This document shows positions 1 to 64,000 of a stretch of 64,000 nt of DNA, piece by piece (positions within the stretch are counted from its first letter, which is position 1; each line of letters starts with the position of its first letter). Origin of the DNA: Chlamydoabsidia padenii. Taxonomy: Eukaryota > Mucoromycota > Mucoromycetes > Mucorales > Cunninghamellaceae. Location: the NCBI GenBank assembly GCA_025330725.1, contig JAIWND010000056.1, positions 43,693-107,692 of the forward strand. Direction: 5' to 3'. Under the pieces are notes generated by a model. It saw only the letters and a program-made list of their open reading frames with translations, had not been told where the DNA came from and did no database searches. The position numbers and the translations under genes were made by a program.

Positions 1-2396
1 ATTTCGCAGGTTGTCGAAACGCCGGTTCAGAGCACGCCGTCATCAAGATGGCTTTGACCGAATCAATCACCATCAAGTTTTGTGAACTGATTGCCATTTG
101 ATTCATTCGAGGCAAGAGAGCATCATACACCAAAGCAAACACTTCTGGGATTGCATGGGATGCATCCGCCAAAAACCCATAGATAAACAATCGATCGGGT
201 TCACTATCCACCGCATTCAACATGGTCACCAAAAACGACACCAACAGTAAAGCAGTGGTATTATCGGGAATGTCTAGGGCATCAAATAATCGCATGGGTG
301 GTGAAGCGTCCAGGCCGGCCAGACGTAACAAGTCGCGCAATGCATTGGTTTTCGCTGCCAAAGGAAGTAGACCCACCAGGTACCCAAGCGCCGCCGAATC
401 CACCGTGGTGGCCATTTCCAATTTCTTGCCATCAATTTCGAGAAAAGTTGTGAGGCATTCGTAAACGGCTTCTTTATGATGTTCGATCCCCTTGAACAGC
501 ATGGCGGCAATCGCAAATGAAAAATGGGTATCAAACGAGATACCGTTCAGTCGATCGAGTTCACGAGAGACATCCACCATGGGGGAGCGGGCCTCGAGAA
601 GGGCGGTGGCCATATCTTGGTGGACAAACAATTGGTGGCTGTCCAAGGCCCGCAACACGGCTTGGAGGAATCGTACGGCACCTGTAAATGTCGCGGGGTG
701 GTTCATTTGCACAAGACCGATGGCGAGCCAAAATAAGGAATGGAGGTACCGTGAGCCGACAGTGAGATGGTCAATGATATTGCTGAGGCACATCATGATG
801 CTGACAATTAAACTGGCATCCGTGTCGTTGAAGATGGCTAGGGCACCACGTAGAGCAACAAGGATTTGATAAATGAGATCATCGTCGACTTCGTCAGTGG
901 CAAGGCATCCGAGGGCGACAAAGGCACGGGGTTGAATGGCAGGGTTGAATTGGAATGCTGTACTCGTGATAAGTCCCATCCATCGTGCCCGCCACATATT
1001 TGCAATATCTAATCCCACCCCCCAAAAAAAGCATGAGTCAATGGATGGTTTTTCTTTTCTTTTCGGTGAATGTATACATACCTGTAGAGGGAGCACCAAA
1101 ATGCAAAGCATCCAATAAAAGTCTAATCATGTGTTCAAGTGAGCCCAAATCCATCATACTATCGACTTGATCCGCCATCGTATCCGGTGTGATGGTGAGT
1201 GAGCTGGCATGATGTTTAGATAGTCCAAAATAAATCCTGTGTTTCACATCACATACATCATTAAAAACAAAATGTAGTTTTTGCACTTGATCATCGGGAA
1301 GCGGGACAGTCGTGCACAAGGTATGTACGATATTCACCACCAATTCGTGGACAGACGCACGCACCATGATCGATCCATTGCCTACGAGAAGAGTCACAAC
1401 ATGGAATAGTTCAGGGAGATAAGGTTTGACTGGGCTGGCATTGTTGAAGGATAACATGAGAATGAATCGGAGTAAGATGACAATTTCGGTCCACGCTGGA
1501 TGGTCGCGCAAGTGCCTGCACGGGCGCAAGGAAGTACATTGAAGTACCTACAATCGAAAAAATAAAATTAAAGAATAAGTGAGTATTTTGTTTTTTTCAT
1601 ATTAGGAAAGCCCAAATTACCTTGCGGAGACGACTGATGACTTTGCCTCGGACAGTAATACTTGATAAGGTGACAAACGTATCGGCCACAGCTTCGGCTT
1701 GAGGAGATCCTACTCCATGTTCCACGGCAAATTGAATAAATGAGTCGAGAATAAGATGAATCATGTCATCCACCTTGGCCAATACCCGCCACACCTTGGC
1801 TTGGACATGTTTATATAACTATAACCCCCCATACATACATTTAGTTTTCCATTCTATCTTTCTACCCTTTTTTTCGTTTTACCTCTGGATGACTGACGGT
1901 TAATTCAATCATGAGTCGAATGATATCCTTGGTCTTGGTCAAGTTTTTGTTATGTTGATCTTCAGGTGTATGTCGTATAAAGAGAGCCAAGTTACGTAAC
2001 CAAGGCGATGCATAATCCAAACACAATTGACGCATGGATACCGATTTGTGGAACCCGATCAGACATTCGTGGAGGAAATCCAATGTGAGTTGAGGTTCGG
2101 ATGACGCCAGACGTTCACTGATACTGACCAAAAAATCCGTGCTGTTGGAAGGGATACAGAGATCTTGAGCATTGAGGATTTTTTGATTCGCCATATCGAA
2201 TCGGAATGTCAGAGTGAGTGAATAGAGGAGGTTGTAGGCGGCGAGACGGATATCCGGGTCTTCGTTGCCAATGTTGAGTAATGCCATGCTGAGTAGTCGT
2301 CCAGGTACATCACTAGGTCGGAGAGGTCGTTCATGGAATCCACCAGGGGTATTACGTTCATAGTTTTGTTTGTTGTATAAAAGAAGCTAGTTGAAG

Positions 2397-2430
<34 letters not shown>

Positions 2431-5400
2431 TGAACACTTTATGCTTTTTTTTCATGTGGAAGACTTACGGCTAACAAAGGGTCACGCTTGGGGCTAGATA
2501 ACACCATCGCCGCTTTGCCTTGTTCGTACTTGAATGAGAGTTCACCGTTTTGTTTCCCATAAGGCAGAGCTTTGATATCTTCTAATGCAGAGATATGATA
2601 GACATCTTTCAAAACAGATGACATACCAGGGACGATATCAATAGGTTGGACCTAGTAAAAGAAAGGTGAGTTGAATCCATTTGATTTCATGCAATTTAAA
2701 CCCCAGACAAACACTTACGGTGATGATTTGAATGTGTTCGGAAGTAACCTTGACAGTAACAGGTAACGTAGATTTGAGATGAGTCTGTCGAGTGACAGGA
2801 TAAAATACCGTTGGTGTTTCTTTTTCAAGTTCCACTAAAAAAAAAAAAGAGCATGTGTTAGCATGATGCTATCGCCCCCCCCCTTTTTTTAAAAAAAAAA
2901 AAAAAAAACTACTTACTTGTATATTTTGGTAATCGAAGTTCAGTAGGTGCGATGCGTTCATAGATATCCGATAAAGTCAAAGCAAAAGTAACCACTTTGG
3001 CCAATTTGTTCATGACAACCGTAGGAAATCGACGCAAGAAGGATCGCAATTGGGTATTTGGATTATATATACTGACCCGGGCCAAATTATCTTGTACACG
3101 ATTACCAACCAGTTGGAAGAATAAAGTAAGCCAATGGACAGGTATTTCACTACTTGTGTCCAAATAAGTCATATCAAATAGTAATTCGAATGGATTCTCC
3201 AAGTAAGGTTCCATTACCTAAAAAAACACCATCAATAAACATAACTACTTTCTATTGCCATCCTTTTTTTTTTTTTTTTTTTTTTACCTTTAGCATATGG
3301 CAAGTAACTAGTTCGAAATCCATGGATTCATTATCAATGTTTCTCGAGATGAGATAAAACACCGGAAGGCCAGCTTTGGAAGTCCCACCAAGGTAGAAAA
3401 AGTGACTAGAGCTGATACTCGACATATCACGATGTTCGTTGCGTTTCATAAAATCATTGTATTGTTGATTATGATGCGTTGCCACCCAGCCTCGAGAATG
3501 TGTCACACCCAAATCAGATACTTCAGAAGGTCGACCCAATTGAGCAAGCAAATTAGAGAGTCGATCCATGGTGCGTTTGAGATCCAGTAGTGATTGTGTA
3601 CTGCCCACCCGCCGATTCGTCAAATCACGAGACATGCGATCAATATTGTCAAATAGATACCTGTGTAGTCGCACATACCCGTTCTGATCCAATCGTACTG
3701 CCGCCGTCGTCGGTGCTGATGCTGATGTGGTGGTAGATGGTGGAAGAGTGGCAATGTCACGAAGGAAGCTGGTGACGCGGTAAATGTTGTTGGTTAAAAA
3801 GTCGTTGAGGACAATCATATGTGTTTCCTTGGATCCAAATAAAATGTTGCTTGCCAAATTCTGAATCACCCGGGTTGCTTGTAAAAGTAATTTGCGCACA
3901 TTGTTAGTTTTGGGAACGGCAGATTTGACAAATCCCGCATGTTCAGGTGAGACAATGGCGGGACCAAAGAGTCGTAGGATGACTACACCGCCCACTGCTG
4001 TGTATTTTGCTTCAGGGAATCGTGCACGGACTGCTTCCACAATCATATACAATTCTTCACGAAAGGCCCTATTCAAAAGAAAAGAATCAGTCTTCTTCTT
4101 CTTCATCACCATCCATTTCCTCCTTACCTGGGGGCATGATCAGCAGAAGTACAGATAGCAGATAAGAGTAATTCAGTAGCCCGAATGACATTCGTCTTGT
4201 TTCGATTCAAATCATCACCAGGACCAAACTTGCGTGCATCCAATTCGTAGGCGGTTTCTTCTTCTGACCACGTATTGATCGTATCCAATACAGGTTGTAA
4301 TGTGAGGCGTACATAATCCGAGCTTGAGGTTTTGGCAAAACTTGAAATGATTTTGATCCCCATGGTGGTTCCCCGCAATAAAGTAGCTTCTTGTTCCGTC
4401 GCCGCCACTTCACGATCAATCACTTTTTTTAACAGCACCAGTTCTTTGCCACGGGATTCAAAACAAGCCAATAAGACTTCAGCCAAACCTGTAGTATCCA
4501 TAGCAGGACAGACTTCACATAAAGACAAGGCAATTTCCATATCTGATTCAACAAGCATCTAAAAAAAAAACAAGGGGTGGTGTGAGTGCATTGTTTTTTG
4601 TTTTTTGTTGTTTCTTGGTGGGTGACATACATCAATCAATCGATCATATCGACTGATCGTCACATTTTCAGCCAACGTATCAAATTCCACCCCTTGATTT
4701 AAAATATTGGTCAACACCTGGATAAATGCGGTACGAATACTGATATCTTCATGATAACCCATTGCCAATGAGAATTTAAGTCCTGCGTCGATATTCGCAT
4801 TAAGCATATTGGACATGGCTGCCACCGTATAATTCTTCAAAGGTCCCAGATCCTATAAATACCCAAAATAAGAAATGTAAATAATCTTTTTTTCTTTTTT
4901 GGTTGTCCAAGTCTACTTGCCTTGTTCCGGGGCGAATTATCTTGTGTAGTCTATAAAAGAAGAAGAGTCAGTTCCCTCCATTACCCCTGATTTTAGCAAG
5001 ACTTACCTCTGCTTTCCCACAACGCGCCAACAGCTTTAAGAAAAAGTCAAAGTAGCCATAAAACAAGCGACTTTTCACCTGAAAAGCATCAGTGGTCCGG
5101 ACAGGTTCGAGAGGCTGGAGAGGCAGGCGATGTAATAATTGGACCATCGCTTTCAAACACGCCAAATCCAAATCTTGTTGTAACGCCTTATCGCTGTTGC
5201 TATTATCATCCTCATTCATCCTTGTCCATCCCTTGATCAGGTGCAATAGTTTGTTTCGCAGTCTTGTTTCATTACCAATAACGATTTGTTCCTTCTTCGA
5301 CAGACAAGTTTCCACCAAATGGCACACATTGATTTTCACCCGCAGATGTTGTTGTTGTGTAGCATCGGCATACAGAGTGAATTGATGGACAAACGCCCCG

Positions 5401-7787
5401 AATTCAATGTTCATCAAGCAATCATTGGGATCCACCAGTCGGTCCAAAATCAATTTCAGCACCAGAGCGACTTGTTCGACGAATAATGTGTTGGTCATGC
5501 CACTGACAGGCTGGTTGTCTTCCTTGAACAATCGGGTAGTCATTGAAGTCAAGTGACGGAATAACACGGCATAGAGAGTGGGAGACAGATCATTACCCAG
5601 AGCATCCTTGACACCTTCACGAATAAACACATGGTCAGAGACCAGCAAGTCGGTCATTTCCGCCATAAATCGATCGACCATGACGGTATTGGCAGAGTCA
5701 TCCACCAAGCAACACACACCGAGAGACGCCAAAAAGCCCGTATAGTTTTGCCATTCCGTGGGTTTCTCGTCATTGTTGTTATTGTCTGAAGGTGCATCTT
5801 GTCGAATCTGTTTTGTCAACAGTTTCCATCGTTTGTAGACTTCTTCCCATGCCGCCATGTTGCCTGGCGAGGGTTGGTTCATCATGCGAAGGTATTTGCG
5901 GATACGTTTTTGTTGAGCTTTGCGGCCTAAAAAGACAATATCTTCAGAGGCAAGATCGATATAGATGGGAAGGTTGCAAATGTAGGTGATGTCTGTCAGT
6001 GACGAGTCGTCTGTATCGTATTCGGCTTCGTCACAAAGGTAACCTAGGCACCGAATAGCTTGTGAGCAAATATCGGGGTTTGGTGCACAGAGTGAGACCA
6101 GAAGAGCGATTTCAAGTGAAATGGAAGCTTGAAGACGTTCACGGATTCCTTCCTGTGTAGAGCCCTATGAATAATGGCAACAAGACAGTATTAGTTTGAG
6201 GGTTCTCTTTGTGTGTGAGGATATTACCGTATGTTTTCGTAAAAATTCACCACGAGATTCAAGTAATTTGCATAACATTGTCAAAAGAGCCTTGATGTCT
6301 TCTTCATTACTTTTATCATCCAACATTTGTCTGGCCAGAGAATAAATCACTTGAGAAGAGATGGTCCAAAAGGTGGACATGAGAGTGGTAGCAGGACCCC
6401 AACGGGTGATATGATGAGTGGTATGCAGTTTAGATAGGCAATCAATAGCGTATTGTCGAATGGTATGATTATGGTGCTGAAACAGATTCGCCATACAGAC
6501 CATCAGTGGTCCATTTCCATCAGGTTGGGTATTATTCTATAATAATAGTAAAAACAAAATAGATAAGCTACCCTTCACACATAGATCTACTTTTTTTTTT
6601 TTTTTTCACTTGCCATTAATGCCATTGATGGATTCAGTTTATATAGTTGCAATATATCAAGCACCAGTTCTGTATGATCACTACTGACAGCTTGAATAAA
6701 GATTTGTCGAAGGATAGGACACAGAGTAGGTGCCATGTCTTCCAACGTCGGGTTCCATTCCAGATGATTGTCTTCTTCTTCAAGTATGGCCAAGCAGGAT
6801 TTTACCAAGGCGAGTTTGAATCGAGGTTGATCATTCACGCATGAAGGTACCAAAGTAGCCAAGGTGCCTGCAGTATCTAGTTTCAACCGCGTCAACAAGT
6901 AATCGGTGGTCAAATCAATCGAGGGATGATGTTCTGATGTCCAGATCTTTTCGCGTAAATCACCATCAATGTCGGCGGCAATATGGTGAAGGACGGAATC
7001 ATCGTTGGGTCGAATGTATGTCGCCGCTTTACAAAGATCCACATAACAAAGAGCAGCAATATCGGCAGTACGGGAGCTTTTCAGTGATTTACGTAAAGTA
7101 CCAAGGAAGCTTGTCTAGGTCACACCATCAAGATGGAAAGAAAAAAAAAGTATTAGTCTCTAGTGTGTATATATTTGATTTGATTGACTTACCCGTCTGT
7201 TATTGTTTTGTGAAGAAGGATGATCCAAAAAGGCTTGCAAGAGTAAATCAGGGGAGAGAGATAACAAGATGGTTTGTAAAGGCCACATGATTGCCTTCTT
7301 CTTTGCCGTGTCCGCCGAAGAGCTACACATATCAAACAAGATTTCCGAGCCACCCAATAATCGATTATCACTTGAGCAAACTTGTTCATATTCCTGCGGA
7401 TAAGTTTCGATCCAACGCCAAATCCCACGTCGTATCATTTTCGAATAAAGTAATTTGCCTTGTTGTTTCATATGTAGATAATAAGGGCTGAGTTCTAAAA
7501 ACAATAATCAATGAATACATATGCAACGTTAGGTTCCCCCTTTTTTATATATACTTTACCTGTCAAAACGGTATGTAACCTTTGTCTTGTTAAACAACTA
7601 TATTCCAACATTCGAATATCCGGTGGTGTTGATTCGATACCATCCCCTAGGGACCCCAAGACCTGGACCGCCGATTTGATCTTTGCATAATAAAAAGTCC
7701 AATTATTGCCACTGACATAGTATAAAATTTTGCCTGCCACTTTATAAATATCCCCCATCGTTGTTGTTGTTGTCGTGGCAGTAGTAA

Positions 7788-7820
<33 letters not shown>

Positions 7821-8199
7821 AGATTACATCTTCGTCAGCTTCTTCCAGTCTATGGACTTGATGAAGGAATCGATTCATAAGTGCCAATATAAAAGACACC
7901 AACGCATCGTCGAGTGGTGGAATCGCCGTGATACTTGTTGTTTCCGTGGTGCGATAACTTTTCCAGTGATGCTGCATACAGGCTGATAATAATCGAAGTA
8001 CGAATAACTGGGACGGTAAGACATCTTGTTCCACCGAGTGCTACATTATATTATAAAAAAAGGAGGGATAAGTAAAAGATGATTGCTTTCACTGTTATGT
8101 ATATATGGTCTACCTTGGCGACATTTTCCAAGACTGAGCCTAGTGCATTAGCTATAGTCGATAACTTGTAACTGGATAGTTCAATGATCGCTGCCACTA

Positions 8200-8232
<33 letters not shown>

Positions 8233-8497
8233 CCAAGCAAGTATCAGTATATGAATCGTATGTGTGTGTGTCTATAGATGTCTTTTTCATTTACCTGTCT
8301 GTTGTACAATAGGATCATGTTCTAGACTTTCTATCTTTCTTCCACTATTAATGGGAAGCTAATCAGACACATGTATTACAAAAAAGTCAGTTCATCATGG
8401 TATCATCATTTTTTTGTGGGGGGGGAGGCAGAGATGTACTTACACGCACAGCGACCCGATTGATGAGGCTCAATATAAGTTTGGTGTTTGAGCGCAT
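1..8497 (-). CDS. Neurofibromin / Ira1-Ira2-type Ras GTPase-activating protein (3' partial)
   Basis: This protein accelerates GTP hydrolysis by Ras at membranes and so dampens Ras-cAMP signalling. The gene is split into many short-intron exons and is still coding at base 1, so the C terminus lies outside the window. The GAP domain is encoded at about 3270-4560. It shows the arginine-finger segment LLRGTTMGIK (codon near 4373) and the LRLFGPAIVSPE motif, which matches the FLRFINPAIVSPE signature of the family. The exons at about 2440-3360 carry the Sec14/PH-like module that follows the GAP domain in neurofibromins. The chosen start (8497) opens with MRSNTKLILSLINRV and leads into LPINSGRKIESLEHDPIVQQT, typical of neurofibromin N termini. 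A stop lies three codons upstream, but a further 5' exon near 8600-8670 cannot be excluded. Exons 1-2290 encode the long helical C-terminal part. Family assignment is secure; the exact exon set is not. Confidence 0.9.
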
Positions 8498-9844
8498 GGA
8501 GGGTTTCTAACCATACAGTATAAAAGAGATTGATTAAAGAGAAAGAAAAAGTAGTAAAAAAAAAAAGTGAGGGATTGTTTTTATGTGGGCGGGCGGGCGG
8601 GCGGGGTTCGAATACCACTTTAATTGGATTTCTCCACACTTTGACTAGAAAAGCCAAAAACAGTAAATACAAAGAGTCAACTCAATCAAGTAAAAGTAAC
8701 AAGAAGAAAGATAAAGTGGATGGCATACTGTATATAGAAGTAAAAGGGGGGAAAAGGGAAAGGATTGAAAAGAGAGGTGCTGTCACAATCTTTTTAAGGT
8801 AACACGAACAAATGTTGGTACAAGTGAGGTACCGTTATATAGAATGAAGATTAACATAACTGGCTTCATCGTGAGAGGGAGAAAAAACAAATCGAGAAAA
8901 AAAAAAGTTAATGTACCCTCCTACATTGCATCCATGGGTCAAGATTGGTCGTGCAGCGGCGGCGGCGTTTAAATACTATTTCTCGCAATCGCGGTTTCAA
9001 TTGTACATGGTACAGTGGTAGCATGAACGAAAGAAGAGGCCATGCATGATCTGAGTAAACAAAACATCAGGGTATCATCCAAATTATGCACACAATGTAC
9101 TAGTTTATTGATTAATAGAATTAAAAAACGAGGGGAAGTAGCAAAGTCACCACGTTGAATCGTCATCATCGCTAAACCCAGTTACAGGGCTTGACCATTC
9201 CATGTTACCACTTTTTACATTAACTTGATTCATGATGGCTCGACCCATATTCCATTTTTCTACTTTATTTTTTCTCTTACAAAGGACATGTGAAAGTCAT
9301 CTCCAGCTTGGACTGACTGACACAAGGGTCTTGGTGCTTGTCTTTTGCGATAGATTATGTTGGAAATATGCCATACTGTCTTTTAAAAATACTGGTATTA
9401 AAAGACGTTGAGTTTGAGATTTGTTCCATCATTTTTTAAAAGAGATAATAGATATCCTCATCTTCGAACACTGATATATTAATAAAGAAATGCACCTCTA
9501 TTCATTGCTTCAGGTTGATATTTTTGATTTGTAAATCAAACTCCTAACGGGGCCATTTGGATACTTTTGATTGTGAAATGTGGTGTCATTGACCATCGCC
9601 CGTGCCCCGGAGTGTGAATGTCTCCTGAGCTAAAAATCTTTAATGAATGAACATCATAAGCAAATAAAGACATTGCTTTGTTTTGTTTTGTTTTTGTTTT
9701 TTTAAAAAAAAAGGAGATAGGTTTATTGGTAATAGAATGATAGTGTAAAAAGTATAATTAGACATACATAGCAAAATAATTTCTAATCTAAGTAAAGGTA
9801 GTAAAGCAATAAGGATAGCATATATAAAAATGAATGAAATCAAC
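8498..9844. other. Intergenic region between the RasGAP start and the 3' end of the RRM gene
   Basis: About 1.35 kb without a supportable gene. It holds the 5' flank of the minus-strand RasGAP gene, including a short GGGC tandem run (8588-8606). It also holds the 3' flank of the minus-strand RNA-binding protein gene, with T/A-rich stretches such as 9675-9712. A tRNA-like anticodon hairpin near 9520-9540 lacks a T-arm and is not called. Confidence 0.5.
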
Positions 9845-10971
9845 CTAGGCGTAAATGTCATCTTGTCGGCGCCAGTTCCGGTTTGTGTTGATTAGGTTAG
9901 TTGGTGGCCAGTTGGCTACAGCTTGATTAGGATATGAAGAGGTTGATACGCTATTGTTGGTTGGAGAACTATGATCATGATCGTCATCATCGTGTTGAGA
10001 GAATAAAGAAGAATGTCGCTGGGGAGGGTCCCAAGTTGGTGGACCGAATAGAGTTGATGTATAATGATGATTATCCTTAACTAGATCAGTATTGTAGTTG
10101 ATTGGCTGGGTCGTTTTTCTAGAGAGAATCCACAAAAAAAAAAGAATGGTTCACGCTATGTATGGTGGTTTTTTTTTTTTTTTGTTTTTTGTTTTGTTTT
10201 TTTGATTACCTAATATGAGAATAGTTTTCCTGTGGTTGTGCCCGAGGTAGGAATAAAGAATCATAGTTGGATAATGTCGGTGATGATATCGAAAATGGAG
10301 GAGACGGCTGGTATGATGGTTGTAATCGTGCCTCCTTGTCATACTGTGATCGACCCCAAGAAAGTCGAATACGAGATTGACCAATCTGATACCCATTCAT
10401 TTGTTCAATCGCCCATTCTGCTGCTTTTCTGGTCACGTATTGGACAAACCCACACCCTTTACCCGGCGGAATCTTGACATACGTAATATTGCCAAAAGGT
10501 TCAAAATACATTCGTAGTTCATCTTCACTGACTGGGGCAGACAGACCCCCAACAAACACGGTAGTGTTGGATGGATCAGTAGATTGCATCAGACCCGGAG
10601 CTTGCAGTGCCAGTTGATGGTACCGTGCCAAAGAGCCTTTTGGTGTGGCCAATGAGACTCGAAGAGGTCGAGAGCTACATAAGGTCCCATTCATGTGTAC
10701 CAGTGCGTGTTGATGTTCCAATGGATCGTGGAAGCGTACAAAGCCATAACCCCGTGATAATCCGGATACTGGGTCGGTCATGATTTTGGCAGAATGACAT
10801 GATCCATATTTTTGTCGGAACAAGGCCTACATAAACATAAGAGAGAGTCAATATTCAGTATTTTTGCCAGTGCTTTTGAATAGTTACATACCAGAAGATA
10901 GGTCTCGTCAATATCATTATCCAAATCACCAACAAAAAGACTGTATTCAGGTGCACGGTCTTCCCTATTCA

Positions 10972-11002
<31 letters not shown>

Positions 11003-11481
11003 TGTTTTAGTTATGGATCCACCCCGCTCCTTTGTAGTATATAGTTACTTTTTATCAAAGATTCCACCACCTGATGCCCAATTGAGCCGGAAATGTGTTG
11101 AAGAATCAGGCATGGTGGTACCATGAAGAGTGGTGAGTGCACGCTGAGCTGCCAATGTGGATCGAAATCCAATAAATGCATATCCCACGCTTTGCCTAAA
11201 GATTGTTTTTTTTTTTTATTTTATTTTTTATTTTTTATTTTTAAAAAAGGGTGAGTATACATTACAAACTAACATTTTGATTTTTACCCTGATCGTTTAT
11301 CCCGGATCAACTTGATAACCACTTGTTCTCCATGTGAAGACCATAGTTTTTGTAAATAGACTTCGTCCATCCAAGGTGCCAAGTCACCCATCCTAATAGT
11401 ATAGATAAAGGTCAGGGGAATAGACATGACTTGATTCAATTATTACCATAATGTGGTTTCGTCCTGTCGAGTCATCGTCAT
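9845..11481 (-). CDS. Three-RRM RNA-binding protein, Nam8/TIA-1/SECp43-like
   Basis: Likely a nuclear/cytoplasmic pre-mRNA or mRNA-binding protein, comparable to yeast Nam8/Ngr1 (U1 snRNP, meiotic splicing, mRNA turnover). The first exon begins MTMTRQDETT with an in-frame TGA four codons upstream. It splices at 11395-11440 to produce TTLWMGDLAPWMDE, the hallmark RNP2 start of RRM1 in this family. RRM2 begins SLFVGDLDNDIDE and contains the RNP1 GYGFVRF. RRM3 begins TTVFVGGLSAPVSEDE and contains GCGFVQY. A linker of charged and polar residues separates RRM2 and RRM3. The C-terminal exon is low complexity, rich in Asp, His, Ser and Asn, and ends with a TAG at 9845-9847. The family level is clear. 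Whether it is the U1 component or a paralogue cannot be decided from sequence alone. Confidence 0.88.
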
Positions 11482-12012
11482 ACGGTTTGTTCAGGTGGTG
11501 AAGGTGTAATGTGATACGGTGGCGGTGTCCGAGGGTTGTTTTAAAAAATAAAAAAATAAAAAAATAAAAAAATAAAAAAGAGAGAAAGAAAGACAAAGTG
11601 ATTTAAAACTATAATTCTATCCAACGGTTGTTAAAAAGTAGGATTGACACTAGTTTGCATATACTGGAAGGAAGGGGTGCGATCTTACTTGAATGATCTA
11701 GTATAAGCCAAAAAGTCCAAGAATGTAAAGAATGAATGCAGACACTGTATTCAAAGAGAATAGTAATGTATATAGTATAACTAGTATATAGTGTATATGA
11801 TAAAATGTAAAAAGACAAGAGATTTAGATCGAGAAAGAAGAAAGAGAAAGAAAAAAGGAGAAAGGGTTTATGTGCTTTTTTGTCTTTTTTTGCTTCAAAG
11901 TCAGCTGACTCATTATTCACTCCCCGACAGCACCTGCACGAAAAAAATCATGCATTCATCAGTGATGTTCACCTTAACAAGTTAAACGAAAGCATCCGTG
12001 CCCATTCCATCC

Positions 12013-12088
<76 letters not shown>

Positions 12089-12145
12089 AGAAGACTTTAT
12101 TGTTCAATGGAATCATTATTACACACATTTATATTCTATTTGATA
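11482..12145. other. Intergenic spacer with a very long poly-A tract
   Basis: Spacer between the RRM-protein start and the Nup93 stop, both on the minus strand. It includes an uninterrupted run of about 70 A at 12016-12086 and smaller A/T blocks at 11540-11577. No conserved reading frame is visible. The lysine-only reading across the run is a homopolymer artefact. Confidence 0.6.
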
Positions 12146-13521
12146 TCAATCTTCATCCACCTTCCTGTTAGACCTACCAAATAAATAAAGAGAGAGAGAG
12201 AGAGTCAGCATACACAGTTTATGATACTAATCATGATAAGCCTACCTGATGAGTGTTACAATAGCATCATTTGGGATTTTCATATTGAGCATACCACTAA
12301 AGGCAATGAGAGCATTCGATTCCTTTTCGAGGACTTTCAAACGCTATTCAAATAAAATACAAGGGAATGAGTGACACGGTGTTGCTGATGGGGGGGGGTT
12401 ACCTGTTGAATGGCTAATCTTGATGAATCATTTGAATCCACATAGGATTTACATAGTTTATAGAGTGCATCCATGGTCATTAGTAATACATCAGGAAGAC
12501 TATTACAGATGATTGTATCCAGTAGTTTCAGTTGTTCCACACTTTCACATACCCCTTTTCCAATCGGTATCACCCCAGTCAAGCCAATAGTCTACACAAG
12601 ATGAGTATTAGTAACTTATCCAACCAATCCATTCTCTTGTTTTATATACCTTTAATGCTTGATGATAACGTCCTTGGTCATAATGTTCTTTTCCTTTCAC
12701 AAACTGTATCAATACATCCACTGTTCGTCTTTTGGAATCATCCAGCAGTTGTGGTAAGTGTTGATGCTGTTGATAGCGTACCATGGTGGATTGTATAAAC
12801 TCGACCAGTTGAGATAGTGTCATTTTCTCCGTTCGTTCAATTGGATGTGGGCGCAAGGCTAAACCCAGGCGATGATTGAATATATTCAACACTCGATTGT
12901 AATCCTATAAAAAGTGTGAGTTCGACCCCAGCGCTACTCTTGATGTATGTGTGTATGTTCCTTACCCCTGATAATTCATAGACATAGACGGCTTGAGGGT
13001 ATTTGCCTCGGTCAGTGTATTTCTGTGCTATTGGTTCTAAGAGATGTTGAATATAATCTTGTTCATTGTCGATGCCCAGCAAGCTTTTAAAATATTCGAT
13101 ATACCCAGGCTATAGATAAAAGAGAGAGAGAGAGAGAGAGAGAGATGAGAGTTAGTTATGCCCACTGTCATCATTCAAAGCTTTACCACTTTGCCAGTCT
13201 CTGATGAGGATGAGCCCAAAAACATCTTGTAATCATCATTGTCCAACACCAATCCCCGCACATACGATCGAGCCATGTTGACCAAATTGTCATTAGAGTA
13301 ACCATTTCGAGTGGAATACATGGTCATAAAAAACAAGTAATGGATACTGTTTTTAGGATGTTGGATGATATAAGGTTGTTGTTGTTGTTTCTTTTTCAAA
13401 GATGACGAGCGGAGATGTCTAGTGTCCATGTCTTGGTGAGTACTGGTATTGTTGTGCAAGTATTGATATATCATTCGTGTCATGTTCAATGTGGCCGTGT
13501 TATTTTCCATAATTACTATAA

Positions 13522-13556
<35 letters not shown>

Positions 13557-15790
13557 AGAGTCAGTATCCATTGGATTGGATCCCATTATCACAACTTACA
13601 AAAGTCAATACTCGTTTGCATTGGTTCTTTAGGTATCCGCAACAATCCATAATACATCAGGGCCATGGCGAAATGAATAGATTGTAACCGAGTGCCTTCA
13701 TTCTTGTACATGTAATTGATTGCCTATACATACATACATACATACATACATACATACAAATGAGTATAGTTTCATCTATTCATCCTATTCGATTTTACCT
13801 GTTCAAACTGTAGAGTGACAAGTAGGACTTTGAAGTAAATCCAAGGCGCAGTCCCAGTAGGATCAAATAGCACAGGACCATAATTGATAATGAGCTGTTG
13901 CAAGTCATAAAGTGTGTATTTCTCTTCCCAGTAATTATGTTCGTCAAGATTTTCACGAATTAACGTGAGCTATCAAAAATCAAAACGATTAGCCATTTTT
14001 GTTTCTGTTATTGATGTCCTCCTTTTTTTTTTTTGCATTTACCTGGAGCCACAAGTAATCTTCAGCCGCTTTGATCACCGTACGATGGGTTTTTTTGTTT
14101 AGTCCACAACGTCCAAGGATTTTGGTGAGTATCAATTTGTAAGGATCCACTTTTTGATTCGAGTATTCCATCAGTTGAAAATCCATCATGACTCTGGCCT
14201 GGGTTTCCTGTGACAAACTATCAAACGTGCTATGTTAGTCAAGTGGGGGGGGGGTTTTTTTTTCTTCACTTACCAACGATTAGGGTTCGAAAGGTATTCC
14301 TTAATATAACCCACATAGCGAGATTGTGATTCAAACATGGATGGATGTTGGTCAATGTATTCGAGCATGAGATGTTCTTGACCACTTCGGAATGACATGT
14401 ATATGAAAGTCCAAATAGGCACATCTTGTACAATCTATCAAAAACAAAAAGTTAAGGTATACTGTTTCTTGTATATCCTTTTTTTTATTTATTTATTTAT
14501 TTTACTTACCTCTAAATCATCCTGCCATTGCCCATGTTTCTTGAACGTGAGTTTTAAATAAAATTGTAGTCGATGTAGGAAGGAAGGGTTTCCACCAGGT
14601 TTGATTTGATGAGCATGTTGTAACAGAATAGCATCCATATATTCCACCATCCTAATTATGAGAGATCCATTTAGTTATATAAATGCCAATCAATCTGTCT
14701 ATCTATATTATTATTATTACTTACTGAGATTCCAACCATGCCTTTGACCTTTTGATAAGAAGCCGTCTAGTATCCAAAGCCACATCCGAATCTGAAGCTA
14801 CATTCAGATAAGTGTTGATAAATCGTCCTTGAATCCTATCATTCACACTGGCTTCGCTTTCACCCGCCAACTTGTCTAATAATAGCCATGCATCAGTCAC
14901 CCGACGGTCCTTGGTCCGAGTGTCCATTGAATCAATATCCATGGATTGAGTGGCGAGTTCATCCATCGTGTTATTATTCACCATCACATTACTAAACGCC
15001 TTGATGATAGGATGATCCATGTTCTGGAGTCGTTTTTCGTTCGTTTCGATCACCACCTTTGCATACTCCTCCATTTGTTCACCAAGTTGAGATTTGAGTT
15101 TCATGTTGGTCGACTAGTTCAAAAACAAGTGAGTTAGTTCCCTTGGTTCCTATTTGATTCGTTCCTTTTTTATTACCATATTCATGAATTGAGCATGAGG
15201 ATCTGTTTCCTTTTGATGAGACGACGCCATAGCCTGGGTTTCCTTCACACGTGACATGAGATGCTTGAATTCTTTTTCAAACAACTTGTCTTGTAAATCA
15301 TCCACATGGCTATCCGTCTTTTGTCGTAGTTCTTCAATCGTGTCAATAATATCCATTTCGTGCCGTTGTTGCAAGTATCCCTATTATGATGACTAGAGTA
15401 TTAGTAACCCCCTTCCCTCCTGCCATGATATAGATTAGTGTTCAAAACTTGCCTCCACATCTGTATTGTTTATAATGTCTGGTCTGGGGACAAGGTGGAC
15501 TTTTTTAACAGCGTTAAGGTTTTGAGCTAGTTCTTGGCTATTGATTCCACCTTGTGCCAACAAGTAATGCCTATATCAAAATTAGAATATTAAGATTTAA
15601 TTGTTTCGTTTTATTATTGTCAGTGTACTTACCCTTGTGCGAGAAGCTGAGGGTTGGTTTTGAGGCGTTTAGACATGGTTTCCGTTTCCTTGCGAATCTG
15701 AGACACGTCTCTTTTCAATGTTGGTAAAGGTTCCGAGCCAACCAGTAATTCGGACGTTTCTGAGAGTTGTTTAAAATTGAAGGATACCAT
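12146..15790 (-). CDS. NIC96: Nucleoporin Nup93/Nic96 family
   Basis: Scaffold nucleoporin of the inner ring of the nuclear pore complex, which binds the Nup62-type channel trimer through its N terminus and large scaffold nucleoporins through its helical body. The start at 15790 gives MVSFNFKQLSETSELL, a short amphipathic N-terminal segment followed by a predicted coiled coil, as in Nic96. Upstream in-frame codons are T-rich leader. Helical exons follow. Diagnostic is the exon at about 13800-13860 encoding GTAPWIYFKVLLVTLQFEQ, the conserved Nic96 W-x-x-FK...QFE segment. The terminal exons encode RLKVLEKESNALIAFSGM and SNRKVDED, ending in TGA at 12146-12148. The gene has many short introns, several holding (GA)n, (ACAT)n or poly-A/T tracts. 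The length (3.6 kb with introns) suits a protein of roughly 850-900 residues. Confidence 0.87.
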
Positions 15791-16767
15791 GTGGCGATCG
15801 AGGTGGTGGTGGAAGAAGAAGAAAATGACAACAGAGTGGCTAGTCAAGTGGATGATTAGTATTTGGTACGTGTTTTTTTTATAAAAAAGAAAGTGTCGTT
15901 TTATTAACTACTTACTATTTAAAAGGTGTTCAGGTGGGAAAGATGTTGCCTTGATTGAATGCAAGCGATCAAAAGGATGGAAAGAGGGAAAATTGAGGTG
16001 AGGGGCAAAACAAACAAAAAAAAAAAAAAAAAAATGAAAAATTGAATGACCGCAAAGCGGGGTGTAAAATAGTATCCACACCAAAGCAGTTTTTTGGTAT
16101 GTTGGCATGAAAAAAAAAAAAAAAAACATAAACTTTTAGGTCAATGAAGTGAATCGAATTAGTATCAATCTAAAGAGTAAAAAAGAATAAGAATAAGAAG
16201 TGAATGATACCTTTCAAGGTAAACGAGGTCTGCTCATGAAGGGAAGGAGAATGCAAACCCATCGTCTGTCCATCATCCAGCTTTATAGTTTTAGCAATGG
16301 AACCATAAGAACAGATTCTTAATGTGCAAACCAGCGATGATAGATGACGGGATTTTTTTTGTTCGTGTAATCATTTGCAAAAGGGAGAACGACCATGAAG
16401 GTTACACTTTGTTGAACACATGGAAATATACATATATATATAGGTCATATACAAGATCTCACACCACAGCAAAGGTGGATGATTCTTCAATTGAACTATC
16501 ACATAGATCAAGTTGATTTCGAAGCTCCAAAAGATAAAGAAGATCCGAGAATGAGATGTGCCGGAGATTTAAATTACCAATCCAGTAATGATCGACGCTG
16601 GCTGGTGTCATTAGTATTTTCTACCTTTTATCACAAGCGAAATGTCCTGGCTTTTAAAAAAAAGTTTTTCCTCGTTTGTTACACTGTGTGTCACCTACTC
16701 ATCTTTTCTTAAAAAATTGTTCACAAGCGCCCGTATTCTTCTTCTTCTTCTTCTTCAACTTGCAACT
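15791..16767. promoter_or_regulatory. Divergent upstream region of Nup93 and the seven-helix protein gene
   Basis: Almost 1 kb between two divergently transcribed genes. It contains poly-A/T runs (16016-16035, 16110-16126), a TA-rich tract at 16431-16442 and a CT-rich leader (16739-16756) immediately upstream of the plus-strand ATG, a common pyrimidine-rich fungal promoter arrangement. No specific operator is recognised. Confidence 0.4.
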
Positions 16768-18478
16768 ATGAGTTTTGAGGTTACAGGATCACACGAATTC
16801 TCTTATACACCTCAACCCGACAGTGGAGAGATCGCTTCAGAAGTGATTGGTCTACTAGGCATCACCGTGATGTGTGCCTTATTTGGTATCAAGACTTACA
16901 ATGTTCAATACAAGTATCTCTCTTATTCTCGATGGTTAGTTTTATTACTCTACATGTGCTCATGGGCATTCACTGTCACTGGTTTGACACTGATGCTGAC
17001 GAACAACGGCAAGTCCCATTCATTTGTTTTGTTTTTTGATATTCCGATATTAACACCGCTCGGGGCTGTCCTCTTTTAGGAAACTATCTGTCATGCCTAT
17101 TGGCCGAATTAACTTGTGATATCTTTTATTCTGGAACGAAGATTTTAATGTATTGTTGGTAAGGTCCCCCCCCCCCACACACACACACACTCAAAAAATA
17201 AAAATAAAAAATAGGTGGATCACTGATACTTTTTATTAGGTTGATTGAAAAAGTGTGGGTGGTCAATGCAGGTAGAGCCTCGCGATGGCAGACTAAATCT
17301 TATCGATTCCATGTGTTACTCCTTGCCCCTTATATTGCTATTTTCTCACTCATGGTAAAAGATAGTGTGGCTCCTCCTTTTTTTATTCACTTTTTTTTTT
17401 TTTTTTTTCTGGTTTAGATCATTTTCCATAATGCCTGGTTACTTGATGATGGTATCTGCATGATTGGTTTACAACCTATTGCCAGTGTTCCTTTGATTGT
17501 AAGTAGAGGATGATGATAACAAGATAGTTTTCTGATTTCTTTTTTCTTTCTATGTTATTAGGCCTATGATTTTGTAAGTCCGCCTCCTTTTCTGTCGTAA
17601 AGTCAACGTTTTAAAACTTACCCCTTTTTTAGATATTCAACCTCTACATGACAGTATTATTCGTTCTACCACTAATGAAGATTGGCAATGATACCAATAT
17701 GGATTGGAAACAATCAAGATTACATGAAGTAGCCAAACGAACCATGTGGGCGTCCGTGGTATGCTTGGTCGCCTCCTTTGCAAATGTAACCGCGCTGGCC
17801 ATTCTCGGCGGTATAGAACGTGGTGTGGTCTGTCTGACCTGTTGTTTCGTCGATGTCATGGTCAATGTCGTGACAGTGCATTGGGTGACTTCACAACCTT
17901 CCGGGAAGACGACAAGGGACAATGTGCTAGGTCAACCTCTGAGTGGTGGGAGTAGTGGAAACCCTTATGAAGATGATACCAAACCGCCCGTTACGAAACC
18001 GCCATCACCAATTGTGGCCACTACCGTCAATGGGTTCCCTAATGATAAAAAGAAACGGTTTCGATTCGATCCTGTGAATGAACAATATGGTGAATTCGGG
18101 GGTACGACGTGGCCAGATCAGCATGCAACAACTGATAATAATAATCATTATAATGCCAATCATTACATGTCTGCCACCAATAATCAAATCTACACGTCTC
18201 CTGCTGCTGCCAATAATCATTCTGCTACCAATGGGGCAAAGACATCCGCAGAGTATCATCATCATCATCAACTACCTGCTTATCAACCTTCTAATTCAAC
18301 AACAGGACATAGCAACCCCTATCATTTCATGAATGGTCGATTTGTCATGGTATCTGAACGAGAAGACGATGATTTCCAAACCACTAGTCAAACTTCCTCT
18401 ATTCAAGAATCACATAGTAGCAAAAGGTCTTTGACTAAAATCCCATCCAATGCTTCATCGTATCATCACAATCGTTAG
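16768..18478 (+). CDS. Seven-transmembrane protein with a low-complexity cytoplasmic tail (function unknown)
   Basis: Start ATG at 16768 after a CT-rich leader, stop TAG at 18476. Exons carry hydrophobic segments consistent with seven membrane helices: two in exon 1 (around EVIGLLGITVMCALFGI and WLVLLLYMCSWAFTVTGL), then segments around CLLAELTCDIFYSGTKI, FHVLLLAPYIAIFSLM, PLIAYDFIFNLYMTVLFVLPL, ASVVCLVASFANVTALAI and GVVCLTCCFVDVMVNVVTV. The remaining 140 or so residues are a polar tail rich in Asn, His, Ser and Thr. I do not recognise the family. The topology resembles a GPCR-like or sensor membrane protein, but no ligand or G-protein motif is seen. The first intron (17009-17079) begins GC rather than GT (GCAAGT...TTTTAG), and using it restores the frame. 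Confidence 0.75.
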
Positions 18479-18652
18479 TCACACAAAGAGGAGAGAGAGA
18501 TGAAAAGAGACAAGCGGATAGATGCCCTTCATTCTTCTCTTTTTTCTTTCTTTATTCCCCACCCAATACCTATTACGATCAAATACACACTTTATTTATT
18601 AAAATAAAATAATAATAAAAAAAAACCCTTATTATTGCACATGTAACTGTAT

Positions 18653-20959
18653 CTAGGGAAGGCTATTGTCATAGGATCGGAAAAAATGATGTTTGGATCG
18701 TTTTTTAGCCCCAGTTTCTTGTTGCATTAGTCGTTTTGGTGTTGAGCTTTGGTGGTGAAGATCGAGGGCAAAGTGATAATCCGTGTGTTCATCTACTTGT
18801 TCGAGGGGTATGGGTTCATGACACTTGTCACACGTCCATGTTGTGCCAGGGGGTAATTCAACGAGTGGATCATGGTAATTACTGATCGATTGTGTTATCA
18901 GGCGGGATGATGCCATCAAGGGTTTGACGGTATGATCCCTTGTTGTCGTCATGCTGTTGGTTGCCAAGGGGGTAAAGAATTCACTAATGGTATGATTGGT
19001 CAGAGGCGCCAATTGAGTCGCCATAATGGTGAGTGTAGAGCATGGAAGCAGGTCAGGTATGATATCAGTAAACATCGTTGTCACTTTTTGCTGTATCTTT
19101 TCTAGGTAAAGAAGGCAGAATCAGTATATTTTATCCCTCCCCCCATGAAGATTACTTTTTGTTTTCTTTTACTTGAAGTGGCAGATTGAGCTTTCAGTGC
19201 CATTGCTGTTGACCTAGATCGGCTGCATTGACAACTGACACTTTGATAGAATATCTAATTTGGAAAGGGGTTGGTCTATATATACATGCATTGTTTCCTA
19301 TTCAACTTACAAGTAGTGTTTTTGGCCAAGTGTGGTGTTCCTCCCAGTTCCTCATCACCCTTGTATGTAGTTCTGCAGAGAGAATAGGATACCAAGGAAC
19401 AAGATCCTTTTCATTACAGAGTGGTAGGCGAAAGTGTTTAGATGCCACCAGGGACGTTGGTGCCTTGTTCAAGATGACTATGACAACAAGTTGGTTAATA
19501 GTGTCAGTTATTATATATCCTTACCTTCTTCGTGATCTATCCCTCTTATTATATTGTATAACCATAAGCCAGAGGATTCATTAAAGTCTTTTTGTAAGTC
19601 TTTTAACGCGTATTGCCTATAAAAAAGGATCAGTACCATGGACATGAGCCCCTCCCTTTCAATAATCAGCTTACCATAAATCACCAGCAGTTTTAATGTT
19701 GTACTTGGTTCCCACTGACTGACCAAACTTTCCACCAAGGTTTCGTATCTTGGTGAATGGAATATCCTTCATAAATTCGGATGCAATATGTTGTCGAATA
19801 ATAGTCTATTGGAAGGTAAGGTAAACCCCCCCCCATTAATGTCAAGCGGTAGGTCCCCATGAGTAATATTTTACCTGTTTGTTTGGCTTATTCCTACTTG
19901 ACCCCAACTTTGCCAATACTTTATTATGTGCAATACCTAAATTAAAGAATGAGTGTTTTGACTTTTTTTTTATTTTTATTTTTAAATGCTATCCTGTCTT
20001 TCTTTACCTGCTGAGCAAGTATAACCAAGTTCATCAAACACATGTTTCCGTATTTCCCCCGTCAGTTGTGAGGCAACAAATAGCTGAATATCAAACCAAG
20101 AGACAGGGTCATAATAAGAAGCATCAGTGTCGCGTCGTTCCTTTTCTTTACTACTTGGAATCACATGATTTAAAGACGTCCAGTCCAAAAAAAAGGTGCC
20201 CACCTGTGACACTGGTAATCCATGAGCGTCTAGTAAGGCCGGGTGGGCTGGCAAGTAGTCTTGTACGAGTCGTTCGTTCACCTGATCCGTCACGTCCATG
20301 AACGCTTCGTCTGCACCCAATTTTTGCAAGAGACCCGAGTGTTGTTTAAAAATGTGAAAGAGTTTTTTCCCTGCCGTGTGATAAACGTCCAAGGAGGTTT
20401 TGTGTGTGGAGATGGATGGGTTGTCATGGTATTTCGCTTCTGTCTCATTTGGTGCATAGGTGGGTACATGGACCAAAGTGATATCTAATCAATCATTCCA
20501 CCAAGAAGAGAAAAAAAGTGAGATGTTGTTGTGGGGGCGTTGATAAATGTAGATATACCTGGACATAGTCGTTTGGCTTCTTCGGCAGAGATCATTCGAC
20601 TGACACCATAAGCACGAGCTGGATAATTAACTAGGGTGAAATAATAAAACCAAGTTGGTGGAGAGAGAGAGAGAGTTGACATGTCAATTACCTGCTAAAA
20701 GATTTGTCCATTGCTGAACGGCCACTGGTTTACTAGAATCAAGACCTAGACGGACCTCCTCTATGTTAAATAAAGCGAGTTTATACTGTGCGTTATATTT
20801 AATCACCTTGTCAACTTTACCTACTTGACTATAAAAACAATCTTCCCACAAAAAAAGTTAGCCAGCAGTAAGAGAGAGCAAGTGTCGTTCAACTGATTTA
20901 CCGAGATCAACGTGAATGATACATTTTGACGTTTTCAAACAGTCTGGAAGTGTGGACAT
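18653..20959 (-). CDS. RAD30: DNA polymerase eta (Y family translesion polymerase) with UBZ finger
   Basis: Translesion DNA polymerase that copies past UV photoproducts, recruited to stalled forks by ubiquitinated PCNA. The start (20959) gives MSTLPDCLKTSKCIIHVDL. Three short exons then join as HVDL-DCFYSQV-EEVRLGLD, supplying the first catalytic Asp of the palm. AVNYPARAYGVSRM and the LGADEAFMDVT segment (Asp-Glu catalytic pair) follow, then a helix-hairpin-helix/little-finger region (AHNKVLAKLGSSRNKPNKQT, IRNLGGKFGQ). The last exon has a single UBZ-type zinc finger, WTCDKCHEPIPLEQVDEHTDYHFA (Cys2-His2 spacing), then a basic tail KKRSKHHFFR that resembles a degenerate PIP box. A second FF motif, HTISEFF, lies N-terminal to the UBZ. 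It is divergent from the neighbouring membrane protein gene only at their 3' ends (convergent, 170 bp apart). Confidence 0.92.
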
Positions 20960-21126
20960 TGAATCGCAAGTGGGTAAACAAACAAAAAAAGAAAGAAGCA
21001 GTGAGGCACAGCACAAGGAAAAAGAAATCCCGCACTGGTCCCTTTTTTGGAAGAGACCCTTCTCAATAGATGATATGCTTATTTATTTATTATTAGTAAA
21101 CAAAAGTGTTGCTCACTATTTGTCTT

Positions 21127-21366
21127 TCAAACAGTGGTAGCTTCAGGGGAAACTGGGATTACTGGGGATGGCATTTTGGATGGAGAAGGCTTCTTGGGTG
21201 GAGTAGGCGTTTCGGGAGGCCCCTTAGGCTTCTCATTGCCTTTAAAAAAATTACTGAAGAAAGAAGCAACTAACTCGCGTTTGTTACTACCCAATGGAGC
21301 GGCTTGAATGAGCACGGTTAGAGTCACCAATAGCAAGAATGTGAACTGGAGAAATGTGAAGCGCAT
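21127..21366 (-). CDS. Small secreted peptide precursor (79 aa)
   Basis: The ATG at 21366 opens an N-terminal signal peptide (basic MRFTF, then about 16 hydrophobic residues, ending VLIQAAP). The next feature is a dibasic KR in SNKREL, a likely Kex2-type cleavage site. The mature part has SFFSNFFKG and then a Pro/Lys/Ser-rich repeat-like tail (PETPTPPKKPSPSKMPSP). No cysteines. It is a single exon with a stop at 21127. No family is recognised. The layout matches fungal small secreted proteins or peptide precursors and is echoed by the 66-aa protein at 29292. Confidence 0.6.
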   Translation of the reverse strand: MRFTFLQFTFLLLVTLTVLIQAAPLGSNKRELVASFFSNFFKGNEKPKGPPETPTPPKKPSPSKMPSPVIPVSPEATTV

Positions 21367-21898
21367 CTTTTTTTTGTTGTTGTTGTAAACGAAAAAGAGA
21401 GGGGAACAAAAACGTATTTATCTTTGATGGGAAAGAAGGACTTGCATATGTGGAAGTTATCCATTAAGGGGCGACTTCATTTGAATACAGTACTTTGGAA
21501 TAACAATGGTTACTAGAGACAAAATGGAATATGTAGTGTTTGGTTTCTATGTGATAAAGAAACTGGATACTCTTTTCGTCTTTGCTTGCAGAAAAGCAAG
21601 AGGCAAGACAAGTAGGTGGAATCTATTCGTGTAGATACCCATGCATGTAATGTTTAATTACTCCATCACAAGGACTACCTTGAAATAAAAGTCAAATTTT
21701 AATGCTTATTATAAATTAATCAATCTTCCAGTCCCTGACAGATATAGCGGAACTACTACCCTTTTCGGGAAAAGGTGACTATAAACGGAGTTTAGATGCA
21801 TTATGGTTTGCATGAATCTTGTTTTTTTCCCATCAATCCTTAACATAATACTTTTATTTCAAAACATAAAACAAGGGTAGGGGAGAGTAAGCTAATCA
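21367..21898. other. Intergenic spacer between secreted peptide and Osh gene
   Basis: About 530 bases without a gene. It contains the upstream region of the minus-strand secreted peptide gene and the 3' flank of the Osh-type gene, including a hairpin-prone ACCCTTTTCGGGAAAAGGT segment near 21757-21775. No repeat family member is recognised. Confidence 0.4.
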
Positions 21899-23471
21899 TT
21901 AGAGCATGACTGTCATGGGAGTGGGTAAAGTAGCTAGAGATGGGGTGGATAATAAACGTTGTTGATCTTGGGTAAAGAGACTTGATACCAACTTGATTTC
22001 AGCCTCCATTGGATTCTTTGAATCAATTCTACGTAATAAGACAGGGTAAAAAACAATGAGCACCTTGAACTATCAAAAAACAGTTTCACTTACAATGTAT
22101 GGTACTTGAATTCAAAAGTATTATCATCGCGACGAGTGAAATACCGAGGATGGTAGAACTGATCCTTCTTGGTACGTTGAGTCTCTTCCAGGGCAGATTT
22201 ATGCACAGTAGCCAGATCAAGATTATTGGATTGGATGGCTTGTGTGACAGGGGCCCATAATCGGCGAGATTCCATGGGTTCCTGGTCTTGCTCGGTAAGT
22301 ACTCGTTTGCATACAATAGGTGAAGTAGCAGCATCAAAAAAGATTGTCTTGGTATTATCCTTTATAGGAACCAATAACAACATATGAGTGAATGTTCCTC
22401 ATTGATATGGGATTACCTTTCTTGGGGTTTTGATAAAGATTTGTCCTGTCCATTGTCCTGTGATCTCATACATCACTTTCTGGCTGGATACTTGTTTGAT
22501 CTTGCCTGTCACAGAGTTGACTTGTCCCGAGAAAAAGCCCTTTTCATAGAAGAAAATAAAAAGAAGGAGAGAAAAAGACGCTCAATTAAACTGACTGATT
22601 TCTTTTTCTGCGGGGGGGGGAAGAGTTACCTTTGTTTTAAAGTCCAGTTCACAAATAAGGTCGGAAGAAGGACAATGTACTTTGCATTTATCACCTAATT
22701 CCAATACCATCTTACCAACTAGGAGGGGTGTTCATTAGTATATATCACTATCGAAGGGAAGAAATCACTTACATAAAATACCTTTAGCATAAACATTAGG
22801 CATGGTGATATCATAACGTTCATCAGCATGATGAGCCAAGACAATATTGGAGGCACCTTCCATCATGGTAGCAGCACTATTACCTAGAAACTTGGCCCGA
22901 GGACATATATCACCTTGAATATAAATCCCGTTCTCAGGATTAGCAAAATAATAGACACTACGAGGCGGATGATGAGACACTTGTTCAGCAATATAGTAAC
23001 CTCGACTGCCATTGATAGGATAATCCCAACCACATTTGAATACTTCACCAAGGATGGGATTATAAGGTTTCTTGACACCCTACATGAAAAAAACAAGAAT
23101 TGGATGTGGATGTACAGAGATGAATACTTTATTACCTTGGGTTTAATATGCCAGCCTGATAAGAAGTATTGAACCACACCAAGGAATCGATTCACTGGGT
23201 CTGATTGAGTATTTGCCCTAAGAAGAACGTAAGTTGCCGAGTTTTTTTCTGAGAGAGAAGTATGTACTTACTTTAACAAAAGATCAGGATGACTCATAAA
23301 ATCAGTGATACGTTCCAACATACTACGAGGCTCCAATACAAAAGTGGGTAGTGTGATTCGGTGAAGGTCCGTTCCTTTCCCTAGTTGTGCAATAATACCC
23401 AATAGAATGCTTTTGGATTCCTCTTCAAGAACTTCAGTACAATCATCATCAGTATTCAGTTCATGAGTCAT
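21899..23471 (-). CDS. Oxysterol-binding-protein-related lipid transfer protein (Osh type, ORD only)
   Basis: Cytosolic sterol/PI4P or phosphatidylserine/PI4P exchanger acting at membrane contact sites. The start at 23471 gives MTHELNTDDD. The track continues as LPTFVLEPRSMLERITDFM, then NRFLGVVQYFLSGWHIKPK, PYNPILGEVF and the family signature EQVSHHPP. It goes on through a beta-barrel region and ends IDSKNPMEAEIKLVSSL...TPMTVML. There is no PH, ankyrin or GOLD region, so this is a short ORP like yeast Osh4-Osh7. The LPTFVLEPRSMLE lid segment resembles Osh6/Osh7 more than Osh4, which would favour phosphatidylserine transport, but that subdivision is inference. Eight or so exons. The upstream region is now interrupted by the MULE at 23852. 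Confidence 0.88.
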
Positions 23472-23843
23472 GATGATTATTTTGAGGGAAAAAAAAAAAA
23501 AAAAAGACAAAAGATAGTGGGGAAGGTTTTATGAAAGATGAGATTTCATTCAAACCTCCTTTTCATGCGATGACTTGAGAAAGCCCCGTTTGATTGCTTG
23601 TACTGATGAAATCTCAAAAAAGGGGTTATAAAATCAGAAAAGAGTGTATCAGAGGACATCAAAAGGAGAAGAGGATGTTAAACCAATGAATCGGGGCCGA
23701 TAAAGGATCTTCATGTGAGCACTGTTTTATAGAGTCATTAAAATCAGGTTCATGTCAAGTAGTGATACCCCACTTTGAATCGTCCCCCTGGGGTAAAAAA
23801 AATGTAACCTATTTTCAAATCCCGCCCAATCTGCTTATCATCC

Positions 23844-23851
23844 GTGTGAAC
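23844..23851. repeat. Target-site duplication, left copy (GTGTGAAC)
   Basis: 8-bp direct repeat immediately outside the left terminal inverted repeat of the MULE. The same eight bases follow the right terminus at 27591-27598. An 8-9 bp duplication is the norm for Mutator-like elements. Confidence 0.9.
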
Positions 23852-26800
23852 GGGGAATGCTCCGCGCAGGACCACTCCCACAGGACTAAACAACAAGACG
23901 GAATTTAAAATACGTCTCGCGCAGGACCTAAGAAAAGTCGGACGTTGAATTACCGGTGGGAAGGGCCTGTGACAGGTGAGTAGTGAATGGACCAGAAAAT
24001 ATTCCCATATTTAATGCCGCTACCGATTTCTTTCGCTTTTCTTCTCCATTTTGTTAATTCACTTCAGACATCAGTTTACTCTTTTTTATGGTAATACCCT
24101 TTATATCCTTTTATATACTATCTCCTTCCAACCAGTATAAATAGCCTTATTATTTTACTCAATAAAGATCTATCTTACATTTAACCAACTACTCGACTTT
24201 TTAACATTACGTTTTTTAACAATCTACTAAGCTTATAGTCAACATGTCCTCTAAACAATCTCTCCTCCCTACTCTTGGAATGGAATTCTCGACAATTAAT
24301 GATTGTAGAACCTTTATTCAGGCATACGCTAAACAACAGGGTTTTGCGACTGGCACCACTTCAAGCAACAACAACTTGGGAAAACTCTCTTTGGCTTGTG
24401 TTCATCACGGTCAGTATCGCAAAGGGAAATCAACAAACGACGAAGATAATAAATCCGCAGTGCACGACGACGACATCATTGATCTTACCAAGAAGGTTTC
24501 CTCTGTCTCTGTCAAGAAACGCAATTGTAAAACTGGCCGGATTGGATGTCCTGTGAACTTCTTCTTCTACCGTGGCCGCGACGACACCCAGCAGTTTAGG
24601 CTAACAAAGATGGAACTGGAGCACAACCACCCCATGGCATTATCTCAAGCGACTTACCATGTGCATCGCAAGCTGGACGATCAACAAGAAGCGAAGGTTT
24701 GGGATATGGTGTCAGCAAAAATACCACCTAGGGCGATCGTGGATCTTATGGCTCGGGATGGTGGAAATATGATCGCCAAAGATGTCGCTAACTTGAATCA
24801 ACGACGATTTGCTGGATTGGATAACGCTGGATGCAAGGACATGGGCGGGTTTATAAACTATTTGGAAGCCAATGGATACGAGGTGCGCTGGTTAAAGGAT
24901 TCCGTCAACCGTACTGTGTGCTTCTTCTTTACTCACGAAAAGTGTATGCATATGGCAAGACGATTCAACGAGGTGGTGGTGGTGGACGCTACTTACAAGA
25001 CCAATCAGTTCCGCCTTCCTTTTGTCAACATGGTTGGGGTGAACAATGTGGGGTGCGACGACAAAACACTGGCCAACTTTGCAATCGCTGGTGCCTGGAT
25101 GGCGAAAGAATGCGAGGTGTCGTATACTTGGGTGATGGAACAACTACGAAACACTGTGTATATGGGTGGAAAGTGGCAACCTGGCTTATTTGTTACTGAC
25201 CAAGCGCAAGCTCTGATCAACGCTATCGAAAAAATATATCCTTTGTCTAACCATTTGCTATGCTATGTCCACTTGATGAAGAACATGAAAACCAACACAC
25301 TTCGCTACTTCACATCTGTCGAAGAATACAGCAAGGCGGAAATGGCATTCAAGAAAATGTGTCTTACGGAAACGCAAGAAGGTTTCGACAGTGCTTATGA
25401 AACATTGGTTGACTTGGCCCTGAAATTTACAAACGACAAAGGTGTGGCTGTGAAGGCATTTCTCAACAGGTAATAAAATACGATACAGTAATCTTGACAT
25501 ACTGTATAACAACGAACTAACTCCCCATACTTATGTTTCTTTATAGGCTGATGGTGACCAAAGAAACCGATGCAAAGGACCTGGAGAAGATGAAAAAATT
25601 AATGAAGAAATGGGCTGGCATGCATGCCAATAAACTGGCTCATTTTGGCTGTCGTTCGACAAATCGGGTGGAAGGGGCACATGCGACCATGAAGTCGATT
25701 CTTTGGAATGCTGGAGGAAACCTACAAAAGGCATACGAAAGTATACACAAGTGGTATACTGGAATGGTAAGGAATCGGTTAATGGAGTAATATAAAGGGA
25801 TGCACCAAATTAACGTACTAATCCGAATGTTTTTTTTTTGTATTCATGCTAGCACGAAAATTCCAACAGGTTTTTGGATCGGTCTTTGCTCTTTTCTGAG
25901 ACAACATCGTTTGTCAGCTCGGTATATGTGAAAAGGGTTGCTCATCTTCGGTCAAGGGTGTCCACTTACGCATATAACAAGATCAAGATCGAAGTCGCTC
26001 TGGCCTGGGAATTCGACGAAAAGGATTATACCGACAAACATTCATGCACTTGCTCTCTCCGTCACGCCTTTTTGCTCCCATGCCGCCACATTATCTCTCG
26101 TGAACCCATTCCTGTGCCCATATCGATAATCAATAATCGATGGTTTGTCTCCGAGGAGCTACTTAGAGAAAATGCTTTGGACGAAGTGGGTAAGTTATTT
26201 GACAAAAAAAGGCAGGGTGCAGCAGTGATTATGTCTTGAAATGATCTAATCCCCTTTTTTTAACATTAAACACCATATAGCTGAAGAAGAAAATGATATC
26301 AAAGCCAAAGTTGTGGACACTCTCAAGAACAAGCTATACAGCCTCATCACTGAAATCGACGACAGCATTCAAGGTGTCACCAATCAAGAGATGGAAAGCG
26401 CAATCAAGCAACTTGAAGTGGTACGGGACGAACTGATCGGCCGGGATTCCTTCTCCATAATCCTTCCTCCTTCGCAAAAGAAGAACCCCCAAGGTCGACC
26501 AGCCTCAACAAAACGAACAGCCTCTCAGTTTGAAGTGGTGGATGCAACAACAAAGAAAAAGGCCAAACTACTTTCGAAAATGTAATGTATTTTTTTGGGG
26601 GGGGGCTTAAAGCAGATCGAAAGAAGAACTCACTTTTTTTTTCTTTTTCTTTTTTAGGGAAAACATGAAGGGAAAGGACACCAAACACAACAATCTTTGG
26701 CCAACTGTGTGTGTTGATAAGGTGGATTCTGTTTACAATCCCATGGCAGATGGTAACTGTGGATTTCGATCGCTTGCGATGGCGTTGGAAGGTGACGAAC

Positions 26801-27590
26801 ACTGCTATGGAAAAATAAAGGATGCTATGATGGAGCGTCTAAAAACACATAAGGAGTGGTACCTGACAAACGGTGTTTTTATAGAGGACGATATCAACAA
26901 AATGAACGAGCTGCTCCTCAAACGTGGCTCGGTCTCACTCGAACACTGGTTTTACACGCCGGACTGTTGTCAGCTAGCAGCAGATACGTTTTTACATCCG
27001 ATCCACTTCCACTCCTCGTCTGGAGCGATGCTCTACTTACCTTTAACAAGCAACTCTTACTTTAAAAACAAGCCCGTCGTCCTTCACCTTCAAGCCAGTC
27101 ATATAACATTAATCAAATATCGACCTCGCTCCCAAGTTTCGCATCCAACAATTTACCCTCTATATGAAAACATCTGTCAACGTGCCAACATACCTAGTAG
27201 ACTTCCCCAATATACAAACAAGAAATAGCTATTTACACTTCTTTTTTTTTGGCACCAGTTTTGGTTTTTTTTCATAACCGCTGGATGCTTTCTTTTATAC
27301 ACCCTTTTTTTTTACTTATAGAACCCTCTTTGACTATCATCACCTTTTTTTATTTTTAACTCATAAATAAAACATAACTTACATTACTTATTGACTTTTT
27401 TGATTTATAAGCAAACTAATCTTCGTTAATTTTATTCTCTTCACTTTTATTCCTTCAACTTCACAATTGATACACCCACTTTCCACCGGTAATTCAACGT
27501 CCGACTTTTCTTAGGTCCTGCGCGAGACGTATTTTAAATTCCGTCTTGTTGTTTAGTCCTGTGGGAGTGGTCCTGCGCGGAGCATTCCCC
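23852..27590 (+). mobile_element. Complete Mutator-like element (MULE) with OTU-fusion transposase
   Basis: A 3739-bp element bounded by perfect terminal inverted repeats of 108 bp (23852-23959 and 27483-27590, beginning GGGGAATGCTCCGCGCAGGA) and an 8-bp duplication GTGTGAAC. It holds one uninterrupted five-exon gene with TATA and pyrimidine-rich leader sequence upstream (TATAAATAG near 24136-24145). Identity of the TIRs, an intact frame and an intact duplication point to recent, possibly autonomous, activity. The insertion lies between the divergent Osh and SurE genes and leaves only 51 bp between its right terminus and the SurE start codon. Confidence 0.93.
24244..27228 (+). CDS. MULE transposase with SWIM zinc finger and C-terminal OTU cysteine protease domain (884 aa)
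   Basis: Exons 24244-25469, 25547-25766, 25853-26189, 26281-26581 and 26658-27228 splice in frame to 884 codons. The order of domains is as follows. An N-terminal FAR1-like DNA-binding part has GRIGCPVNFFFY...ELEHNHPM. The MULE DDE core shows the first Asp in VVVVDATYKTNQ and the second region FVTDQAQALINA, followed by CYVHLMKNMK. The SWIM finger is CTCSLRHAFLLPCRH. A Lys-rich linker leads to an OTU domain, with ADGNCGFRSLAMAL carrying the catalytic Asp-Gly-Asn-Cys and a later SHITLIKYRP supplying the His. OTU proteases remove ubiquitin-like modifiers; plant MULEs are known to have captured Ulp1-type or OTU-type proteases. Why the transposase needs one is unknown. All key residues are present. 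Confidence 0.9.
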
Positions 27591-27598
27591 GTGTGAAC
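27591..27598. repeat. Target-site duplication, right copy (GTGTGAAC)
   Basis: Right-hand copy of the MULE duplication, directly after the terminal CCCC. Its distance to the SurE ATG (27642) is 43 bases. Confidence 0.9.
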
Positions 27599-27641
27599 CC
27601 CCCCCCTCCCCCTTTCATCTTCATTTTCTTTACTTTCTGTC

Positions 27642-28966
27642 ATGCCTCTGCGAGTCTTGATTTGTAATGACGATGGTAATAACCCACTCTTCTCTAACTA
27701 GTTGGTGTTATCCCTACTAATCTCTAATCATGCTCTTTTTTTTTTTTTTGATAGGACCACCTCATCAAGAAGAATCACCCTTTATTATGCCATTTATAGA
27801 ATACCTCGAGCAACAAGGGTGGCAGGTCACGTAAAGTTGCTACACCTACAAACTCTTTAATAATTACTAACATGTATCCATCTTTGATAGTGCCTGTCTT
27901 CCAAATAGTCAAAAGTCTTGGATTGGTAAATCATTAATGATCAGGGACAAAATTAGTGTCTCCTATTATCATCGCGATACCAAAGACATCTCCCACCAAC
28001 AACGTCACCACTCGGATCTAACCTTGGTAAACAAAAAAAGAATATACTCTTCTTTCTAACAAACTGACTTGATCTTTTTTTCCTAGTTAAATGGTACCCC
28101 TGCAACTTGTGTGAATATTGCATTGTATCATTTATTTAAACATCAAACTTTTGATCTTGTCCTTGTTGGGCCTAATTTTGGCCGAAACACAGCAACGTAA
28201 GTCATGATGGGTGGACTAGAGTGGTAATGACTGTTTTTTTTCTTACTATATAGGATATTTACACTGGCATCAGGAACGATTGGTGGTGCATTGTAAAGTG
28301 GGTTACCATGACCAACTTTTCCCTCCCTTTCCGTACTCACCTTTTATATACGTAGGGAAGCCACCATGTGTGGGAGAAAGTCAATCGCACTGTCCTTTCC
28401 CTTTTACTCACGGGATTTCAGTCCAGCTGCTATTCAGAATGCTTGTGTGATGGGTATAAAAGGCACCAGATGAAAACCTGACCCAACCTTAAAAAAAACC
28501 CTCTTCTTTTTTTTTTTTTTTTTTTTTTGATAGCTACCAAGGTGATTCTACAACTCGTTGAAAAGAACCAATGGCCTGATTATGGATTATTCAACATCAA
28601 TGTTCCTTTAATCGAAACCAATGATTGTCCGGTCTATTTAACTAGATTCCATCAAGCACATTATGGTAGTTTATTTAAACCTTTGGTCCAACTGGATGCC
28701 ACAGGCCCTTTGTTTAGGTTTGCACCTGATATTAAAGCTATGAGCCATCCAGATGGTGCAGTGGCTGGAACGGATACATGGACTTTACAACAAAAATGTA
28801 TCTCTGGTAAGGGTTGAATATAAAAAAAGAAGGTAGGGAACATGTTACTGATTCAAATAAAAAAAAAATGTTTATTATTGTTAATCTAGTGACACCGATG
28901 GTAGCTTCTTATGCTGTAGCTAGTTTAGATATAGATTATGGGGTAGAATTGTGTAATAAACTTTGA
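27642..28966 (+). CDS. SurE-like 5'/3'-nucleotidase (survival protein SurE family)
   Basis: Predicted metal-dependent phosphatase acting on nucleoside monophosphates. The start exon encodes MPLRVLICNDDG, giving the N-terminal Asp-Asp metal ligands of SurE. Later exons provide LNGTPATCVNIALYHL, LVGPNFGRN (the SxPNxGxN-like metal/phosphate loop), SGTIGGALEATM, ALSFPFY and NINVPL, all in the family order. The last short exon encodes VTPMVASYAVASLDIDYGVELCNKL, ending TGA at 28964-28966. There are seven or so exons with short introns. Fungal members include the SurE half of yeast Pby1. No tubulin-tyrosine-ligase-like half is seen here. The MULE insertion immediately upstream may have changed its promoter. 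Confidence 0.85.
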
Positions 28967-29291
28967 TTGTTTTTATTTGTCTTCGTTGTTGTCTTACGAA
29001 CTATATATAAATTGATTGTATGGTTTCGCAGGTGATTGGAACTCATCGCTTAGCTTATTGCTTGACGATAACCATCACTTGATTATGGACTTTTTAAGAT
29101 TATCATTATTTGCAGTATAGAAAGACAATAGAATGGTTGACAATGTATTGATTTGGACACTGTCATGATAGACAATGAATGGAGTTGAGGTTTAACCCCC
29201 GACGCACGATATCCAAAGAAAAGTATATAAAAGAGAAAGATACTGATCTCCCCATGACGCCTTGTATACTGACTCTTTTTTCTTTCCAATA
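28967..29291. other. Short intergenic region with TATA for secreted peptide gene
   Basis: About 325 bases between the SurE stop and the next small gene. A TATA-like AGTATATAAAAG at 29222-29233 lies about 60 bases upstream of the ATG at 29292, a plausible core promoter. Confidence 0.45.
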
Positions 29292-29492
29292 ATGAATTTA
29301 CTGTTTACTATCACATTTACCTTGATGATGGTGACCTTCACCTTGGCCGCCCCTGTCAAAAGAGACAATCCTCCCTCTGGTTTTTTCAAACGCTCGCTGA
29401 CCTCCATTTTCGATGAACAACGTCAACAGGCTGGTATTCCGCCTTTTTCCCATGTCACCAGTGGTGGATCTGGATTGATAGATATTAATTAG
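29292..29492 (+). CDS. Small secreted peptide precursor (66 aa)
   Basis: The ATG at 29292 opens a signal peptide (MNLLFTITFTLMMVTFTLAAP) directly followed by VKR, then SGFFKR: two dibasic sites 11 residues apart. Kex2-type processing would release a short peptide plus a C-terminal segment ending GSGLIDIN. There is no cysteine and no family hit by eye. It is single exon with a TATA about 60 bases upstream. The overall plan (signal, AP, KR, FF motif) parallels the minus-strand 79-aa precursor at 21127-21366, so the two may be distant paralogues. Confidence 0.6.
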   Translation: MNLLFTITFTLMMVTFTLAAPVKRDNPPSGFFKRSLTSIFDEQRQQAGIPPFSHVTSGGSGLIDIN

Positions 29493-29579
29493 AGACTAGA
29501 CTTTACTTTTTTCCCCACAAATAAACCGCTTTCTAAAAAGTACCATCAAACCCACACGTCCAGGAGAATTGGGAAATAC

Positions 29580-30105
29580 TTATCTGCAGTAAATGGTGTC
29601 AAGGAAACAGGGGAATCTGTCCAAATCAGCACCAAAACTGATCAGGATTTTTGAGACATCATTTTTTTGATAATCTGATTCAACAAAGCTCATATAAATA
29701 CAAAATAAACCCCCTTTTTTATTGAGATAATAACATAATCTATACTGATAATAATCTATACTAAGCCTAATCAAAGCTGACAGTTTACCTTTGTTTCGTC
29801 GAATCAAGAAAAGGATTTGAAATACTGTCCCAATTTAACATCATTTGTTGCATCATCCGAATCCCATATTCCACTTGTGAGGGGCCCGCCGAATTGCAAA
29901 ATGTCCGCGATCTTGTCAAGACAGCCTTTTCCATATTGTCGTACTTTTCTTGAGCGTTTAAAAGAATGGCCTTGTTCAGCTCTACCTGTGCTGCTTGATT
30001 GTTATTACTACTGCTGTTATTGTGTATAGCCAAAGAAAAACTGGTGTTGAATTTCCTTGTATAATACGCTATCTTGATTCTTCACGCTAAATAAAAGATA
30101 TGTTT
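29580..30105 (-). pseudogene. Possible two-exon gene fragment (hypothetical)
   Basis: Two exons splice in frame. One at about 29790-30090 encodes a polar, helical segment (VELNKAILLNAQEKYDNMEKAV, VEYGIRMMQQMMLNWDSIS). The short terminal exon (acceptor near 29640) encodes SFGADLDRFPCFLDTIYCR then TAA at 29580. Open frame extends upstream to an acceptor-like TTTATTTAG near 30091, but no ATG start is visible, so the 5' part is missing or in an unseen exon. I do not recognise a family. Confidence 0.3.
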
Positions 30106-30284
30106 GCATACTCCACAATCACAGTTCAGACTATACCATTTATAAAGTTTCAAAGTATAAGACTTTGAATCATCTTGTGTGTCAAGACAAATACAGTGCT
30201 ATAAACCCAAACCTTTCTTGGTCTGCCCAACTTGTGCACCTTTAATTTGTCAAGATGTGATTCGATGTAGTTGTTGGTACGTTT

Positions 30285-30446
30285 AGTAGTGGTGGTTTAT
30301 GTAAATAAAGACTGTATGGATACTGAGTCAAAGGTGTGGGTCAAGTTTATTAGATAAAAATGAGAGAGAGAAGAAGAACAGTAATACAAAAACTACTCCC
30401 CGGATATAACAACAGGGCTGCAGGCAGAGGGACTGCTCTAGAGTCC
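30285..30446 (-). repeat. LTR-F fragment
   Basis: A roughly 150-base segment repeated with high identity at 62529-62672 in the same orientation. Read on the minus strand it holds an AATAAA-like signal region and ends CCACCACTA, resembling a 3' LTR end. Copy 1 has a short insertion near 30420 relative to copy 2. It marks the left border of the transposon-rich region. Confidence 0.55.
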
Positions 30447-30599
30447 TAAAGGAAGACGAAATATGTGTATTAGCCCCCCTCCCCCCAAAGTTCATATAGA
30501 TCATAGATCTTTTTCTTCTTACCATTTACCAAGCTTTTAAACATAACACTTTTTTTTTTCCCTTCAAAGCAATATAAAACCTTTCTTGGCGTATGTTGG

Positions 30600-31780
30600 C
30601 TTCTTCCTGTGTTTTTAAAAAAAGGCATATTGTTAAACTTTTTTCTTTTTGGTACATTAAAAGTAGTTACGTTTTCTTCATAATCTTCGCCTTCTTCTTC
30701 ATCGCTGCATCCGCCACTTTAAACTTGGACAGCTGTGATTTTCTTTGAGTTTTGCTTTTTCGTCTTGTTCAACTTGAGGAGAAATGGGAGGACATTGGCA
30801 AATGTTGTAAGTTTTTGTTGATAGCGTTATGTATCCCTTCCAAACTTGTCGTCCACCATCCTATAAAAAAAAAGCATAAAACCAGTTAAATAGGGTGCTG
30901 TATGCAAGCAGTATAATGTCATGTCATATTTCATTACCTTTTCAAAAAGTTCTTGACTGCAACACCTTTATCATTAGTAAACTTTATGGGCAAAGTTACC
31001 TTGAGCACCATCAATGCCATTTTGAGTAGTAATAAGGCACATGATCTTGAAGAATTGTTCCGCATTTACCCCATCGTTCCATAGTGACAAATTATCGACA
31101 AGTGTTGGACTTTAGGTTTTTATTGAGATGAATGTGATTGGGAGCAGGAACCACAGACTCAATGGAAGAGACAAGAGATTGTTCTTGATCGGTAATGAAA
31201 AGGGCAGACAACCAGTTTCCAGCCATGTTGACCATCTTGGAAAGCTGTTCCCATGCCCAGGTATCTTTTTTTGTGATACAAGCACCGGCAATAGCAAAGA
31301 TGGATAGTATCTTGTTGTCGCAGCCAACATTGTACACACCTACCATGTTAACAAAAGGCAGATTCATCTTGATTCGTCTTGTACGTAGCATCCACGGCCA
31401 CCACTTTGTTTGAATGTTCTTGCCAATTGTATGCATTTTTGGTTGATGAAGAAGTCGCCAAAGGTTCGTATCCACTAAGCCACCAAATTTTAATAGTTAT
31501 GAGATTCCAGGTACTTGATAAATGTTTTCATAATCCCACTTTTTCTTTCCATTGTCCAGTTCAAGGAATCGTCGCTGATTGATGTTTGACAATGTCTTTT
31601 TGCAACCAAGTGACGTCCATTGTAAGTGTTGTTATTGTTGAGTTGTTGATTCGAAGATAAATGGAGCAACGAGAAAATAAAAATTGGCAAAGGTTTCCGA
31701 GAACCCCCCCCCAGCGTTCTATACTTTACTCCAAAATTAGGGCTTGGATCAATACCAATACAGTACCTTATCAAAACAAG
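30600..31780 (-). pseudogene. Degenerate relative of the OTU-MULE transposase
   Basis: The minus strand shows diverged matches to the intact transposase at 24244, in the same order: TFIKYLESHNY (intact: NYLEANGYE), LPFVNMVGVYNVGCDNKILSIFAIAGA, MEQL-like WEQLSKMV, FITDQEQSL, and KFTNDKGVAVKNFLK next to an intron at the same position as the intact gene's first intron. Stops and frameshifts interrupt it. Sequence beyond the intron (30600-30850) is Lys/Arg-rich, and no OTU motif is found. This is an old, inactivated copy of the same MULE lineage. Confidence 0.65.
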
Positions 31781-31888
31781 CTCACTTTACTATTGATACA
31801 TACATATTGATCAATACCAGGTATTGAGTTGTGTTTCTCAATAGTTTATCAATATCAATACTAAATGCCGAGCCCTACTTGAAGGTTG

Positions 31889-32272
31889 TTAATGAGACAA
31901 AAGGCATACATTTTCTCCGTCGAATGCATACGGACTGTTTCGTTTGATAAATGGTATGACGATCCTAACGCATGAATTTGACATATTTCTATTTTTAGTA
32001 ACTCCGTCGATCACTGAAAAAACTCTTACCTTATCTGTATGTGGATCAGATATGACATTGATATTGGTGTCAATCTTGACAATCAAATAAGCAATTGGGT
32101 AGCCAGAGCCATATACATTTGTAACAACACCGAAGAGCTCGAAACCAGCACGATTCGTTTTGTACGTTGAATGGACATGGTAATCTGTAACCTGGTCACT
32201 TTGGACAAGAATCTCAAAAAAGTCAGTTTTGAACCCCAAATATTTTACATCAGCAGTGCCTCTAAAGATCAA
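31889..32272 (-). pseudogene. MULE transposase fragment (SWIM-type lineage)
   Basis: The frame contains YKTNRAGFELFGVVTNVYGSGYPIAYLIV, the typical core that follows the first catalytic Asp of MULE transposases. Where D-S/A-T is expected the sequence reads VHSTYKTN, so the first catalytic Asp is replaced by His. It belongs to a lineage different from the OTU element (FGVVTN...PIAYLI versus FVNMVGV...). Both ends are lost. LTR-B1 lies about 220 bp away. Confidence 0.6.
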
Positions 32273-32495
32273 TAACAGTGCATTAACATTAAGTACAACA
32301 ATAGATTAAATAAGTTTATTATTAAAAATTGACAAAGTATCCACACTAAAATATCTATATTATATACTATACTATAATCTATCTAGTCATCCACCACACC
32401 CAGGGCCATTTTCCACGGAGTCCTTCACCAGACCCATTACCGTTGCTTACCTCTTTACAGTCCAAGTCTTCACTTAGCGATTCCACCAACGTACG

Positions 32496-33004
32496 TGAAG
32501 AAGTATGTAGGGTAGGGAAGAACACAAAAATAAACGAGAACTGTTATTACCCTTTATTTTTATGTTGTTAAAGAATGAATAATAAAAAGTGATGAACATA
32601 ATAGAGAAGACAAACTACTGCTGCTTATATAGGCGTTGATAAATTTCTAACTGGCTAACATGGCACCAATGGAAAGATGCATAGATCCCATAGATCTGAC
32701 TGCTGTTCCTCTTCGTTGAAGGAAACTTTTTAATTGGTAAAAGATTGTACCAAAGATCTTAATTGTGAAGAAGAAAAGAAGAAGTAGTATTTAATAGGTT
32801 TGGTTTCATATCATCGATTACTAAACGCGATCGTACCTTGAAAGGTCTCCTGACTCCTTTTTTTCTGGGAGCGGAAGTTAAATCATCATTACTCATGCTA
32901 CCTTAAGTATGTGAGACTTTATTTGAGGGTCAGATTTTTTATTTCTAGTCGTCAAGTTTCATAGAAGCTAATTTCACAGTTGGGTAGTAATGCCTGATAC
33001 GACA
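32496..33004 (-). repeat. Solo LTR, family B, copy 1
   Basis: A 509-bp LTR reading on the minus strand from TGTCGTATCAGGCATT to ATACTTC(TT)CA-type end. It contains a promoter/poly-A-like region and matches copies at 45669-46546 (interrupted) and 57889-58315. No matching 5-bp duplication is seen at the edges. It cuts the end of the conserved minus-strand ORF at 33005-34657. Confidence 0.75.
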
Positions 33005-34657
33005 ACCAGTTTTGACAGATCATCCAATGATCTCGGTATCTGGACTGTGGTCAATTCACGCATAACATAGAGACCAGTTGCAAGCAAAACAAAGAGATAG
33101 AATGTAATTGTGCGGCCAATCACCTGTATACCTAAAATACCTTCCTTATTCCGTTCATTGAGACCATTCTTGCAAAACATACCAATTCGTAATAGATATT
33201 TGCAAACCAAATAATTGCTATTCCCATGGTGCGTCGATTTCGCTTCTCCAAAGCCACTGTCGTATCCGGCATTGTTTATTTTTTATTTTTATTGATTGAT
33301 TACATAAAGTAATCAAGTCAAGTTTTTTATTTTTTACTTTTGAAGAGATGATCGACATATGTCAAGACCCTGACAGTCGATCAATCACGTTTTTATTTTT
33401 TTATGATCGGGATTCAAATATCCAGATCAGTTTTTTTTATTTTGGAATCGTAATTTACTTTGTGAACACAAGAAAGAGACCAGCCAACCAGGATTCGTAT
33501 ATCGAATAAATGAAGCTGTGTCATCATTAATCTTTTTTTCTTTTTTAACAAGTGTGTTGGTAATCTGATATTTCTTTTTTCTTTACTCTTATTTTTATAA
33601 TAAAAGGTTACTTTTCAAACTCGTATTCCATATACTATATACATATCACACCAACACCACAGCCACAGTCCATGTTCCAATTCGAGCCAAGCACACGAGA
33701 GATACAAAGGTCAGAGCGGGTCGTCAAGAAGTCAGCATTTTTCCGAGCATCTGAAGTAGCTTCATTTGTCCAGCGGAGATATGAGCCACTGTCCAGATCG
33801 TCAAACAGTCCAGAGAGAAATGGGTCGATGTACCCGGTTGTGAGTTCGTATTCATTGATAGTTTTTTGAAGTGGAATACGAGGCAGCTTTCCAATCAAAT
33901 TAAGGACACCTTTTCTAAACTTGCTTTGATGTATCGGAAGATCCAAACCCAGGAGACAGATGACTGCTTGGTCGCGAGTAGTTTCTTCGATGGTGAGATC
34001 TTCAAGAATATCAATCATGCCGGTTATCGTTATCATGTCCCTCCTAGGCCTCTTGATGGTGTATATATTGTCTATATGATCAGTAGTGGCTTAAAGGTTG
34101 TAGGTCGTTGGGGTATTGATTGTGAGGCAAGAATAATATAGAGATGAAGGTGATTTTCGAGAGGCAGTTTTCATTTGTGGGTACCAATCGACATCTGAAC
34201 GTGGTGGAAGGCAACTATCGCATCAAAGATATTTTTCACCATAAGATGATCATCGTGGCCTGGCGGCCGAAATGAGAGGTGTCGATTGTGACGATTGCAC
34301 TGATAACGTGTCGGAATGGTGATCAATATAATGTGTCTTTAGCTCCACGACATTAGCATAATGGGCGACGCAGGCAGGGCAACCAATGTGCGTCGCGACG
34401 GTGGGGTGATCAGTCGGGGTCTTCACTAAAGGTGACATCTTCATTGTTGTAGCGCCGGACTCCAGTTTCTCCTTCTGGTAATTCAATGCCATGGTGCCGT
34501 GGATGATTTCGCACTGATTGTGATTTGATAAACAAAGTACGACATTCAAAACAACGATGTTCAATCCTAACAAGCTGTCAGGACCGGCCCCGTCTAGAAG
34601 AACGGAGTCGATTCAATTAACGAAGGTAGAGGAGACGGGGGTTTGGTTTGTGGACAT
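33005..34657 (-). pseudogene. Broken gene of a repeated fungal ORF family (unrecognised), split by a solo LTR
   Basis: The minus-strand coding remnants are MSTNQTPVSSTFVN then an in-frame TGA (about 34613), a C2H2-like segment GCPACVAHYANVVELKTHYIDHH (about 34300-34360), a block around TTGYIDPFLSGLFDDLDSGSYLRWTNE, and, across LTR-D1, a block around CKYLLRIGMFCKNGLNERNKEGILGIQVIGRT. The two last blocks become continuous when the LTR and one 5-bp duplication are removed. A TATA (TATAAATA, 34747-34754) lies about 93 bp upstream of the ATG. I do not recognise a function; the pattern suggests a multicopy, possibly transposon-linked family. Confidence 0.5.
33258..33661 (+). repeat. Solo LTR, family D, copy 1
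   Basis: A 404-bp solo LTR, TGTCGTATCCGGCATT to CACCAACACCACA, flanked by an exact 5-bp duplication GCCAC (33253-33257 and 33662-33666). Related copies are at 35031-35435 and 43483-43837. No internal retrotransposon sequence remains, consistent with LTR-LTR recombination. Confidence 0.9.
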
Positions 34658-35030
34658 GGTTCTAAGGTTTGGAGAGTAACAAGTAAAGAGCAGGTATTTA
34701 TTGTGTTGTCAGGATACAGATCAAAATGGAAGGGGAAAAGGTGGGGTATTTATACTAGTTCTGCGATCTAATAAAAAAGGTTGATGGAAAGTTCAAGATG
34801 GAAGTAATAGGTCAAGTGGTCGTGGCGCAGATGGATGATCATTGCAGATCGTTTCAGGAATGTTAATCAGGTGGTCCAAGCGCAGTAATAAGAAGATAAT
34901 TAGATCATGTGGTACAATGAGAAATAAATCGGATCAAGTGATTAAGGTTTGACAGATGTCTTGATTTGGCGAGATCGGGTCATCACACAAGCATTGGCTC
35001 TTTGGACATAGTAACTAAAATGTTCTGAGA
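34658..35030. other. Upstream region of the broken ORF, up to LTR-D2
   Basis: Holds the TATA-bearing upstream region of the minus-strand broken gene and about 200 bases of unique-looking sequence. No reading frame supported. Confidence 0.35.
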
Positions 35031-35435
35031 TGTCGTATCCGGCATTGTTTATTTTTTATTTTTATTGATTGATTACATAAAGTAATCAAGTCAAGTTTTT
35101 TATTTTTTATTTTTGAAGAGATGATGACATATGTCAAGACCCTGACAGTCGATCAATCACGTTTTTATTTTTTTTATGATCGGGATTCAAATATCCAGAT
35201 CAGTTTTTTTATATTTTGGAATTGTAATTTATTTTGTGAACACAAGAAAGAGACCAGCCAACCAGGATTCGTATATCGAAAGAAATGAAGCTGTGTCATC
35301 ATTACTCTTTTTTCTTTTTTAACAAGTGTGTTGGTAATCTGATATTTCTTTTTTCTTTACTCTTATTTTTATAATAAAAGGTTACTTTTCAAACTCGTAT
35401 TCCATATACTATATATATATCACACCAACACCACA
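35031..35435 (+). repeat. Solo LTR, family D, copy 2
   Basis: 405 bp, close match to LTR-D1 from TGTCGTATCCGG to ACCAACACCACA. The flanks (TGAGA left, ATTCT right) do not match, so either the duplication has decayed or the copy arose by inter-element recombination. Confidence 0.85.
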
Positions 35436-35563
35436 ATTCTGATGACTACGGTAGCTGCGGTTGGATGCATGAAGAGTAAGAAGAGAAAGAGAATGGCGAA
35501 GTAAACTGTCGTAGTAATCCAAAATAGGTTATCGGTAATTGTAATCAATTTCCAATCGTCACA

Positions 35564-35614
35564 AGGACCTAAGAAAAGTCGGACGTTGAATTACCGGTGG
35601 GAAGGGCCTGTGAC
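35564..35614 (+). repeat. 51-bp MULE 5'-end fragment
   Basis: Matches bases 23923-23973 of the intact OTU-MULE (inner TIR plus 14 bp beyond it). Downstream sequence differs but also has a TATA (CAGTATAAATAGC) and an AATAAAGA(T/C)TATC-like leader, as in the MULE. This suggests the promoter of a related element. Confidence 0.7.
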
Positions 35615-35898
35615 TTCTGATTGGTCAACAAGAAATTCCTATTCCTAGACCGGGACAGCCCTCTCTCTTTTTTGGCTTTCGCTCTTCTTCCCTCTTTATC
35701 CACATTCACTTAGCATACTTCTTATTGGTACTTATACTTATCTCCATATATATCATATCTCCTTCTTCTCAGTATAAATAGCTAAACGTTGAACAATGAA
35801 TAAAGACTTATCTTACTCTAACTGCAAAAACCTGACTTGTATAGTCTTTTACTAACTCTCACAAAACCCCTATATTACATTGGTGGAGAACCTAAACT

Positions 35899-36393
35899 AT
35901 GTCTGAACACACCGCCCTCCATGCCATCGCTTCAGGAGAAAATGTTCCAACCGTATTGCAAGAACATGTTACTCCGGCAGAATTTCGTCCTTTGGATCCA
36001 AACGCTCCTGCTTCAGTTCCTGACGAAGCTACCATTCGTCGCGCGGTAATTCGTTGGCGGGAACTCTATGATGAAATAATCCGTTATGGAAATGGTGGAC
36101 GGCATAGCTTGGTAGTCGAACGTGACGATTTGGTGGCTCGGGTGCACAGTATCTCTAGCAACTTGCAATTCTTGCCTATGGACGCAGTGGTGGCTCTGGA
36201 ACCTATGCTTCAACAACAACGCACAAGGATCAACACCATTGAACAGGACCTGATTAAACTGGATCAGTCGGTGACACCTACGCGGGAAAACATCAAGCTC
36301 GAACTCACGTACTTGTTTGAAAAGGACCTGCTTCTGCCTCAACTCCAAGCTTTAAATTGGCCCACGTGTAGAATATGGGTTTTTGTAGAATGA
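35899..36393 (+). pseudogene. Truncated helical ORF (gag-like or MULE-accessory), 3' end replaced by LTR-A1
   Basis: The ATG at 35899 follows a TATA (about 35773) and a leader reading ACATTGGTGGAGAACC. The first about 154 residues are polar and helical (RRAVIRWRELYDEIIRY, RINTIEQDLIKLDQ, predicted coiled coil), the look of a retrotransposon Gag N terminus. After TTT AAA TTG GCC CAC G the frame runs into LTR-A1 and stops. No zinc knuckle, protease or reverse transcriptase follows. Gag identity is inference. The MULE-like sequence just upstream leaves a transposon accessory protein as an alternative. Confidence 0.45.
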
Positions 36394-36941
36394 AAATGGA
36401 TGTATGTAAAATAAAAAATAAAGACAAGTACGGTGAGAATCCTTCCTAGCCTTTATTTGTGAAGAGTAAAAGTAGATGAAGAAAAATATGTTGACGGGAG
36501 AAGAGAACTATTTATACATGTATGTGATTTTATGGGACGAGTAGTAAGGACCAATTGCAATCATTAATTGATCATGAAGTTACGATGGAAAGTTTCTTTT
36601 GATGTGATGTATCATGGAAAGAATCGTTCTGTCTTGTAATGGTGTGATACGGTGTTTGTATTGAAACCCCGCATGACAGAACGTTCTTTTTCTTTTTTCT
36701 TTTTTTCTCTTTGTTAAATGACCGTTCCATTATTACTTTCATGATCATATCATACCATATGAATAGATCATGATGTTTCTCTTTCTATAATCATTTAACT
36801 TGTGAGTTTTTTGTTCATACGATCGGAGACAGACTGACTGTGTCGATCGTCAATCTCTTTTATATTTTAAATCCCGCTTTGAGGCATGATGCTTCGGGGC
36901 GGGCTTTATCTTTTATTAATTGAATTTTGCATGATACGACA
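36367..36941 (-). repeat. Solo LTR, family A, copy 1
   Basis: 575-bp LTR on the minus strand, TGTCGTATCATGC...TTCTACA. Its 3' 330 bp match 58486-58840 and a short internal stretch matches 62743-62812. The flanks CCACG and ATGGC are not a duplication. It truncates the helical ORF at 35899. Confidence 0.75.
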
Positions 36942-37079
36942 ATGGCTGATGGCGGAATATATACGGTAATGATTTGATTAATGACACCAAAAACATATGT
37001 TTACATATGCCTTTGTTAAACAAGCATGAGCAGCTAGCGACAGTCTTGTTTTCGATCGATACTTGGTATGTGATATGTT

Positions 37080-37756
37080 GTTCAGTAAAGGATTTTCAGG
37101 AGAAGGTCTAGACAGCAAAAAAAAAGTAAGGCTCTTTTATCATAGATTAAGAGGTACCAGCTTACCAAGTCGTCAATTTTCTGTACCATTTGTTGTCCGG
37201 TTTCATTGTCGATTTGTTCAGCCTTCTTTAGATTGTCTTCTTCAAAATCCTTCAAAGTGATAGTTTCAGCACCCCAATTTACCTGCATAGAAGCCCATCG
37301 ATAGTCGTTGATCATCTGCGTCGCCAAAATATAGACAATACGATCCACCTGGAGGTTGCGCGATTTACCAAGATATTTCTTCTTCAGAACGTTGTGGTAT
37401 GATTCGATTAGATTGTTTTTTGGAATGGAGCATCCTAGTGCGGAGAAAAAATGGTGAAAAAGCAGTAACAATTAAAACTTTCAATATCTTACCAATCGCC
37501 ATGCCTTCACCCACAAGTCCTTCTTGAGTAGCCATCGATCATTCATGTATGCTACAAACCTAGCAAATGGACGGAATTCTTCCTGGAAGCGATCCCAATC
37601 GGCCTGGAATTCTTTAGGAGTACCAGAATACATCATCATGTTCAGATGCATACGGACCTTGTTCTGCACACCACTCGTTTGTTGGGTTGCCGCCGCTACC
37701 TTAACCTATGGGATGAATTAAATTTCAAAAATTTCGTGAGTGTGATTTCCCTGTTC

Positions 37757-37814
<58 letters not shown>

Positions 37815-39056
37815 TACTTACATCCCGTTTAATGTGGACTTCCCAAGCACGTTTGATATTCCAGTGGCAAAGTAAAATGTCGACGTTTTTGCTGAATACT
37901 TGACGAATAGCTGCCATGTCTGTCGCACTGCAATCAATCATAACCCGCTTGACATTTAAACCATTGGTGTTTGATTTCTCCCAAGCAAGCCATTCGGACA
38001 GCACAGGGATCACTTCCATACTGGTGATAAAGAAACAGACAGGGACACCCTTTTTAGTCGTCCGATTTATAACAACAATGGTGTAAAGGTAGCAATCAGT
38101 TTTGTCGATGAATGACTTACACGTTTTGTGAGTCGAATCTATGCACTATTCCGAAGCATTTTCCAAAATCTATGATGTTAAAAAAAAAAAACTCGACATA
38201 ACGAGGTGGTCAGTATGAAGTTCAGTAGTCCTTTTTATTGCTTCAGTGTTTTACGAACCTTTTTCTGCCAAGGAGAGACCCACGATACCAAAAATGGACC
38301 ACCATCAGGATGGACCTTATATAAAGTAGAGTAGCCCCTTTCACCAGATAAGAAGTCGAGCCAAAGACGGACGCTTTTGCCATCATAGGGATCTTTTCTT
38401 GATTGCTTGTTAATAATGGACTGCACCAAGTTTTGGACTGCCCGATAGTTGATAGTCATGGCAATCGGAAATCGTCCCTTTTCTTCGATTTCACCTTCCT
38501 ATGGATATTATAAAAAGAATAAGTTAATATTTAGTTGGTCTCTGAGTGTGTTTTTTTCCGAAACTTACCAAAGCATCCATCTCATCTTCAGTGTAACGAA
38601 GAAATGTACTGTAAAAGACCAATTCATCTTGTTGTGTTGTACCTCACTAGTAAGCCATGCCTTGATAGTTGTATCTAGGCCTTCTGTTGCTATTTCATCC
38701 AAATCGATGGAATCGTGGTTGAGATGGATCTAATTGTAGGCCACCTCAATATTGCTATTATTGAAGAGCTTCTTCGTGATTTGAGCAGGACATCCAACAC
38801 CTTTTGACGCCTTTTTGACAGTTCGACGTCGCTTTGAGGGTCCAGCTTCAGTGACATGCTTTTGTTGTGCTTCGCGAGGGGCTTCATGGCGATCACAAAG
38901 GTAGTATCTTGTTTCCTTGACTTGCTTTGGGGCGCCTTGATTGGTACGTAGGACATATGTCTTACGACCTATAAAAACAGCATGATTTTTCACCTCGTTT
39001 TCCATCTAGTAAGTAAATTCATCTTTATTGCCAAAGGTCATCACAAACGGTTCACC
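37080..39056 (-). pseudogene. MULE transposase remnant, main part (interrupted by element I)
   Basis: Minus-strand exons contain, in order, FGNKDEF, a basic Cys/His-containing part (YYLCDRHEAPREAQQ...GVGCPAQITKKL), LNHDSIDLDEIATEG, LVQSIINKQSR, VHPDGGPFLVSWVSPWQKK, the second DDE region DCSATDMAAIRQVF with HCWN-type LLCHWNIKRAWEVHI, and a C-terminal helical part (NNLIESYHNVLKKKYLGK). An intron holds a roughly 60-base poly-T (37760-37812). Stops occur between blocks. The 5' piece continues beyond element I at 42277-42360. This is a SWIM-type MULE lineage, not the OTU lineage. Confidence 0.6.
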
Positions 39057-39059
39057 ATT

Positions 39060-39344
39060 GGAGGAGTTACAGGTAACAAAGAAATCATCGAGTATATAGA
39101 AAAAGTATATCCTCTTATAATACCTACGGAGTGTTACAAGTGCTTTTAGTTTGTCTTATTCTTTTCTATCTACCATGGACTGTAATAACTTTCTGGACCA
39201 ACTTGTCCTAGATGTTTTCCACAGTCCATGGTAGATAGAAAAGAATAAGACAAACTAAAAGCACTTGTAACACTCCGTAGGTATTATAAGAGGATATACT
39301 TTTTCTATATACTCGATGATTTCTTTGTTACCTGTAACTCCTCC
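39060..39344. repeat. Element I left palindromic end module
   Basis: 285 bp. The arms 39060-39180 and about 39225-39344 are near-perfect reverse complements, with a 40-50 base loop. The outer bases are GGAGGAGTTACAGG and the complement. Confidence 0.92.
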
Positions 39345-39384
39345 TTATTAGAGTCGATGATTTTTTAAAACAATCGATAGACCA

Positions 39385-40755
39385 TCAATCACGGATTGCT
39401 TGCCAGTACTCGTCTATCAGATCATCAGCATTCAGGTCGTTGGCGCGAACCCAAGAGTTTTCCGATGATGGGTATCCTTTCCACTTGACATGATATTTCC
39501 TATGCTTCGATGTACCTTTATGCCCAAGAATACACTCTACCTCATAGTTATCATCATCCTGATCCGATGTAACGTCTTGTTCAGACAAGCCCATAATAAG
39601 AAACTGCTCTTGTAACCTTTGTAAGCTATTGGCATCCTCTATCTTCTTCTCGATGTTGACGGTTATTTCTACTGAGGAACCATCTGTAGTAGAACCATTA
39701 AAGTCAAAACCAGTTTGTTCCCATAGGGAGTGGTGGGGTCTCAATGGCATGTTCAACATCTGCACAAAGTTCTTGATGTTGAGAAGAAGGCAAGAAAGTT
39801 GTAATTGTACTACAAATGTATCCAGAGTATTCACCCTGATTGGACTTCCATTACCAAACTTACAAAAAGTAGACACCAACTCACCAAACTTTGCTTCTAT
39901 GCTAGAACGGAAACTACCAAACATATTATTGTACAATGTCTCCGAGTCGGTAAGAGGAATACCGGTTGATTTACGAATAGGACAGCAAAAGTTCTTGTCC
40001 GACAAACTAGGAGCATCATGGAGAAGTTGGTTGATAAATTGGGTATACCCACCATCAAGAGCAATACAATCTACAGCATGGATCTTTCGTTCGATGTCCA
40101 TTTGCAGAAACATAGTACCATCGTTGTAATCACGACAAGGAAAAGAATCGGATACAAACAAGATCATGCCATTAATATCCATACACACTTGAGTTCTAAA
40201 ACCAGATTTCTTAAACTTGTATGAATACATAGATGCACTACTTTCCCCACGGTAGGATGCACGAGTGTCATGTCCATCGAGCATAAGAGTAACATGGCGA
40301 AACTCGGTAGGATTCTTCTGCATGGCACTTAACAACCTAATTCGTATATTAGAAAACATCGAGGACATCATCTTCCGTATCATCCTCGATAGTTCTGCAC
40401 CACGTTTCTCGTAGAACTCTTTATGTAGTTGATGGAAACTACTTTTAGGCATGAACTGCTCCATATCGGACATAGAGCACCCAGTCAACAAGTGGTAGAG
40501 CAGCAGTAAACCCTTCTCGACATTGCGGTATGGACCACTATAGTCGTGGGCACCAAACAGAACCACTAGAAAGAAAAACACCGGAATCACCCCAAGACGT
40601 TGGAGTACCTTTTCCTTTACCATGCCAATAGATGGTATATCTTTCAACGTCGTACGATGGTACTTGGATTTTTTTGTCGTTGGCCATTCGCTATCGATGA
40701 ACGACCATTGCTTGTTGATAAGTTCTTGAAATTGGACAGCGAGATCGTTATTCAT
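39385..40755 (-). CDS. DDE transposase with C-terminal chromodomain (456 aa), element I
   Basis: Intronless and intact. DDE core: VTLMLDGHDTR (Asp about 160), CIALDGGY (Asp about 234) and SFRSSIEAKFG (Glu about 287), the spacing and contexts expected of DDE_4/IS5-Harbinger nucleases. An N-terminal helical part includes an unusually hydrophobic stretch (VIPVFFFLVVLFG, residues 56-68). Residues about 396-450 form a chromodomain, YEVECILGHKG...HRKYHVKWKGYPSSENSWV, with cage aromatics Tyr, Trp and Trp positions kept, so the transposase probably reads methylated histone tails to choose sites. Closest relatives in the window are the 461-aa copy at 47076 and the AT-rich 467-aa copy at 55788. Confidence 0.85.
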   Translation of the reverse strand: MNNDLAVQFQELINKQWSFIDSEWPTTKKSKYHRTTLKDIPSIGMVKEKVLQRLGVIPVFFFLVVLFGAHDYSGPYRNVEKGLLLLYHLLTGCSMSDMEQFMPKSSFHQLHKEFYEKRGAELSRMIRKMMSSMFSNIRIRLLSAMQKNPTEFRHVTLMLDGHDTRASYRGESSASMYSYKFKKSGFRTQVCMDINGMILFVSDSFPCRDYNDGTMFLQMDIERKIHAVDCIALDGGYTQFINQLLHDAPSLSDKNFCCPIRKSTGIPLTDSETLYNNMFGSFRSSIEAKFGELVSTFCKFGNGSPIRVNTLDTFVVQLQLSCLLLNIKNFVQMLNMPLRPHHSLWEQTGFDFNGSTTDGSSVEITVNIEKKIEDANSLQRLQEQFLIMGLSEQDVTSDQDDDNYEVECILGHKGTSKHRKYHVKWKGYPSSENSWVRANDLNADDLIDEYWQAIRD

Positions 40756-41060
40756 GGTATATATAATATTTAGTTACCTTGAACATAGGTGAGTGACTCC
40801 ATTCAAACCGCTAACATCTTCAATGTCAGCCAAGAATTTGGCATACTCTCGGTGCCTTTCGGCGACGGTAGACTCGTATCGCCTAGAGTCAACTCGGCGT
40901 CACGCAATTGGATTGCATGAATGGCATATACTGTACTGTAGTAAAACATAGAGTAGTACAGTAAAAAACATACTGTAATATAACATACATAACATAAGGC
41001 ACGTAGTAGGGCATAAATCATAGGTTGCATACGGTACTGTAATGTTACCGAACATTAGCA

Positions 41061-41816
41061 TTATTGCTTATTAGATGTAACATACTTCTGGAGCCTGACT
41101 TTACGATCCTCGATTTCCTCCGGGATCTTGCTGATATCTTCAGCAGTATACTTATACGAGTTTTCCATGGCCGAGTAATCATTGACAAGGTAATGGAACA
41201 GATCGTCAAACATACTGTACTTAATCTTCTTCTTTCTCTTGATATAATCCAATACCTTGTCACACTTCTCGAAGACCTCCGTATGGGCCTCAAATACTCC
41301 GGGCGACCCATTCGACTCCTTGACGTAGCACCAAGAGGCCAGCAAAGACTTGATAGATTGTACGACTTCACTGGAGTACACATCAGGTGTATAGTCGCAG
41401 TCCACAACGGTAATCTCACGAGAGCGTTTGGCCTTCTTTGCCTTCTTATGCTTGCGATGCTCACGTTGCTTTTTCTTGTGTCTTTTTTCTGGAACTCGAG
41501 GCGCAACCTCAGCCTCAGATTCAGATGCCAATGCATCATCCTCGAGTTCCGACATTTCATCGCTAGATGCCACATGTGGTTCATCCTCGATGACAGGAGG
41601 CCCATGCTGGAAACAAAACTTGCATCCAGCTGGTGCCTTGCGACTGCAAGCAGTGCCACGGGCAGTGGTGCCACGGCACATGTTGCCTACTTTGCGCACC
41701 TTTTTGGTAATGCTCTTCGTGATCGACTGCTCGACCAAGGGATCTACAACCAACAACTTGTGCTTGGCAAGCTTCTCAAACACAGTCTTAATAACAAGTT
41801 CAACATTCATCATCAT
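41061..41816 (-). CDS. Cys/His-cluster basic protein (251 aa), element I second gene
   Basis: First ATG at 41816 (MMMNVELVIK). Residues about 46-70 form a compact C-x8-C-x8-C-x2-C-x3-H cluster (CRGTTARGTACSRK...CKFCFQH), like the small zinc-binding modules with CxGTTxxGxxC seen in viral and mobile-element proteins. It is followed by an acidic stretch, a Lys/Arg/His-rich block (KRHKKKQREHRKHKKAKKAKRS, probable nuclear/DNA-binding) and a helical C terminus ending TSNKQ. It lies 306 bp upstream of the transposase, same strand. Function unknown; a DNA-binding partner for the palindromic ends is the simplest idea. The counterpart in element II shares only the cluster and general plan. Confidence 0.7.
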   Translation of the reverse strand: MMMNVELVIKTVFEKLAKHKLLVVDPLVEQSITKSITKKVRKVGNMCRGTTARGTACSRKAPAGCKFCFQHGPPVIEDEPHVASSDEMSELEDDALASESEAEVAPRVPEKRHKKKQREHRKHKKAKKAKRSREITVVDCDYTPDVYSSEVVQSIKSLLASWCYVKESNGSPGVFEAHTEVFEKCDKVLDYIKRKKKIKYSMFDDLFHYLVNDYSAMENSYKYTAEDISKIPEEIEDRKVRLQKYVTSNKQ

Positions 41817-41993
41817 CTTAATGTGCAAATTTTCGTACGTGTATTAACCAGTACAAAAAAATTGGATCAAAAAAATCATTTTTGTATTTTTTCCCTCGAA
41901 GCGAAATTGGCATTTACTCACGGTCTATCATGAGTGTTTTGACCTTGATTTTTTTTGCCATAAATCTCACCGACTGGTTACAAATGTTATCAA

Positions 41994-42276
41994 GGAGGAT
42001 GATTAGCAGAAGTATAATATAAAACATATTTTTAAAACATAAACCTTCCATAAGAAAGGTATCATTCAGATAACCGTGGTGAGGTAGAGCCACTGAAAAA
42101 GATCTGGATGTCTAAACTCGGTCAACGTAAACGGCGACGTCCGAAATGTTGGTCCCATACATCCAGATCTTTTTCAGTGGCTCTACCTCACCACGGTTAT
42201 CTGAATGATACCTTTCTTATGGAAGGTTTATGTTTTAAAAATATGTTTTATATTATACTTCTGCTAATCATCCTCC
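41994..42276. repeat. Element I right palindromic end module
   Basis: 283 bp. Arms from GGAGGATGATTAGCAG to the complement AATCATCCTCC, with a loop around 42115-42148 (TCTAAACTCGGTCAACGTAAACGGCG region). The sequence is unrelated to the left module apart from the termini, yet almost identical in length. The loop shares GACGTCCGAAATGTTGGTCCC with element II's right loop (ACGTCCGAAATGTTAGTCCC). Confidence 0.92.
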
Positions 42277-42360
42277 ATTATAGCTGGGGACGTACCGTTC
42301 AATGAAACCGTACTTAATTTCGTCATTGTTGATTGAGTATTTAGAAGAAGAAAAAAGAGG
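42277..42360 (-). pseudogene. 5' piece of the interrupted MULE gene
   Basis: Open frame SKYSINNDEIKYGFIERYVPSYN leads up to the ATT duplication of element I and continues in frame on the other side (39056). No ATG was identified upstream before the pogo remnant. Confidence 0.5.
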
Positions 42361-42445
42361 AGAAGTAAAAAGTTAGGGAAGTGAAGTGAAAGGGGGGAAC
42401 AAAAAAACAAAAAATTGAATCATTATTTCAGCGTGTGACTTTCAC

Positions 42446-42999
42446 TTATTTCGCGGATTTATCCTCTTCGGGATATTCACTTAGCTGGGTTTGAATTTCC
42501 TTGACTCGTGATTGCATGGTCTCGTCATTCAGTCTAGGGGCGCTACCTGATTCACCATGAGCAGTGGATACCTTGAGTCCGTGCCTTCCCATAAAGCCAT
42601 AAATCCAACCAAGAGAAAAATCATGCGGCGGAGTTAATTTTTGTTTCTTGCATAAATCTTTTGCCTGATCGATCAGAAATTGATAATTGATGGCAATGTT
42701 ATCATTTTGACAAGCCAATACATGAGCATAAAGATGCTCCTCTACCATTTTTGTTGTGGCATCCACTGTGCGAGGTCGCTTTGAGTCCTTTTGGGTGGCT
42801 GGACGATTTTCCACATCATGGCGTCTTTTCAGCATAGTAGCAATGCTTGGTTGAGAAATGACATGGTCCAAATTCAACTCTTTGGCAAACCAGATACCTA
42901 GATCCTTTTGCGTCATGCTTTTACATTCATCATTTTTTTGTAAAGCTTCAGTAGTTGTTCGTTGGTGGGGCGAAAACGTTTGGCAGGAGTTTGAGACAT
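42446..42999 (-). pseudogene. Pogo/CENP-B-type transposase N-terminal half with a 1-base frameshift
   Basis: The ATG at 42999 (MSQTPAKRFRPTNEQ) leads to a helix-turn-helix start, then a run of seven A (about 42930) where one base is missing relative to the continuing frame (MTQKDLGIWFAKELN). The second DNA-binding part follows: VEEHLYAHVLACQ, INYQFLIDQAKDLC, FSLGWIYGFMGRHGLK (CENPB-type HTH). It stops (TAA 42446) after SEYPEED, exactly where the DDE domain of pogo/Tigger transposases would begin. It is therefore a DNA-binding-only remnant, or, if the A-run is a sequencing slip, a domesticated DNA-binding protein. Confidence 0.6.
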
Positions 43000-43199
43000 T
43001 GTTTTTTATTAGTGAATTAAAAGAAGGGACAATGTTTTTCTAATCAAATAACAGTAGCATATAACTATAAAAAGGAAGGTTCCAGAAGTCGGGGCAAGAG
43101 CAGTCTGTATTCAAACCCAGAATAACGATATTTATGACAATAGTGATACAAATTGCCGTTCCCGTTGATATTATTATTCTCATAACCTACTGTATGTAC

Positions 43200-44453
43200 G
43201 TATTGGTGAAAGTACAGCGATGGAATGCTTGAAGAGGTTCTGTTGTGCTGTTGACGCAATTTACAGAAAGAAGTATTTGAGGCGTCCAACTCAAGAAGAC
43301 GTTGATAGATTGCTGATCGAGGGAAAGGAAAGGGGGTTTCCTGGAATGTTTGGTTCTCTGGACTGTATGCATTGGACATGGAAGAACTGTCTAGCTGCTT
43401 GGAAAGGGCAGTTCCAGGGCAGAGGGAAAGAAGCAACTGTTGTACTAGAAGCTGTGGTTTCTAAAGACTTGTGGGTCTGGCATGTCGTATCCGGCATTGT
43501 TTATTTTTTATTTTTGAAGAGATGATCGACATATGTCAAGACCCTGACAGTCGATCAATCACGTTTTTATTTTTTTTTTATGATCGGGATTCAAATATCC
43601 AGATCAGTTTTTTTGATTTTGGAATTGTAATTTATTTTGTGAACATTAGAAAGAGACCAGCCAACCAGGATTCGTATATCGAAAGAAATGAAGCTGTGTC
43701 ATCATTAATCTTTTTTCTTTTTTAACAAGTGTGTTGGTAATCTGATTTTTCTTTTTTCTTTACTCTTATTTTTATAATAAAAGGTTACTTTCAAACTCGT
43801 ATTCCATATACTACTGATTTATCACACCAACACCACATGGCATGCCTTTTTTGGTGTTCCTGGTGCTCTGAATGACCGTACTGTCCTGGACCGGTCTCAT
43901 CTTCTCAGTGAAGCCGCGGAAGGCACCAGCCCTATAGTTGACTTTCGTGTCAACAACAATCAGTACACTCAGGGTTACTACCTCACTGACGGCATCTATC
44001 CCACATACGCGACCTTTGTCAAATCACTGAAGGACCCACGATCCAACAAACAAAGTGTATGTATATATCTCCTGTGAATTTTATGATAGGTATATTAACA
44101 TTTCTTGTGATGAATAGCTATTTGCAGCAAAACAAGAAGCAGTTAGGAAGGATGTGGAGCGTGCGTTTGGTGTTTTGCAAGGCCGCTTTGCAATCATCAA
44201 GCAAGGTGCACGAGTGTGGAAACTGGAAGACATGCATAAAATTATGTATGCATGTGTCATTCTCCACAACATGATAGTAGAAGGTGAACGAGAAACTGGG
44301 GATTTTGAAAAGGTGGCATTTGATACTTCGTTGACTCAACAAAACGGAGGCACCTTCGACAATTACCTCCGCCGATACCGTGAAATCAGGGACAGCAACC
44401 AGCATGTGCAATTGCGAGATGATTTGATAGAGCATATATGGAATTTATATTGA
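43200..44453 (+). pseudogene. PIF/Harbinger transposase split by a solo LTR
   Basis: VRIGESTAMECLKRFC begins the recognisable part. GMFGSLDCMHWTWKNC carries the first catalytic Asp, then LEAVVSKDLWVWH is cut by LTR-D3 and resumes AFFGVPGALND without loss of frame. YYLTDGIYPTYATF has the second Asp, and after a short intron (44055-44116) ARKDVERAFGVLQGRFAI has the Glu. It ends YLRRYREI...LIEHIWNLY, TGA at 44451. Apart from the LTR it looks intact from residue 1 of the recognisable part. The upstream frame closes at a TGA near 43160, so the N terminus is uncertain. It pairs with the minus-strand SANT gene at 44470-45625, the standard two-gene layout of Harbinger elements. Confidence 0.8.
43483..43837 (+). 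repeat. Solo LTR, family D, copy 3 (internally deleted)
   Basis: 355 bp, flanked by an exact TGGCA duplication (43478-43482, 43838-43842). Compared with D1/D2 it lacks about 45 bp after position 25 (the TTGATTGATTACATAAAG region). It is inserted in the Harbinger transposase between the W and H codons. Confidence 0.92.
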
Positions 44454-44469
44454 GACGAATAAAAATAAT

Positions 44470-45625
44470 TTATTGATCTTCATTAGATCTGTTTTTTCTT
44501 ATGCGCATCGCTATTTCTTTTTTTTGTTCATTGATGAACTCAAGCACATCTGGATCTTCAATGGATGACATATCTGTCATCACGAGCTGGATATCCTGCC
44601 CCCTCTGCACCAGATCGTTTGCTTTTTTGGACGACTCTTCAATAGCATGGAGCCGTTCCAAAAACTGGGCGTCATGGCGCTCTTCAGCTGTATGCCGTTC
44701 CTTGATGATTTTGACAAGTTCAGCTGTTGAGCGCTTTTCCTGCATGGCCGTCTTTGCCCTCTTGCGTCCAGTTGGGCGCGCTTCACCATTATCTTCTTCT
44801 CTTCTTTCTTCCTCCTCTTCTTCACTGCACTCTTCAACCACGCGGCGGCGAGCAGGCTTGGGGCAACGGGCTTCACTGGTTTGGTGGTGAAAGTCTTCCA
44901 CTTTTGCTCGTTCCGCAAGATATTCCAGCAATGCGTCAAGCGAAAGGGCTTGCCCGTAGGAGATGATCCAAGTTTATACAAGGAAGTTTAACCCTGGTAA
45001 CCATACCAAGAACAGAAAGTCAACAGCAACTAAGTATATTACCAGAATTTACGCTTGATGTCACATCCAGAAAGTTGTGTTCATCCAAAAAGTATACCCT
45101 CCTAATTTTTAAAAACAAGGGCGATTACTGGGATGTGACCAGGGTTAAACTTCCTTGGTATAAACTTGGATCACCTCCGTAACCGTCTCAAACATCTCGT
45201 ACGTCTGCTCGAGCTATATATATGTGTATATATGTATTAAAAAAAACTAGCCTGTTTAAAACTGAATACACACTGAAATATTACTTACCATCCTTTCGTA
45301 GTTACTTCCGCTTTGGTTCCGGTCTTCCACCTGCTTGAAGAAGGAGCAGAACTTGGTGACCTGTGGATGGATTGTAATCCACCTTTGGGCAAGGCCTGTC
45401 GGGAATGGTGGAAGGATCCTAGACCTTCTTCACAATCTCCTGTCTGAAATCCCGGAGAATGCATTTCCACATATTGTCTCGTGATTGGTCAGTACCAATG
45501 ATAGAATCCACGGACATCTTGACCCAAGAAAGACAAAGTTGCTTGTCTTCTTGGTGGCTCCAGTTCGGGTTTTTGGACCGAGACAATTCCTCAATGACTG
45601 GAGTGGGGAGATTAGGGGTGGGCAT
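44470..45625 (-). pseudogene. Harbinger-associated SANT/Myb-like gene, broken by a palindromic element and a frameshift
   Basis: The start at 45625 gives MPTPNLPTPV and a SANT-like domain (NWSHQEDKQLCLSWVKMSVD, GTDQSRDNMWKCI), the typical DNA-binding partner of Harbinger transposases. It continues, after a frame change near 45420, with WITIHPQVTKFCSFFKQVEDRNQ and, after an intron, LEQTYEMFETVT. The 220-bp foldback element at 44959-45178 sits here; beyond it GKPFRLTHCWNILRNEQKW follows directly. One more frame change precedes the acidic/basic tail (RPTGRKRAKTAMQEKRS, AELVKIIKERH), ending at 44470. Tail-to-tail with the transposase, 16 bp between stops. Confidence 0.72.
44959..45178. mobile_element. 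220-bp foldback element of the GGAGG-ended family
   Basis: Termini GGAGATGATCC and GGATCACCTCC (complementary with one mismatch), long imperfect inverted repeat, exact 3-bp duplication GTA (44956-44958 and 45179-45181). Removing it plus one GTA restores the SANT gene reading frame. Termini and duplication length match the end modules of the two-gene elements, so it looks like a non-autonomous relative. A second, partial copy is at 52905-53123. Confidence 0.85.
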
Positions 45626-45668
45626 CAAGAGAAATGGTCTGTTAATTTTTTAATGAAAATTGTGTTTG

Positions 45669-46546
45669 TGTCGTATCAGGCATTACTACCCAACTGTGAA
45701 ATTAGCTTTGTCGTATCAGGCAAAATCAATAAAAGAACGTTAAAACTCAGCTGTCAAAATTTAAATTTAGCCGAGAATGATCGGAAAAAAGATAACGGCG
45801 ACCAATTCAACAACAGACAAAGCATTGTCTCAGAACCTGATCCCGTTATAAAGCCCAATGAAATCAACTCCACTAAACAAAAGAAATAAAACCAGTCTTG
45901 TCAACTTCCCCTTATTGGCTCAACTCAACAAAAAGACAAGGTTTAGAAATTTTTAGATTTTCTATAAATAGTAGCTTTTGTATTGACCTTTATTGGTTTT
46001 TCTTCCTCATTCGATTTTAAAATAAAGATATACAAGGATCTCACTTTACTCTTGCTGTCTTTATTGTCGAATTCCACAAGCTTCTATGAAACTTGACGAC
46101 TAGGAATAAAGAATCTGACCCTCAAATAAAGTCTCACATACTTAAGGTAGCATGAGTAATGATGATTTAACTTCCGCTCCCAGAAAAAAAAGGAGTCAGG
46201 AGACATTTCAAGGTACGATCGCGTTTAGTAATCGATGATATGAAACCAAACCTATTAAATACTACTTCTTCTTTTCTTCTTCACAATTAAGATCTTTGGT
46301 ACAATCTTTTACCAATTAAAAAGTTTTCCTTCAACGAAGAGGAACAGCAGTCAGATCTATGGGATCTATGCATCTTTCCATTGGTGCCGTGTTAGCCAGT
46401 TAGAAATTTATCAACGCCTATATAAGCAGCAGTAGTTTGTCTCCTCTATTATGTTCATCACTTTTTTCATTATTCATTCTTTAAACAACATAAAAATAAA
46501 GGGTAATAACAGTTCTCGTTTATTTTTGTGTTCTTCCCTACCCTAT
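45669..46546 (+). repeat. LTR family B, copy 2 (carries nested LTR-C1 and element II)
   Basis: Begins TGTCGTATCAGGCATT. It is interrupted after 40 bp by LTR-C1 (45709-46078, duplication AGCTT) and again near its 3' end by element II. Its last bases (ATACTTCA) resume at 49924-49931, immediately after element II and its TAT duplication. Confidence 0.82.
45709..46078 (+). repeat. Solo LTR, family C, copy 1
   Basis: 370 bp, TGTCGTATCAGGCAAAA to GTCGAATTCCACA, flanked by AGCTT on both sides (45704-45708, 46079-46083). The uninterrupted LTR-B1 at 32.5-33.0 kb shows the empty site, with only one AGCTT. A TATA-like CTATAAATAG occurs near 45961. Confidence 0.93.
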
Positions 46547-46831
46547 GGAGGTATCATAGATGACTATTATATTATCAGGAGCATATATATATATAAAGAT
46601 ATTATAGAGTAAGATATGGTTCTTAAAAGGTAGATACTCATGTTGCATCTTCCCACTCGACGGAGACCCAGAAAAGTACTTGGACATGTTCATCCAAAAG
46701 GTTCCCCGCAATCTCCGTCGAGTGGGAAGATGCAACATGAGTATCTACCTTTTAAGAACCATATCTTACTCTATAATATCTTTATATATATATATGCTCC
46801 TGATAATATAATAGTCATCTATGATACCTCC
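46547..46831. repeat. Element II left palindromic end module
   Basis: 285 bp. Arms carry a (TA)n stretch and GATGCAACATGAG, closing on a loop around 46672-46712. A closely similar palindrome ends the truncated copy at 50840-51126. Confidence 0.93.
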
Positions 46832-47075
46832 TAACATGACCCTGATGAGATAATAGTCACCCACAGTACCTCCGCAGGGACCAGTCTTCATCATGGCGGT
46901 TCCAGATTCCCCGCGTAAGGTCAGATCTTATATACTATACTATACTTTATGCATAAGATATAAGTAACATACATATACAGAAGATGTAACGTAATGTATA
47001 ACAAACTAGCCCTACGCGGGGATCCGATAATGCCACAGTACAGTATGTTCTTTCACGTATGCTTTTAAAAAGGAA

Positions 47076-48461
47076 TCACGATCTGTGCTCCTCCCAGTAC
47101 TTCTCTACCAACTCGTCAGCATCAAGATCTGAGGCACGAACCCAGGAGCTCTCTGACCTTGGGTATCCCTTCCACTTGACATGATACTTTCTATGCCTCG
47201 ATGAACCTTTGTGACCTAAGATACGTTCTACCTCATATGTACCATCACTAGCTTCATCAACCATATCATCCTCGTCAACTGGATTGTCTACAACGCTCAT
47301 ACCAAGGAACTGCTCTTGGAGCCTCTGTAGACTGTTGGCATCCTCTATCTTTTTCTCGATGTTAACCGTTACTTCTACCGATGAACCAAGAGCAGTAATA
47401 CCACCAAAGTCGAAACCTGTCTGTTCCCACAAGGAGTGATGGGGCCTCAATGGCATGTTCAACATATGTACAAAGTCCTTGATGTTGAGAAGTAGACACG
47501 CCAGCTGGAACTGTACTACAAAAGTATCGATGTTGTTCACCCGGATTGGGCTACCGTTGCCAAACTTACAGAAGGTAGACACTAACTCACCAAACTTGGC
47601 CTCTATACTAGAGCGGAAACTACCAAACATCTCGTTGTACAATGCCTCGGAGCTGGTGAGTGAGATCCCAGCGGACTTCCTAATCGGGCAGCAAAAGTTC
47701 TTGTCAGATAAGGCGGGAGCATCATGGAGTAACTGGCTGATGAACTGGGTGTAACCGCCATCGAGAGCAATACAGTCTACAGCATGAATCTTTCGTTCGA
47801 TGTCCATTTGTAAGAACATAGTACCATCGTTATAATCACGGCATGGGAAAGAATCAGATACAAATAGGATCATGTTGTTGATGTCCATACATACTTGAGT
47901 TCTGAAACCAGATTTCTTGAACTTGTACGAGTACATAGTGGCACTACTTTCCCCACGGTACGAAGCACGGGTGTCGTGCCCATCAAGCATAAGAGTTACA
48001 TGGCGAAACTCGGTAGGATTCTTTTGCATGGCACTCAGGATCCTGATCTTCACGTTGGAGAACATAGAGGACAACATTTTTCTCATCATCCTAGATAGCT
48101 CTGAACTACGCTTCTCGTAAAACTCTTTATGTAGCTGATGAAAGCTACTCTTGGGGATGAACTGTTCCATGTCAGCCATAGAACACCCGGTCAACAAGTG
48201 GTAGAGAAGCAGTAAACCCTTCTCCACATTACGGTATGGACCGCTGTAGTCTTGGGTGCCAAACAAGACCACTAGAAAGAAAAACACAGGGATCACACCA
48301 AGGCGTTGAAGCACCTTTTCCTTTACCATACCAATGGATTGTATCTCTTTAAGAGTGGTACGATGGTACTTGGACTTTGTTATCGTCGGCCATTCGCTGT
48401 CGATGAATGACCATTGTTTATTTATTAGTTCTTGAAATTGGATGGCAAGATCGTTGTTCAT
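47076..48461 (-). CDS. DDE transposase with C-terminal chromodomain (461 aa), element II
   Basis: Single intact exon, roughly four-fifths identical by eye to the element I protein, with the same DDE contexts (LMLDGHDTR, CIALDGGY, FRSSIEAKFG) and the same hydrophobic stretch VIPVFFFLVVLFG. The linker before the chromodomain (NPVDEDDMVDEASD) differs. The chromodomain is YEVERILGHKG...KYHVKWKGYPRSESSWV. Because the surrounding LTR and palindromes are intact, this copy may be functional. Confidence 0.85.
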   Translation of the reverse strand: MNNDLAIQFQELINKQWSFIDSEWPTITKSKYHRTTLKEIQSIGMVKEKVLQRLGVIPVFFFLVVLFGTQDYSGPYRNVEKGLLLLYHLLTGCSMADMEQFIPKSSFHQLHKEFYEKRSSELSRMMRKMLSSMFSNVKIRILSAMQKNPTEFRHVTLMLDGHDTRASYRGESSATMYSYKFKKSGFRTQVCMDINNMILFVSDSFPCRDYNDGTMFLQMDIERKIHAVDCIALDGGYTQFISQLLHDAPALSDKNFCCPIRKSAGISLTSSEALYNEMFGSFRSSIEAKFGELVSTFCKFGNGSPIRVNNIDTFVVQFQLACLLLNIKDFVHMLNMPLRPHHSLWEQTGFDFGGITALGSSVEVTVNIEKKIEDANSLQRLQEQFLGMSVVDNPVDEDDMVDEASDGTYEVERILGHKGSSRHRKYHVKWKGYPRSESSWVRASDLDADELVEKYWEEHRS

Positions 48462-48733
48462 GTTAAATCAGATAGAAATGTAGTAGACGTAGTATAGGGT
48501 ACTGTGCCATGAGCGATATCGTTAATAGTATAAAGTTTCACTAGCAGAAAGATAAATGCCTGAATGGCAGACTCTTGGTACCTTTCGGCACGAAAAAGAT
48601 CATCGGAGATAGAGCCAGGTGATGATCAACTATAGGCTAGTCATAAGATATAGAGCATATGCATAAATTAGCATAACGGCATAAGGATTCATGGCATACA
48701 TAGGTTATAGGGCATATAGTTCTGGTTGGAGTA

Positions 48734-49522
48734 TTAGTGCTTGTTCGAGAATGCCAATAAGCTGGAAATGGTCGACTCGGAGTTATGGGTACTGTAACGC
48801 TCAAATGCTGCTTTCCAGTCCTCGGTGTCTACTGTTCTTACACTGCCTCCAAAGACCTCATTCCACTCGTGTTCCACCGCTTTGGTATATTCCTTGACCT
48901 GCGAAGAATGACATTTCCCTTCTTCTTCCATATCATCTAAAATGGCCTCACCTTGGAAACGTAGTTTATCTACTACCTTCTCTGCTTCCGTTCTTTCTCG
49001 AGGATGCAAACCGGATGCAAACCCACCCATGTACATGGAATGTAGAAGGCTGTCGACATTCCTCCAAAGGGTAATCATCCCGTAGTAACGCCTCTGATAT
49101 TTGCGTTTGGGAAACACCCTAGCCCTCGCCAAAACCTGCTGAGGGAGTAACCCTTGTCTTCCCCCCTTAAATTCGAGACGTTTTTCCTCGACATCTGTTT
49201 CTACTTCCTCTACTTCCTTGACATCCGTTTCTTCCTTACGATGTTTTCTGGTCTTCTTCTTAGACTTGCGTCTAGCAGCATGGGAGACCGTCTTTTCCTT
49301 GGGTACGTGCTGGAAACAGTACCCAGTGTTGTCTTTTGCGCTACGAGAGCACAATGAGCCAGCAACGGTGGTTCCCTTGCAGAGACTGGCTCTATCTCTA
49401 GCATAGGCGATGGCTTTTTCGGTGAGTTCCTCTCTGAACTCCTTATCCATGTCGAGATACTTCGACATCTTCTTCAGCATGTAATCAGCAACAGATGTGG
49501 TTAAAACTTTTAAGTCGACCAT
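48734..49522 (-). CDS. Cys/His-cluster basic protein (262 aa), element II second gene
   Basis: The ATG at 49522 opens a helical N terminus (VADYMLKKMSKYLDMDKEFREEL), then the cluster CKGTTVAGSLCSRSAKDNTGYCFQH (C-x8-C...C-x2-H), a Lys/Arg block (RRKSKKKTRKHRK), an acidic stretch and a long helical C-terminal region ending LLAFSNKH. The relation to the 251-aa protein of element I is by domain order and the CxGTT/CFQH signature; the rest is too different to align by eye. It lies 272 bp upstream of the transposase on the same strand. Confidence 0.7.
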   Translation of the reverse strand: MVDLKVLTTSVADYMLKKMSKYLDMDKEFREELTEKAIAYARDRASLCKGTTVAGSLCSRSAKDNTGYCFQHVPKEKTVSHAARRKSKKKTRKHRKEETDVKEVEEVETDVEEKRLEFKGGRQGLLPQQVLARARVFPKRKYQRRYYGMITLWRNVDSLLHSMYMGGFASGLHPRERTEAEKVVDKLRFQGEAILDDMEEEGKCHSSQVKEYTKAVEHEWNEVFGGSVRTVDTEDWKAAFERYSTHNSESTISSLLAFSNKH

Positions 49523-49635
49523 TGTAAAATTTGTTAATGTATAATAATTGTGTAAATTGTGCAGGTAAATGGGCTACATGCATTGGGCTACGAATGTTCA
49601 CTTTTGTAAATCCAGTATCATCACCTGTCCCAGTA

Positions 49636-49920
49636 GGAGGATGTTTAACAGAAGCATGATAGAAAACATGTTTTTAAAACATAGCCGACCAGTAAGAAAA
49701 GGTGTTGCCCAGGTAACCACGGTGGATGATGACCACCGGAGACGTTTTGGATGATCAGAGACGGTCGACTTGAGCAGTAACGTCCGAAATGTTAGTCCCG
49801 TTCATCCAAAACGTCTCCGGTGGTCATCATCCACCGTGGTTACCTGGGCAACACCTTTTCTTACTGGTCGGCTATGTTTTAAAAACATGTTTTCTATCAT
49901 GCTTCTGTTAAACATCCTCC
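49636..49920. repeat. Element II right palindromic end module
   Basis: 285 bp, arms GGAGGATGTTTAACAGAAGC... and the complement, loop around 49757-49800 containing ACGTCCGAAATGTTAGTCCC, which is shared with element I's right loop. The conserved loop in otherwise different arms suggests a functional site. Confidence 0.92.
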
Positions 49921-49931
49921 TATATACTTCA

Positions 49932-51126
49932 TGTAGACTGTATTGCTCTCGATGGCGGTTACATCCAGTTCATCAGCCAGTTACTCCATGATGCTCCCGC
50001 CTTATCTGACAAGAACTTTTGCTGCCCGATTAGGAAGTCCGCTGGGATCTCACTCACCAGCTCCGAGGCATTGTACAACGAGATGTTTGGTAGTTTCCGC
50101 TCTAGTATAGAGGCCAAGTTTGGTGAGTTAGTGTCTACCTTCTGTAAGTTTGGTAACGGTAGCCCAATCCGGGTGAACAACATCGATACTTTTGTAGTAC
50201 AGTTCCAGCTGGCGTATCTTCTTTTCAACATCAAGGACTTTGTACATATGTTGAACATGCCATTGAGGCCCCATCACTCCTTGTGGTAACAGACAGGTTT
50301 CGACTTTGGTGGTATTACTGCTCTTGGTTCATCGGTAGAAGTAACGGTTAACATCGAGAAAAAGATAGAGGATGCCAACAGTCTACAGAGGCTACAAGAG
50401 CAGTTCCTTGGTATGAGCGTTGTAGACAATCCAGTTGACGAGGATGATATGGTTGATGAAGCTAGTGATGGTACATATGAGGTAGAACGTATCTTAGGTC
50501 ACAAAGGTTCATCGAGGCATAGAAAGTATCATGTCAAGTGGAAGGGATACCCAAGGTCAGAGAGCTCCTGGGTTCGTGCCTCAGATCTTGATGCTGATGA
50601 GCTGGCAGAGAAGTACTGGGAGGAGCACAAATCGTGATTCCTTTTTAAAAGTATACGTGAAAGGACATATCGTACTGTGGCATTATCGGAACCCCGCGTA
50701 GGGCTAGTTTGTTATACATTGCGTTGCATCTACTGTATATGTATGTTACTTATATCTTATGCATAAAGTATAGTATAGTATATAAGATCTGACCTTACGC
50801 GGGGAATCTGGAACCGCCATGATGAACACTGGTCCCTGCGGAGGTGCTGTGGGTGACTATTATATCATCAGGAGCATATATATATATAAAGATATTATGA
50901 GTAAGGTATGGTTCTTAAAAGGTAGATACTCATGTTGCATCTTCCCACTCGACGGAGATTGCGGGAAACCTTTTGGATGAACATGTCCAAGTACTTTTTT
51001 GGGGCTCCGTCGAGTGGGAAGATGCAACATGAGTATCTACCTTTTAAGAACCATACCTTACTCATAATATCTTTATATATATATATATATGCTCCTGATG
51101 ATATAATAGTCATCTATGATACCTCC
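49932..51126 (+). pseudogene. Truncated third GC-rich-type copy of the chromodomain-DDE element
   Basis: Plus-strand remnant beginning inside the transposase (CIALDGGY region) directly after the end of LTR-B2. The frame is nearly identical to element II. It has one in-frame TAA at about 50287 (after HHSLW), and continues through an intact chromodomain to EEHKS (stop about 50635). The terminal palindrome follows (50840-51126). Both the N-terminal half and the second gene are missing. Confidence 0.8.
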
Positions 51127-51777
51127 TTATAAGGTTCGGCACACAACCACCATCGAGTATCACAGATATGGGTTTGCCATTTGAAAATCCTTAAATCCAT
51201 GGTGCAGAAGTTCCAGAAGGCATAGGTTTCACCAATTTCGCAACCTGAGGTTTGTTCTGATAAGGTTTCGTAAGGGCATTCTTCACCTGGGATCGTAATT
51301 GACTGTTGAGAGAGCAGAGTTGAGACAGAGAGACAGTGTATACTGGTTCATTGAGGAGATCCATAAGCTTCAGAGGTTCATCAACGATTGCTGTTCGCCG
51401 AATCAGTTCATCAGCCTTGATTTTCTTGACAGAGTTTTCAGGGACCGTAGTTTGAGTCGGGGTTTATATTTCCATGTCTGTGTCCAACCTTTTATTCGAT
51501 GGTTCCAACTTGTTCATGTCAATTTTAGGAGCCTGGTATTCGTGACGATCGGTTTCTACGCTTGGTCCCGGTGTTGAGTCCATGACAAAGGCATCAGTTT
51601 GTTTCACTGTAATCAACATTGCTGCTTGTTGTGTTTGTTGTTTGGATGCATAATTAGATCGGGCTTTTAAGGCTTTGCTGTCTTGGCACTGGAAGTGGCG
51701 ATGTTCCTTGCTTTGACAAAATTTACACGCTAGAGGGCAGTCAGCTGAGTATTGACCATCTTGTTTGCATTCGTAAC
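51127..51777 (-). pseudogene. Retrotransposon gag-protease remnant
   Basis: The minus strand encodes a CCHC-type knuckle, CKFCQSKEHRHFQC, preceded by a second partial one (YECKQDGQYSADCP). After a degenerate Lys/Pro-rich stretch comes a retropepsin-like active-site segment ISVILDGGCVPNL, in which the usual D-T/S-G reads D-G-G. Multiple stops. It is cut on the right by LTR-E and on the left by the truncated DDE element. Confidence 0.55.
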
Positions 51778-52090
51778 TGTCGTATACGGCAGTAGTTTTA
51801 TTTTTATTTTTATTTTTTATTGAAGTGAGCAATCAAGTCAAGTTTTTATTTTTATTTTTTCAGAAACCATACAAGTATATCCGTATGGTAACACAGTAGT
51901 TGAAGATGATCACATTCGGACTACGAATGTGGGGGCTTAACTGATGGGACAAACACTTATTAGAGATAGATAAACAGTAGCAGACTTTTTTTTCTTCTTC
52001 ACTTGAATAAACAAGCTCATTACGTCTCGTAATCACGTCCCAGACTACATTTTTTTTACGAACTCGACTCTTCACTACAACATCAACAAC
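51778..52090 (+). repeat. LTR family E (3' border uncertain)
   Basis: Begins TGTCGTATACGGCAG, with early T/A-rich sequence similar to LTR-D (ATCAAGTCAAGTTTTTTAT-like). It runs into the leader of the gag ORF at 52097. The 3' end is probably near 52060-52081 (...TCACTACAACA). A recognisable tRNA primer site was not found. Confidence 0.55.
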
Positions 52091-52096
52091 AACACT

Positions 52097-52905
52097 ATGG
52101 ACATTGATGCCGACAATGCGTACGAAGTTGGTCTTGACAAGGCCAAGCGAGTGGTTCAAATGACGTTGGACCGCTACAACGAGATGCAAGACTTGGCGGA
52201 TGAGGCCATTCTCAACAACACGGATGCAGAGGACCAATTGAAATTGGTGGAAAAAGCCAGTCAGTTGTGGCAACTTCACCAAGGCACCAAGAAAACCATG
52301 GCGCAACGTTACCCTTTGGAGGAACACTTCAAGGATGGTAACCGGGGAAACAACTCTGACCCTGGCAATGACTCGTCTGCTGCCCCTGAAAACAAGGCGG
52401 ATGCTACCAAGGCTGTTCCTCACGTTAATGACTTTCCGTTCTTGACCACCAACAAGGAAAAAACCATGCACCTGGAGCACATGGTTACCAAGAACGCTTG
52501 TGAGTTCGTCAAGTCTCTTGAAGAAGTCATGAATCTGCACTGTTTGGATGTCGAAACAGACTACCAACGGTTCTTGCCAAGACTTGTCAGCAAGTCTTAC
52601 AAGGTGTTCTTAGAAAACCAAAGAAGCATCTTGGTGGACCAAGCACAGGAAAACTGGGCTATGGTGAAAGAGTGGTTAGTGGAATTCACCAACACTCCTT
52701 GCCAAAAGGTAAAGAATACAATCGAGTGGTTGGATACAACACCTCGCGATGATGAATCCGGGGAAGATTTTTTCTTTAGGTTGATGGAAGCCACTGGAGC
52801 TGTTGATTGGGGCAAGATTTTCAACTCTACCCTGGCCTTCTTCGCTATTAATCGGAATCTTGACAGCAACTGGCGCCACCGCTTGTTGGAAGCTATAGGA
52901 GGTGA
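52097..52905 (+). pseudogene. LTR-retrotransposon Gag N-terminal part (5' end of element E)
   Basis: Open frame from ATG 52097: coiled-coil-like N terminus (KAKRVVQMTLDRYNEMQDLADEAIL), acidic/polar linker, then a capsid-like helical segment (EKTMHLEHMVTKNACEFVKSLEEV ... FLPRLVSKSYKVFLENQ ... NTIEWLDTTPRDDESGEDFFFRLME). This is the Ty3/gypsy-type Gag layout. At 52905 the coding sequence runs into a foldback element (GGAGGTGATTCAAG...) and stops at 53012. No protease or reverse transcriptase remains. Confidence 0.6.
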
Positions 52906-53185
52906 TTCAAGTTTATACCAAGGAAGTTCAACCCTGGTAGCCATACCAAAAACAGAAAGTCAACAGCAACAAAGTATATTACCAGAATTTACGCTTGATG
53001 TCACATCCCAGTAATTGTCCTTGTTTTTAAAAATTAATACTTTCTGGGTGAACACAACTTTCTGGATGTGACATCAAGCGTAAATTCTGGTAATATACTT
53101 TGTTGCTGTTGACTTTCTGTTCTTGGTATGGGAGGTATTATAGATGACTATTATATCATCAGGAGCATATAGATCTATAATACCT
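52905..53185. mobile_element. Second foldback element with a nested mini-palindrome
   Basis: 52905-53123 is a relative of the 220-bp element at 44959-45178 (GGAGGTGATTCAAG start, same GATGTCACATCC arms), lacking the last arm segment. In its place sits a 57-bp unit beginning GGAGGTATTATAG and ending CTATAATACCTCC (about 53129-53185), which shares GATGACTATTATATCATCAGGAGCATA with the element II left module. Confidence 0.65.
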
Positions 53186-53293
53186 CCATACCTTAGTGTA
53201 GCAAAATAGTAGATTTAGTTTAACTAGTCTGATATCTTGTCTTTGCCTCTTTTTTTTATAAAATATAATAAAGTATGAAGTTGTAAATATACT

Positions 53294-53663
53294 TGTGAAA
53301 TTCGACAATAAAGACAGCAAGAGTAAAGTGAGATCCTTGTATATCTTTATTTCAAAATCGAATGAGGAAGAAAAACCAATAAAGGTCAATACAAGAGCTA
53401 CTATTTATACAAAATCTAAAAATTTCTAAACCTTGTCTTTTTGTTGAGTTGAGCCAATAAGGGGAAGTTGACAAGACTGGTTTTATTTCTTTTGTTTAGT
53501 GGAGTTGATTTCATTGGGCTTTATAACGGGATCAGGTTCTGAGACAATGCTTTGTCTGTTGTTGAATTGGTCGCCGTTATCTTTTTTCCGATCATTCTCG
53601 GCTAAATTTAATTTTTGACAGCTGAGTTTTAACGTTCTTTTATTGATTTTGCCTGATACGACA
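53294..53663 (-). repeat. Solo LTR, family C, copy 2
   Basis: 370 bp on the minus strand, same length as copy 1, flanked by an exact duplication ATACT (53289-53293, 53664-53668). Confidence 0.92.
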
Positions 53664-53694
53664 ATACTAAACGTGTCACCCTATCGTTTGCTTA

Positions 53695-54466
53695 ATGGCG
53701 ACACTCGCCGACTCATGTTGGAAGGCTTATATCTCTTCTCGCGAAAAAATTTTCATCGTACCTTTTTCCACTGAACCTCTCTTTCTCTCTTTTTCTATCC
53801 ACAATGAACAACAACACTATCTACACCCCGAAACTATTCGCAACGCTCTTGTGTCTTCCATCATTCCAACAGTTATGCGACCTCATCAGGAGTTACACGT
53901 CGAGTTTGCGACTTGGCAAAAAAAGTCTCGAAAAATTGAGCACCTTCTGCTCCACCAAATGGAACACCAGGCGAACCAATGGCAGTGGTACACATATTCT
54001 TTTTAGCAGAACATTTTTTTGCCATAGAGAAGGTCATATGAATCAGTCCGCGAAGTTCGTCTTACTCAAAAAGACACTAAAAAGGTCGGCTGCACTGCCA
54101 AGCTTCGGGTTAAGCAAAGCGTATGTTCACCAGATGTGATGAAGTTCAAGTTCATCAATAATCACATTCACCATATTCCTGGATCGTTTTCGAACATTCG
54201 CACCTTGCCTCTGGATCCGGAAAGCGTCCAACTTCTTTCAAGTCGTCTGGAAAATGGTGGTCAATGTGGGGATATCACTTTGAGTGTATTCAAGCAACTT
54301 GAATTGTGGATCTCAACGCACAAAGGCTATCGAAAAGTACATTATAATGACGTTTATAATAGAATGCAAAAGGTATTTAGGTCTATGAAAATGCATCACG
54401 CAAAAACAGAAGGAATCAAACAATTTCCATTTTTGGAATTCCGAGGTCGTCTCAGTAATATGCTAA
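53695..54466 (+). pseudogene. MULE transposase, 5' part (interrupted by element III)
   Basis: ATGGCGACACTC at 53695 or the ATG at 53804 open an N-terminal zinc-binding region (HREGH...; a one-base loss follows). The next frame reads TQKDTKKVGCTAKLRVK then NNHIHHIPGSFSNIRTLPL, typical of SWIM-type MULEs, and VYNRMQKVFRSM. The gene is cut by element III at 54467 inside what looks like an intron (TGCTAAT branch-point-like sequence at the junction). Confidence 0.6.
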
Positions 54467-54701
54467 GAGGACCGGTCAGAATTAATTGATATTTTGGTGG
54501 AATAGATGGATAATTTTTACATCCTTGTAATATAAAATAGTCGGCCTGATCATCTAATTATATGTATATGCTTTCACTTTATCAGAAGATAACCTACGTG
54601 ATCAGGAAAGAAAGCCTAAGCCTAAATATTAGACATTGTTCTTTTATCCAATATGGAATTGGTGGATACTATTGTTTTTATATTGGATATGACCGATCCT
54701 C
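54467..54701 (+). repeat. Element III end module, left copy
   Basis: 235 bp, identical to 57359-57593 as far as read. Contains a hairpin-capable TATCCAATATGGAATTGG ... TATATTGGATA segment near its right edge, and a GATCATC/CGTGATCAGG pair, possible replication- or nicking-type structures. Confidence 0.93.
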
Positions 54702-54753
54702 TGTTTTTGTTGAATATTATTTGTTGTTGCCTACAGGGGCTCTTAACTGATAT

Positions 54754-55662
54754 TTAAGACCAGTTGATTTTTCTACTAACTTTATTTTCTGCATCTCTAT
54801 CTGCCCAAGAGAAATTTGAGTCTATTCTTTCTTTTATTTTTTCCAAATTTCTTCCAAATGCGATACTAGGATCATAAGCAATAATATCTTTCATAGACCA
54901 TTCCCCAGTATAATATTTGTACCATAGTTCCTTAGGTTTCAATTTCCCATAAACATCTCTATGTATATTAAATCCCCAACTGATGCAATTTTTATCGGTT
55001 TTTAGCATATAACTATAAACATTTTCTTTTGTTTGTTTTTTGATTGTTTTTATATTGGTAATAATATTACCATATCTCGAAAATTCTTCCGGTAGATTTA
55101 GGTAATCCTTATTTTTTATATCTTTTTTTGCTGTCCATTCGATATATAAGTGAAGATGTTTATTGGTATTGTGCCGTATTTCTTTATGTTCTTCTTGAGC
55201 AACAGCTATTTTACATAAATTAAAGTTATTTTTGTAGTATTCCATGATTACAGCTTTAGGGGTCTCATTATAATCAATAGTCAGGAACATTTTTTTAGCT
55301 GTCCATCTTTTTTTTATATTAGGACAATCATTACATTTACATCCTGAATCATCACATTTAACTTTATTATTGCTTTCTCTTATATTTAATTCCTTTTTTA
55401 TAGTATCTTCTATTTTCTTGTAAGCTTCTTTTTTTTCATCTTTCAAACCTTGTGACCATGTACAAGACTTCATGGTGCTATAAAATAGTTTTGTAAGTTC
55501 TGTAAATTTGGATAATAATAAACTATCATCAATAGGTTCTATTTTTTCTAAGGGAATAGGTTCATCCTTCTTATCGTAAAAATTATAGTTATTAGTATCT
55601 TTCGGGTAACAGTCAGGACATTCACCCATAGGCTCTCCACAAATACAAAATTTAGCCGTCAT
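54754..55662 (-). CDS. Rep-like HUH endonuclease (302 aa) of CRESS-DNA type, no helicase domain
   Basis: The ATG at 55662 opens an N-terminal Cys-rich tip (CICGEPMGECPDC) and a second Cys cluster (CDDSGCKCNDC, residues 102-112). The HUH core follows: motif I FLTID (about 125-129), motif II HLHLYIEW (168-175, the two metal-binding His), motif III YSYMLK (215-220, Tyr217 and Lys220 as YxxK), then ISWGF, matching the order and spacing of circovirus/geminivirus-like Rep proteins. The usual C-terminal superfamily-3 helicase is absent; the frame ends after about 80 further residues. It would be predicted to nick single-stranded DNA and join to it through the Tyr. It is divergently transcribed from the transposase, 125 bp apart. 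Confidence 0.78.
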   Translation of the reverse strand: MTAKFCICGEPMGECPDCYPKDTNNYNFYDKKDEPIPLEKIEPIDDSLLLSKFTELTKLFYSTMKSCTWSQGLKDEKKEAYKKIEDTIKKELNIRESNNKVKCDDSGCKCNDCPNIKKRWTAKKMFLTIDYNETPKAVIMEYYKNNFNLCKIAVAQEEHKEIRHNTNKHLHLYIEWTAKKDIKNKDYLNLPEEFSRYGNIITNIKTIKKQTKENVYSYMLKTDKNCISWGFNIHRDVYGKLKPKELWYKYYTGEWSMKDIIAYDPSIAFGRNLEKIKERIDSNFSWADRDAENKVSRKINWS

Positions 55663-55787
55663 TTTTAGTTATTTTGGTAGCTTTTTATTTTGAATAAAAA
55701 TTCAATTTTTCATATAAAAGTATGCATGCCAAGAGAATTGTGTTGCATAAAAAGTAAAAAAAAAAATGAATTTTATTATAAATAAAA
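55663..55787. promoter_or_regulatory. Bidirectional promoter region of element III
   Basis: 125 bp between the two divergent starts. It is A/T-rich, with TATAAAAGT near 55712 on the plus strand and TTTTATTATAAATAAAA just before the plus-strand ATG. Divergent genes around a short spacer are typical of small Rep-encoding replicons. Confidence 0.45.
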
Positions 55788-57191
55788 ATGAATCTTCAGA
55801 ATCTTCATAAAGAAGAAATTGATAAATTAGTAAACCAAGAGTGGTCTTTTTTATACGATGCTTATCCAGTACTGGAAAGAGAATACAAACATAGAACAGA
55901 ATTAAAGGAATTAAAAGTAAACTATATTATTAGTAAAATTAAGGATGAATTGTTAGATAAATTGGGTTATATTGCGGTCTTCTATTTTATACAACTGTTC
56001 TTTAGTATTGGAGATTATAAAAATCCTTATAAAAACATAGACAAGATATTATTAGTACTATATCAAATTATTAGTGGAAAATCTATGAAAGATATGAATG
56101 AATATATACCATATGCATCATTCTATGATATTCAATCTAAGTTCTGGGATGAGGAAAAAGAAAAAATTAGTAATGAAGTTAACAAGAAACTAGAGAGTAT
56201 GTTTTCTAATATAAAATTAAGAATTTTGTCCTCTAAGATTTATAATCCTTTGAAATTTAAAGGAGTAACCTTGTTTCTTGACGGTCATGATAGTAGAATA
56301 AACTACGAAAATTTATTAATTGACAAATTTGATTTGTATTCATACAAATTTGAAGGTACTGGGGTTAGGACACAATTTTGTACTGATATCAATGGATTTA
56401 TATTGTACGTATCATCTTCAAAATACTGTAAAAATAATGTTGATGGTGATATGTTTCTTAAAATGAAATTAGAAAGAAAAATAAGTGAAGCTGATTGTCT
56501 TGCTTTTGATGGAGGGTATTATTATTATATTGAAAGATTTATAGAAAATAGTGCTAAAATTGGTGTAGATATAAACAGATCTAACTTTTTATGTCCATTT
56601 AGAAAAGATAAAAATGTTGATTTAACTATAGAACAGAAAGAATACAATGAAACTTTTGGTAGCTTTCGTTCAACTATTGAGACTGTTTTTGCTGATATTG
56701 GTAATAAATTCAAAATGTTTAGTAATAATAAAAAGATAACCAAGGTTACAAACGTTATCAATTATAATTTAAAATTTAGGACCTGTTGTTTATTATATAA
56801 CATTAAGAAGTTTACAGATAAGTATAACATAGTTCCTGATGAGTTGCATAAACAGTGGTATAACGACGATTTTGATATAAAATATAAGGATGAAATAGAT
56901 GACAGTGTATCTACTCAATATATAAACAACATGTATATTGCTGATGTTATTAACAAACACAATGATATTATTGAGATGCAAGATAGACTTTTAAACCTCG
57001 ATTTGATTGCTAATGATGAAACAGCATACGAGGTCGAGAAAATTATAAGACACGAGAAAAATCAAAATGGTAATATTAAATATTTTGTTAAATGGAAAGA
57101 TTACAATATCTTTTATAATAGCTGGGTTTATGAAGAAGATTTTAATCAAACTGATATAATAGTGGAATATTGGAATAAACAGATGGAATAA
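55788..57191 (+). CDS. DDE transposase with C-terminal chromodomain (467 aa), element III
   Basis: Single intact exon. DDE positions: Asp165 in TLFLDGHDSR, Asp241 in CLAFDGGY, Glu298 in FRSTIETVFADIG. The same N-terminal plan as elements I/II is kept (NQEWSFLYDAYP versus NKQWSFIDSEWP, then the hydrophobic VFYFIQLFFS). The chromodomain spans about 413-466 (YEVEKIIRHEK...IKYFVKWKDYNIFYNSWV). Codon use is far more A/T-rich than elements I and II, and overall identity is perhaps a third by eye, so this is an old, separate branch that probably arrived independently. Confidence 0.85.
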   Translation: MNLQNLHKEEIDKLVNQEWSFLYDAYPVLEREYKHRTELKELKVNYIISKIKDELLDKLGYIAVFYFIQLFFSIGDYKNPYKNIDKILLVLYQIISGKSMKDMNEYIPYASFYDIQSKFWDEEKEKISNEVNKKLESMFSNIKLRILSSKIYNPLKFKGVTLFLDGHDSRINYENLLIDKFDLYSYKFEGTGVRTQFCTDINGFILYVSSSKYCKNNVDGDMFLKMKLERKISEADCLAFDGGYYYYIERFIENSAKIGVDINRSNFLCPFRKDKNVDLTIEQKEYNETFGSFRSTIETVFADIGNKFKMFSNNKKITKVTNVINYNLKFRTCCLLYNIKKFTDKYNIVPDELHKQWYNDDFDIKYKDEIDDSVSTQYINNMYIADVINKHNDIIEMQDRLLNLDLIANDETAYEVEKIIRHEKNQNGNIKYFVKWKDYNIFYNSWVYEEDFNQTDIIVEYWNKQME

Positions 57192-57358
57192 ATTCGGAAA
57201 ATCAAAATATACAAAAGCGTGCCAACATGCCAAGAGCTTTAGCTCTAGTATTTTGTAGTTTCTCGCGTGTTAAAAGATTCATTGAACTTACTTCAATTAC
57301 ATCTTTGCGGCGTGGAAACTATTTTTTTTATATGAATTATTCTGTATTTTATTTTACA

Positions 57359-57593
57359 GAGGACCGGTCAGAATTAATTGATATTTTGGTGGAATAGATG
57401 GATAATTTTTACATCCTTGTAATATAAAATAGTCGGCCTGATCATCTAATTATATGTATATGCTTTCACTTTATCAGAAGATAACCTACGTGATCAGGAA
57501 AGAAAGCCTAAGCCTAAATATTAGACATTGTTCTTTTATCCAATATGGAATTGGTGGATACTATTGTTTTTATATTGGATATGACCGATCCTC
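57359..57593 (+). repeat. Element III end module, right copy
   Basis: Direct repeat of 54467-54701, followed by the TAA duplication. The lack of visible difference between the copies suggests recent insertion or copying from one template. Confidence 0.93.
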
Positions 57594-57596
57594 TAA

Positions 57597-57888
57597 TATC
57601 GATTTCTTTTGACATTTAGATGAAGGATCAACTATATTACTTTGATCAAGACGACCTCAAGTCTCTTCATATGTGGATAACTATCAAGCTTTCTGAACTC
57701 AACTATGACGTTTATGTGAATGAAGAATCGACATTTAACAGAAGTGGACACTTTTTTGCTGTCGGGTTTCAATCACCAACTCAAATTGAACGTATGCAAA
57801 ATGCTACTTCTTTTTGTTTGGATGCAACTCACAACATCTCAGTCTTCAGCCGTGATTGTTTGTGCATCTTGCTTATTCAAGATCCTAC
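57597..57888 (+). pseudogene. MULE transposase, continuation after element III
   Basis: After an acceptor-like ACATTTAG the frame reads MKDQLYYFDQDDLKSLHMW, FAVGFQSPTQIERM and FCLDATHNIS, the last carrying the first catalytic Asp of a SWIM-type MULE. It stops at LTR-B3 just after LIQDPTE. The rest of the transposase is missing. Confidence 0.65.
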
Positions 57889-58315
57889 TGAAGTATGTAG
57901 GGTAGGGAAGAACACAAAAATAAACGAGAACTATTATTACCCTTTATTTTCATGCTGTTAAAAGAATGAATAATAAAAAGTGATTCGAACATAATAGAGG
58001 AGACAAACTACTGCTGTTTATATAGGCGTTGATAAATTTCTAATTGGCTAACACGGCACCAATGGAAAGATGCATAGATCCCATAGATCTGACTGCTGTT
58101 CCTCTTCGATGAAGAAAAACTTTTTAATTGGTAGAAGATTGTACCAAAGATCTTAATTGTGAAGAAGAAAAGAAGTAGAATTTAATAGGTTTGGTTTCAT
58201 ATCATCGATCGCTAAACGCGGTCGTACCTTGAAAGGTCTCCTGACTCCTTTTTTTTCTGGGAGCGGAAGTTAAATCATTACTCATGCTACCTTAAGTATG
58301 TGAGACTTAATTTGA
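57889..58315 (-). repeat. LTR family B, copy 3 (5' truncated)
   Basis: Minus-strand LTR-B, starting (as read on plus) TGAAGTATGTAGGGTAGGG and matching LTR-B1 until TTTGA at 58315, where the 171-bp inverted-repeat element begins. Confidence 0.75.
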
Positions 58316-58486
58316 GGGACGAAGTTATTTCATGCCGAATTTTTTTTTGTTTTCATGAAATTTGACACCCGCCATCAGTCACTTCCGACGAGATTCATTT
58401 ACCGCTCAATTTTTTTTTTCAAATCCAGTTGGTGGCCTTACCGACTTTACCGAAAAAAAAAATTCGGCATGAAATAAGTTCGTCCC
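58316..58486. mobile_element. 171-bp MITE with GGGACGAA termini
   Basis: Terminal inverted repeats of about 33 bp (GGGACGAAGTTATTTCATGC... and the complement ending TTCGTCCC) with one mismatch, closing on about 100 bp of unrelated sequence. Flanks ATTTGA and ATTTAA are only an approximate duplication. It joins truncated LTR-B3 to truncated LTR-A2. Confidence 0.6.
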
Positions 58487-58840
58487 ATTTAACAAAGAGA
58501 AAAAAAAGAAAAAAGAAAAAGAACGTTCTGTCATGCGGGGTTTCAATACAAACACCGTATCACACCATTACAAGACAGAACGATTCTTTCCATGATACAT
58601 CACATCAAAAGAAACTTTCCATCGTAACTTCATGATCAAATAATGATTGCAATTGGTCCTTACTACTCGTCCCATAAAATCACATACATGTATAAATAGT
58701 TCTCTTCTCCCGTTAACATATTTTTCTTCATCTACTTTTACTCTTGACAAATAAAGGCTAGGAAGGATTCTCACCGTACTTGTCTTTATTTTTTATTTTA
58801 CATACATCCATTTTCATTCTACAAAAACCCATATTTTACA
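58487..58840 (+). repeat. LTR family A, copy 2 (5' truncated)
   Basis: Plus-oriented 3' part of LTR-A (TTTAACAAAGAG... to CCCATATTTTACA), matching 36367-36720 in reverse. The first about 220 bp of the LTR are absent. Confidence 0.8.
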
Positions 58841-59119
58841 GTAGCATCGCATAAAAAAGACGAAGGCGAGTAATGGTTAGAAGGCTGTCCTTTATTAGGG
58901 GAGTTCAAAGTCTCACATTTTTTTGGCCAATAGAATTTGACTAAAATTTTATGAATTTTTTGCCACTTTGAATGCCCTTAATGGTTTTTTTCACGAAATG
59001 TCGGAGTTATCGCAGTTGTCGCAGCTGTTGCTAGATTATATTTCCTCAACAAAACGCGTGTATATAAAGCTGTTTCAAATGTTAATCAATAAAGCACTAT
59101 TGCCTTTCTTTCTAAAAAA

Positions 59120-60027
59120 ATGTCTCTTACTCCTGATACTGCCCAAGTTTCTGCCCAAGTGTCTGACGATGAGCCTTCTATATCCATCAATAAGAGCTGG
59201 ATCAACGACTTTGACGAAAATGGAATGTCGTCGATGGATATCATTGTTGATTGGGTGACGACCGGCCAAAACTACAACTCGTATACCGGTACCAAGGCCA
59301 TAATCGGTGAAGCGCGCACAAAAGACAGCTGGCTTAAGGAGATCAAAGAGTTGTTAGTGACTAATGGCCATATTGAATGGAATTTGCCAAATATTCGCGA
59401 AAAGATAAGATACCTGAAGTCGAAATTCATCGAGGTGCAAAAGATGCTTAATCAGAGTGGGTTTGGTACAATCCCCGAAAGTCCAAATCGCGCTGCCACC
59501 ATTAAAGGTATGAAACTATATAAAAAAATAAAGCACACCAAACTAATAATATTTGTTCCACCTCATAGAATTGGTTATCAGCAAGTTCAAATACTATTAT
59601 ACACTTGAACCTATTTTCTGCGATAGACCATCTGTTAGTCTTGCTGGTGTTTCGACCTCGGAAGATGCTCTTACAGACAGTTCTGCTATGCCTTCTCCTC
59701 GTCCTCTGTCTCCACTCAGTACATTCTATTCGGATATCTCGCCTGCCCCCCTATTGTGCCTGTGTCTGCTAACGCATCTGGTGGTGGTAGAAGCAACAAA
59801 AGAAAGCACAAAGACATGATGGATGTCTTGCATGACTTTTTTAAGGTGCGGGTCAAAAACGAGTTGCGGGAGGAAAGCGTAGGGTGCATGATGACTACAT
59901 GAAGGCACTTGCCCTCCTGACTCAAGTCCCCGAAGGCAGTGATGCCTATAAGAGAATTTCAAAATCCTTAGATAGATTAGAGCGTATGATAGTTGATAGT
60001 GATAATGATAACGATGATAATGAATAA
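59120..60027 (+). pseudogene. Myb/SANT-like DNA-binding protein gene with two frameshifts
   Basis: A TATA (GTATATAAAG, about 59058) precedes the ATG at 59120. Exon 1 encodes an acidic leader and a trihelix/Myb-like domain (WVTTGQNYNSYTGTK, KEIKELLVTNGHIEW, IREKIRYLKSKFIEVQKMLN). After an intron (about 59508-59569) a Ser/Pro-rich linker follows. A one-base shift near 59745 (C-run) is needed to reach NKRKHKDMMDVLHDFFKVRVKNELREE, and another near 59880 to reach DDYMKALALL...YKRISKSLDRLERMI, ending TAA at 60025. It is the usual plan of transposon-partner or orphan Myb-like proteins. It could be a recent pseudogene. Confidence 0.6.
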
Positions 60028-61110
60028 AGAGTAAAGACGAACGAGTGAAAAATCCAAAAAACAGTATTCAAATCCCGACATTCATGCAACTGGTCTCGGT
60101 GTTTTTTGACACATATACGATATGTGATGATTGTATGGTGCATGTCATCTATAACCGTCACAATTATGCCTCATCTCCGAACCGTTATAACTTTTTTTAA
60201 AAACATGATATCAATAAAGCAATCCATAACTATTATTTTTATGGTCTTAAAGAACATTTGTTATGGTTTACATTTTGTACTTGCATTGAATAAAAAGATT
60301 TTATTGAGGTTCAAAGTTTGTCGGGTTTAGAATATTTTGGCTGGCGAGCCATGAATTTGAAATGATTTCGGCACACTAAATTTTTTTCAGAGGTCATTTG
60401 AAATCCCGATTTTCCAACTCAGTGTTTTTGAACCCCGATTTCTTCCAAATTAGGAACATGTTCCTGGCGATATGTATGATGCATAAACAACAAGAAAAAG
60501 TAACCAAATTGTAAAAATTGTTTTTTCTTTAATGGTGTGTATAAAATAAATAGAGAATTCTTTCTGTGTCTTTATTATACAGTATGAAGTAGAAAAGTAT
60601 ACAACAGGAAGAAAATTATTTACGCACACAGTACTGTACATGGAAGTATTTTAATGGGACGAGCAGTAAAAACCAGTATGTCATATCAATAGACGGACTG
60701 ATTATGATGCTTTGCCTTTATTTAAAAACATCTACATAGCGTACATTCAAGTTCTTTATTGTTTATTAATGCGTCGGTATTTAAAATCGATACTCCGAAA
60801 TCGGGATTTAAACTTCGAGACAGTATTTTAATTTCCGATGGACAAAATTCAAAAGCCGGAATCGGGGATTCAAAAGGCAAAATTGAAATAAATTAAGGTT
60901 TATGACGGTTATAGATGACATGCACCATATCATTACTATTATTATGGCCCTCAGTTTTCCATCGCTTTGAAAACAGCCTCTACTTTATGGCAAGGAAAAG
61001 AACACATTCAAATTGATGTGTTGATTGAAAACACGTAACATCATATACAAAACAGAAAACAGCGAAGATTGATTCTAATCAACTTTTTTTTCTTTCTTTC
61101 AAGGAAACTA
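60028..61110. other. Repeat-containing spacer with a 25-bp inverted repeat pair
   Basis: Over 1 kb without a convincing gene. A 25-base sequence (TGGTGCATGTCATCTATAAC plus CGTCA) at 60138-60162 recurs inverted at 60904-60928, about 0.77 kb apart. Several AAATC(G)GGGATTC/GAAATCCCGATTT motifs are scattered between (60400, 60437, 60800, 60870). This could be a decayed non-autonomous element. Confidence 0.4.
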
Positions 61111-61440
61111 CAATATAAACAAAGCATCTACCTGAACAATGAGCTGTATACTACTTATTATTTGGCTTTCGTGCTGTATGCCGTAATTACCGTTTACTTT
61201 GCTGGTTTGAGGTAAGTTACAAAAAAAAACTGGCAGTGAAAAAAAGATAGCCTTTCAGTATACATTTGTCTATCAATAGGTATGGTTTCCAATACAATCT
61301 ACAGCACAGGTAAGTAAGGGATGACTTTTTGACTGGTATGAATTACTAATCGTTTATCTCTCATCGATAGTGAATCTCTCTTACTTGGTTAGGCCGATAC
61401 ACAAAACAAATATTAGGGATACTGTAAGTAATGAATATAA
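61110..61440 (+). pseudogene. Possible gene fragment with spliced hydrophobic segment
   Basis: An open stretch encoding LNNELYTTYYLAFVLYAVITVYFAGLR (one likely membrane helix) ends at a good donor (61212, GTAAGT). It can be joined to small exons at 61281-61311 and 61371-61390, ending in TAG. No ATG start seen upstream in frame. Weak. Confidence 0.25.
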
Positions 61441-61602
61441 TTATTCCCCATCTTTCTTTTTACTAAAAAAACAACTTCTTCCACTAAAGATTTAGGTGTA
61501 ATCATAGTATCGTAAACGTTTAACATATGGATAATATGTTACATAGAACCACGGCGCATATAATTGTATTTGAATCAAGACTCAACTGCAATCTACAGTG
61601 GC

Positions 61603-61671
<69 letters not shown>

Positions 61672-61688
61672 AAGTAGTAGAAGTAGTA
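61603..61688 (+). repeat. (TAG)n microsatellite
   Basis: About 28 tandem TAG/GTA triplets with two AAG interruptions near the end. The poly-Val reading is an artefact. A shorter (TAG)n-type tract lies in the RasGAP gene at 7787-7819, where it is read as poly-Thr (ACT on the coding strand). Confidence 0.9.
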
Positions 61689-61956
61689 TGTTGTATTATA
61701 CATTCTTTTAACTGATATGAAGCGCAATATTAATAAAAAAGCAAATCATTCCCCCTACGTATTAATATAATAAAAAGCAAACGGTGTATGTATAATAATG
61801 TAGTGGATAAAAATGTGCGTTTTTTTATTTTTAAAAATGGTAGTAAAGCTTCTGTTTTGAGCACACTCCTGTTTTTCAAAAATAGTAGCTGCTACCCTTT
61901 TTTGCACTGTAGAATATCATATCTACCATTTTTGAGCATAGTAAAAAATGGTAGAT

Positions 61957-62245
61957 ACAAGAGCTACTATTTATACAAAATCTAAAAATTTCTAAACCGT
62001 GGCTTTTTGTTGAGTTGAGCCAATGAGGGGAAGTTGACAAGACTGGTTTTATTTCTTTTGTTTAGTGGAGTTGATTTCATTGGGCTTTATAACGGGATCA
62101 GGTTCTGAGACAATGCTTTGTCTGTTGTTGAATTGGTCACCGTTTTTCTTTTTTTTTCTTCTTCGATCGCCGATCATTCTCGGCTAAATTTAGTTTTTGA
62201 TAGCTGAGTTTTAACGTTCTTTTATTGATTTTGCCTGATACGACA
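61957..62245 (-). repeat. LTR family C, copy 3 (truncated)
   Basis: Minus-strand LTR-C covering the 5' about 290 bp (TGTCGTATCAGGCAAAA at the 62245 end), with a small insertion of T/C-rich sequence near 62150. The 3' end is missing. Confidence 0.8.
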
Positions 62246-62528
62246 GCCCCCCAAAAAATGGTAGCTTAACCACTATTCTTAGCACAGTACTATTATTTCC
62301 ACCATAGTGTTGGTCACCGGTATGAAAGGCCATCAGTGTGCCTTTCTCCTTGGCCTCTTTGACTTCTTCAAAGATGTCGATGCCGGCGTTGGTCTTCTTT
62401 TGTCTCTTTGGCGCCGGCTGAGTCTCCACAGCATCGTTTGCGACATCGGGCGAACCAGAGCGTTCCACGCCTACATCCTGGGGCATCGGAATCATAAATT
62501 CCGCAGCGTTGAGAAACTTCGAAGATGT
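62246..62528 (-). pseudogene. C-terminal or internal protein fragment, unrecognised
   Basis: Minus-strand frame AEFMIPMPQDVGVERSGSP...PAPKRQKKTNAGIDIFEEVKEAKEKGTLMAFHTGDQHYGG, bounded on both sides by LTR pieces (LTR-C3 and LTR-F). Contains a basic PKRQKK nuclear-localisation-like motif. GC content is higher than its surroundings, so it was probably once coding. Family not recognised. Confidence 0.35.
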
Positions 62529-62672
62529 TGTAGTGGTGGTTTATGTAAATAAAGACTGTATGAATACTGAGTCAAAGGTGTGGGTCAAGTTTATTAGATA
62601 AAAATGAGAGAGAGAAGAAAACAGTAATACAAAAACTACTCCCTGGATATAACAACAGGACTGCTCTAGAAT
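62529..62672 (-). repeat. LTR-F fragment, copy 2
   Basis: Near-identical to 30285-30446, same strand; ends TGTAGTGGTGG at its left border. Confidence 0.55.
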
Positions 62673-62742
62673 AATTTTATCCGAGCTGAGTATTCCAGCA
62701 TGTAGCACAATTGTTACTAAATGCCTGTTAGAATACGACAGT

Positions 62743-62812
62743 ACGATCGGAGACAGACTGACTGTGTCGATCGTCGATCTCTTTCTTTTTATTTTAAATC
62801 CCGCTTCGAGAC
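62743..62812 (-). repeat. LTR-A internal fragment
   Basis: About 70 bp matching the GATCGGAGACAGACTGACTG...AAATCCCGCTT stretch of LTR-A1 (36820-36890). Confidence 0.6.
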
Positions 62813-63011
62813 ATTGTCAGACACCAAAAGAAAGAGAGAAGAGAAGATAAAGGCTATTTATAATAGTTGAGAATGGTGAATGAGGTCAAGGGAATAACAA
62901 GAGTATTAAAAGAGAAAGAGATACAAAAGATGGTAAGAGCATTTTTGTGAAACTTATCAGGATTTATATTTTAAACGTCGACAACATGATCACCACACCC
63001 CGAAATTTCGG

Positions 63012-63057
63012 GAGTCTCTTAGGCTCCTTAAAATGTTGAGCATGGAGCCTAAGAGGC
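63012..63057. promoter_or_regulatory. Hairpin upstream of the HMG-like gene
   Basis: Inverted repeat AGTCTCTTAGGCTCC / GGAGCCTAAGAGGCT (about 15-bp stem, 16-base loop), about 190 bases before the ATG at 63244. Next to it is a CGAAATTTCG palindrome. Role unknown: foldback relic or regulatory structure. Confidence 0.4.
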
Positions 63058-63243
63058 TAATTTAACTTCCTCACTTTCCTCACAAAAGGACTTTCAAATA
63101 TAAACCGCCGCTGCAATGGCGGAATCGATAATTAGCCTATTAATAGCTGTTAGTCACTTCGTGTGCTCGCGCTATTTTTCTCCAAAAAAAAACAATCCCT
63201 CATTTTTCCCTCTCTTCTTCCTCAATTTCTTTTTTATATCACA

Positions 63244-63526
63244 ATGAACACCACTGGCTCTTACTTCAACCTCTGCTCGACTAACCTCCAACAAAAAATC
63301 AACGCGTTGGCTAAAAGCTTTGATGCTATTCTTGCTCAAGCTGTTGAAGAAAGCGTCAACCCACAGTTACTGCGTGCAGAACTTTTGGGTACATCAGCGT
63401 TGTCTTCTCGCCGAAAGGTGCAGCCCTGGAATGCCTTCCTCCATGAAGAAGCCAAGGGTAAATATTATTCATTATATGTGCTTTATTTATCTATTTATAT
63501 CTTATGTACACTAATACTGTTATTTT

Positions 63527-63561
<35 letters not shown>

Positions 63562-64000
63562 ACTTTGTAGGTGTGAAGCTTAACAAGGAATGCATTGCTT
63601 CCTTGAAACGGAAGTACGACGAGGCTTCTGAAGAAGAAAAGCAGGGATACTGCAAAAGGATGTCCTGGGGACCTGTTGACCAGAAAAAAGCCGCCAACAA
63701 GGTAATTAGCCATGTTATATATGTAGATCAGATCCACTAACAAGTCTTTCAGATTTTCAGAGATATGGCCCAATCTTCGGTGAAGCTTTTAGATCTTGGT
63801 GTCCAGTCTCTCGTCCTGGTAGCGTCTCCTGGCTCCGGGTCTACTGTCCGAATAGGGCAATCATTCGCTTTTGGAAGTAATATATGTGGATGGCTTTGTT
63901 AAAACTGGAGTATAACCTCATACTAATCCATATTCTCTCTTTTGTTTAATATAGATGAAGCCAGAAGGTTTTTGACAACAAGCGCCGTCGAGAACAAATT
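63244..64000 (+). CDS. HMG-box-like protein gene (3' partial)
   Basis: ATG at 63244 (MNTTGSYFNLCSTN). Exon 1 ends near 63458 and reads VQPWNAFLHEEAKG. Exon 2 (63571-63702) continues GVKLNKECIASLKRKYDEASEEEKQGYCKRM, together forming an HMG-box-like fold (W-N-x-F at the start, K...Y...S-x-EEK-x-x-Y at the end). Exon 3 (63753-63878) encodes DMAQSSVKLLDLGVQSLVLVASPGSGS. Exon 4 starts at 63956 (NEARRFLTTSAVENK) and runs off the window. All introns are 50-115 nt with canonical borders. HMG-like proteins of this plan are often linked to fungal transposons, so it may belong to another element rather than a host pathway. Confidence 0.6.

Follow-up and report, generated by a model that had tools for sequence, protein, structure and literature searches.

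Introduction

Some bacterial inoviruses or ICEs combine an HUH enzyme and a DDE transposase, in families unrelated to the element described here. In animals, KolobokP is described as an internal region flanked by long terminal direct repeats of ∼450 or 660 bp, each with short inverted ends (Kojima and Bao, 2022; PMC9587614). It encodes a Kolobok transposase of the DDE type and, on the opposite strand, a His-Me finger nuclease; solo repeats with target duplications are reported, multimers are common, and a circle with one repeat is discussed by the authors (PMC9587614). A geminivirus-like transposon of Tuber melanosporum contains Rep-like and transposase frames that are interrupted or truncated, with 37-bp inverted ends and, in the published passages that describe it, no obvious target duplication (Liu et al., 2011; PMC3198968). 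For Teratorn, a review proposes that one unit flanked by two transposon copies integrates from a rolling-circle concatemer (PMC10175614).

The DNA analyzed here, referred to as the window, is a stretch of 64,000 nucleotides from the fungus Chlamydoabsidia padenii. Its first-pass annotation singled out a small unit with a Rep/HUH nuclease and a chromodomain DDE transposase and held that an element of this size does not normally combine both chemistries. As stated, this is not supported: the decayed Rep and transposase element of Tuber (PMC3198968) and KolobokP, with its DDE transposase and nuclease (PMC9587614), are precedents.

Results

Organization of the Element

The unit at 54467–57593 is 3,127 bp long: a core of 2,657 bp lies between two modules of 235 bp. 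The two modules are 100% identical and lie in the same orientation. Each starts with GAGGACCGGTCA and stops with TGACCGATCCTC, which form 12-bp inverted ends (11/12 complementary), and the outer ends of the whole unit are inverted relative to each other. The core has a G+C content of 26.7%, compared with 39% for the window. Two intact divergent genes had been claimed for it, and indeed both frames are open, with no other long frames in the core. The exact TAA duplication outside the ends at 54467 and 57593 is likewise present. The features are as follows.

54467–57593: whole element, module-core-module; a second copy with the same ends (99.65% identical) and the empty site of that second copy were found
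54464–54466: TAA target duplication, left
57594–57596: TAA target duplication, right
54467–54701, plus strand: left terminal direct module, 235 bp, with inverted ends of its own, GAGGACCGGTCA and TGACCGATCCTC
57359–57593, plus strand: right terminal direct module, 235 bp, identical to the left module
54754–55662, minus strand: Rep gene, 302 aa, predicted HUH nuclease without helicase (open frame; Gemini_AL1 and profile matches to solved Reps)
54973–55296, minus strand: HUH catalytic domain, aa 123–230, with E157, H169, H171, Y218, and K221
55788–57191, plus strand: DDE transposase with chromodomain, 467 aa (open frame; Pfam)
56331–56801, plus strand: DDE_Tnp_4 match, aa 182–338 (30.5 bits, cut-off 24.8); catalytic residues D165, D241, and E298
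57027–57179, plus strand: chromodomain, aa 414–464 (34.1 bits, cut-off 25.1; matches HP1-type chains)
55725–55735, plus strand: CATGCCAAGAG, iteron-like word between both genes
57220–57246, plus strand: two TGCCAA words and a hairpin, candidate Rep site

The Element Is Mobile

The genome searched comprises 34.2 Mb in 95 contigs (G000). A second copy of the same family, termed family A, was found at G000:C83:737-3864, flanked by a CTT duplication. When the flanks of this copy are joined at one CTT, a continuous frame results, and its uninterrupted site is present at C53:589-888, with 98% identity over 300/300 bases. For the window copy, the same-genome search found no uninterrupted site. Pfam gave no name to the frames that adjoin or cross the insertions, the best values (0.0065 and 0.045) both lying under the cut-offs. 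A search of the genome with the A module gave 4 matches, a count that is a lower bound, and all are modules of the two A copies (4/4); no solo A module, tandem unit, or circle was seen.

The unit at 54467–57593 is confirmed as a genuine mobile element. Chance motif matches are ruled out by the second copy, the empty site, and 33 related Reps. Retroviral LTRs are ruled out as well: the modules bear inverted ends of their own, and with Rep and transposase as the sole long frames in the core, there is no sign of reverse transcription. The presence of the same unit at two sites rules out an accidental insertion of one element inside another. The two A copies have 5 coding differences (2 in Rep, 3 in the DDE gene). 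All five change an amino acid, so purifying selection is not apparent from this pair of copies; the evidence for it comes from the distant relatives.

The Rep Protein and Its Candidate Sites

As a single sequence, the Rep scores 20 bits against Pfam Gemini_AL1, below the cut-off of 24; this family is matched at E 0.01 or better by 11/19 Rep family members. A profile check of the 302-aa protein against Rep families had been proposed in the first-pass annotation, and it bore out the assignment: a profile of 19 Reps matched solved Rep domains at values of 7e-7 to 1e-3, among them 7vg8 (7e-7), 1l2m (3e-5), and 6q1m (5e-4). The alignments to the solved Reps cover motif I and the motif II HxH; the one to 6q1m also covers the motif III residues Y and K. 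The motifs FLTID, HLHLYIEW, and YSYMLK are where they had been reported, with the five catalytic residues in place. Y218 is invariant in 33/33 aligned Rep rows, comprising the window protein and 32 of the 33 profile-found proteins (the truncated P0018 was omitted). At least 90% of these rows retain H169 and H171, the stretch being absent from P0097 and P0098. Zinc-type cysteine clusters can be seen by eye in the alignment toward the N-terminal side of the Rep. Neither a Walker A pattern nor a Pfam helicase was found, hence no superfamily 3 helicase domain, and the protein is therefore no complete CRESS replicase. Judged by its sequence, the minus-strand protein belongs with the HUH Reps of geminivirus type and lacks a helicase.

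Searches of the Rep and DDE profiles against viral contigs and of the Rep profile against the genome contigs collection yielded no confirmed locus. The Rep had zero matches in plasmids, a related Rep had zero in phages, and 0/19 Rep members matched PHROGs.

A candidate Rep site lies at 57220–57246, where two TGCCAA words, the second within CATGCCAAGAG, adjoin a hairpin with a 6-bp stem (AGAGCT-TT-AGCTCT). CATGCCAAGAG recurs between both genes at 55725. A repeated word of such kind, of at least 10 bases, arose in 2/2000 shuffles, and the hexamer count at the candidate site is weak, being equalled in 203/2000 shuffles. No geminivirus nonanucleotide was found in the module or the intergenic region; TAATATTAC is present solely inside genes, at 55062 (plus strand) and 57078 (minus strand). 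The suggested likeness to a CRESS replicon thus holds for HUH motifs I–III and fails for the helicase and for a nonanucleotide in an intergenic stem-loop.

The DDE-Chromodomain Transposase

In the plus-strand protein, DDE_Tnp_4 and Chromo each score above the Pfam cut-off. The catalytic triad had been placed correctly in the first-pass annotation: among 44 aligned DDE rows, D165 and D241 are invariant and E298 is found in at least 90%. Pfam gave no Myb/SANT match in the partner gene, which is the Rep. The named transposase relatives come from Mucor, Thamnidium, and Mortierella-type fungi.

The Rep and DDE Pair in Relatives

Single-sequence searches gave 18 Rep and 65 transposase relatives, and the profile search gave 33 Reps. 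The longest contig is 2730 bases for both Rep P0003 and DDE P0021 and 2652 bases for both Rep P0004 and DDE P0019. These are the sole values common to the 33 Rep and 65 DDE clusters; they belong to the two longest Rep contigs, and both are close to the size of the window core (2657). The lengths common to both sets of clusters would place the Rep and DDE pair on two outside contigs, and P0003/P0021 and P0004/P0019 each apparently share one contig, on the basis of matching lengths and not of contig DNA. The Reps on those two contigs are 56%–64% identical to the window Rep. The central claim of the first-pass annotation, that one small mobile element encodes both a Rep/HUH protein and a chromodomain DDE transposase, is upheld by the pair in the second A copy and, apparently, on these two contigs.

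The window protein groups with P0019, P0020, P0021, and P0025 (SH-aLRT 100) in a tree of 47 transposases. In a tree of 31 Reps (the window and 30 others, the fragments P0018, P0097, and P0098 being omitted), the window Rep falls in a group of 8 (SH-aLRT 99). The 7 database Reps of this group are on contigs of 1509–2730 bases versus 1023–1532 for the other 23 (Mann-Whitney p 1e-4). Contigs over 2800 bases account for 0/33 Rep clusters versus 17/65 transposase clusters (Fisher p 5e-4). The short Rep contigs fit free circles as well as assemblies broken off where end modules repeat. The transposase tree pairs P0019 with P0021 and leaves the window transposase outside, whereas the Rep tree does not pair P0004 with P0003, the Reps presumed to go with them. 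This disagreement counts against strict joint descent of Rep and DDE, so that Rep genes may be exchanged between elements.

Sister Families and Module Identity

The genome holds three more families of the same transposase type, B, C, and D. Family D has 3 full copies with 221-bp direct modules, a G+C content of 21%, and a transposase without Rep. Families B and C have end modules of ∼285 bp, each a long imperfect palindrome, and left and right modules are unalike; their second frame encodes a zinc-type protein, recognized as DUF5763 in B and from its cysteine pattern, by eye, in C. Among the transposase loci of this genome, Rep occurs in the two A copies only. One module type was found turned: in 1/3 copies, the B left module is exactly reverse-complemented relative to the others, compared with 0/3 for B right and 0/2 on either side of C. 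Flip/flop hairpin ends were considered for B and C, and no rolling-hairpin claim is made, recombination between the near-perfect arms accounting for the turned module.

Exact 3-bp duplications flank 13/14 loci (A 2/2, full D 3/3, solo D 4/4, B 2/3, C 2/2), a set that excludes a truncated C copy on C61 and partial B copies. PIF/Harbinger target duplications are of the TWA type; the triplets here, unlike those, are not confined to TWA, 4/13 of the exact ones being TAA or TTA.

In each of the 5/5 elements with paired modules (two A, three D), the left module equals the right. Between copies, the modules differ at 2/235 sites in A and at 3/221 in D, and all 5 differences are present in both modules of a copy. 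Identity within copies despite differences between them suggests that the modules of one copy derive from one template. This LTR-like signature favors a one-module circle of 2,892 nt, although gene conversion between modules in every copy could also be the source of the identity. Four solo D modules were found, all with perfect 3-bp duplications; two are of the D3 type, and two carry just one of the three differences from D1. The D core gave 3 matches, every one within a full element. Identical direct modules are present in family D, which has no Rep, so paired modules do not mark an element as Rep-bearing.

Discussion

A Model for the Element

The module-core-module unit integrates with a 3-bp duplication, and the two proteins encoded by its core are a chromodomain DDE transposase and an HUH Rep that lacks a helicase. 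The reading preferred here, with a probability of about 0.55, is a composite-like DNA transposon with long terminal direct repeats, which would use a one-module circle, DDE integration, and Rep nicking. The element would pass through a 2,892-nt circle, made of the core and one module, that arises by recombination between the modules or by Rep nicking; such an intermediate would explain why both modules of a copy are identical. Rep may nick the module or the TGCCAA/hairpin site at 57220–57246, leading to release or amplification of the circle by host helicase and polymerase. The DDE enzyme would then integrate a module-core-module unit cut from a dimer or concatemer, as has been proposed for Teratorn with a concatemer (PMC10175614), or, by an alternative route, carry out replicative (cointegrate-type) strand transfer at the module ends. 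The chromodomain may direct integration toward methylated-histone chromatin. Family D suggests that circle formation and integration are possible without an element-encoded Rep, so that Rep is probably best seen as an amplifier or releaser and not as an integrase.

A circle with one 235-bp module had been suggested in the first-pass annotation. The identity of modules within a copy backs it; the circle itself is not proven, and none was seen. The second copy with its empty site, the solo D modules with their duplications, the conserved Rep active site, the apparent occurrence of the pair elsewhere, and the solo and multimer forms of KolobokP count for the circle model. The Rep-less D modules, the lack of a circle or tandem among the sequences searched, gene conversion as another source of module identity, the exclusively amino-acid-changing differences between the A copies, the disagreement between the trees, the absent nonanucleotide, and the weak hexamer count speak against it. 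The action of Rep on the circle is inferred.

A more elaborate version can be put forward tentatively, at less than even odds: a two-phase element, in which HUH Rep and host helicase would amplify a one-module circle, the chromodomain DDE enzyme would integrate it with regeneration of the second module, and the related Rep-only units on contigs of 1.0–1.5 kb would be a satellite or plasmid form. If true, such an element would connect CRESS replicons with DDE transposons as a living link and would be the minimal rolling-circle equivalent of transposons that replicate themselves.

Alternative Explanations

One alternative is plain cut-and-paste movement. The DDE enzyme alone would move the unit via the outermost inverted ends, recombination between modules would give solo modules, gene conversion would maintain module identity, and Rep would be a captured accessory with a role in DNA binding or one not linked to movement. 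The 3-bp duplications fit this explanation, as does the mobility of families B, C, and D without Rep, and the unrelated zinc-type protein in B and C implies that the second gene slot varies. However, conversion would have to be complete every time, given zero left/right differences in 5/5 elements while copies differ, and a mere binding protein would not need the Rep catalytic residues that are conserved in relatives. Cut-and-paste with an accessory Rep is considered less likely than the circle model. An integrated CRESS-type plasmid, whose primary form would be a small Rep circle with a borrowed transposase and whose chromosomal copies would be side products, is improbable. The 23 related Reps on contigs too small for a transposase speak for it, together with the absence of Rep clusters from contigs over 2800 bases and the A+T-rich core. 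Yet these short contigs may merely be assemblies broken at repeated modules, and family D is likewise A+T-rich with paired modules but has no Rep. The Rep also lacks the helicase, and no match was obtained in viral contigs, plasmids, or phages.

It is hardly credible that an unrelated Rep gene inserted into a single copy of the transposon. Restriction of the Rep to the two A copies among the transposase loci of this genome would agree with such an event, but the pair is present in both A copies at different sites and apparently also on the two outside contigs with their diverged Reps, and the transposases of the Rep-bearing elements form one clade with full SH-aLRT support. Under the preferred composite-like reading, a single small eukaryotic element would divide its work between an HUH enzyme that nicks and a DDE enzyme that integrates. 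A prediction testable by PCR follows from the paired modules, namely the 2,892-nt circle with one module, and the Rep-bearing and Rep-less paired-module families in one genome offer a natural experiment on the contribution of Rep.

Comparison with Known Systems

The Rep shares motifs I–III of the HUH catalytic domain with geminivirus-type Reps (7vg8, 1l2m, 6q1m). It differs from them in lacking a helicase, in residing in a chromosomal DDE transposon, and in its N-terminal cysteine clusters. Like PIF/Harbinger elements (PHIS; PMC12730594), as these are outlined in that source, the element has a DDE_Tnp_4 domain and 3-bp target duplications; unlike them, it has a chromodomain in the transposase, no Myb/SANT partner, and long direct terminal modules. 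With Teratorn it has in common the joining of a replicating element to DDE integration, but Teratorn is described as 180 kb long and herpesvirus-derived (PMC10175614).

A literature search of partial coverage, mainly of open-access papers, found no intact element with Rep and a chromodomain DDE transposase. The Tuber element likewise has Rep-like and transposase frames within one fungal element, whereas the present one is intact, with a 3-bp duplication and direct terminal modules, of which the passages on Tuber report none. The architecture matches that of KolobokP as described: long direct repeats with inverted ends of their own, and a DDE transposase whose partner nuclease is encoded on the other strand. 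In contrast to KolobokP, the element is fungal, with DDE_Tnp_4 and a chromodomain, an HUH Rep, and modules of 235 bp (221 bp in family D); no multimer was found. Solo repeats number 0/4 among the A matches and 4, all with target duplications, in sister family D. What sets the element apart, as read from the predicted proteins, is that a KolobokP-like architecture goes with another DDE family and with an HUH Rep in place of the His-Me nuclease. If this is right, the terminal-direct-repeat architecture of the KolobokP type extends to a second transposase family with a different nuclease.

Sister families of the element

The genome holds three sister families, B, C and D, which share the transposase type of the Rep-carrying element A. 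Family D has a G+C content of 21%, and perfect 3-bp duplications were observed at all of its full elements and all four of its solo modules.

Loci of the sister families
L038, L039, L040: full elements of D; 221-bp direct modules, transposase the only gene
L050, L051, L054, L055: solo modules of D
L036, L037, L035, L041, L034: elements of B and C

At the B and C loci, the end modules are stem-loops of ∼285 bp in which the left version is unlike the right, and one of the three left modules of B is exactly inverted as a whole. The second gene of both families encodes a zinc-type protein, with DUF5763 in B.

Complementary triplets lie at both core ends of A (TGT...ACA; 54702–54704 and 57356–57358) and of D (AGG...CCT in L038). 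The two copies of A, in the window and at C83:737–3864, differ at five coding positions (window 54792, 55332, 55821, 56025, and 56253), every one of which alters an amino acid.

Clustering in the window

Four elements with this type of transposase, three of them full and one partial, fall within a 19-kb stretch (39060–57593), which perhaps represents a preferred chromatin region.

Transposase-type elements in the stretch
39060–42276: C
46547–49920: B
49924–51126: partial element
54467–57593: A

Beside A, inverted arms of 33 bp (97% complementary, 105-base spacing) at 58316–58486 look like a small inverted-repeat element.

Possible relation to Rep replicons

The geminivirus word TAATATTAC occurs twice, at window positions 55062 (+) and 57078 (−). 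Because both occurrences sit within coding sequence, in A+T-rich DNA, they probably arose by chance. The contigs carrying Rep relatives P0008–P0017 and P0084–P0096 are only 1.0–1.5 kb long, which leaves too little room for an added transposase. They may be elements with a Rep alone, very small circles, or fragments created by the assembly.
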